From Branchiostoma floridae (taxonomy: Eukaryota; Chordata; Leptocardii; Amphioxiformes; Branchiostomatidae), in assembly GCF_000003815.2 (NCBI RefSeq), contig NC_049995.1:10080223-10144222 (forward strand): a stretch of 64,000 nucleotides of DNA, written 5' to 3'. Within the stretch, counting starts at the first letter, position 1; every line of letters begins with the position of its first letter. The translations under genes and the position numbers were made by a program. Shown piece after piece: positions 1-64,000 of this stretch. The notes under the pieces are model-generated. The model was not told where the DNA came from and did no database searches. It saw only the letters and a list, made by a program, of their open reading frames with translations.

Positions 1-237
1 CATACACACACATCATTCGTACACATGTACATACACACATACACACACAGTCACACACACATATATACACACACATACACACACACTCGTACATACACAC
101 ACACAGTGACACACACATAAACATATACACAAACACACACATCATACACACACACACGTACAAAAAAAAACAAACATACATTCACACAAGCACGCACACA
201 CACACAGGCACACACGCGCAAACACACAGACTGTACA
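1..237. repeat. CA-rich microsatellite
   Basis: Nearly continuous (CA)n with interruptions. A similar but shorter CA tract (about 31026-31096) precedes the paralogous copy of the adjoining segment, so the tract is probably part of the duplicated unit. Confidence 0.85.
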
Positions 238-639
238 GGAAATAGAACCTTAATAGTGACTGCAAGAACTATTTACACTAAAATACTTATTACTCAATAA
301 GTGCTTCCCTTTTCCGTGCGACTCATCGACTTCCTCAAAAGACGAAAGCACCTCGACAGAACGTATCACACAAGATTGTTTTCGCGTATATATAAGGATG
401 ATACCCCGTCTATAGTTTTCAATTGTTGTGTGAGAAAAGCATTGCATGCAACAGGCAAAATCTGATGCAACATTGAACAAACATCTAACAGAAACCGTGA
501 TGATTTTTTTAAATACAAGAAAACAACTCTTGTTCATGTCTGCTAAAACATTACAACTAATGTACCATTATACTAATCAAGGATAGAAAGGTGCATAGTT
601 ATTGTCGACAGTTGACTTTGCTACTGACTTAAACATACC

Positions 640-1487
640 TTTGTGATATAAATACTTTTGAAATTCGAAAAGCGATAACTCAGTTAAGAATCAGTAGCCA
701 TAAATTGAATATTGAAACAGGCAGATACTTCAATGTAGACCCTGACCAAAGGTCCTGTCCTTTCTGTCCAAAGCATGTTGAAGACGAATTTCGCTTTTTA
801 ATGGAATATTCTACTAAGATACGCTATTTTACGTAATGAGCTATTCACATTTCTCGAATCCAGTACAGCAGATTTCAAGAGACTCGAGGCTACAGACAGA
901 TTCGTATATATATTTCGATGTCACAGCTCCCATAATGCAAAGATAGGCAAATGTATCAAAGACTGGTTTTCTATTAGAAATAATAATGAAACTCATGATT
1001 AGCCCAACTCGATTGTGACACTATACAGGTCTTATAAAACAAATTTTATGTCAAACTGCTCTTTCTATAATCAAGAAAGAGAAGAGCTATTCAAAGAGGC
1101 CATCAAATTCCACACAAACTTCCTCACATTCAAAAAGAAAACAGTTCTCTTAATTAACATCACAAAACCCACACATAATAGAAAAGGTGGGATCTTTCGT
1201 CTTCCACTGTCTTCAAAAAAGGAGTCGGACCCAATAACGCAGGAACTAGGGTTAGCTTTTAATAGTTTTAGACTAGAGTAGACACTTGTGATATTGTATT
1301 TTACACTGTTTGAATCTTATATGTTACCTGTAATTAGCCCACGGGCAAGAATTTGCAATAAAACTTGTTATTTATATCAAAGACTTGTGTTAGCCCTTCT
1401 TGTTATGTTAATTAGGATGTTAAGTCTTATTCTATACACCTATTTTGTACTTTGTGTAATAGTGGTTACCATATATTGTACCAGGTA
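640..1487 (+). pseudogene. Degenerate LINE (non-LTR retrotransposon) 3' fragment
   Basis: Reading from about 670, the frame gives KAITQLRISSHKLNIETGRY, then a Cys-rich CPFC...VEDEFRFLMEY block. The reading frame resumes near 1060 with CSFYNQEREELFKEAIKFH. This succession (LRxSxHxLxIExGRY, CPFC, VEDExHFLxxC, QERxELF) is what I know from the C-terminal region of many animal LINE polyproteins, after the reverse transcriptase. Stops and frameshifts break it. It interrupts paralogous segment copy 1, so it inserted after that duplication or was lost from copy 2. Confidence 0.6.
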
Positions 1488-2376
1488 TTGATAAATTCAA
1501 ACGTTAAGCCAGTCAGAATCATTGCCAAGAGAACAAGTGTCGCGTATCATATGAACATCACATTCTGGTACACGTGAACACTTCCCCAATACGGTTGCAC
1601 ACACACGCCTTGTGCTTAACGTCACGTACACTATACGGATATTTTTGTCTCTCAAAATGTCTCACACGACATCGACTAACCTTCTCTACGCTTGGGAAAG
1701 TTTAGCCGCCTTTTACTGACGTTTTGTTTAGATTGAAGGAATTCTAACTTTGTGACCTTGAGAAACAGTCTGTCGCGGTTGACTGCGACATTGACTCTAA
1801 TCTTCCCACAATCTTTAAGGATACTAAACATACCTGTACTATCCAAATGACGAGTAGACGCCAAATCCAAGGAATTCTTTGTTCTTCATCCTGATTTTAA
1901 GGCAATTTTCAGCAACTTAGAAGCTTCGGGTAGACTTAGAAATCCCCTTTGGCACACTTGACGTACGTATCCTACCACACGAAAAGAACAATGTCCCCTC
2001 AACCTCATTTGAATCTCAAAAGGTACCCGGTATATCCCAGTACAGACCTTTTAACCTTGCGCGTATTCAATTCTTGCCCTTTGTTTTTGTTGCAATAGCA
2101 AGTGTTATAGATATAGGTTCAGCCATTGGTTCACTCTATAGCATTTGGGAAACCCAATCATGTGTTTTATTTGCCATGTTTTATGTAGTCTGAACTTGAT
2201 AGCAGTGTTAGTTGTTTTGGAGGGTGAACCAAAGGTCAAAAGTAAGACAATGACAGAAGACACGGTTGTTTAACCATGGATTACTATTATTTCACGTATC
2301 CCGTTGCATTCTGGGAGGCGCGGGGTAGTATGGGTAAAGTAACATCATTACCATGATAATATAGACGTTTTACTAA

Positions 2377-3210
2377 GGCCATGTTGATTTGATTATATGG
2401 ATGACATCCGCGCTCGCACCAATTTTCGGCCGTTTCCAAAAAAAAAAAAGGTTTCCACCACACAATTAAATGTACAAAGCAGCTGTAAAATGAGCACAAA
2501 TATTCCGTAGATTGAAAAAAAAGTATCAGAAAACAGATAATTAATCATAGTCTAATGCCATAGAATGCCAAAATAAATCTAAACTCAAAGAATAAGATCT
2601 GAAAGGACAGAAAGAAAAAAAAATTCTGTTGGTAGGGGGAGGTACCAGTACAGAAATTCAGGTCCTGTTCAGATCCAGAGGAAACTTGAGAACTGGCAAT
2701 ACTCAAAACAATGGTAATTGGTCAGTTTTGCTACAAAGGAATCTGTTTGGTGGACTATTGGACTCCCACTGGCATTTAAAAATCCCATCTCCAAGTAATA
2801 AAGGCTTACTGTCTCTGTACCTTTGACTGTAGAAACTTGGTACAATTGACTATAAACTCTACTTGACTTCGCTCTTGTTGTCTTCTTGGCCCCAAATGCC
2901 TGCCGACATAGTGTGTCCATTTTGTAATTGGCGAAACCTGTTCCTCTGATTTTTTTCCAGGTCTGTTTTTTTCAGATTGGTCCAAGAAGAAAAAAAAATT
3001 GTCTTGCACTCGTATGATGTACTGGTCCCTACACCTAACTGTTGGTATTCCATACTATGTGTGTTTAGTCCTATGTTCAACATTCCTGGCCACTTTGATT
3101 TCATACTGGAGGCAACTTTTTTTTTGGCCAAACTTTTTTTTTATTCGCTCGCTCGCATCAATTTTGGAGTTCCCAGAGGATGTCATCCGTATAATCAAAT
3201 CAACATGGCC
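2377..3210. mobile_element. PIF/Harbinger-like MITE, family A, copy 1
   Basis: Begins GGCCATGTTGATTTGATTA and ends with its inverted counterpart (imperfect TIR of about 33 bp), flanked by TAA at 2374-2376 and at 3211-3213. A 3-bp TWA target duplication and GGCC ends fit PIF/Harbinger. The interior closely resembles 47339-48237. Small ORFs inside are not protein-like; I see no transposase. Confidence 0.75.
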
Positions 3211-3480
3211 TAATATATTACCAATGATTGCAATGGTATTTTTATTGGGATCATGGGCTTTAGACATACATGGACCGTACATGCTCACCTAGGTAAAGAA
3301 AAAATTGAATGATATATATCTCCAAGACAGAGTGTGAAATTTAAGAATCAAATGCCTTTATGCACTCGTTATTGCATGTATAGTCCTGTTAAATAATACA
3401 AGCAACACCCAAGTTTGAATTGCAGGTTCCAGTGTTAGAGAACATATGGTTTCTAACTAACTGTATAGAGCAGTACAGTA

Positions 3481-4623
3481 CACTGTCATAAGATCATGTA
3501 TAACACTGTCATGAGACCGTGTAGAACACTTTGATGTGACCATTTAAGCCAGTCACTCATGAGACCACACATATATGTATCTCCCACGGCAGACCACATG
3601 GAACACCTCTAATGCTTTATATAAGACCGTTATCATAATACGAGGGTACTCCAATAAACTCAAGACTGAAAATTTCTTAACGTTACACGGGGACTTCTTT
3701 CACCCAACCAAATACACCCAACAGCGGATTTTGGAACTAGCCTCAAACATAAGACATCACTGAGTGGGCTCTTGACAGCAGATGACAGCATCACTAAAGG
3801 AGTTTCAAGCTCCACTGATTTCTCGTACTCCACTGGACCAGGCTAGCGTGAATACTGAAAAGCATAGCCTTGTGATGGGATGTGATATAATGTGTACTCA
3901 TTCAGTCGTTTTCGTATTATCTTATAACGAAAGACATCAGGAACGGATGTTCCTTACTGTACCATCAGGTAAGAGCACATTAGACACACTCTAGTTCTTT
4001 TTGTTCATCTTTCTTTCGAAAGAATCCGAAAGACCTTGAAACGACATGAAATCATGACACTTCAGCACAAAATGAAATGAATAGTACGAAACAAATCATG
4101 TTAGTCACCAAGGCATTTCTTATTTATTTCGGGTCAATTTGACATAAATAGATTCTATATTCAGACGCATATTTGCTTACTGCTTATACTCTTGATACAC
4201 TCATCATTTGATGACGAATACAGCAATATTGAAAACGTGTACAAGTGCTCAAAAACAAGACTTAACATTCTAAACAGTCCACACCAGCACACGCAATGCA
4301 TTGATTTGCTATTGGGCCATTAGTTAATAAAAATCCTAATAGCAGCATTGGTTAAAAAAAATACATGACAACATTCGTATGTCGTATACTTTACATTAAA
4401 TTCAAAAGAAATCGCACGGCAACGGGTTTAGCATCATAAAAACGCATCGAACAACCCACTATACATTTAAAACATTTAGAAATATCTTACAAAAAGTATA
4501 TGACAATAAAAACATACACAATTTTGTTCTTTTGAATACGTATACATCCCAACCCTTAACGTTTCTCCACCGTACAATTAAAACATTGATGCCCAAGCTT
4601 GTTAACAATTTGAAATGCGGGGT
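3481..4623. other. Intergenic, nothing recognised
   Basis: AT-rich sequence with short ORFs of no recognisable character. Near 3490-3620 there are imperfect repeats of a phrase about 'accata/gtagaacac', matching similar repeats at 32870-32960 at the end of paralogous segment copy 2. Confidence 0.5.
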
Positions 4624-4721
4624 GATGCTTTGTGGGTAATATGTCAAAATTGAAGCCCCCTAGCGATTCACTTGAGCCTTTTCAGGGGCCTTCCACTTTA
4701 ATATATTACCCACAATGCATC
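4624..4721. repeat. 98-bp inverted repeat (hairpin)
   Basis: The outer arm GATGCTTTGTGGGTAATAT at the left pairs with ATATTACCCACAATGCATC at the right; an inner GAAGCCCC pairs with GGGGCCTTC. The loop is about 20 bp. It is probably a tiny foldback MITE. Confidence 0.6.
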
Positions 4722-6380
4722 AATCTGAGTCTGCGCACTTCAAAACTACCTTAAAATCCCCGGATATTTGTCTTACTTTCTACTTTACTTCTCTTCTATT
4801 TCTGTAGCCGAAGCTGTATAAGGCTGATATCAATCAGGATTTAATTACGGTTGTCATTACTGGTCAAAGGAGGCCATGTAGTATAGTACTTTTTTAATAC
4901 ACAAACTCCATCAATTTTATCTGATACAATGTTTCTCTATTTACACGCAAACTCCACCAATTTTATACAATATAATGTTTCTCTTTTTACACACAAACTC
5001 AATCAATTTTCCGTAAAATCCAAACCAACAAGAGTTCGTAGACCTCAGGCCTGCATGAAATGTATTGGGTTTCTGTAGACCTATTGTGTATTTTTGCCTT
5101 TTTGTCTGTGGTACGTGGTTGGAAAAATGAGCTTTTTACTGTGTTGGTTGTGCACCATGCAAAAGTCTGACTCTGAAATTCCATTTTCTGAATTTGTAAG
5201 TTTGGACAGGGATGAACATTACTTATTTTGGATTTCTTAAGTATGTAACCAACCACAGTACTTTGAAGTTGTTGAGACGCTACCTTTTTTTGTCTCAGAT
5301 GGCCCATGCACATGTAGTTACTCTGTCACATGATATACTAATATCTTCCTATTTCAATGTACTGACCTAATGCAGCTGCTAAGTCTCCTTGGTTTGTGTT
5401 CTTCCAATGATATTCATTAAAGATTTATTTCTGGGATGTTATTCACTTGACATCGGAATGTTACTCGCATAATTTGACCAATGATACTTTTATCTGTAGT
5501 TCCATAGACATTAGACAACATGAATAGTGGTAGCCCCCATGCAGCTGCTGAGCAGCAACAGTTAGTCCCCAGGGTGGTATGATATTTTCATTCAATCCAT
5601 CCAACCCAAACCTAAATCTCCTGTAGTATCTAAGCCAAATTTACTATATAACAGCATAATTTACTATGAAAAATGTCCTTGTCAATCCCATTTATAGATG
5701 GCAAGCTGCTGGCAATGGAAGCTTTGAAAAGTTCAGAAGCTGTTGTAGTCAAAGCAAACACCCAGCAAACATCCCCGCAAACCAATGAGCAGTTGCTTAG
5801 AAGGGGAATTTCATCATATATTTGCCGCGACAAAATGCAACAAACGATACTGAATTTAAAACAGAACAAAGCTAAGCCTCCACCACTTAACCCTGCCTGT
5901 ACCATAGATTAAGCAGGCCCAAAAACCAAGCGAATATGACTAGCCCAAAAATTACCTGTATACAGTATGGAAATGGCATTACCAAAGAAACAAAAAGAAA
6001 CACAGGACAAATCATACACATACCTTTCTCTTATGCCCACACTCTATACAGTTCTCCTCCACATTAGAAAATTGCATCTTCTTCTGTTTAAGTTCAAGTT
6101 CAACCATGATTGCCAACAGGGTAAAGGAACTTGTACCGGAACTTAAAACTCAGTACTATACAGCTCTAGAAACACCACAAAGAGTAATAAGCAAACTCCA
6201 ATTATACCTGACCAACAGATATATAATCTTGTACACTCCCGTCATCTGGCAAACTGTCAGTGCCACTAAGTAACCTGATACATTGAAGGTGGCCCAGGCC
6301 AGATGATGGTTCTACACCCAACCGTAATCTGTTTTTAAAACCAAGCAGATATTGGGAGGATGCCCCAACCACACTAAAAC
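4722..6380. other. Intergenic, with one unexplained ORF region
   Basis: Mostly featureless. At 5697-5910 an open frame encodes a compositionally protein-like stretch (KLLAMEALKSSEAVVVKA) preceded by a splice-acceptor-like TTTATAG. An upstream open piece at 5520-5577 starts with ATG, but the phase across the intervening GT...AG does not match, so I do not call a gene. It could be a decayed exon. Confidence 0.3.
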
Positions 6381-6389
6381 AGGGTCAAC

Positions 6390-7005
6390 CTATACAGTAT
6401 CAAGTTCAAGCACTAGGAGGCCCAAAATCAAACCTGACCACCAGGACACCACAAACAACTCACGTACCAAATGGCAACACAATGGCACCTTGCGTTCCGG
6501 AGATACAGCGCACGCCCCGTGCCCGCACAAAAGGTAACCTAAAATGTCAAGTTCAAGCACCAAGGGCGCCAAAATCAAAATTGAGCATTATTCAGCCACC
6601 GCCGACACATGTGCCAAATATCATCGCGCCAGCACCAGCCGTTCAGAAGATATAACTCCGGAAACACCCCTCCCGGACACAAAATTCGACCTGCCGGGTC
6701 AAGTTCAAACGCGACAAGGCCCAAAGTCAATCCTAGGCAACAGGCAACAACCCCCCACCCATGCACCAAAAATCGTCGCAATCGCGCGTATCGTTCCGGA
6801 CACACAGCGCCAAAAGTGCCCCAAAAACACCAAAAATGCCACCTTCAATGTCAAGGTCAAGCGCCAGGAGGCCCAAAATCACACCTGAGTGTTAGGCTAC
6901 CACCCACAACCCACGTACCAAAAATCGTTGTGCTCGCACCATCCGTTCACGAGATACAGCGCCCTACATCCCCGGCTACCGAAAAGTTTCCACCAGCATC
7001 AAAAC
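6390..7005. repeat. Degenerate C-rich minisatellite, ~150-170 bp unit
   Basis: About four diverged copies of a unit containing TCAAGTTCAAGC, GGCCCAAAATCA, CGTACCAAA and CCGTTC(C/A)GGAGATACAGCGC. It lies just downstream of the protease stop codon, in its probable 3' untranslated or flanking region. Confidence 0.6.
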
Positions 7006-7059
7006 CATACCTGCATACATGCAGGTAAAAATTAACATGTGGCCTGAGAATGGACGTTC

Positions 7060-18574
<11,515 letters not shown>

Positions 18575-19142
18575 TCCGCTGGAAGATGTTCACCTTTTAT
18601 CTTAAGAAAAACAAAACAAAAATGAAGAAATTGAAACTTCATCGTTGAAACATACAGATTTGGCGTGGTAAAGTTTATTAGCATAATATTTTATTGTATT
18701 CATAATACAAAACGTTTGATTTCTTCAACGCAAGGAAACGGACTGGCCGATATATTGATCAGTGTCACGTGACACTTCCGGTAAGTCACGTGACATGTCA
18801 CGTTCGGTCACGTGATCTCTACGCAAAAGGAGTATTTCAACTTGAAGAAGGTTTCAATAGAAAATTCATGAATCCGTATCATTGTTTTGAAAAACGTAGT
18901 TCAGCTTCTTCCATAACTCATATTTTTCTATTGACGTATTATGATTAATATATTCAGGTTATATTTGCGTACGTGCGTAGCAACCAGACAATCAGCGTGG
19001 GCGTCATGCGTATACGCAATACGTAAGTTGCGGAAAGATGACATGAATTTATTCATCGTAGTACGTACATTCGGTCTGAACGTCTGTGATACAACATTTT
19101 CGGTGTTTGGAGTAGAAAAGGAGAAGTGGAAAGCGGTGCAAA
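18575..19142. promoter_or_regulatory. Divergent promoter region with TCACGTGA cluster
   Basis: The protease (minus) and lectin (plus) start codons face away from each other across 568 bp. Within it, perfect palindromic TCACGTGA lies at 18765-18772, 18786-18793 and 18808-18815, with a half match at 18798-18805. TCACGTGA is the preferred site of USF, MITF and TFE-class bHLH-ZIP factors (the CLEAR-type box). No TATA box is obvious at a sensible distance. Shared regulation of the two surface proteins is inference. Confidence 0.6.
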
Positions 19143-22100
19143 ATGGACAAAAACATCTACGAGGAGGCATGTAGCGTCTACGCGACTTGTAACGACAACG
19201 GGCGGGCCGTCAGGATCTCAACACCGATGGGTGAGGCTGTGAGCACGGCCTATGGTCGTGACATGAATGGCACTGCGAAAACCAAGAAAAACATCAACAA
19301 CGGGTCGGCAGAAATGTTGACACAGTCAGGTAGGGTATATTATGACGCAGATTATTCTAGGAGCACATGCTGTTTGATGACTTAAACCCGGTGAAATGGT
19401 TGTTTCACTGGTTCCCATGCCGACCCGTGAGTAACAGGCTAGCGGATGTGCCACACAGGCCCCGGGATGTCGAACTCGGAGATTCGAGGACGAATCTTGA
19501 AAAGAAAGGGGGGAGAAGTATAACAGTGGTGTTCAAGTACCGTCTATGGTATGGTCTAGTGGTTAGGATTTGGCGCTCTCACCTCCAAGACCCGGGTTCG
19601 ATCCCCGGTGTGGGAACCAACGAAACAACCAGAGGGGCGAGTAGAACAGAAAGAAACAACATGTCCCCTACCCGGGATCGAACCGGGGTCGGCAGATTAC
19701 AAGTCATGACCGCTATCGCTGTCGCCACAAAAGCACTAGAGCCCTTGGGCAAGGACGATAGAACACCACTGTTACAGTAGTTATAAGTATTAGTCTTGCA
19801 TGCAGAAGGTTGTGAGTTCGACTTTAAAATGGCACAAGGTGCTTTCTCGGCTTTATATATACTCAGCTTAGTACTACCTAGCGAGTAGTCGAAAATTACC
19901 TGCTATTTTCTTCACGTACAAACAAGATCCCACAAGTTAAGTCTAGAGATCATTTGGGCAAGCTATTTAAGGAAAAGCGAATTTTCACCGCTATAACCAC
20001 ACCTACTCGACATTAATATGTTTTTGTTCGGCATTCTTTTATGGTACCCACCACTGTAGTAACAAACTAATGAATATATATATACATGTATTACAGGTTC
20101 ATTCAAGGCTCAGACTAACGATAAGCCAACTTTCGCTGACCCTGTCTCCACCGGGACCATTGGCTACATCCCAGGGGTCGGTGTGAAGACCTCTGGTCAG
20201 CCCCATGTCTGGACCACCGCCATGTTCAAGCTCGTCCCCAAACTGACCGTTACTCTGAACGCCTTTCTACTCGGCATTGCCATTTTTCTAAGTAAGTGCC
20301 ATCCTTTTTTTTTTCAAAGATATATTCTACACAGAACCTTACCCACCGCCGTCTATACAATATAATTTACTTAGGAGTCCGGAATGAGATCTCCAATTTG
20401 TACGCGCGGCCTCAGCCAACTGCCACCCAATCAGAAAAAAAGCTTTACCTAACGAAAACGTTTAGGCGATTTTCTGATTGGTTGAGGGTTGAAAACCTCA
20501 GCCCAGTTAGCAGAGCCTATCCAATGACAATGTATATTGTATAGATAGTGGGCGAAGATCTGCGTAGCTGATTGAGGGTGAGAGATAATCACTGTGGTAC
20601 ACTGCTATATTACAGACAAACATACTAGTATTTTGAATATCCATCCCGTCGTATTTCCTGTGTAATTTCCTGGGTAATTTCCTGTGTTATATTTTCTGTG
20701 TTTTTCTCCTATTCCAGTGGTGACTGCGTCGAACATTAAGCTGTCCGCCAACCAGTTGGAACAAACCACGGGAATGACAGCTGCCAATCAAATTAACATC
20801 TCTGTTCTTTTGGAACAGGTAAATAGAATATATACATTTAGTTTATGAAGATTAGACATCCAGATAAACAATATTCAAAACCAGACAATATGTACATATA
20901 AGTCGTTCAAACTTGGTATCATTAAGAAGGTATATTGGTACAGAGTCGTAATCTGCATACGTATTGATATCGGGTGCTTACTTCCCGAGATATGACTTAA
21001 ACACTAACCGCTGATGTGTGGGTTAGGGTTAATGTTAGGGTAGTGCTTAGAGACAACATTGCTAAGAGTGTATTCTAGTCGGTCAAACTTGGTATCATAA
21101 AGAAGGTATCTTGGTTCAGAGTCGTAATATGCGAACCGTTTTGAAATCGGGTGCTTATTTACCGAGATAGAACTTAAGCACTAACCGCTAGGGTTAGGGT
21201 TACGGTATCGGTTAGGGTAGTGCTTAGTGGCAACATGGCTAAGGGTGTACTCTAGTCGCTTAAACATGGTATCATTGAGAAGGTATCTTGGTACAGAGTC
21301 GTAATCTGCAAACCGTTTTGAAATCGGGTGCTTAATTTCCGAGATATGACTTAAACACTAACCGCTAGGGTTAGGGTTAGGGTTAGGGTAGTGGTTAGAG
21401 GCAACATGGCTAGTACTGTATTTCAATCGGTCAAACTTGGTATCATTGAAAAGGTATCTTGGTACAGAAACGTAATATGCAAACCGTTTTGAAATAGAGT
21501 GCTTACTTTCCGAGATATGACTTAAGCACGTACCGCTAGGGTTAGGGTAAGGGTAAGGGTTAGGGTTAGGGTTAGGGTAGTGCTTAGAGGCAACAAGGCT
21601 AAGAGTGTATTCTAGTCGATCAAACTTGGTATCATTAAGAAGGTATCTCGGTACAGAGTCGTAATCTGCCAACCGTTTTGAAATTGGGTGCTTACTTCCC
21701 GAGATATGACTTAAAAACTAACCGCTAATATGAGGGAAAGGGTTAGGGTTAGGGTTAGGGTAGTGGTTAGAGGCAACATGGCTAGTACTGTATTTTAATC
21801 GGTCAAACTTGGTATCATTGAAAATGTATCTTGGTACAGAAACGTAATCTGCAAACCGTTTAAAATAGAGTGCTTACTTTCCGAGATATGACTTAAGCAC
21901 TAACCGCTAGGGTTAGGGTTAGGGTTAGTGTAGTGCTTAGAGGCAACATTGCTAAGAGTGTATTCTAGGCGGTCAAACTTGGTATCATTACAAAGGTATG
22001 TTGGTACAGATTTGTAATCTGCAAACCGTTTTGAAATCGGGTGCTTACTTGCCAAGATATGACTTAAGTACTAACCGCTAGGGTTAGGGTTAGGGTTAGG

Positions 22101-25100
22101 GTAGTGCTTAGAGGCAACATTGCTAAGAGTTTATTCTAGTCGGTCAAACTTGGTATCATTACAATGGTATGTTGGTACAGATTTGTAATCTGCAAACGGT
22201 TTTGAAATCGGGTGCTTACTTGCCGAGATATGACTTAAGCACTAACCACTAGGGTTAGGGTTAGGGTAGTGCTTAGAGGCAACATTACTAAGAGTTTATT
22301 CTAGCTATAGGTGGTCAAACTTGGTATCATTACAACGGTATGTTGGTACAGATTTGTAATTTGCAAATTATTTTGAAATCGGGTGCTTACTTGCCGAGAT
22401 ATGACTTAAGCACTAACCGCTAGGGTTAGGGTTAGGGTTAGGGTTAGGTTGGTGCTTAGAGGCAACATTGCTAAGAGTGTATTCTAGGCGGTCAAACTTG
22501 GTATCATTATAAAGGTATGTTGGTACAGATTTGTAATCTGCAAACCGTTTTGAAGTAGGGTGCTTACTTGCCGAGATATGACTTAAGCACTAACCGCTAT
22601 CACAGCACGAAAACAACTATTTAAGCAAAGTTTCAGAGATACGTATAAAAACCTTAAAGGCGGAGAAATATTTCAGAAGATTTTAAGATCTATTAAAGGC
22701 ATCGGAAACATACATCTGGCCTTTACGTAAGATTTCAGCGTTTGTAAATGTAACTTAATCTGTCGTGTTTCTTTACGTGAATTTTACATGTATTTTAGTA
22801 TGCCGAAAAGACAACTTAAATGTCTCAAAAGTTATAAAAAATCATCCGTTTTACTGTTTTACCACTGTGGTAATATTTCAAGTTTTTAAATATAAAACTG
22901 AGAAATACCGTTTCTCTAGATCTGTTTACCAAAATTACCTCGGCTATGTCAAATATAATAAGCCTTTGTCTGGCGTTTGATAAAGCATTGTGTCATCTGT
23001 TCTAAAACAGTGGCAAGATTTACTGTCAAAACTGACAATTGCGTTTTCCGGGACAAAATGTTATGTTAATACCTCAGAAAAGTCAAATACAATATTCTTC
23101 TATGTTGTTTGTTCCGAAAGCATATGACGTATTTAAATATAAATTTGTAAATGTAACTTAATCTGTCGTGTTTCTTTACGTGAATTTTACATGTATTTTA
23201 GTATGCCGAAAAGACAACCTAAATGTCTCAAAAGTTATAAAAAATCATCCGTTTTACTGTTTTACCACTGTGGTAATATTTCAAGTTTTTAAATATAAAA
23301 CTGAGAAATACCGTTTCTCTAGATCTGTTTACCAAAATTACCTCGGCTATGTCAAATATAATAAGCCTTTGTCTGGCGTTTGATAAAGCATTGCGTCATC
23401 TGTTCTAAAACAGTGGCAAGATTTACTGTCAAAACTGACAATTGCGTTTTCCGGGACAAAATGTTATGTTAATACCTCAGAAAAGTCAAATACAATATTC
23501 TTCTATGTTGTTTGTTCCGAAAGCATATGACGTATTCGATCTTTCTGTGCGCAATTTTTGATTCGAACAGGGAATACCTCTTACGTTTAGCTTATATGCG
23601 CTCCCTTACGTTACATGAAATGCTGCGTTTTTCTGTTGAATATACGGCATCTGTAATCTATTTCAAACCGCCGTTTACGCAAAGAAGGGGGGGCTTCCCC
23701 GGTTTAGCTTATATGTTGCCAAGAGGTATATGAAATGTTGCGTATTTCTGTTAAACATACGACATGTTTAATCTTTGAATCCGCTCAGTTTAAGCAAACA
23801 AGGGGAGACCTCCCCCGTTTAGCTTATATGTTGCCAAAACTGTACATGAAATGTTGCGTATTTCTGTTGAACATACGACATGTTTAATCTTTGAATCCGC
23901 GCAGTTTAAGCGAACTAGGGGAGACCTCCCCCGTTTAACTTATATGTTGCCAAAACGTTTATGAAATGTTGCGTATTTCTGTTGAACATACGACATGTTT
24001 AATCTTTGAATCCGCGCAGTTTAAGCGAACTAGGGGAGACCTCCCCCGTTTAGCTTATATGTTGCCAAAACGTACATGAAATGTTGCGTATTTCTGTTGA
24101 ACATACGACATGTTTAATCTTTAAATCCGCGCAGTTTAATCGAACTAGGGGAGACCTCCCCCGTTTAACTTATATGTTGTCAAGACGTATATGAAATGTT
24201 GCGTATTTCTGTTGAACATACGACATTTTTAATCTTTGAATCCGCACAGTTTAATCGAACTAGGGGAGACCTCCTCCGTTTAGCTTATATGTTGCCAAAA
24301 CGTATATAAAATTTTGCGTATTTCTGTTGAACATACGACATGTTTAATCTTTGAATCCGCACAGTTTAAGCGAACTAGGGGAGACCTCCCCCGTTTAGCT
24401 TATATGTTGCCAAAACGTACATGAAATGTTGCGTATTTCTGTTAAACATACGACATCTTTGAATCCGCGTAGTTTAAGCGAACTATGGGAGACCTCTCCC
24501 GTTTAGCTTATATGTTGCCAAAACTGTACATGAAATGTTGCGTATTTCTGTTGAACATACGACATGTTTAATCTTTGAATCCGCGCAGTTTAAACGAACT
24601 ATGGGAGACCTCCCCCGTTTAACTTATATGTTGTCAAGACGTATATGAAATGTTGCGTATTTCCGTTGAACATACGACATGTTTAATCTTTGAATCCGCG
24701 CAGTTTAAGCGAACTAGGGGAGACCTCCCCCGTTTAGCTTATATGTTGCCAAAACGTACATGAAATGTTGCGTATTTCTGTTGAACATACGACATGTTTA
24801 ATCTTTGAATCCGCGCAGTTTAAACGAACTAGGGGAGACCTCTCCCGTTTAGCTTATATGTTGCCAAAACGTACATGAAATGTTGCGTATTTCTGTTGAA
24901 CATACGACATGTTTAATCTTTGAATCCGCGCAGTTTCAGCGAACACGGGGAGACCTCCCCCCTTTAGCTTATATGTTGCCAAAACGTACATGAAATGTTG
25001 CGTATTTCTGTTGAACATACGACATGTTTAATCTTTGAATCCGCGCAGTTTAAGCGAACACGGGAAGACCTTCCCCGTTAAAAGCTCCTTGGTTTAGCTT

Positions 25101-28100
25101 ATACTTTTGTGTAGTGAGTGTTGTTTAATCATGATATTTTTCTTACTATCAAACGGCGAGTATTTCTACTACAAGTAAATGTACGAATGATTTCTTTATC
25201 TACAAGCAAGCGTCAAGAAAGAACAGTCTGGACACACAGGCAGTGTCTTCCCGTGTTCCTTGTGTTTGTTTTGGTTATTGTGATATGCGTGGACAGGCTA
25301 GATGTAAATTTATTCAGCGTTAATTCGTACGCGCATACCGCATGGGGCGCGCCTCCGTCTGTGGCCGGCATACTATACATACACAGCGGCTGTGTCATGT
25401 GATAGGATGTATCCAATGGCAGAAAAGAGTGGGGGGTTCAAATTTACCATAAGGAGCGGTTATTTTCCAGGCGCTCATTTGAAAAGTAGTATTGAAGAAA
25501 GTTTGGACCTGTTCTAACCCGCAAGTTGTGGCCGTGACACTGCTGTTTCCGCCTAGGACCCCCGGTGACGGAATTTGACGCAAAGATAGTAGGTGGCTAT
25601 CATTCTGTACAAGTTGATGTTGTTGGAAATCGACACAGATTGGGAAATCACGACCATTGTACCATCCGGATTAATAGAAGCCGAGACTGCAAGCTGAACA
25701 TGTTTCGCGTCCAAATAATCCAAGAGTCCAAGACCATCCAACAACACGAGTCATATCGGCCACTACTCTAGATCTTACCGGATTCTTATTCCTGTGGTGG
25801 CCAGATGGAACTGTGTGCTCTTTTTAACTTACGCCGTGACGCTTCGCCCGACACTGGAAATGGGACTGTGGACTTAGATGCTGCACGGAATTGCACAGCC
25901 GTTGTGATTGCTTCAACTGCCGACTACATCAGAATGATAGGCCACAAATACCTAGTAGGCTGTAGGTTTTTTTTTTACTTTTCCATGTAATGTTTTCTCG
26001 TAATTCAATAAAATTTCAAAGTTTCATCCATTGTATTTTCTTGCTTTAAAACGTGCTTATGATTAACTTTATCCCGCTAAAATGACACTTATCCACAACT
26101 TATAATCACCTTAATGCACACGTATATGAGACGTAGAAAGGGAACTTTAAACATGTCTTAAGGGTGTTTTAGTACGTATTTATGACAACTTTTAGCTGCT
26201 ATAAGGACAGATATAGACACATTAAAATCCTCTTAATGCGCATGTATATGAGACGTAAAGAGGCTTCAGAGAAGATAAAAGGGAACTTTAAACATGTATT
26301 AAGGGTGTTTTTATAAGTGTTTATGACAACTTTAAGCTGCTAAAAGGCAACAATACACATCTTATAAACATCTTAATGCACACGTATATGAGACGTAAAA
26401 AGACTTACGAGGAAATAAACGTGAACTTTAAACATGCCGTAAGGGTGTTTTTATAAGTGTTTATGACAACTTTAAGCTGCTAAAAGGGCATCAATACACA
26501 AATTATAAACATCTTAATGCACACGTATATGACAAGTATAAAGGCTTCAGAAGAAATAAACGTTAACTTTAAACACGTATTAAGGGCGTTTTAATAATCA
26601 TTTACGAAATATTTAAGCTACTGAAAGGCAACTTAAAAAACCGGAAAATACGGATCTATAAGCACCTAATAATCATCTTTACGCACACGTAAATGAGCCG
26701 TAACGATGTTTAAAGTTTTATGAAACTTAATATTTAATTGCAATTTAAATGAGTTTTGATAAACATTTACAACATCTTTAAGCTGCTGAAAGGCAACTTA
26801 AAAAAACGGAAAATACGGACCTATCCGCACCTATAAGCCACCTAATGATCATCTTTACGCACACGTAAATAAGCCGTAACGATGCTTAAAGTTTTATAAA
26901 CGTAATATTTAAATGCAATTTAAATGAGTTTTAGTAATTATTTACAACAACTTTAAGCTGCCGAAAGGCAACTTAAAAAACCGGAAAATACGGACCTATC
27001 AGCACCTACGTAAAGACTACGTAACGCCAATATTTACGTACTCGTATAAGAGATGTATAGATCCGTAAAGAAGGAAAATACGTCAACGTTAAGCATCATT
27101 TAAGCATGCTTAAATTCCGTTTTTCGTGCCGTGTATGGTTAGGGTCAGGGTTAGGGTAGTGGTTAGAGGCAACATTGCTAAGAGTGAATTTTAGGCGGTC
27201 AAACTTGGTATCATTACAACGGTATGTTGGTACAGATTTTTAATCTGCAAATTGTTCTGAAATCATGTGCTTACTTGCCAAGATATGACTTAAGCACTAA
27301 CCGCTAGGTTTAGGGTTAGGGTTAGGGTAGTGCTTAGAGGCAACATTGCTAAGAGCGTATTCTAGGCTGTCAAACTTGGTATCATTACAACGGTATGTTG
27401 GTACAGATTTGTAATCTGCAAACCGTTTTGAAATCGGGTGCTTACTTGCCGAGATATGACTTAAGCACTAACCGCTAGGGTTAGGCTTAGGGTTAGGGTT
27501 AGGGTTAGGGTAGTGCTTAGAGGCAACATTGCTAAGAGTGTATTCTAGGCGGTAAAACTTAGTATCATTACAAAGGTATGTTGGTACAGATTTGTAATCT
27601 GCAAACCGTTTTGAAATCGGGTGCTTACTTGCCGAGATATGACTTAAGCACTAACCGCTAGGGTTAGGGTTAGGGTTAGGGTAGTGCTTAGAGGCAACAT
27701 TGCTAAGAGTGTATTCTAGGCGGTCAAACTTGGTATCATTACAAAGGTATGTTGGTACAGATTTGTAATCTGCAAACCGTTTTGAAAGCGGGTGCTTACT
27801 TGCCGAGATATGAAACAACAACTTTGAACTCTTATGTCATAAATGATAACCTGACGAGTTATGCTTACTGAGAGACAAAGAAAACATCCCAATGAATTTA
27901 TAATTTAGAATTTAATAATTTAGACTTCACATATTATCCAGCCTACAGATGTTTGCGGCTATGCTGATTTGATTGTATCACATCCCCTAGATACCCCAAA
28001 ACTGATTAGAGCGTGGGAATAAAAAGTTGGGCAAAAATAGTTTCCTTTTTGGGGGCATATGATATACAGATTCTTCCCTTTGTTCTTTCACATATTATTC

Positions 28101-30527
28101 TTTGACTTCGACCTATGATTTTGAGATTTGATTTTTTGTTTTCTTTGCAGGTTTTGAACAAATCTACAGAATTGTGGCACATGGCTGAAGAAAACGACAA
28201 GACCCTGCGCAATGCTGAAGCAAGGCTGGCCCAAATCACCAACGCCAATCCGATGGGTAGCCTAGCCAATAAGACGATACTACTGCAGCAATTGGCGGAG
28301 CTGCAATGCAATGGGGAATCCGACGACCAATCGGAGGAAGCGCCATCTCCGACTCTTCTACCAGGTAAGAACAGGACATTTGCACTCACGTGACTGTGAC
28401 GTAAGTATAGACCGATCCTGACTGTCAATCACAATTAGCAGTTCTACCAATGACAGCATGATAATTAGCAATTTGACTAACCTCTGCCGGCTAAACTCCT
28501 TCCCATTTGCCACAGCAAGATCTGCTTGGAGATTACAATTTGACCAATGAGAGACTGGGTGCAGGTCTGGGAAATATTTGAATCTTGTTTTCCTTAACAT
28601 TTTGACAGATGTAGAAGGGGCTACGGGATCGGTCTATTGTCTGCCATTTTTAACAGTTAAACCTGGACATTTTCAGAAATTCGAATTTGTTTATGTAACG
28701 ACAGTTACGTGAAAAAAAAAGACATGCGAATAGCAGCGAATTTAAAGCCTTTGTTTCCTGCAAGTTTAACTATCCAACATGGCCGCTGTGTCTTCGATAA
28801 GCACGTCCATGATTCCTATTACGCATGTGCAAAAATAAAGGTCCATATAAACTTATCAGTTCTCGTCTCGACTCATGTCTCGACTCACATAACAATGTCC
28901 AGACGTGCTCTGTTTATGTCTTACGGGCCTTCAACTTTGACCTGTTACCCACAATTCCTGCCGCTGAGCATGCGTACTCGTAACCTTGAACGCGCTTATA
29001 GAATGTCATGAAAGTGGGGCTTTGGTGCTGCAAACGATTAAAATCATAGGATTGGGAAGCAAATATGCCCATGACGTAAAAGACTATGATAACATACTAT
29101 TTTTCAGGAGCCTGTCCTACAGGTTACACGAAGTATCGCAGAGTCTGCTACAAGCTGTTTAACGAGCGCAAGTCGTTCTTCGAGGCGGCCGAGACCTGTG
29201 AGTCCGACGGGGGCACCCTCGCCATGCCCCGAGACATCGGGATGAACAACTTCCTCATCTCACTCATGCACAAGGAGTCTATCTGCCACGGCATTTGGAT
29301 CGGCCTGAATGATAGCAGACGGGAGGGGGAGTGGAAGTGGATTGACGGAACAGCCCTGGGGTTCTTCTACATGTGGGCGCCGGGTCAACCCAACAGCGAG
29401 CTAAGCGATGACGACTGTGTGGCCTACTCCGGAAACCTGTGGTACGATTTGAAGTGCCGTATGAAGGAGAGTTTCATCTGTCAAGTTATTTCACCAACTG
29501 CAGGTTTGTACAGTATCCTGCTTCATCAAGTAAAAATGTGTAGAATTGACAATAAATGGAAATCTGGAATGAATGTATACCGTGAAGTTTCAGCAGATTT
29601 TTACCAAAAAAAAGCTCCTTATATCCAGCCGACGTTTCGGTGAACATGTGTCACCTTTGTCAGGGCATGCGCAATATTGACTGGATATGCTTTGTATGGG
29701 TTTACGGAAAAGGCTTGACTGTCTACCTGGGCTGTCTTCCAGGGCTGTCTACCTGGGCTGGCTATCACGTCAGGGGCTGGCTACCTACGAAAGCCCAGAC
29801 AGCCCAGGTAGACAGCCCAGCCTTTTCCGTAAACCCGCTTTGTACTGCAGCTAGGTGTCGCTGCTGTAGTGTAAAGAATGCGATCCTTAACGTTAATGTT
29901 CATGACAGGAGTAGTTTTTCTGATCCATAGTCAGCCTCCTTTATCCTCTCTGATACACTGGCCCCATTCCAGCCTATTACAACTTCCTTTGCAAAATTAC
30001 CCAAAATTAAACGCCACAATTTTGATGCAAAACTATTCTTACATGTACATTTCGATAATGCATTGTTTGCAAATTAAGTAGATAGCATAAGAAACAAGAG
30101 CTATCTATTAATAACACCCCAAAATCGTGACAATAGCTTGTTCAGAACACGAGATAGCAAACCCGGAAGTTGCGCTGCAGTACCAAGGGAAGCCGCTAGG
30201 GGGCCCAAAATCTAATCGTTTCAGCTTTTATCACACACTACCAACACACCAAGTATGAAACCAATTCACTTAGCCGTTCTTGAGTTATCTTGTGCGCACA
30301 CACACATACACACGCACACACAGAGACAAACATAGGGTAAAATATAACCTCCATGACATTTCATGGAAGTAATTAGAGAAATGCTTCATTGTCAAACAAA
30401 ACGCCTAAATTTACTTCTTTTCTTCACATGCTTCAAAGATGAAACATCGACTGTTCGCCTGGACGTGAAGACTACTTGGATGGCAAGACAAACGTCACGA
30501 GCAGAGTTAAACAACAAATCAAGTTGA
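19143..30527 (+). CDS. Type II transmembrane C-type lectin
   Basis: Six exons: 19143-19329, 20097-20291, 20718-20818, 28151-28364, 29108-29503, 30439-30527. They total 1182 nt, or 393 aa, with consistent GT-AG phases. The cytoplasmic tail is ~108 aa. A membrane helix (~109-131) contains LTVTLNAFLLGIAIFL. A stalk of ~100 aa has N-glycosylation sequons (NIS, NKS, NKT) and a heptad-like helical segment. The C-type lectin domain is at ~233-364, starting ACPTGYTKYRRVCYKLF, with WIGLND, WKWIDG and the closing Cys pattern. The calcium/sugar motif is QPN rather than EPN or QPD, and the WND position reads WYD, so mannose- or galactose-type binding is uncertain. The last exon codes for a 29-residue tail after the domain; its acceptor (CTTCAAAG) is the least certain part. 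A candidate poly(A) signal AATAAA is at 30730. Probably a cell-surface recognition receptor; amphioxus has a very large, poorly assigned C-type lectin family. Confidence 0.88.
19522..19774. mobile_element. Composite of two opposed tRNA-like sequences between inverted repeats
   Basis: TAACAGTGGTGTTC at 19522-19535 is repeated inverted at 19761-19774. Inside, 19545-19616 (plus) resembles tRNA-Glu(CTC), with loop CTCTCAC and T-arm GGGTTCGATCCCC, but its acceptor ends do not pair. About 19660-19735 (minus) resembles tRNA-Thr(TGT), with loop CTTGTAA and B-box GGTTCGATCCC. It lies in lectin intron 1. Confidence 0.6.
20880..22600 (+). repeat. ~180-bp satellite carrying TTAGGG blocks, left part
   Basis: About nine copies of a unit with CTAACCGCTA, two to five TTAGGG, GTGCTTAGAGGCAACAT, GGTCAAACTTGGTATCATT, GGTACAGA, CTGCAAACCGTTTTGAAAT and CGAGATATGACTTAAGCA. 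The number of TTAGGG hexamers varies between units. The same satellite resumes at 27134, so the array was once continuous. It lies in lectin intron 3. Confidence 0.9.
22744..23549 (+). repeat. 403-bp tandem duplication
   Basis: Two nearly identical units (about 22744-23146 and 23147-23549) differ at only a few bases, for example AACTTAAATG against AACCTAAATG. The two identical 71-aa open frames are a consequence of this duplication. The near identity implies a recent event or gene conversion. Confidence 0.9.
23580..25105 (+). repeat. 115-bp tandem array
   Basis: About thirteen units, each with GAAATGTTGCGTATTTCTGT, ACATACGACATGTTTAATCT, CGCGCAGTTTAAGCGAAC and a near-palindromic GGGGAGACCTCCCC. 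The period of 115 bp is measured at 23963 and 24078. The first units are the most diverged and the central ones the most alike. Confidence 0.92.
25106..26030. other. Unique-looking core of the 4.5-kb insertion
   Basis: Short open frames exist on both strands (for example 25565-25771 plus and 25553-25747 minus), but none shows a domain I recognise. A CCAAT at 25412 and an AATAAA near 26008 could belong to a small transcription unit on the plus strand. I cannot assign a function; it may be captured host DNA or a decayed transposase. Confidence 0.3.
26090..27010 (+). repeat. Degenerate 120-175-bp tandem array
   Basis: The phrase TTAATGCACACGTATATGAG recurs near 26111, 26233, 26372 and 26512, with TTTACGCACACGTAAATGAG near 26677 and 26852. 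Between these, ACTTTAAGCTGC and GGAAAATACGGA recur. Units diverge from left to right. Confidence 0.75.
27134..27815 (+). repeat. TTAGGG-bearing satellite, right part
   Basis: About four further units of the 20880-22600 satellite in the same orientation, ending shortly before lectin exon 4. Confidence 0.9.
27950..28142. mobile_element. Harbinger-like MITE family A fragment at a splice acceptor
   Basis: The left terminus (GCTGATTTGATTGTATCACATCC) and internal CTTTCACATATTATTCTTTGAC match family A. The match continues almost to the TTTCTTTGCAG acceptor of lectin exon 4 (28151), so the pyrimidine tract appears to be transposon-derived. Confidence 0.55.
28402..28644. mobile_element. MITE family D (ATAGACCGATCC ends), copy 1
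   Basis: Ends ATAGACCGATCC and GGATCGGTCTAT are inverted. The interior holds CAATCACAATTAGCAGTT and several CCAAT/CAATTAG phrases. Related sequences are at 36420-36640 and 61850-61940. In lectin intron 4. Confidence 0.7.
29697..29837. repeat. Foldback element in lectin intron 5
   Basis: Outer arms GGGTTTACGGAAAAGGC and GCCTTTTCCGTAAACCC are perfect 17-bp inverts. Inside them, CTGTCTACCTGGGCTGTCT pairs with AGACAGCCCAGGTAGACAG. Confidence 0.8.
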
Positions 30528-31025
30528 ACATGGTTTATTTTATGGAGAGTAACTCCACGGTGCGAGTCTGTTTGATAATTAAACTAATTTCAAGGGGATC
30601 TCACTGGAATACTCCAAATTGTACCAGACAAGGTGTCGCAAACTAATCGGCAAAATATGTCGCCTGAAAAAAAATCATTACTTTGCTTTATACGCATGTA
30701 CGGTACACGTCAATGTGACCGCAAGGGAAAATAAATGGCCTGAATTTCAGTGAGAAATCCGCTAAAGGTTTCATGTATTATCACTGTCTAGGCGTGAAAA
30801 GCACTGATTGTCAAATTGAATATTGAATATTTCTTTATTTAATCTAAGAGATAGTTGCAGTACTGATTTTTTTTAAATCTGTTTGTGTATCGTTTTATCT
30901 TTCCCAGGCTTTCGTATTTTCAATCATAGAAGATGCATATGGTACTTGTCTTTGTTTAGCCAGCCCTTACGCACCTATCAAATGTTATAAGGATCCATAC
31001 ACAGCTTCTCAATTTATGCTGTCTA

Positions 31026-31042
31026 TTAACATACACACACAA

Positions 31043-31073
<31 letters not shown>

Positions 31074-32990
31074 TACACACACACACTAACACACGTAAGC
31101 TACACAGAAAATGAAAATTTGGCGACACAACGACTTTCTCAAAAGCACTTCGATAGAAAGTACCATACAAGGTACATAATTTTTTATAAAGATAAAATCC
31201 TATCTATAGTTTCCAATTGATGTGTGGGAAAAGACGTCGTATGCAACGGGTAAAAATCTGATGTAACGTTGACCAAACAGTTAATAGACATAATTGTGAT
31301 TTTTTTAAACTACAAGACGACAATCGAGTCCTGTACATGTCTGATAACACAGTACAACTGGAGTACCATGCTAGTCAAGGCTTAAAAGGTGTCTAGTAGT
31401 TGTTGACAGTTGACTTTGCTACTGACTATTGATAAATACGACTGTCAAACAATACACCAGACAGACTAATCACAGAGAGAAAATAGTGTCGCGTATGCAC
31501 ATCACGTTCTGGTTCACGTCAATACTTCCTCATAGATACGGTTGCACACAAATACGTTGTGCTTGAAGTAACGTATACAGTATGTATAGCCTACATGTAT
31601 TTTTCCATTCCCAAAATTTCTCTCCCATGAATATTAACACGACGTCGACGTACCTTCATACGTTGGTGAAAGTTTACCAGTCTTTTACTGATTGTTTAGA
31701 TTGAAGAAATTTTAACTTACGGGTTTGTGACTTTGAAAAAAGAGACTGTCGCGGTTGACTGCGACCTTGATACGCACTAAGTCACACGCGCCATGACACT
31801 TATCTAGTATCTAAGATCTCAGAAAACCTACCTGTACTTGTCTTATGACGAAATCCAGGGAATTCTTCGCTCTCTACCACAGCTTTAAGGCACTTTTCAG
31901 CACCTTAGATGCCCTCCTTGGGTAAACTTAACTTCAGCACACATACACTTGACGTCCCTTTACCATACGTAAAGGGCGATGCACGGCTTCAAGCCTATCT
32001 CATTTGAATCTCAAAAGGGTACCTGGTACATCTACGCAGACCTTTTAACATTAAGCATATCCAGTTTCTTTATCTTTGTTTTCGTTGCCATAGCAACTGT
32101 AATATACACTCGGGCATTGGTGTACTCAATAGCATGTTGGAACCTAATTGTGTATTCTATTTGTCATGTTTATCTTGGTCTGAACTTGATAGCAGTGTTA
32201 GTTGTGTTAGAGGGTGGGGCAAAAGAGAACATTAGCCTGATTAGGGCAATGGCCGAAGATAAGGACAACAAGTATTTCAGGTATCCCGTTGCATTCTGGA
32301 AGGCATGGGCGGTGCATTGTGGGTAAGGCATGGGGAAGAAATGGCAATATCATTACCATAATGATATAAACCATTACACAAATATGTTATCAGGGTATTT
32401 TTTGCCAACCTGCGCTACTCAAAATGCAGAATGAAACGGGACCTTTATATTTGAAAAGGGTCTAATGCCTAAGGCTGTAACTTTTCTGATTGTAACTTTT
32501 CCTTGCGCACTATGTGATCTGAAGACATATCCTTTCATGGTAACCTTTGTTTTTTTTTTTCTTCTAAAAATCAGTTCTGCTAAATATGACAGCATAACTA
32601 CTTGCAATTTTTTACCATTTTATGTATTTTAGACATATACGTGCATGGTAACTACATGCACGACTGGGCATATAAAAAATTGAATTATGTATATCTTCAA
32701 TACAGAATGTGAAAGGTAAGATCTTAAGAATAAAATACCTTAATTGCAGACTTTATTGCATGTATAGTCCTGGTATATGATACAGGCAACACCCAAGTTT
32801 GAATGGCATGTTCCAGTGTAAGACAACATGGTTACTGTCTGACTGTATAGAATAGTACAGAACACTGTCATAGACCATATAGAAAACTATCAGTATCATT
32901 TGAAACCATATAGAACACTCTTGTGACACCATATAGAAGAACACTCTTATGAGACCAAGTCCTATTAGGGCTTTGAGAATCTGAAAAATC
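31026..32990. repeat. Paralogous segment, copy 2 (uninterrupted)
   Basis: Collinear partner of the 290-3480 segment without its two insertions, preceded by a CA tract (31026-31096). It carries the open frame 31979-32326. Confidence 0.7.
31979..32326 (+). CDS. Hypothetical 115-aa protein with two hydrophobic segments
   Basis: Opens with MHGFKPISFESQKGTW. Two hydrophobic stretches follow at about residues 22-43 and 46-76, then a charged tail (AMAEDKDNKYF). I do not recognise the family. The downstream context TGTGGGTAAGG could be a splice donor, so this may be the first exon of a longer gene; a possible next exon begins after TATTTTAG near 32630. The matching frame in paralogous copy 1 is broken. 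With no homology it could be chance or transposon-derived. Confidence 0.3.
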   Translation: MHGFKPISFESQKGTWYIYADLLTLSISSFFIFVFVAIATVIYTRALVYSIACWNLIVYSICHVYLGLNLIAVLVVLEGGAKENISLIRAMAEDKDNKYFRYPVAFWKAWAVHCG

Positions 32991-34002
32991 TTGTTTCTTG
33001 ACAAAGTAAAAATTTTATACTAGGTTCAAACTTTAGAGGGCACAACATGTACAGATCTATGTGACGACAACTTAAAAGGTTTAATTTTCAAGCTGGTAGA
33101 ATGCTAGTTTCTTGTCTGTAAGTTGTATATTGTATATGGACAATTGATGAGCACAGCTATGTAGTGGGCATTATACAGCATACCAAACATGGGTAATACG
33201 AACTTTGTTGAATAAACAATTTATTTGTAATAACACTTGTGAATACTGACATTCAGATTCGGACATTACAAGAAAGAGAATAATATGTATTTCTCTTCAA
33301 CTATGACTCTTGCGAATTATTGTTGAGATTTTGTTTCGTTGCAAAGACCAAATATCCCTAAACCAAATGTCAATGGCAGCAGTTATTGTACAAAAATTAA
33401 AGGTACTCACTGTAAGATGCTTGAAAATCTTTCAAGTGAATTTTCAAGGCCATTTCTTTGTATGGTATGTTGTATCTACATCATCTGCTCTATTGTACTG
33501 AATAACATTGTTACTTTTGTACTGGATAGCATTGTTATTAACAATACCGATAAGTCAGGGAATTGAAATTCAACATCATTGCATCATACAAACTCATAGA
33601 AAAGATGCTTGCAAGTTTACATTCTGCCAGGGTGTTTTCATTGGTACTACCAAGAAATGGAGGAACCACAGAGTGAATTCTATTTGTGGAGTTTATAAAT
33701 GCAATGACTATGAAGTACATGCAATGTACTAAAACATATATCTGAATGCTAATAACATAAAGACGTTCTTAATCCGCAATATTTTTGGTCTTGCCACAGA
33801 AATCTTATTTTGGGTACCTTAAAGCAGATCCTAAGGCTTAAGTTTCAATACTGATTAATAATGCTGATGAAATGCTTCTTGACATAAAGTTTAATATGAA
33901 TGTTTCTTTCCATGGTTCTTTCCCAAATTCTAGGCTTTGAACACAACATCTCCTTCTTTGACTATACAAGTCTGTCTTGTTGAGAATATCTTGTAGAATT
34001 GC
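32991..34002. other. Intergenic or ADRM1 3' untranslated region
   Basis: AT-rich, without coding signal. TTTATT at 33220-33225 reads AATAAA on the minus strand and could be a distal ADRM1 poly(A) signal about 0.8 kb after its stop. Confidence 0.4.
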
Positions 34003-37000
34003 TTAGTCCAAACTCATGCTGTCGTCGTCCTCTTTCTTCTCAGAGTCCTCTCCCTCCTTCCCCCCTTCTTTTTTCTGTAAGGCCTTTGCAAAAGCTACAA
34101 CATCTGAAAAGAGAAAAAGACATGAAATTACTGATAAAAAAATACTGTTGTCAAAAAGATATTTTTAGTAGTATTCCATGGTAGGAGGAAAAAGGAGGTA
34201 CTTGTATTCACTGTGTTTTTTTACCTTCAGTTAAATTTTGTAGTTTAGTAGTAATACAATGGAAACATATATTGGCTGCATCATGAATTTGCATTGCCAA
34301 GGCCAACAAAAAAAAACAAAGTTTACAGTACCTATAACTTCCTACGGACCATAGGGACTTATCAATTACACAAAGATACACTTTAGAAACCTACATATGC
34401 AAGATTAACAGGGCTCGAAATACTTTTTTCTGCATACCTGCACCAGTGCAGGTAACAATGAAAATTACCTGCACCAGACAAATTTTACCTGCACCACTCT
34501 GAATTTAGGAAGTATGGATCATACTGAAATTGTTCAGGAACCATTATTTTATACTTAGTAAATGGTAACAGTCAATGCAGCTAATAACAATCCATATACA
34601 CCTACATCATATGACATTTAAGTATAAAACCCAGTACATGGACCAGTGCAGGTTAGGTGCAGGTAGACACCAGAAATACCTGCACAGCTCCAGTTTTACC
34701 TGCACTAACCTGCATATGCAGGTGGTATTTCGAGCCCTGAAGAAGTACATGTATCTACCTCTTTATACAAATGTTTGGTCTTACTAACCTCCTTTAGCTG
34801 CAGCTTCTGTTGCCTCCTTGCCCAGGTTGAACTGGTTCATGAGTGGACCCAGCTGTCCTGACCGTAGGGCTGCACTGAACATGCTCACAGCCTACAAAAA
34901 CATAATACCAACATTACGCTTAAAAATCGATAAGGGGTGACCTAAGCATTAGCGCAGGCGCCTAGAGCCCTCCTTGAGAGATCTCAAATAAAAACAAGGC
35001 TTTAAACCATTGAAAAGCCTTTCTTGGTGGGATTTTATGTGAAATCTGGGCATTTTGGGAGTGGCTGCAGTAGGAAAGACCCTACACTGGTAGAATTAGT
35101 TGTAAAAAATGACCTTTCTCCATCGAGGGGGTTTCCGCACCCCCCTGAAATAGTGGTATCGTTGCCAGAATGCTGTTTTCAGCCAAATGGGCCAATCCAA
35201 GGGCTCTAATCAGGGGGGTGTATCAAAAGATTAGCCGTATAGAAATTCTTGCCAAGGAATTTGCCGAGACTGGACATAGTAGGCTATCATTTGAAGGTAA
35301 GTTTGTATGGCTTGAACTTTTTATTCTTGAGATAATTGCATATTTGTTTCCTCAACTCTCCCATTGGAACGCATGTATTAGTGGGTGAAATTCTAATGGC
35401 ATCGTCTCCCCATAAGCGTCATGAAAATCATATCATTAATCAATAGTACATGATTGATGGATCAAATTGTAGCAGTCGATCATGATAATTTGTCATCAAA
35501 AGTAACATAACAAGCCTAAATGCTTGCTGGTCACAGTCAGCCATCTGGGACATGTATTGTGGAATGTGTATTGCAAGGAATGCTGGGATGGGTGAATTCC
35601 CTCCTCTGTACTACTGCAACCATTGGTGCATGTACAGGTTTACTGCCTTAGTATTGCAAGCACAATCATGCAACTTGAGCAACAATCACAAACATTCTTT
35701 CCTCTCTCTTTTTCTAGCTCTTTTTCTCTCTCTCTTTCTCTTCTCTTTCTCTCCCCCTCCTCAGCCCCTGCCTATCCCCAATGCCCCTACCTGTTGGAAT
35801 TGCGGTGCCTGTACAGTGTTACTAAGCTCCTCCGGTGTTCGTGGTAGTTCTGTTCCTTCTGGCATGTGCATCATCAGTTGACTAGCAAAGGCCTAGAAAA
35901 AAGCAAGAAAAGCAATTTTACAAAGAAGAACAAATTCTAGCAACTTATTTATAATGTCTTTGAAATGTATATAATCACAGTACTGTAATCATATACACAG
36001 TTTGCAACATTCTTTGCAAGCCATAGAGCCAGGTTCCAAAACAGCTATGTTCACTGTAAAAACAAGGAAGAAATGCAGAAACTTTCGTGGTGGTTTAATA
36101 TTTGCGGTTTTCGCGGTGGCCGCATCACCACGAACTTAAAACCACCGCAAACATTTCTTCCATGGCAGTAAGAGACTACAGTGCATTGTGCTGTGAAATT
36201 AAGACCACCGCGAAAAGTCCCTTTTCCTGCTACCGCGAAATTAAATCCTAGCGAACTCAAATGCATTTACAGCGTGTATTTACCTCGTTGTTTAGGATGG
36301 GCCGTATGTTCTCCGGAGTGAGAGCGTGTGACAGGTCGACCGCCGGAGGCTCCTCTGCTTGGGCCCCGCCCTCTCCAGGCGCTGCTGAAAAAAAAATCAT
36401 CCCATTTTCATCCTATTCTGGTTCTGAGTTCTACACTATGCCTAATAACACTTTTCCTAACTGTCCATCACAATTAGCGGTGCAGCCAATGAGAGCATGA
36501 CAATTGGCAGTTTGACCAATGAGAGAGAGAGGCTGCCTGTCAATCATTTGTATCTTTATGTCTTATTTTGCATTTCTGCATTTTGATGAAGGTGGGAAGA
36601 GTCATGGGATCAGTCTATTTTTGTCAGCAAAATAACATTAAAGACCTAACAGAAATGTCTATGTAGCAGATAACAACGAGCTATCTTATAAGTGCTAACA
36701 AGTTTTGAGCACTGCATATTTTGCTTTTAAATCTGGTGATTTGCAAATCTGCAACTGGCAAAACTTGTATGAACAACAGAATACAGTATGCCCAAATCTA
36801 TCATGACTGTTACTGTTTAAGTGTGGAGATATCAAAATTACACAGATCAAACAGTAGCAAGACTGTGCATTACTGTCCTCAGCCAATCACAGAGACCTAT
36901 GCAAAACTACCAACCAATCAGAGAGCAGCAATGTCAGACATAACAGATAGATCCACTAGTAACAGCTTACAAGATTATAATAGTCTGTAACCAATCAGTG

Positions 37001-40000
37001 ACCTATGCAACACTACCAGCCAATCAGAGAGCAGCAACGTCAGACATACGGCACCACTAACCATTCATGCCAGCCAGGATGTTCTGCAGGTCGCTGAGCT
37101 GGATGCGTGGTGCATTAGCGCCCCCTGTGGCCGTGGCAGTAGTTGCAGGCGCTGGTGTGGTGGGAGTCTGACTCTGGGAGGGGAGGCTAGCAGCAGCCGT
37201 AGCTGGACGAGGGGTAGTACTGAAGGGGGTATGGGTGGGGGTAGGGGGTTAGAGATTAGCTCAAGGTACAGTTCATACATTCATTCAGCCATGAACAAAT
37301 GAGCAACATCATAACACACATGAACACACTTGGTCCACTCAAATCTTGTACCAGGGCTCTAAAACCTTTGTGCACCTAAAATTGGAGCTGTGCACATATC
37401 TTTTTTTTTACTGTGGGTGCACCTAGATATTTTGTAAGCTATAGAGTAAAGGTATTATTTTGCACAATAGTATACAAAGTATTCTTCTTATATTATCAGA
37501 AAGCTCAATAAAACATTTGTTGTAGAGTAAGCTATAGAGATATAGATACAAGTTCTGAAGAAAGACAATAAAATTTGCAATTATGTTTTTAGTGACATTC
37601 TACTTTATTTTATGTTGTGCACCAAAAAATCTTTCTGTGCAACTAGATTTTTAATGCACCTATTGCCCAAATTGAATTTCAAGCCCTGTAAACACATCTT
37701 CAAGACTTGATTTACAAGAAAAATGTTTAAGTTCTCACGTGGCAGTGGACGGTGTAGCAGACCCAGCGGTGCCGCCGGTGCTGGGGCGACCGTTGCCTAG
37801 CAACCCTCCAAGCCCACCAGGCAGACCACCCATCCCACCAAGACCTAATAAACAACAAATGGTTGTGGAACTTCAACCAATGCATGCGCAATTGTCATCT
37901 ATAAAATTAAGTCAGCGTGGCTTAAAATGGTAACAAAAAAAGCATGAATACTTTGTAAGAAAAAAATCTGGTACAGATTCCTTTACATCCAATGAAAGGC
38001 TACATCAGGTGTTGTCAAAATAATTCCTGTTAACGTCTTTGCCAAAATTGCAGTGTTCTATATTGACTACTAGTAACAATAATCCTATAGAATTATCTAC
38101 TCCTATATCCCTATATTGGATACAATCTAGATTTGGTTCTTCATAGCATTTTGGCAATGTCTCAGGGGCTGAGAAATTCTTATACATGTACTTCTGGTAG
38201 ATTTCAATTTTAGCTTTCCTGACCTCCAAGTAACTGCATCAGTTGCTGCTGGTCCATGTTTCCCAACATGCTCTGCAGTCCACTGGTGTCTCCTAGGAAA
38301 GAAAGAAAGGAATACGTTAAAACTTCAGTTACAACTTATGGATACTAGAAGAACTTTTCTGTTTGGCTGCCTGTAAAAAATAAAAGTTTCTGATGCAAAT
38401 ATGATCATTGTTAAGTTTATGTTGATTGATTTGTTGCAGGGCTCCCTTGGAAATCAGTTTACTACCTAACCACCCCCACCTAACTCCTTCTGCTTTTCCC
38501 CCTACCCGTTCTCCTTTTCCCCCGGACTTCTCCTTAACCCCCGCTGTACTTCTGCTGTGCCCCCGTCCTTCTTCTTGGCCCCGGTGTACTTCTGCTTGCC
38601 CCCCACCCTTCTGCTTAACCCCCAATGGCCGCCGTCAACCCGAATTTCACGTAGTCGACACGAAAATCGTTCAGAAAGCAACAATAACGGTCGCGCCACG
38701 GAACATGAAATAGCCTATTCTCAATGACACATTCTGGGCCACCTTTCTGCCAAGTGGCGTTTCACAACTCCTTCCCAGTCTTTACTTCAAAGGCTCGCCC
38801 TCTCGGTGAAGGGCGTATGCATCCGCCCCATCAGCATCGGGTACTCACACGAAAGTCGTGCCTAAACACCCTGCACGGCAACGATACACGGTCTCATATA
38901 TCCTATGGTCTGGCAAACAATCTTGGCCACCTCTCTACCAAGTGGCGTCGTACAAATCGCACTCAATCTCGAGAATACTTCTGCAAATTCGGGTGAGAAG
39001 CGGCTTGGATCATGGACGGCTCGAGTGGCTATATGGACTATTGCGCAATTCTGGCGATAGCTGTTACCGCCCTCTCCAAACCGCTTCTCACCCGACTTTG
39101 CAGAAGTATTCTCGAGATTGAGCGCGATTTGTACGACGCCACTTGGTAGAGAGGTGGCCAAGATTGTTTGCCAGACCATAGGATATATGAGACCGTGTAT
39201 CGTTGCCGTGCAGGGTGTTTAGGCACGACTTTCGTGTGAGTACCCGATGCTGACGGGGCGGATGCATACGCCCTTCACCGAGAGGGCGAGCCTTTGAAGT
39301 AAAGACTGGGAAGGAGTTGTGAAACGCCACTTGGCAGAAAGGTGGCCCAGAATGTGTCATTGAGAATAGGCTATTTCATGTTCCGTGGCGCGACCGTTAT
39401 TGTTGCTTTCTGAACGATTTTCGTGTCGACTACGTGAAATTCGGGTTGACGGCGGCCATTGGGGGTTAAGCAGAAAGGCGGGGGGCAAGCAGAAGTACAC
39501 CGGGGGCCAAGAAGAAGGACGGGGGCACAGCAGAAGTACAGCGGGGGTTAAGGAGAAGTCCGGGGGAAAAGGAGAACGGGTAGGGGGAAAAGCAGAAGGA
39601 GTTAGGTGGGGGTGCTAACAAGATTGATAATAAATAATTCTCCTATAAAAAGCCTATAGAAAATATCCTATGGTTGGCTTGCTAAACTGGGCAGAGGGTT
39701 CCACTTTTGTGGGCGTGGCTGGCCTCTGTCCTGTCAGCCAATCAGATGTTTCCTTTGTTAAAGCCAATTCTCTGGATATAATGTACAGAGAATATACATT
39801 ACATATGTTAATTAGTAGGAAGAGTGCGTTGTGAGGCCTTACCTCCCAGTGCCCCCAGGGCTCCCAGGTCAGGCATGCCCGCGGAGCCCCCACCCCTGCT
39901 GTCGCTGGACCCCGGAGTGGGGGGGTTGTTCAGCAGCTGGTTCACTTTCTTCTCATAGTCTTCATCCTTGTCAGTCTTGGGCTCCTGAAAGTCAAGGTGA

Positions 40001-43000
40001 AACGTCAGAAAAATTTGCACATGTTTCAAACTTTCATGGTTTCTTAGCACTTTTACCTGCATCAAATTGACAATATAGTCCCAAAATTACTCGTTAAGTG
40101 TCACACATAGAAACCCTAAATTCAGGGTTAAAATAAGCATAAATCTTAATGCTTAAGATGCTAATGACTCTTGCTCCTTTCCTCTGGCTACTTGAGTCAT
40201 TGAGTCTAAAGGATAAGGCCTAGGAAAAAAAATGTTGAGTTTCCTGTTTCCCGACCGACCCTAGAAAAACCTGCCGACCCTAGACTTTTTTTTGGTCCCC
40301 AACGGGCAAGTAAGAATTTCCAGATGTGACCCGCTCAAATTACCACTGAGTGTGACAGCACATGGGGCTGAATACCTGCCTATATTGACCATGTCATTTT
40401 TAAGCCAGTAGAAACATCGATTTTGGATGATAGAGCCTGTCTCTGTCAATTTCTCCATAATAGGCGGTTGGAAAAGCACAAACACTAATTCCTTTGAAGT
40501 AAATCAAGGTGATCGTACAGTTTAGTAGCTAGGAAGAATTCCCAGATTTGCAGTCAGTGCCTCACCCCTGAGTCTGGCTGTCAGAAAAAATGTGTGTACT
40601 TTATTCTCAATGACCAGTTCATTTCAGTAAATATCTTCTGAAGTGAACCTGGCAGTCCAAACTGTTCTGTTGTGTCTCACTAGTATGGTTAGCAGGACAT
40701 TGTAATCTGAATGCTGTCTGATCAGTGCACGTGAAAGTCATTAAAATTTTGAAGTCAAGTGTACCAATATATTTGTTACCTTTTACTCTCATTGCATCAA
40801 GCATTGGTCAACACAGGAAAAGATAGGCAATAAGAAAAGTGAAAATTTATGAAAGTGAAAATACATAGAAAAATGTAATTTAAATTTCGGGCAAGTGAAA
40901 ATTTGGTTCTTGCAAGTAAATTTTTTATGTACTTGCCTGATAGGACAAGTGAATTTTTAAAAACTTATCTAACCCTGAGTTAACCAGAACAAAATGTATT
41001 ATATCAGATTATAACTGGGGAACTATTTCTAGCACGTTTTCTTTTTTTCCCCTGTCACTCCAATATTTTTCTTAAAAAATCCAAGAGCCAACAAATTAAA
41101 CTGGTGTAGCCTAAGGGTAAGATAAGATTATTATTTTTTGATAGCTTTTCATGTTATTTTTCTTTTACTAACATGATCAAGATGATAAAAGTTATATGAG
41201 GATGCTTTTCCCAATGTTTGCACCTTTTTTATGTCTTCTTTTTAAAAAGAGTTTGATGGGTTTGTTTTCTAACTAACATGATCAAGATGATAAAAGTTAA
41301 GTTAGGATGCTTTGCCCAATGTTTTCTACATTTTTCATGGTAACTCGCCTCAAGTTCCAAACAGGAAATACATGACTTGGGAGTTGTGTATACTGTTCCA
41401 CTTGTTGAGCTTGAAGGCAGACTGTTGGCCCCCGGTACGGTATGCCCAATTTTTTGTTGGCAATTTATATCCTTGTATAAGAGTTAGTTTGCTTTCCCTA
41501 AAGCAGAAGATGAAGATTATGAGCCAGCATACAATGTAAATGTACATTTCTATGTAACAAAGTGTATGGTTAGATGACATGGACACCACCACACTTTCCC
41601 AGCTTAAGAAATAATGCTTTTGGCCAATGTGTTGCCAGTTTTCAAGCCAGGTACCATGTCTAAAAAAAAAAAAAAAAAAAAAAGATAATCCCTACCTACC
41701 GACCCTAATTTTTTCAGGACTGAAACAGGAAACACAACATTTTTTTTCCTAGGCCTAATATAGTCTCATAGTATCAATAGCATTTTGGCAGCCATAGGGG
41801 CAGTGTGTTGTTGTCCACTATAGTACTATATATATAGTATGTTTAGGTCATGATATTGGAACTTCGATGGCAGAGCCCAATGCAACCCCCTCCTTCCACG
41901 TCTTTTTACTTCCCCAGCCGTAGATAGTTACCAATTTTTGGACCTGGGTAGAATGACTCCATGTGCCTTTTCCAAGGACACAACATCTAGCCAGAAATAC
42001 CGGGAAATGAACCTGTGATCTTGGGTCGGCTACCCTAACCACTCAGCCATACACTGCCATGATTAGTAGATGCATTTCAAATTTCTTGAGGTAAAGCTTG
42101 GCTAAGCTTAGTAATCTATACATGTAGTTGTAAAACTTGCCTGCATCCAGAAGAAAAACTTGCGGTTGGAAGACTTGAACTTCAGGATGAAGGCACGACC
42201 TGTGGTGCATTGTGGGACGCGCTTGTACTCACAATCGTCAGGGAAAATGATGAGATCCTGAAAGAGAAGGTAAGTTATTAATCAAACTAAAAATACAAAT
42301 ATAGTAGTAAACTTATTTATTACAATTTGAATACAAATGATTATTCACTGTGTTTTTTTTTGCCTACCGTGATGTCATTGTGATCGCTCATAAAAATATG
42401 TATTTGAATGGAATTTCATACTTTCCAATTACATCCATTCTTCAAACTTTGAACATTTTTTAAAGGATGGCGCTTTGTATACTACTGGTATATCTTTTCA
42501 TGCAAATATGAAAATACCTTGTTGCGCAAAGGGTAATCGCGCAAAGTACCATAGGCTTGTAAATTCTTTTCATAACTTTGGAAAAATAGCGTGTCCCACA
42601 AGTCAATCATACGCATATGCTTATGTTTTTATACGTCGACAGAAAAATATCTCTGCTTTTGGCAAGTCACACTGTGCCCCCCTCCCCCTTTCAACAGATT
42701 TTCCGTGACTCAGCCTTTTCATATCAACGTTCAAAATAAAAAGTAGCGAATTCCTTATCCTCGCATCGCCATGATCAAGACATCCTTGATGAAATAAAAC
42801 TTCATACTGTCTCAAGATGTTAAAGATTTTCTTCAAGGAATCAAATAAAGAAATCTTACATCTTCGACTGTGCCGCTTGTGCGATCCTTCCAACAGAAGT
42901 GCATGAGAGAGTCGTCGGTCTGGTGCAAGTACACGGTCCCCTTTCTCTTGTCCGCTGTCACCGTAGTCCCTTTTAGATTCATTTTCCCCGCCCGAAACTC

Positions 43001-43054
43001 CAGTAGATACTTACTACTGGACCGAGACGACGTCTGACCACCGAAAAGCGACAT
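34003..43054 (-). CDS. ADRM1: Proteasomal ubiquitin receptor ADRM1 (Rpn13)
   Basis: Ten exons: 42860-43054, 42141-42257, 39843-39984, 38224-38292, 37739-37844, 37062-37219, 36284-36384, 35791-35892, 34789-34891, 34003-34103. They total 1194 nt, or 397 aa (human ~407). The Pru domain is at ~1-126: [15 protein letters not shown], then [17 protein letters not shown] and [15 protein letters not shown], which in the family binds ubiquitin and docks on Rpn2 of the 26S proteasome. A Gly/Leu/Thr-rich linker follows. The C-terminal DEUBAD domain (~273-382; [19 protein letters not shown], then [18 protein letters not shown]) recruits the deubiquitinase UCH37. The protein ends DDDSMSLD. The donor after WMQ is GC, giving a GC-AG intron; the acceptor of exon 36284-36384 is a CAGCAG tandem that allows one Ala more or less. 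Introns carry several transposons. Confidence 0.97.
34400..34740. repeat. Imperfect inverted repeat in ADRM1 intron
   Basis: CAGGGCTCGAAATAC near 34410 is inverted as GTATTTCGAGCCCTG near 34725. Between them ACCTGCACCAG/CTGCACC phrases recur. This resembles a ~330-bp MITE. Confidence 0.6.
35690..35765. repeat. CT-rich microsatellite next to ADRM1 exon
   Basis: (CT)n and CTTT repeats lie about 30 bp from the donor of exon 35791-35892, on its intronic side. Confidence 0.8.
36053..36275. mobile_element. MITE family B, copy 2
   Basis: Inner phrases AACTTAAAACCACCGC and GCGAAATTAAATCC and the right end ATGCATTTACAG match 9586-9760. Its right end lies about 9 bp from the donor of ADRM1 exon 36284-36384, within the intron downstream of that exon. 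Confidence 0.7.
36420..36640. mobile_element. MITE family D, degenerate copy 2
   Basis: Shares CTGTCCATCACAATTAGC, GCAATGAGAGCATGACAATT-like phrases and the right end GGGATCAGTCTATTTT with 28402-28644. Confidence 0.55.
36870..37050. repeat. Two direct repeats rich in CCAATCAGAG
   Basis: AACCAATCAGAGAGCAGCAA...GTCAGACATA occurs near 36902 and again, with GCCAATCAGAGAGCAGCAAC, near 37019, about 117 bp apart. The second copy ends at the donor of ADRM1 exon 37062-37219. Confidence 0.7.
38471..39614. mobile_element. Foldback transposon with ~540-bp inverted arms
   Basis: The outermost arm sequence CACCCCCACCTAAC is exactly inverted at 39601-39614. The arms (38471-39009 and 39078-39614) pair nearly throughout around a ~68-bp loop. 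CTAAC at 38466-38470 and 39615-39619 is a plausible 5-bp target duplication. The outer ~150 bp of each arm is a degenerate C-rich minisatellite (TTCTGCTTNNCCCCC-like units), the inner ~390 bp non-repetitive. Mirror-image ORFs on both arms reflect the symmetry, not genes. It lies in an ADRM1 intron between exons 38224-38292 and 39843-39984. Confidence 0.88.
40217..41755. mobile_element. PIF/Harbinger-like element, family E, 1.5 kb
   Basis: Ends GGCCTAGGAAAAAAAATG and CATTTTTTTTCCTAGGCC are inverted; the similarity continues inward (GTTTCCTGTTTC and GAAACAGGAAAC). TAA flanks both ends (40214-40216 and 41756-41758). The interior has no transposase-like frame. An A-rich run is at 41661-41681. In ADRM1 intron 2. 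A shorter relative is at 45963-46378. Confidence 0.75.
41847..42055 (-). mobile_element. tRNA-derived SINE
   Basis: On the minus strand it starts GGCAGTGTATGGCTGAGTGG (an A-box of tRNA-Ser/Leu type) and has the B-box CAGGTTCATTTCCCGG about 45 bp later, followed by a ~150-bp non-tRNA body. In ADRM1 intron 2. Confidence 0.6.
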
Positions 43055-43460
43055 TTTCTGACCAAAACTTCGCAGAAATATCCAAAACTTTGTCAGACGA
43101 TTTTGTATCGTTCTTCGACCTGCGAAATCTCGCGATATCTCGAGAAGGACAAGTAATCTCGCGAGAGTTCGTTTCACCTCGTTCCCAGAATTTTACGTAA
43201 AAATATAACTTTTAGTCATCATATATCATATCAGTAGAAAATTATGATGATTTTCGTCGTCATAAATGAATATTTATTCGTAATTTGCAATATTTGTTGA
43301 ATAATAAATGTCATTGTGAAAACTGATTGGTACTGCATTCTGGGACGGAGAACTCGTCCCTAGGGTAGTCTGAAACGAAGAAGAACTGAGAAAAGTGTGA
43401 GGAAAAAGTCGGCTGTTTTGCGACGCGTCGCAAGGTAACCATGACAGAAATGTTCCTAAT
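43055..43460 (-). promoter_or_regulatory. ADRM1 promoter with TCTCGCGAGA box
   Basis: The perfect palindrome TCTCGCGAGA is at 43157-43166, about 100 bp before the start codon, with a second partial site (TCTCGCGAT) near 43128. In vertebrates this CGCG box, bound by BANP, marks housekeeping promoters and is often bidirectional. ADRM1 and GID8 diverge here, so an untranslated first exon of GID8 may start in this region; I cannot see it directly. Confidence 0.6.
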
Positions 43461-44030
43461 TTACTACTTGTGATCTTCTCTGAGATGTTTGACATGTTCT
43501 TAAGATGGTTTTGTTCAGTGTAGTGCGTTTTGAAGGCGACAATTTGATAAACAATTCGGGTGGTTGGAGACCAAAGAGTGTTGGCAAGAAAGACGCCCCC
43601 CTCCCCTCGCAAAAAAAAAAAAAAAAAAATGCACTTAGCCAAGTCAACCCATTACTTCTCTGTGTCAAGATCTATATTCATACTATCATAGTAGAAAGCT
43701 CTTCATATCCAGGTTTACGTTATTATCCTTTAGATTTAGAGCCAAAGATCTATGTGGTATAAAGGTATAACTATAAAGGACAACATCCATGATAAAAAAT
43801 GGAACTACAAAATTTTGGGATATATAGGAATTCTTTTACACCACCAAATTGATTTGTACTCACTTTGCTTTTGATGTATCTCAGACACCTTCCTCATCAG
43901 AGCTTCTGACTGGAGTTCTGCTTCTTGCCGCTATATGTTTGCAGCTTGTACCTTTTCTATGATAGTATGGGTACGGGGTGTGATAAAAACTGTTGTGTCT
44001 TGAGACAGTTTATCACTTACATTATGCAAA

Positions 44031-45660
44031 CGCTGTGGCTATTGACACACTCAGTGTGCCAATAGCCAAACAGGCTATTGACACACCGAGATGCCAGTCA
44101 GCCAATCAGAGCTTGTAACATGCCTTTCCGGCAATATTTTACACAAGCAATAGTTGATTAGACATTGTTCGGAAGATTAGACATTGGAATCTTTGAATCT
44201 TGGAATGAACGGACGTATTCAAGTTATGCCCTACATTTGGATACCTAATAATACAGCCTTCATCGTGTATGTATGACGTAGCGTAGTGGATAGAGCGTTG
44301 ACCCGGGAATTCATGATACCAGCTCCGACCCGGTTCGAGTCCGCGCCGGAGTTTAATTAATTTTTTTTTTTTTCAATTTTTCTTGTCCCTTTTTAAACAT
44401 CCATTTGATATAAGAATATATATAAACAACTTTTAAAGTTTCTGTTAACAATATAAACCAAAAATAACACTGACCACAAAACATGTCATAATTTTCGGCC
44501 GTGTGGTTCCGGCGCTATCGGCAGCGACTCGGAAGAATATTTCTTTCACATTAAAAAGAATGGAGGTAAAACAACAACTATAACTTCGCTTCCTTAGTGA
44601 TATAAGTTTTGAGGCCGAAAATTCTCCAATATGGCAGGAATTCGTCGGTAAACACAGCTGAAAACGTGTTCCTAACCGATCCAATATGGCTGCCATGATC
44701 ACATGCGGTGACAGTAAAACTAGCACCCTATATGATAGCAGATTCCGATGTTTAAAATTGTGCCGTAAAGGTTCCGGTTCGGAATTTCAAGTGACCAGAT
44801 ATCGAAGTAGTCCCTAAAAATAAGACGCAAATTAGGGGTTGTCTCTATAGTTTTGGCTCTAGATTTTCCGGCTATCGCTTTAGCAATGTATAATCTTTTA
44901 TACCTCTGCAAATGCTTGTTGTTCGTAGCGATTTATGGTGTCGGAGATTTGATCGTGCGGCGAACACTTCCTGGTATTAGTGCGCGCGATAGCGGTAAAG
45001 CGTTTCGTCGCCTGATTACCCAGATCGTGCGTTCTATATGCGTTTTGGGTGTTTTAGCGTCATCGGAGCTCACGGAAAACGTATCGGATAACTTTTTTTC
45101 CTTTTTACTCAGTATACAGAAGAAGTCTTGACCTTCATTGCCATATTAGTCATTATCCCAGGAAAACTCATTTTTACCGTGTAGCGGCCTGTAAAGAATG
45201 GCCCTAAATTAGCATTTTTTGGGTGAAAAGCTTATATTTTTGATGGTTTTTACCAAAAACAACACTTCTACAGAAAATGTCAAATGAGTCTGTCGGTCAG
45301 CGACAAGGCACCCTTTTGTATCGGAAACATTGAATTGTCCGAAAAACGATGTTTTGAGAAGCGCTAGTGCTTTTTTCAGAGACAGTCAAATCGGCCACGA
45401 TTCGTAAAAAAAACTCCGAACCGGAACCTAAACACGTGAAAAAGATCGTATTTTGGGTTGATAATGGACACAGGACGCCATTTGTATTTTTCAGAGTGTT
45501 GATTGTCAAATGTAATCGTAAGATTTCCTCATTTTAGTGGTTTCTATCACTGGGTGTGTCAATAGCCTAACAGGCTATCGACACACTCAGTGTGCCAATA
45601 GCCTAAACAGGCATAGCCTGTTAGGCTATTGACACACTGGGTGTGTCAATAGCCTCGCTC
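44031..45660. mobile_element. 1.6-kb element with palindromic ends
   Basis: Both ends carry GGCTATTGACACACTCAGTG-type palindromes (44037-44090 and 45549-45654; more than one hairpin at each end). The 9-bp TTATGCAAA flanks the pair (44022-44030 and 45661-45669). The interior has open frames on both strands but no domain I recognise. Confidence 0.5.
44272..44368 (+). repeat. tRNA-derived SINE head
   Basis: GTAGCGTAGTGGATAGAGCG resembles an A-box arm and CCCGGTTCGAGTCCGCGCC a B-box arm, followed by a run of twelve T that would terminate pol III. It is nested in the 44031-45660 element. Confidence 0.55.
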
Positions 45661-45962
45661 TTATGCAAAACCAAGGAGGTTCCTTGGCAAAACAATTAAA
45701 CAAATGGACACTACTGTCAGTTACATACTGGAAATCGTAAAATGTTGTTGGAGACTGGAGAGCACTGATTCATAATTTGCAACATGCATGTATGGGCCAA
45801 GTTCTTATGCCACAAAGCCCACTTTTGCGGCCGTGCACAGACACAACAATAATCGCAAGTGCTCGTGGAAGGCTGCAAAGCTACTCTCAGGGACCTTTAC
45901 CTTTGACTTGGGCATGCACGGTCGTATCCGTAAATTGGCTAATTGAATATTCAGTGAAAGAA

Positions 45963-46378
45963 GCCTAGGAAAATAATGTTGTGTTACCTGTTGCCATGCC
46001 TACGCTAGAAAAAACCGCTGTCTCTTGAATTTTTTGGGTGGGCAGTGGGGTCACTTAGTTTCCAGTTTTTTTTATTTAGTCCGTTCCTGTTCAAGTAGAT
46101 AAAGTTCAAAAACTGTTTGTCCTATTTTAATGAATCGCTGAAGGATAAATGTATCCACAGATCTGTTACGATCATGCACAAAATTAAAGCTTGACATTGA
46201 AAATATATAATTGTACTTATGTACATTTGTAGTTCAAATTTACTAAGTTAAAACTGTATTGTATTCACTAGAGATCTGAAAAAAAAAGATTTTAAAAAAG
46301 AAGATTATCCTTACCTACTGACCCTTACTTTTTCAGGACTGACACTTCGGGAATACAACACTTTTTTCTCTTGGCCTA
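45963..46378. mobile_element. Family E element, short degenerate copy
   Basis: Left end GCCTAGGAAAATAATGTTGT and right end CAACACTTTTTTCTCTTGGC resemble the ends of 40217-41755; internal CTACTGACCCTTACTTTTTC also matches. It ends just before the repeated GID8 start segments. Confidence 0.55.
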
Positions 46379-46396
46379 GAACTTACACACAACCAT

Positions 46397-46986
46397 ATGT
46401 GTTCTAGCTAGAAGCCCATCCTATATTACACCGCTATTCTAGGTACAAGCATGAGTTTCACTGAGAAACACGAAGAGATCACCAAACAGGATCCATGAAG
46501 AATATTCAGTAACTAACGTATGATCGTATGTGTTCTAGCTAGAAGCCCATCCAGTATTACACCGCTATCCTGGGTACAAGCATGAGCTTCACTGAGAAAC
46601 ACGAAGAGATCGATCCATAAATCCTCTTATTGAATATTCAGTAACTAACGTATGGCCGTATGTGTTCCAGCTAGAAGCCCATCCAGTATTCCACCGCTAT
46701 CCTGGGTACAAGCATGAGCTTCACTGAGAAACACGAAGAGATCACCAAGCAGGATTCGTGAATTAGTTTATTGAATACTCAACAAATAACACAAAACCAT
46801 ATGTTTTCCAGCTAAAAGCCCAACCAGTATTACACCGCTATCCTGGGTACAAGCATGAGCTTCACTGAGAAACACGAAGAGATCGATCCATAAATCCTCT
46901 TATTGAATATTCAGTAACTAACGTATGGCCGTATGTGTTCCAGCTAGAAGCCCATCCAGTATTACACCGCTATCCTGGGTACAAGC
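46397..46986 (+). repeat. Four tandem copies of the GID8 start-codon segment
   Basis: A ~131-141-bp unit containing a possible acceptor (GTGTTCCAG/CTAGAAG), ACACCGCTATCCTGGGTACA and ATGAGCTTCACTGAGAAACA has start codons at 46451, 46582, 46714 and 46855. The fifth, at 46987, opens the real gene. The four extra ATGs read 10-13 correct residues ([10 protein letters not shown] or [13 protein letters not shown]) and then hit DP* or DS*. If transcribed ahead of the true start they would be upstream ORFs; if spliced individually they would be dead first exons. Confidence 0.88.
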
Positions 46987-49900
46987 ATGAGCTTCACTGA
47001 GAAACACGAAGAGATCACCAAACAGGAGTGGATGGACAGGCTCAACTCCCTCCACATCTCCCGCGCAGACATGAACCGACTCATCATGAACTACCTTGTG
47101 ACCGGTGAGTTTTCTTCCGGCAGTTCAGGTAAGGACGTGGTAAAATGGTGGTGGAAAACAGCGGTGGAGTTTGCAGGGTTTAGGACATGACAGGGTCAGG
47201 GAGCCTTTGGGGGTACGGTGACTGTTCTATGCAAAATACTGTGAATGCTCGGTCAATGCTACATTCAGGAAGGCATTGTCTGCATATTATGATAATAAAT
47301 TTAAAGTATGCTGCCTTTGTTATTTGTTTTTTTTGTAAGGCCATGTTGATTTGATTATATGGATGACATCCGCGCTCGCACCAATTTTCGGCCATTTCCA
47401 AAAAAAAAAAAAAGTTTTAGACCACATACTGTGACATAGTAAATTGTGCAAAGCAGCTGTAAAATGAGCACAAATATTCCATAGACTGAAAAAAAAGTAT
47501 CAAAAAATCGATAACTGATGCCATAGAATGCCAAAATAAATCTCAAAAGTCAAAGAATAAGATGTGAAAGGACAGAAAGAAAAAAAAGTATTTTTGGTAG
47601 GGGTTTGTACATATGTACCAGTAAATTCAGGATACGTCCCGTTCAGGTCCAGAGGATCATTTCCAGGTGGACGTGAACCTGGACCTGATTGTCTGTGGAA
47701 ACTTGAGAACTGATAATACTCAAAACAATGGTAATTGGTCAATTTTGCTACAAAGGAATCTCTTTGGTGGATCATTGGACTACCATTGGCATTTTAAAAT
47801 CCCATCTTCATGTAGTAAAGGCTAACTGTCTCTGTACCTTTGCCTGTAGAAACTTGGTACAAGTGACTATAACCTCTACTCACTTCGCTTTTGGTGTCTT
47901 CTTTGCCCGGTAAGACCCCAAACACCCGCCGACATAGTGTGTCCATTTTGCAATTGGCTAACCCTGTTCGTCTGATTTTTTTTTTCAGGTCTGTTTATTT
48001 CAGATTGGTCCAAGAAGAAAAAAAATGTTTTGCACCCGTATGATGTACTGGTCGCAACATCTAACTGTTGGTATACCATACTATGTGTTTGTAGTCCTAT
48101 GTTCAACCTTCCTGGCCACATTGATTTCATACTGAAGCCAACTTTTTTTTTTGGCCAAACTTTTTTTTTATTCGCTCGCTCGCATCAATTTTGGAGTTCC
48201 CAGAGGATGTCATCCATATAATCAAATCAACATGGCCTAAAGCCAAATTCAGGCACCCATTACGGTAGACGTAAATGCACTGTTAACTTTGAGCTGTCCG
48301 ACTCTTAGGTAGTAAATTTCCGATATGGCAGACATGCAACAGAATACAGTGTGGTGTGCACAGAAAACATTTTGATATGAAATAGGAATGGATTATACTT
48401 TCTTTGTACATTTGGTAATTTTTTGGTGATACAATCAGCGTTCCCGCCAGGTTCTTGAAAGTATGCGTCCAAATATTCGGGAGGGGCGTAATGAGCGCCG
48501 TAGGCGCGAGACGGGTGCCACAAGCGCTCGCATTCTAGGGGGGTCCGGGGGCATGCTCCCCCGGGAAAATTTGGATTTTCAAACCCTCTAGAACACAATT
48601 TCCTACAATTTCAGAGGATAATCATGCACTTGAGATTGGATGTCGGTTGCCTCTTTTACTCCCATTTTCAGTTATCGACGACCACCCTCTTCATCAAAAT
48701 ACGTTATATTAAAAAAACTATAAGCACAGGGAATCAGCCTTCCGTGATATGGCCCGGGTATTATTTGTCCAGACATGTCTGTATGAAAATTTTGGATTTT
48801 TGATGCTTCGAAACAGGGCTCTAGCCAATTCGTCAACCCATGGAAAAATTCTGCCAATTTTTTCTGTCATTGTATTAAAAAAATGTCTACCTCGTGCGAT
48901 CGATGTTGCGACCTCCCGCATCAAATAGTTTTCCGAGACGATAAAATAACGGCACTATCACACTTTGTGCTTTTTTTCTATTATGCCCGATGATTTTACT
49001 CCAATTTTTCGAATCGGTGGGCTTTTACAAGGCCTTGCCGTCATTTTCCACGAGCGTGCGTTTGTTTCCTGCGACCTCAGGTAACCCCGTTTTCGGCGTG
49101 AAATCTTTGGCTGGATTTCTTTTTAAATAGACCAAGAACGTTATACATTACTCGAAGGAGGACGATCTGCTGCCTCTTTGGCAGTGATCAGTGTCGGTGT
49201 AGCCTTGAAGCAGTAGCCAGAAAGACGTCCCAACGTGCTGGGCGCTGCGATCGACGGTCCATCTGGGGAGGGGGGCGTGCCGCGCCATGTGCCACGGAGG
49301 CCAACGCTAGTGCACAGCCGACTCGATCGACGCTTGACAACAACATTGCGGCCCCTTTTCTGTCGCAAATTTTGTCTTTTTGAAACAAAAGATAATTTGG
49401 AAATAAGAAATAAAGTGTATAGTTTTGGATTCTTCACTTATTTACTGCGCACCGTCTTTTAAACTTGGATAAGTGGGAAAACTTTGATAGTAAATTGTTA
49501 GCAGCTGCAGCTAGGTAAGGAACTCAAGTTTCCAGACGACATGGGCGGCTACCAACGTCACGTGTGCTAGTACTCGGTAACTTTTGTTTTTTTTCCCGGT
49601 GACCAATGACAGAGTGTAACATTACATTTATCAAACGCTGATTGGTTATTAAGATGATTGGATTTGGACCTGGTGGCCAATCTAGACTGCTTGGCGCCGG
49701 CGGCTTGTTGTCAAAGATACCGACTGCCAATCAACTGCCCACAGCGTGAGAACTTTTGTTGAGATGTACTCGCACAAAACAGTTTGTTTGTTCAATACTA
49801 GTATTACCCACAAATCTTTAACAATACGTGAAAATGAGCTAGGACAAGTAAGTATCATGTTAATATCAGAATATAAAATCTGCAAAAGATTTCTTCGAGT

Positions 49901-52900
49901 GTTAAAGAATGCTGACTGTCAGATGTATTTCACGGACTAAAAAAAGTTACATTGCGCAACGGACAGCTCAGACTGGCGTGTGGCTGGTTATGTCGTACAT
50001 GGGTCCGCTAGTTGTAACACGTGCCGCGCTCCGTCCCATGTCCAGACTACTGGGATGACCGGAAAGTGAAGAATTTGAAGTATAAATTGTAAAGGTAGGA
50101 TTCCTTCTAATAAAGACAGATTTTTTTAAAGATTCCAGATACATTTTGTTAACTGGTGGTACAGGTCAGCCTTTGTTTCAGATTTTTTATGGACGCATTC
50201 AGCCGAACCGAGTGCGTCTTTCCAGAAAAAAATGCGTCCAAAGACGTAAAGACGTATGCCTGGCGGGAACGCTGGATACAATACATGGTTGCCCTCTACG
50301 ATACCCACAGATCCAACAGATCTTAAATTGGTACATGATAAACAAGTTGGTCTCAATGCAGAAATGACTGTAGAACAGGGAAGTTGTGTGCTGTTTGTCT
50401 TGCTGATGAATATTCATGAGTTTGCCTTATTTGGCACAAGCCAATCAGCTTTACCCAAAGACAATGTTTTAGGCAATTCTTTGCATCTCCAAGAGTGTTA
50501 TATGATTGTATCAAGAGATAACATGCACCAAGCAAGAAATTAATATTCAGAGTAAATACATACTTCAACGGAGTTAATCCTTTAGTATGCCTGCAAACTC
50601 CTACCTTGTTTTCTGATTAATTTTGATGGTGACTACTAACAATCCCACATCCTTTTTCAGTTAATGTCTTGCATTGTATGTTTTTTTGGCAATGCCTCAG
50701 GGGCTAGCCAAATAGTATGTTTTATGTCTGTTTATTATAACTGTGTAATGTGTATTGTATACTCATACTGAAAGAGGTTGTTGTCAATTTTGTGTGTCTG
50801 TTCAATATTTATGTGGTGTTTCATAATGAACAACACACATTAAAACATTTATTCTCCTTCATTCATTAGAAGGGTTCAAAGAGGCTGCGGAAAAATTCCG
50901 CGTGGAAGCTGGAATTCCGATGAACATGGACACGGAATCCCTGGACGAGAGAATAAAGATCCGAGACGCCATCCAGAAGGGGGAGATAGAAGAAGCCATG
51001 GCATTGGTCAACAACCTCCATCCTGAGTTGTTAGATGATAACAGATATCTCTACTTTCATTTGCAAGTAAGTTTTCTCCTATAACCTAATATGTAGACAG
51101 TGTAAATTACTGTAATTACAGTAAAATGCTTGCCACAACAACTGTCCCTACTTACTGTAAATCCTGTTCACACTAATGACAGTTCTAATTTTGCAGTGAA
51201 CTCTTCACCAGAAATATGAGTATCCAATGTATTACTAAATACAGTAACTGTACTATATACAGAATAGTTTGAACAAGTTTTAAACACTTTAAAAAATTCC
51301 CTTTCCGTCCTTCTGTGAATTAATAGCACTGCAAAAGTAGATGAATTCACATGTTTTTTTGTAAGTATTGTTGAATCAAATGTTTGGACACTAAATGTGT
51401 ATCTAAAGAAAGAGAAAAAGACATGTTTTTGATATGCCGGTAATAGTACACACCAAGTTTTCATTGTTTCTTTCTATGATAACTAACTGTGGCTCATTAT
51501 AAGATGTTGATTGATTGACCAATGATAGTACTGTAAGCTACTAATCTAATTTCCTCTCGACCAATCAGCAACAACATCTGATAGAACTGATCAGGAAGAA
51601 AGACGTGGAGGGAGCACTGCAGTACGCACAGACACACCTGGCAGAGAGAGGGGAGGAAAACTCTTGTTGAAAATGTTGGGATTGATCGACCAATGATAGT
51701 ACATAGCCACTAATCTAATTTGTTCTTGACCAATCAGCAACAACATCTCATAGAACTGATCAGGAAGAAAGACGTGGAGGGAGCACTGCAGTACGCACAG
51801 ACACACCTGGCAGAGAGAGGGGAAGAAAACGCGGACGTTCTGAACGAACTGGAGAAAACGCTCGCTCTCCTGGCATTCGAGAACCCGGAGGATTCTCCGT
51901 TCGGCGAGCTGCTTCACCCTTCTCAAAGACAAAAGGTGGGGAAAGTGTCAAAGTAATATTTTTATATACACAGTTTATCCAATTACTGTAAATGCATTTA
52001 AAGTGTAACTGAAATGAAATCGTCTGTAGCATTTTCTACCAATAATGTAAAAATTTGATCTTTTCTAAAAAAGTCAATGCAAGTTTCAAATCAATTGTCC
52101 GTCCGGAAGTCCCTCAAACAGCGACATAAAAATGTGTACTCTGAGCTCTTTGCTGGAACTAATTAGGAACACGCCGTGACGTCATTTTAGTTAGTCCCTA
52201 CTAGCTGGTATGGTTGACTAGGGGAATAATGTACATTTGATAGACCCGTATCTTATAAAGGAAACATAATTCATTGACGAAACTCGGCACGACTAAAGAA
52301 CACATACTTCACTTCACTTGAAGGGAATTTCGTTCGTATTCACGCCACTAAAATATATCTTAGAGGCACTTGAAGTTGATGCACGTACCAAGCGTGCGTA
52401 ACGCAAGCGGGGAGAAAGTTCATTATTGTAGCGTGTAGAATGAGCGGGGATAAACAACCATCGCTTCTTCTATACACAAATGATAGCATGAGCTTACATT
52501 ATCCTCAGTAAGGAGGCCATGCTGTACATTAATTTGAAGATGTTTTCTAGCGGAAGCGCAGAAGTTTGTGCCTCTTTGCGGTCTCCGCTTGTGCCTGCTA
52601 GCAAAACCGGGACTAAAGCTTCGGTCGCGTACAAATATACAACAGCTGAGCAACTAACTACGTACAGTTCGCCAGGATTTAAAATGAGAAGCAACCTCAT
52701 TGCCACAAGAAATGCGATTCAAAATACATTCCCACTCAAAGTATGTGTTTGTTTACAAACCTGTAAGCTTTTATCGGATAGATAGTACGTCGTAGACTGA
52801 CTATTTCTAGTCGTGAGCACGGCCGATAGCTAGCTAAACGCCTCCAGATTGTGACGAGTCCGTGAAACATTTTGAGAGTGACTGTTCTTTCTGTCTCATA

Positions 52901-55900
52901 TTTGTCTGCACAACAGACAGATTTCGTAAGCTCCCAGTGATTCGAGGAAAACACACAGACTGGTGTTTCCGTGATAGAAAATTCGAAAAGTGTGGTTAAA
53001 TAATAGCGCATGGCACGGGGCCGCCATTTTTTTGTGAGGAATTTTTCTTTGTTGTTGACGACGAAAAAGCCAAGATTCACTCGTAACTAGGTTTTACGGA
53101 GACCATATCAGTACTACATATCAATGCTACAATATTCATGACAAAATCTAGCGACAAAAGTGCCAAGTTTGTAGCTACACGAGCAAAAAAAACGAGTTAT
53201 CGATGACATAGTAACGAGTACGTACATGCTTGTGGTCCCGCAACCCAGATATATTTTCCTTTGTTTACATGCTCAGGTTACGCTAGAAGTTTTTATACAA
53301 AACCAAACTATTTTAACTCACCTATCAACAACATGTCCACCGCTAAGACACTACACAACAGACAGATTTCGTAAGCTCCTAGTGATTCGAGGAAAAACAT
53401 ACAGACTGGTGTTTCCGTGAAAGAAAATTCGAAAAGTCTCAGGATTTTAGCGCACGGCCGCCATCTTTTTGGGGGCCATTTTTCTTAGAGTTGTTGTTGT
53501 TGACGACGAAAAATCCCAGATTCGCTCGTAACTTGGTTTTACTGAGACCAAGAACTACAATATTCATGACAAAATCTAGTGACAATTTTTCCAACGTATT
53601 TTGAATACGGTCAGCAAATTTTCGTGCTTGAAAATCTTGGGACAGCGTCGTTTGTTGTTACGAGTTCGGTATAAGCGGTTCACTTTGTTATGAAATCTAT
53701 CCGGACGCCGACAAAGATGTAAAATCCAAGAATCATTTGTGCTGTTTTGTGTCGGAGTCTAAGCGTACAAGTACTTCACAATAATGGCACCGCAGTTATG
53801 ACCAGAATAAGCGAAATACAAGGTAAATTTACAGGGCGAATTACTACTAGTATGTGACAGACAAACGTCCTGCAGCTGTGATAAACTGTGGCGAATTCAC
53901 CCTTCTCCGCGCGTGTTCCGTGACTGGGGCACTTTGAGTCGGCAGACCAGCGGTGTCAATAGTTGAAACTTTTCCTGCGATAATCCTTCTGGTCCTCCCA
54001 CAGCTCTCCCCAATATAATCTCAAGGTTCATGTTGAAGCACGAGGGCTCGAAGTGTGCGGAGCTCGAAGTGTGCAGAGCCGTAGATGTCGCGGAAGGAAC
54101 CATGCCGATGCCTCTGAACAAACTTGATACATAATTTTGTCTGTTTTCTAGCTCGCTGAGACTCTCAATTTGTCAGCCACAGTTCTGTCATTTTTAACTT
54201 TGGGGAATCTGTGCATAGATATCCCCTCGGTAGACTGACTATTCTTACAGCTAACGCCATGTGGGCCTCCTGCGACACAATAACTTCTACTGGACTTTGT
54301 ACTAACACGACCTGTAGTACAAGACACCATTACAGCGGACGGGGGTAGAGCTACTACAAGAACGCGACTCTCTAAAATGACGTCATGCATATCATTTGAA
54401 TTCGCCCTCGGATGCCCCAAGTCGCACTTTTTGAAGACGTTTTAACATTACTTCCCGACCGAATTATCACATGAAAAATATTTCAATCTAATAGCGAGGA
54501 AATGATCCTCTAGATCGTTAAAAAATAAATTGTATTCAATTGTATTTCTGCAAGTCTTTAAGTTCGCGGGGATTTAATTTCGCGGTAGCGGGAAAAAGGA
54601 CTTTTCGCAGTGGATTTAAGTTTGCGGTAACACCATAGACTGCAGTCTAATACCATAATAGAAAAATGTTCGCGGTGGTTTTAAGTTCGCGGTAAAGTGG
54701 TCACCGCGAAAACCGCGAACATTAATCCACCTCGAATGTTTCTGCATTTACAGTATTGTAAGTACAGATGAATTCAGTAAATTGCACAACAGATTAACGC
54801 ACAATTCTTTTAACTGCATGGAATTCCAAAATCCCAAACCAGTGCGTTCTAGCTGAATAACCTCCCATTATTGCACCAGCAGGATAATTGCACAAATTAT
54901 GGTGGCAAATAGGCCGTGCAATTAAGCCGCTTCTACTGCTATGCCAATACTACATACATGTACATGGAATTTGTGGCTGTTTGAGCAATGAGGACTAGTT
55001 TGTTGTTATGATTATTTTTTTCATCTTTTTAAATGGAAAAGATCAGTTATACAGTCAAACCTGTACAAGCTGCTACCAGTACCGGCTCTACATAAGGACC
55101 ACCTGGCCAACAGGACTTTTTTTTAGATAGTTTATCCCATTGACACAAGCTTTATGAACCCTGTCCATAGTGACTATCTGTCCACATAGACAAGATTTTA
55201 TTGGTGTCCTGTGTGCTCTTTTAGGGCAGTTTTGACTGTTTATCTTAAATTTTCTGCATATCTATGTAAAATATAAATCAATTTGAAACAACCAAACCAA
55301 AATATTGTTACAAGTACAGTCAAACCTGCCCGAGCGACCACCTCTTCTTAGTGACCACCTGGCCATTTCGACCGCTTTTTCTCGGTCCCGATTTATTTTC
55401 CCATTGATGTAAGCATTAAGCGACCTTTTCTCAACGACCACCTGGCCAACGCGACCGCGACCGGCCCAAATTGGGACCCATAACGACCGCATCATTTTCA
55501 AAATTGAGGTTTTCATCGATTTTTTATGATAACTAGCGCGATTTTGTGTCGAAATCGGCCAGTTTGCGTCGGATTTTCGGGTTAAATTTACAGTTTACAG
55601 TGTGCGTGTTGTATTTGACATTAAAGACCTCGCTTCTTTGCGTGCGTGCAGCGTGCTTCCTATTTGCCATTAAACACAACGGAAACCATTTATACTTTGC
55701 ATCGGTCATGTTTTGAGTCGATACTCTTCTCAGCGACCACCTGTCCAAATCGACCGCTTTTTTCCGGTCCCTCGTGTGGTCGTCTTGGGCAGGTTTGACT
55801 GTAGTATGTGGGTAATACAAGTTATAGTGAATTGGTTCTTGAATCTCTGACATTAAGAAAGATAATCAATTGCAATTTTTTTTCTGTTTGCAGGTTGCGA

Positions 55901-56067
55901 GTGAGCTGAACTCGGCTATTCTAGAAGTAGAAAACAGAGAGTCTACCCCAAAGCTGGCTAACATGCTAAAACTCTTACTGTGGGCCCAACATGAACTGGA
56001 CCAGAAGAAAGTCAAGTACCCACACATGACAGACCTAGCCAAAGGAGACATAGAAGACCCCAAATGA
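46987..56067 (+). CDS. GID8: GID8, CTLH ubiquitin-ligase complex scaffold subunit
   Basis: Four coding exons: 46987-47104, 50870-51066, 51738-51935, 55894-56067. They total 687 nt, or 228 aa, the same length as human GID8 (TWA1, C20orf11). Residues 1-24 precede the LisH motif (~25-57; [18 protein letters not shown]). The CTLH domain is ~63-120 ([20 protein letters not shown]) and the CRA region runs to ~212 ([20 protein letters not shown]). The C-terminus is [17 protein letters not shown]. In the family the protein holds together the RING subunits and substrate receptors of the CTLH/GID E3 ligase, in nucleus and cytoplasm. The start at 46987 is the last of five copies of the start segment and the only one leading into the full frame. 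Exon 3 has a truncated twin at 51569-51670. Intron 1 holds a Harbinger-like MITE and a hAT element. The 3' untranslated region may reach AATAAA at 57823. Confidence 0.96.
47339..48237. mobile_element. PIF/Harbinger-like MITE family A, copy 2
   Basis: Ends GGCCATGTTGATTTGATTA and its invert, flanked by TAA at 47336-47338 and 48238-48240. Very similar throughout to 2377-3210, with an extra inverted phrase near 47640-47690 (AGGTCCAG...CTGGACCT). In GID8 intron 1. Confidence 0.85.
48436..50274. mobile_element. Non-autonomous hAT element with 8-bp target duplication
   Basis: Inverted ends CAGCGTTCCCGCCAGG (start) and CCTGGCGGGAACGCTG (end), with further paired phrases (TGCGTCCAAA inward). Perfect 8-bp duplication GATACAAT at 48428-48435 and 50275-50282. 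The duplication length and CAGNG ends are diagnostic of hAT. I see no BED-finger or hATC-like frame in the 1839 bp, so it depends on another copy. In GID8 intron 1. Confidence 0.88.
51504..51672 (+). pseudogene. Truncated tandem copy of GID8 exon 3
   Basis: A 169-bp unit is directly repeated (next copy from 51673). It contains the intron end with an intact acceptor (CGACCAATCAG) and 33 in-frame codons of exon 3 from 51569 ([20 protein letters not shown] and on), then SC and TGA at 51668-51670. No donor follows. If spliced from exon 2 it would give a 138-aa protein with LisH and CTLH but little of CRA, or trigger nonsense-mediated decay. Confidence 0.8.
51945..54545. other. GID8 intron 3, left part
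   Basis: There is a direct repeat: CAACAGACAGATTTCGTAAGCTC, GTGATTCGAGGAAAA, CAGACTGGTGTTTCCGTGA and GAAAATTCGAAAAGT occur at 52911-52996 and again at 53354-53440. Otherwise I see no coding or RNA signal. Confidence 0.55.
54548..54757. mobile_element. MITE family B, copy 3
   Basis: Contains TTAAGTTCGCGG, GCGAAAACCGCGAACATTAA and the right end CTGCATTTACAG followed by TA. In GID8 intron 3. Confidence 0.75.
55053..55237. mobile_element. Degenerate MITE with CAGTCAAACCTG ends
   Basis: Left CAGTCAAACCTGTACAAGC and right GGGCAGTTTTGACTG are inverted; internal GGACCACCTGGCCAACAGG matches the larger relative at 55317-55801. Confidence 0.65.
55317..55801. mobile_element. Tc1/mariner-type MITE with CAGTCAAACCTGCCC ends
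   Basis: Ends CAGTCAAACCTGCCCGAGCG and its invert (CTTGGGCAGGTTTGACTG), flanked by TA (55315-55316 and 55802-55803). Internal GACCACCTGGCCAA phrases repeat. In GID8 intron 3, about 90 bp before the last exon. Confidence 0.8.
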
Positions 56068-57830
56068 CTACTCTTCAAACTATTAATGTAGATATCTTTG
56101 TACAAAAGGTAAAGTTCACCCATTAAACACTACATACAACATGTATTAAGGATGTTACAATACAGCGAAAAAACTTAGATTCAGGAGTGACACCTAGGCC
56201 ACATTCGTTGTAGGTTGGCATATAATTTGATGCCGTAGAAATTTCAAGTAGGCTGTGCCAGAACCAACCTCTGACAAGGATTTCAAGACAGGCTTTTCAA
56301 GACAGAAGAATTTTGTACAACATTGCACAGCTATCTCAAGTATCATATGACAGTTGCACAGTGTATGTGACCAGGTCTTATTTGACTCACATTTGTAAAT
56401 TATCTTGAAAATCTGAAAAAGAAGTAATCAAGAAGCTACACCATCTTGGTAGAAGGCAACTTGCAACACTTAAATTTACCCTATTTCTTGAGCCTGAATA
56501 CTCAAAGTAAGTTATATGTCAGTCTTCAGGACTATGCTGGCTCTAAGAAGAAGAATTTTCCACAGGAATTTGGCCACCATAGTATTTCATTTGCCCATAC
56601 ACAGAGTTGGTGGAAATGTTACCCTCACTTCATGGTCTCTCTCCCTCAATTCTTTCCCCTACCTTTGCCAAATTCTACACATGTATCTATACAGCGAACA
56701 AGCTTCAGCCATATTCATTGATCGCAAGCTCACCAAACTTAAAAGCCTTTCAAGACTTTCATATTTTTGACCATATCTAGCACATAGAGGGCTTTGGTCA
56801 ATGTGTATAAATTGAATGATGGCCAAGAGAATGCCAGGCATGTTTCTGTGGAAAATTGACATCTAGAGCTCGTTATTTCACCTCTGCAGTGTAAGATTTG
56901 GATGGGTGGCTGGATGCTAGTAGTACATGTACATCGCTTCAACCTTATTATCCACAGCTTGCCTTGTAATGCAGTGATCTCCAAGCAGATCCTAAGGTTC
57001 CGGTAGCCATCCACACTCCTCTGCCAGCTTTTGATACTAGTAAATGTATTTAAGTTCGCGGGGATTTAATTTTGGGAAAAAGAACTTTTAAGTTCACGGT
57101 AGCACCATGTACTGTAGTCTCTTACTGCCATGGTAAAATGTTTACGGTGGTTTTAAGTTCGCAGTGAAGCGTTCACCGCGAAAACCGCAAACATTAAAAC
57201 CGCGAACCACCGCAAAAATTTCTGCATTTACAGTATCTTATGCTACTAAAGGATCTGCTTAGAGATTAGTAATGCAGAACTTAATAGCAGTTTTGCAATC
57301 ATAACTCTAGATCTGCCACATGATATTACATTTTTCTGTTTTGAATGATTAAAATGGGAAGTGATATTCATAATTAACTGACTGAATGTAAAGTTGTAGA
57401 TAATATTTTGTACATACTTTGTATCAACTTCTGTTTCTTGTGCTTTGTATGTTGGGTAAGTACACTTGTACTGTATTCTCTTTGTAGAATATTTAGTGCA
57501 AGACCTGGTTTTGTTGCCCTATATTTTATGAAAAGTTCATGATTATATTATAACTATTTCAGAAGCATGTAATAGCAATCTTACTCAAAAATTTATTTAT
57601 TTATTTGGGTAAGAAATTTTTTTCTGAATTAAGTTTAAGAATACAAGTTGGTAAGTTCCATCTTTCTCAAACTGTACTTCAAGAGCAACTCCCAAACATT
57701 GTATTCACTTAACAGTTAAACACTTTTGTGTGTCGAAGAATACATAAATATAGTTTCATAATATGAACTCCATGCATTTGTATGTTGTTATGCAGATTGT
57801 AAGAATTTCATACCTTCATCACAATAAAGT
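56068..57830 (+). other. Probable GID8 3' untranslated region
   Basis: Non-coding sequence ending at AATAAA (57823-57828), a good poly(A) signal followed by T-rich sequence. It contains a family B MITE at 57040-57236. An earlier weak signal (ATTAAA, about 56123) could give a short form. Confidence 0.45.
57040..57236. mobile_element. MITE family B, copy 4
   Basis: Contains TTAAGTTCGCGGGGATTTAA, TTACTGCCATGG and the end CTGCATTTACAG followed by TA. It lies in the presumed GID8 3' untranslated region, where it would add a strong RNA hairpin. Confidence 0.75.
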
Positions 57831-58013
57831 TCAGCTTTTTCTTGTACATGTACTATCTGTACTCTATACTTAGTTAATAGTGTTTCAGGTCATAATAGTA
57901 CATGTATGGAAAGATTCCATATAACAATGGAAACATCACTGTAGTACTAACAAGTATATGCCTACCGTACATCTTAAAACTTGTAGTTTTATCTTTGCAG
58001 TGACATCTTTACT

Positions 58014-58149
58014 GTAAATCCATGACAACACGAATATGCATTTTTTTCTTCTACTACTGCAGTATCACAACTTAGAACATACCCGAAATTTCTGTTTCCA
58101 AGCTACCACTAGATAAAACCACTGCAAAAGTAAATGGATTTACAGTACT
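58014..58149. mobile_element. Small MITE with ACTGTAAATCCAT ends
   Basis: ACTGTAAATCCATGAC on the left is inverted as ATGGATTTACAGT on the right. ~135 bp, related in its ends to family B. Confidence 0.6.
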
Positions 58150-60440
58150 TCCATTATTAGGGGGGGGGGGGTCATATTTGATTTTTTTTCATAGACTAAG
58201 AGGGCATGTAAAAATGACACATGATAATAGGAGTGTATATGAAGTCAAGATGTATTTGCCAGTAATCCTAAATTGCAGCTGATTCTCATGTATGGAAAAC
58301 AGAAAGGTTTTCTAGACAGCCTACGTGCACATCATATACCTCAAATCCTGTACAACTTCTGCAACACCAATCCTTGCCCTCCAGACCTGCAGCTTGTGTT
58401 GTGCAATAAGCCTGTTCACAGTTTGAAATGTGCATGCACAAGGTCAAAGTTGAAGGCCCCTAACTTCTTAACAGTTCTTGTCTGGACTATGGTCAATACA
58501 TGTCCAGATATGTCCTGTTTTGGTCTAAGAGGCCTTCAAGTTGTGCATGTGCAATTCACACTTTGAACAGGATAACATGCTTGCATTGATCCTGAAAAAA
58601 ACAGCCTAAAATTTGTGCTAGCACCAGCCAGCTATCAGCCAATCAGAAGCCCGGGTGTTCTTCCAGTTCAAATCACCAGCCAATCATGTGCAAGAGTTAA
58701 AAGTCCAGGGCCAATCATATGTAGGAGTTACCCTAGAAGGCTGTTAGACCAGGGCAAGTTGCTTGTGTATTGCAATACAAGTTGTGGGTCTAAAAGGGAG
58801 GATTCTGCAACACAAAATGCTACAAGCATGCTGCAACTAGTGCACTCACTCGTGCAAAATTTCCCTCAGTCCACCCTTCACCAAACACTGACAATTGATT
58901 ATCAAGCTATACATTTCATAGATAGCACTTAGCAAAGACAACTTTCAGTTCAACTGAATAGCTTAACACATGGTCGCTTTTGTCATACAAAACATACAAT
59001 GAGTAAGGCAGCAAGTTACAGTATAGGCAACAAAATTGTGTACATACACTGATTTTCATCGTTAGGATAAGTGTACAAAGGATAACACATAACAAAATTA
59101 TATTACATCATTAGGCTTGCTCCTGAGGCATCGCCAAAAAATTACATTACATAGAAGCCTGACTGCAAAACATGCCACAAATTTACATATCTTCAAGAAA
59201 ATTACTGACCATCTTCCAAAAGCTTTGAAACATTTGATACATCAAACTATTCCATATAGAATATCCATTAAAACAAAAACTTCTTAAATATTTAACAATT
59301 CAACATTATTTTTCCAAGCAAATTCTATGCAATTTTGGAGACAACATAATGTTTACAACATTAGTGTTACAGTTGAATATTAGCCTTGAAGAGTGGAATT
59401 TTCATGTAGACTTAGAAGATGGTGTCTGAAATTGACACTTTATAACCTAATGACTTAGTTTAAATGTTTCCTTCTGAAAAACAATATTATTCTTCAAAGA
59501 AAATGAGCGACAGTTTGATAAATTCACCCAACATTGTCTTTGTTGCAGAAATGAAATAAAATGTAGATGTTCCAAAATCATTGTTTGAGGTAAAAATTAT
59601 TCAACCAAGTCTTCCTGAGATGTTGTATTGTAGAAGAGCAATAATTTGAAACTGAAAATGTTGGATCTCTATTTATGATGCTTACAGACATTGTAAACTT
59701 TAGCATCTGTTTTTGAAAAACAGAGGAAAAAAATTCCTCACTATTTTATTTCTTGCTCCATTATCACTAAAATTAAGCCTTTAAAAGACCATAAATTAAC
59801 AAGCAAACAATAAAACAAAATATACATGTATGATATCAATTCAACTCCAAAGCTTTCTGCGAATGAACCGCAAACTTTGATTACAACTTTTCTACCTATT
59901 ATTTTAAGGAAGCGATCCCAGTGCTTTTTGCGGGTAAAGAGTTAGTGTACTTTTTTTTACGTAATCGTCTAGTGCAAGTCCTTCATGCTATTTGTACTTT
60001 GTTCCTTCATTAAAAATGTCAGGTTTAAAATGTGTCGTTGATTCGAAATTCCTGAAAAGTTTTCATCAACTAGTCTGCTAAGAACTAGTTTTATCAAGTT
60101 CATGATTAGTGTTGTGCTTTCTTGTTCATCATTTCTACACCTTGAAAAGACATTCTATTGATGGAAATCAGCTTGGCTATGGGAATAACATGGTTACTAC
60201 ATGTTGTAAAAGATAAAAGAAGCAAATATTGGTTGCAAAACAAACTAAAAAAAAAATGAAATGATGTCTTCATACTGTAGGCCTTAGTGTAACAATTTTT
60301 TCTCAAGTATCAAAATTCAAAATTACCTTAAAGCTTCCTTTTCAATATATTCCCAGAAATAGTTTTGATTCAAGAAAAGGATATAAGCACTTTGACAATG
60401 ACCATAATGGTGCAATTGTCAAGTAAGTAAGTGCTTGCCT
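58150..60440. other. Intergenic, no gene recognised
   Basis: AT-rich. A G9 homopolymer is at 58161-58170. Near 58310-58570 GTGCATGCACAAGGTCAAAGT and TTGTGCATGTGCAATTCACACTTTGAACAGG form loose inverted phrases. Nothing is protein-like. Confidence 0.45.
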
Positions 60441-60449
60441 TGCATTCAG

Positions 60450-60850
60450 TAGATCATAAGTTCTACCCCATCTGTGTCAAGCGAAAGACAAATTTGTTTT
60501 TTCTTGTTGGACCAGTCCGGAAAAAAACAGACCTGAAAAAATCAGTGGACCAGGTTTTGGACCTATTAGACAATGAACAGATTATATCGACAGGGGTTTA
60601 CACATTCCAGACAATAAAAAGTTAGAGCAAAGTAGAGCAGACTTTATAGTCATTTCTACCAAGTTTCTGCAATTAATGTTGTTTACATGAAGATAGGATT
60701 TTAAAACACCAGTGAGAATCAACTACTCCACCATAGAGATTCCTTTATAGCAAAATGGACCATTGTTTTGAGTACTGCCCATTCACAAGTTTTCATAGAC
60801 AGTCAGGTCCAGGTTCAGGTCCAGACCTGGACCTGGACCTGAACTGGACC
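60450..60850. mobile_element. Harbinger-like MITE family A, internal fragment, inverted
   Basis: Inverted relative to 47339-48237, it matches ACCAGTCCGGAAAAAAACAG, ATGGACCATTGTTTTGAGTA and GACAGTCAGGTCCAGGTTCA with the interior of that copy. The termini are missing. Confidence 0.55.
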
Positions 60851-61019
60851 TAGACCTCAGAATATTTTGTATATCCACAACTATGAGTGGACTAGCCCCT
60901 TGCTGTAGCGATTGCACAAAGCTGTGTGGTCCAGGGGCTTTGAATTGATGATGGGAGCTACCATAAGCACCAACTACAAACTTAAACTTTTCAGTTTGAT
61001 GAACTCCTTCCCATAGCCA

Positions 61020-61503
61020 AGCTACCACCATCCTGTTCTACATGTACATGTTAGTTACTGAGGTTAATATGGAGTATAGTGTGTGAGAGAGTGTCGGACC
61101 TAGTTGTTTGGATGTATCAAAGATTTCTCGGGGTTGCTGGTGTCTATACTGTCTTGTCCTGAGCGATGTTTTTCACTGGTGTTTTCACTGGTGTTTTTCA
61201 TTTTGACAATGTCCTTCCCATAATCAAGCTACCACCATCCTGTTCTACATGTTAGTTACTGAGGTTAATATGGAGTATAGTGTGTGAGAGTGTCGGACCT
61301 AGTTGTTTGGATGTATCAAAGATTTCTCGGGGTTGCTGGTGTCTATACTGTCTTGTCCTGAGCGATGTTTTTCACTGGTGTTTTCACTGGTGTTTTTCAT
61401 TTTGACAATGTCCTTCCCATAGCCAAGCTACCACCATCCTGTTCTACATGTTAGTTACTGAGGTTAATACGGAGTATAGGTAGTGAGTGAGAGAGTGTGA
61501 GAC
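61020..61503 (-). pseudogene. Two tandem partial copies of the IAH1 terminal exon
   Basis: Downstream of the IAH1 stop, the segment from ...ATCGCTCAGGACAAGACA through the stop codon and flanking ~90 bp is repeated twice (about 61020-61215 and 61220-61425). Relative to the real exon both copies lack the same 34 bp, a deletion between short GACAG repeats. That shifts the frame and ends it at once. The shared deletion means one copy was made from the other. Confidence 0.85.
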
Positions 61504-63613
61504 CTAGTTGTTTGGATGTATTAAAGATTTCTCGGGGTTGCTGGTGTCTATACTGTCCCAGTGGGGGAAGATGAAGGGGAGGTGGTCTGTCTTGTCCTGA
61601 GCGATGGGGGAAAGGCACCGGGCGAGAAACTGGCTCCCCTCCCTCGAGAGGTGGAGCCCGTCCGAGAGAAACTTACGCCAGTCCTGGAACGAAAAAAACA
61701 AATTCTTTCAGTTGTCATTAAACATGGAAGAAGCCTCCTTACTTGATACCTTGATAAAAGGTAGAGTTAGATATAAACATTGTATCCATAGCACTGCCTG
61801 CAAAACTGAATATGTAAACATGCAAACATTTGATGGACATGCAGCCACTCTCTGATTGGTTGAACTGATAATTGCCATGCTGTCATTGGTTGAACTGATA
61901 CTAATTGTGATGGACAGTCAGGATCAGTCTATGTTCTAGCTTTGCTGTAACAAGCCCCTATACATAAGAAGGGAAAGAAAAAGAGGGAGAGAGAGAAAGA
62001 CAAGCAGGAAAAGAAAAAGAGGGAGAGAAAGAAAGACAAGCAGAAAGATGGAGAAACTGAGAAAGAGAGAGAAGTAAAAAGAGCGAAACAAAGAAAAAGG
62101 AAAAAGCTGGGAAAAGAAGGAAAAGCTATAAAGAGGAAAGATAGAGGGAAAACAGAAAGGAAGGAAAGAGTGAGAGAAAAAGAGAGAGGGCAGGAGACGG
62201 ACAGAGAAGATGGAAAGAGATAGAGATATGGTCGGAGAGATGTACAAATATAGTACAATTACCTTCTCATTCTGCATGTAGGTGTACAGGTCGACACACG
62301 ACGTCTGTTTCTCCACTGCCACCTCACAGCACATCTTAGCATACTGCCCAGTCACTGCATTCAACCTGTTCAACTTTAAACCTGCAAATCACAACACAAA
62401 AGGTTACATAATACATGATATTCAAAGTCCCACTCAACTCAGACAAAGTGTTGCACAATGCCACTTGAAAGACCTTCTGAAACCAGTAGGAGATTTTCTT
62501 TATATATCCAACAACAATATTGTAGTATTCAATTGACATAATTAATTGTAATGTTACTGAGATGATTGTGATTTGCAGGTCAAAAATAACAGTCAAAGCT
62601 GATTGGTTGATAGTATCACTTCAGCACCAAGGAGAGCACTGATTGGTCAAACCACATCACTTCAGAATCAAGGAGAGTACTGATTGGTCATGCCACATCA
62701 CTTCAGAACCAAGGAGAGTACTGATTGGTCAAATCACATCACTTCAGAACCAAGGAGAGTACTGATTGGTCAAATCACATCACTTCAGAACCAAGGAGAG
62801 AACTGACTGGTCAAACCACATCACTTCAGAATCAAGGAGAGTACTGATTGGTCATGTCACATCACTTCAGAACCAAGGAGAGTACTGATTGGTCAAACCA
62901 CATCACTTCAGAATCAAGGAGAGTACTGATTGGTCATGTCACATCACTTCAGAACCAAGGAGAGTACTGATTGGTCAAATCACATCACTTCAGAATCAAG
63001 GAGAGTACTGATTGGTCACCTCACATCACTTCAGCACCAAGGAGAGTACTGATTGGTCAAATCACATCACTTCAGCACCAAGGAGAGTGCTGATTGGTCA
63101 AATCACATCACTTCAGAATCAAGGAGAGTACTGATTGGTCACATTGCACCAATGTCCAATTTTTGTGTTGGAAATTGACTTCTACCAACACAGATGAACT
63201 TTTCAGGGTTGTGGAATGTAAAAGAAAATTATGGATAAACTAAACTTTAACTTACAAACACTACAAACAAATTTTCAGCTGACTACATCAGCCTTGTTCA
63301 CAAAATGGACGCGTAACAGTAGCTTTTGGGGGTAAGTCCTAACTAATATTTGTAATGTTGGTTAGTTTAAGTTTAGTTTATTCATAATGACCTTTAAAGA
63401 AAATGTTGTATTTTGGTTTTATCAAGTCTTGAAAGATCATAAGCTCTCCTTACCTTTTTCTTTACAAACCTTCCTCCACTCAGCCTCATCCAGAGGAGGG
63501 GGGGTGATGAGGATGATCTTCTCTGGACCGATGCCCTGGCCCTGGAGGTAGTGGACCATGTTCCTGAGGTTGTTCTTGTAGGTTTCCAGTGGTACATGTT
63601 GTTGTGGGTTTTC
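61504..63613 (-). CDS. IAH1: Isoamyl acetate-hydrolysing esterase 1 homologue, 3' part
   Basis: Three exons in the window: 63454-63613, 62263-62381, 61504-61683. They total 459 nt, or 152 residues plus stop, in consistent phase. They correspond to roughly residue 97 to the end of the ~248-aa human protein. ENPQQHVPLETYKNNLRNMV and ILITPPPLDEAEWRKVC are followed by KLNRLNAVTGQYAKMCC, VDLYTYMQ and SDGLHLSREGSQF. The last contains block V of SGNH/GDSL hydrolases, with the catalytic Asp and His of DGLH. The nucleophile Ser (GDSIT) and the GAND block must lie in exons beyond 64000. The family hydrolyses small esters in the cytosol; the substrate in chordates is poorly known. Short direct copies of exon pieces surround two of the three exons. 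Confidence 0.93.
61850..61942. mobile_element. MITE family D fragment
   Basis: Inverted relative to 28402-28644: TGATACTAATTGTGATGGACAGTCAGGATC then AGTCTATGTTC. One terminus only. Confidence 0.5.
61968..62245. repeat. GA-rich low-complexity tract
   Basis: Purine-rich AGAAAGAGGGAGAG repeats beside IAH1 exon 62263-62381. Ser/Leu/Phe-rich open frames on the other strand are artefacts of it. Confidence 0.9.
62598..63145 (+). repeat. 41-bp minisatellite with CCAAT-box core
   Basis: About thirteen copies of a 41-bp unit, TGATTGGTCA...ATCACTTCAGAA...CAAGGAGAGTAC, in an IAH1 intron. Each unit contains ATTGG, an inverted CCAAT box. Units alternate between AAATCACATC, AAACCACATC and ATGTCACATC variants. 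Confidence 0.93.
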
Positions 63614-63840
63614 CTGTAAAAATGGGACAAAGGTCAAATGTCAAAGTTCATGCTAAAAAAAGTTTCCAGTGGTATATGTTGTTGTGGGTTCTCCTCTGAA
63701 AAAGGGTCAAAGGTCAAATGTTAAAGTTCATGATGATGAATGGTACAAAAGGGACATAGATATTTAAGTTGCTGAGGTTGGTTTAGTAGCTGCACAAAAT
63801 GTAGATTTCCAGAGGAACAAACTGTTGTGAATTCTCCACT
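63580..63840 (-). repeat. Three direct copies of an IAH1 exon edge
   Basis: The first ~35 bp of exon 63454-63613 (encoding ENPQQHVPLET) recurs at about 63661-63697 (ENPQQHIPLET, with a TTTTTCAG acceptor) and, more diverged, at about 63804-63840 (ENSQQFVPLE). Only the acceptor-proximal piece is copied. Confidence 0.75.
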
Positions 63841-64000
63841 AAAGCAGCAAGGGAAAAAGGTGTCAAAGTTTAGGAATGGTTATCAAACAAGGTAAAGACA
63901 AGGTAGTTTTGTTGTTAGTTTTTTTTACTTACACCATGGGCAGCACCTAATATGGTGGGCTTTAGAAAGCTTTTTTTCCACTTTTATCTTACTTGGCTCA
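63841..64000. other. IAH1 intron continuing beyond the window
   Basis: No credible IAH1 exon is visible between 63840 and the window edge; the upstream exons lie outside. Confidence 0.5.

Follow-up and report, generated by a model that had tools for sequence, protein, structure and literature searches.

The GID8 gene of the lancelet Branchiostoma floridae begins with the last of five tandem copies of its own start-codon segment, in a window of 64 kb (the whole stretch of DNA that was analyzed). What is this array: a device that controls translation, a set of dead first exons, an error of assembly or a repeat of a kind already known from this animal? In amphioxus, the name “mirage” is given to minisatellite-like duplications that take in the end of an intron and the beginning of the exon after it; published examples are in Adh3, globins, troponin C, and PGBD5 (PMC3087553; the available part of PMC3902484). 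Here, we report that the GID8 array more closely resembles an ordinary mirage than a switch dedicated to controlling translation.

Methods

Repeat units were delimited from the sequence by repeat search (Tandem Repeats Finder) and direct comparison of the copies. Control duplications were collected at 85 loci of four Pfam families (9, 25, 30, and 21 loci) in the same genome, and were counted when tandem, at least 35 bp long, at least 75% identical, and overlapping the matched interval by at least 10 bp. For the acceptor matrix, 14 of the 85 exons were dropped because of an in-frame stop; candidates were available for 69, and 61 entered the matrix. The donor matrix used 60 of 71 sites.

Array structure and origin

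GID8 has four coding exons here that encode 228 residues. Pfam recognizes LisH and CTLH domains in the protein, and its alignment to a chain of solved structure (glucose-induced degradation protein 8 homolog) runs over the whole length, starting at residue 1. The five units at its start (Table 1), spaced 131, 132, 141, and 132 bp apart, cover about 630 bp and form an array that is beyond chance. Tandem Repeats Finder called it twice, at 46392-47016 (period, 132; 4.7 copies; score, 869) and at 46396-47027 (period, 273; 2.4 copies; score, 1006). The first-pass annotation was correct in that all five ATGs open the same ten residues, that copies 1 to 4 end early (TKQDP, DP, TKQDS, and DP before the stop) and, by direct comparison of the copies, that GID8 continues only from copy 5. 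The array is a tandem repeat of more than one unit inside a gene, with diverged copies; its unit includes part of a coding exon, and copy 5 is kept as the one complete authentic copy.

Each unit consists of an AG, then 43 nt, then the ATG. An AG does precede each copy, as had been noted; the full acceptor motif proposed for all of them (TTCCAG followed by CTAGAAG) is exact in copies 3 and 5 but reads TTCTAG in copies 1 and 2 and TTCCAG followed by CTAAAAG in copy 4.

Table 1. Features of the array, of GID8, and of the sequence upstream (window positions)
Feature	Coordinates	Strand	Description
Candidate promoter region	44001-45500	.	CpG-rich; observed/expected 1.00-1.46 in 500-bp windows starting 44001-45001
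Tail element	45926-45955	+	30 nt, single copy upstream of array; 25/30 identical to tails of units 2 and 4
Unit 1	46396-46526	+	Acceptor-like TTCTAG; ATG 46451; 15-residue mini-ORF to 46498; donor-like GTATGN in tail
Unit 2	46527-46658	+	Acceptor-like TTCTAG; ATG 46582; 12-residue mini-ORF to 46620; donor-like GTATGN in tail
Unit 3	46659-46799	+	Acceptor-like TTCCAG; ATG 46714; 15-residue mini-ORF to 46761
Unit 4	46800-46931	+	Acceptor-like TTCCAG; ATG 46855; 12-residue mini-ORF to 46893; tail like unit 2
Unit 5 (authentic)	46932-47104	+	Acceptor-like AG to 46943; GID8 ATG 46987; donor after 47104 (CCG/GTGAGT)
GID8 coding exon 1	46987-47104	+	From ATG; within unit 5
GID8 coding exon 2	50870-51066	+	
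GID8 exon-3 upstream copy	51509-51677	+	Intron end plus about 93 nt of exon; 2 mismatches in first 93
GID8 coding exon 3 (authentic copy)	51738-51935	+	
GID8 coding exon 4	55894-56067	+	With stop codon

Copying in multi-unit steps, an earlier proposal, is borne out: the best segment at a 273-bp shift, 46527-46754, has 6 mismatches, of which 2 lie after 46550 (in the last 204 nt of the two-unit gain), and this near-identity supports a two-unit step well. Copies 3 and 5 share an identical stretch of 140 nt around their acceptors (46551-46690 and 46824-46963). The two tail types that had been described hold for copies 2 and 4, which are alike, but copies 1 and 3 agree only over the first ~20 nt past the common part; the tails are mosaic, as that of copy 1 then switches to the type of copies 2 and 4. 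The units have 85 columns in common. Variation is seen in 9 of the 55 that precede the ATG and in 1 of the 30 from the ATG on (Fisher p = 0.09), which in this small sample is a trend toward extra conservation of the coding part that falls short of significance. The single coding change among units is synonymous (AGT/AGC).

The similarity of the tail element to units 2 and 4 reached a score found in 0 of 1000 shuffles; for units 1 and 3, the values were about 0.015 and 0.009. Judged by this likeness, the element is a possible source of the founding junction, which we infer may have joined the middle of the exon to a site some 470 bp before unit 1, with the intervening sequence then lost. A dispersed repeat as the source of the tail was rejected: in a search that skipped very common words, the query 45890-46010 matched itself and gave three partial matches, all at query positions 71-121, outside 45926-45955.

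Splice signals and candidate promoter

Acceptors of units 1 to 5 scored −1.3, 0.3, 5.9, 6.1, and 5.9 with a small matrix (61 sites) that places the acceptors of GID8 exons 2 and 3 (3.4 and 2.2) below every training site; units 3 and 5 thus score above both exons. The putative intron-exon boundary of the unit reaches 5.9 to 6.1 in copies 3 to 5 and is low in copies 1 and 2. Two AGs that precede the array and are not part of the repeated unit (exon starts at 46337, score 8.1, and 46380, score 7.2) exceed the repeated AG, and the copies may therefore lie in the 5′ UTR; if either AG is used, all five copies do so, and the array duplicates no intron-exon boundary. The donor after 47104 scored 9.1 and the donor-like GTATGN sites in the tails of units 1, 2, and 4 scored 6.3 to 7.4 (20th to 37th percentile of the 60 sampled donors). 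Across the window, 7% of all GTs reach the 5th percentile of sampled donors, so donor-like sites are common by chance.

Observed/expected CpG is 0.53 to 0.73 over the array, and the contrast with the CpG-rich stretch above it (Table 1) weakly suggests a promoter upstream. The hint is weak because other windows are also CpG-rich, with starts at 42251-43251 (0.94-1.56; about 42.3-43.7 kb) and, inside a GID8 intron, at 48251-48751 (0.95-1.21). Short GGCTATTGACACAC-type direct and inverted repeats at 44037-44106 and 45537-45657 flank the stretch of Table 1 and are possibly the ends of a mobile element.

Other duplications in the window and the genome

The window holds three exon-end duplications, two of them in GID8, where the boundary in the start exon is putative. 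The second GID8 duplication (51509-51830) lies across the start of coding exon 3. Splicing to the AG of its upstream copy (exon start 51569) leads to a stop after 138 residues and yields no whole protein, so this copy must be skipped, with an acceptor of 1.5 against 2.2 for the authentic one. The third duplication (63582-63732) is at the exon start of a minus-strand gene, which we take to be an IAH1-like esterase; the exon starts at 63613 and its upstream copy at 63695 (acceptors, 10.4 and 8.1, respectively), and Pfam gave no match for a 54-residue piece of this exon. A 199-bp tandem repeat (2.7 copies, 61005-61557) adjoins a possible exon of the same gene. Two further tandem arrays, 20901-22599 (about 171/348 bp) and 27137-27813 (171/354 bp), have units that contain TAGGGT-type, telomere-like runs.

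Across the control loci, which are not independent of one another (L066 and L075 overlap), 9 of 85 Pfam-matched exon intervals overlapped a tandem duplication versus 32 of 501 shifted ones (Fisher p = 0.17). The six sets of shifted positions (5/84, 6/84, 7/84, 5/84, 4/83, and 5/82) were each below the exon count, and removal of the nine globin loci, which had been fetched as positive controls, left 7/76 against the same pool (p = 0.33). Duplications hit exons no less often than the sequence around them, but the excess is not significant, and the idea that duplications specially target exons was rejected. Proteasome matches make up five of the nine touched intervals (L066, L067, L075, L080, and L083; three on contig C156), and the duplication matches at L062 (78%) and the longer one at L075 (75%) are weak. 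In coding orientation, the duplication spans the match start at L010, L066, and L067 and the match end at L006, L055, L062, L075, and L083, and it lies inside the match at L080, so copies on the acceptor side are not the rule. At L010, a globin exon is preceded by three extra copies (spacing, 154, 158, and 158 bp) whose acceptors score 8.6, 14.7, and 12.7 against 12.7 for the last copy, so one upstream copy outscores it; L006 has a 157-bp duplication at the exon end. From spacing and place, we infer that these two are the published BflGb6 and BflGb9 mirages.

Interpretation

We consider it likely that the GID8 array is a mirage minisatellite, a mutational structure of which copies 1 to 4 are removed with the first intron. 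The observations behind this are the geometry of the repeat, mini-ORFs that are cut short, a fifth copy that is intact, and the near-identical two-unit blocks; the like anatomy of published Branchiostoma mirages supports it, as does the exon-3 copy, which has to be skipped in the same gene though its acceptor scores close to the authentic one. The duplications recovered at L010 and L006 also speak for it, as do the acceptors of copies 3 and 5, which outscore those of GID8 exons 2 and 3. The higher scores of the AGs at 46337 and 46380 and the poor acceptors of copies 1 and 2 count against it. In the proposed course of events, tandem duplication affected a segment that ran from the putative 3′ intron end ahead of the start exon through the 43-nt leader and the ATG to the ninth codon after it, together with a short foreign tail. 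The array was then expanded and partly homogenized, with at least one two-unit step, presumably by unequal exchange or conversion. Transcription would start upstream, perhaps in the CpG-rich sequence at 44.0 to 45.5 kb, and a putative noncoding first exon would be spliced to the last acceptor, the one that belongs to the sole copy with a full exon and a strong donor. Copies 1 to 4 would leave with the intron, their ATGs untranslated, and the array would be tolerated because the last copy stays whole, not because of any function. Copy number would be expected to differ between haplotypes, and the array itself is most likely inert.

It is rather unlikely that the array instead stands in the 5′ UTR, through an exon start at 46337 or 46380 or through unspliced upstream transcription, and that its four AUGs lower GID8 translation while reinitiation over the gaps passes some ribosomes. 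Such an arrangement would agree with the five start contexts, which are identical from −9 to +5 (copy 1 differs at −10), with mini-ORFs that are short and lie 83, 93, 93, and 93 nt from the following ATG, and with the stronger AGs above the array. By arithmetic, however, leaky scanning alone past four equal starts leaves 6% (at 50% initiation) or 0.8% (at 70%), a heavy cost unless reinitiation is efficient, which counts against it; moreover, the two-unit gain was tolerated, and the constraint on the mini-ORFs (1/30 versus 9/55) is not significant. The authors who described other mirages also conclude that splicing is undisturbed, from Adh3 data and globin RT-PCR, which suggest regular splicing (PMC3087553); lancelet PGBD5, Adh, and troponin C have been viewed likewise (available part of PMC3902484). 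The control device that the first-pass annotation had raised is thus unsupported, as coding conservation shows a trend without significance and the anatomy is that of published mirages.

Splicing might also include upstream copies in part of the messages; this would either lengthen the start exon in the upstream direction or, through the tail GTATGN of copies 1, 2, and 4, lead straight to exon 2 and give a dead message. We regard this as unlikely, on mixed evidence: the acceptors of copies 3 and 4 score about as high as that of copy 5, the tails carry the donor-like sites described above, and the globin paper allows that mirage copies could serve as cryptic splice sites, but the real donor is stronger, sites of this quality are frequent among the GTs of the window, and RT-PCR of globin mirages suggested regular splicing (PMC3087553). 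The suggestion of competing dead first exons is possible in part, given the acceptor scores in copies 3 and 4 and the donor-like sites that copies 1, 2, and 4 carry in their tails, but the low acceptors of copies 1 and 2 speak against it. That the copy number was inflated or collapsed by merging two divergent haplotypes is very improbable. One globin mirage was aberrantly assembled in the genome draft (PMC3087553), and the chromosome-scale B. floridae assembly, presumably that of the window, was made from Sanger shotgun reads with haplotypes merged by HaploMerger2 (available part of PMC7269912), so the copy number is that of one haplotype or of a merger of two. Against an artifact, the copies differ mutually at several sites, the array is short (about 630 bp), and a whole-genome DNA search gave one place.

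On the mirage interpretation, what is new is a case whose duplicated exon end includes the start codon, the kind itself being known in amphioxus. As the window of 64 kb contains three duplicated exon ends, including two in GID8, the choice of the last among near-identical acceptors becomes testable. We think it distinctly unlikely that a start-codon mirage sets a variable number of identical AUGs before GID8, a conserved gene for an E3-ligase scaffold, and that the output of the gene thereby varies between individuals, or even cells, according to how many units the message retains; were the copies present in the mRNA, they would form a copy-number-dependent translation brake that had arisen by mutation alone.

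Comparison with known systems

Yeast GCN4 is an example of a message controlled by uORFs. The GID8 array resembles messages of this type in having several short ORFs before the main ORF, with gaps of 83 to 93 nt; GCN4-type messages are regulated via their uORFs, whereas the GID8 mini-ORFs are known here from DNA sequence alone. A literature search for uORFs in the 5′ UTR of GID8 found nothing, and the available part of a huntingtin paper mentions tandem repeats without mention of mirages (PMC2206037).

The closer likeness is to the globin mirages. BflGb6, with six and three units in two haplotypes, and BflGb9, at the other end of exon 2 (PMC3087553), are likewise tandem copies of an exon end and its flank, and their unit lengths (150-160 and 157 bp) are similar to those at GID8 (131-141 bp). 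As in BflGb6, the GID8 copies lie upstream of a complete authentic exon, and as in the published globin mirages, the units bear signs of homogenization. Unlike in those mirages, the intron-exon boundary at GID8 (AG to 46943) is only putative. The 60-bp and 108-bp repeats of lancelet PGBD5 differ in that the available part of their description mentions no start codon (PMC3902484). Unlike in BflGb6, BflGb9, and Adh3, the duplicated exon part of the GID8 array includes the start codon, and each copy therefore carries a complete mini-ORF.
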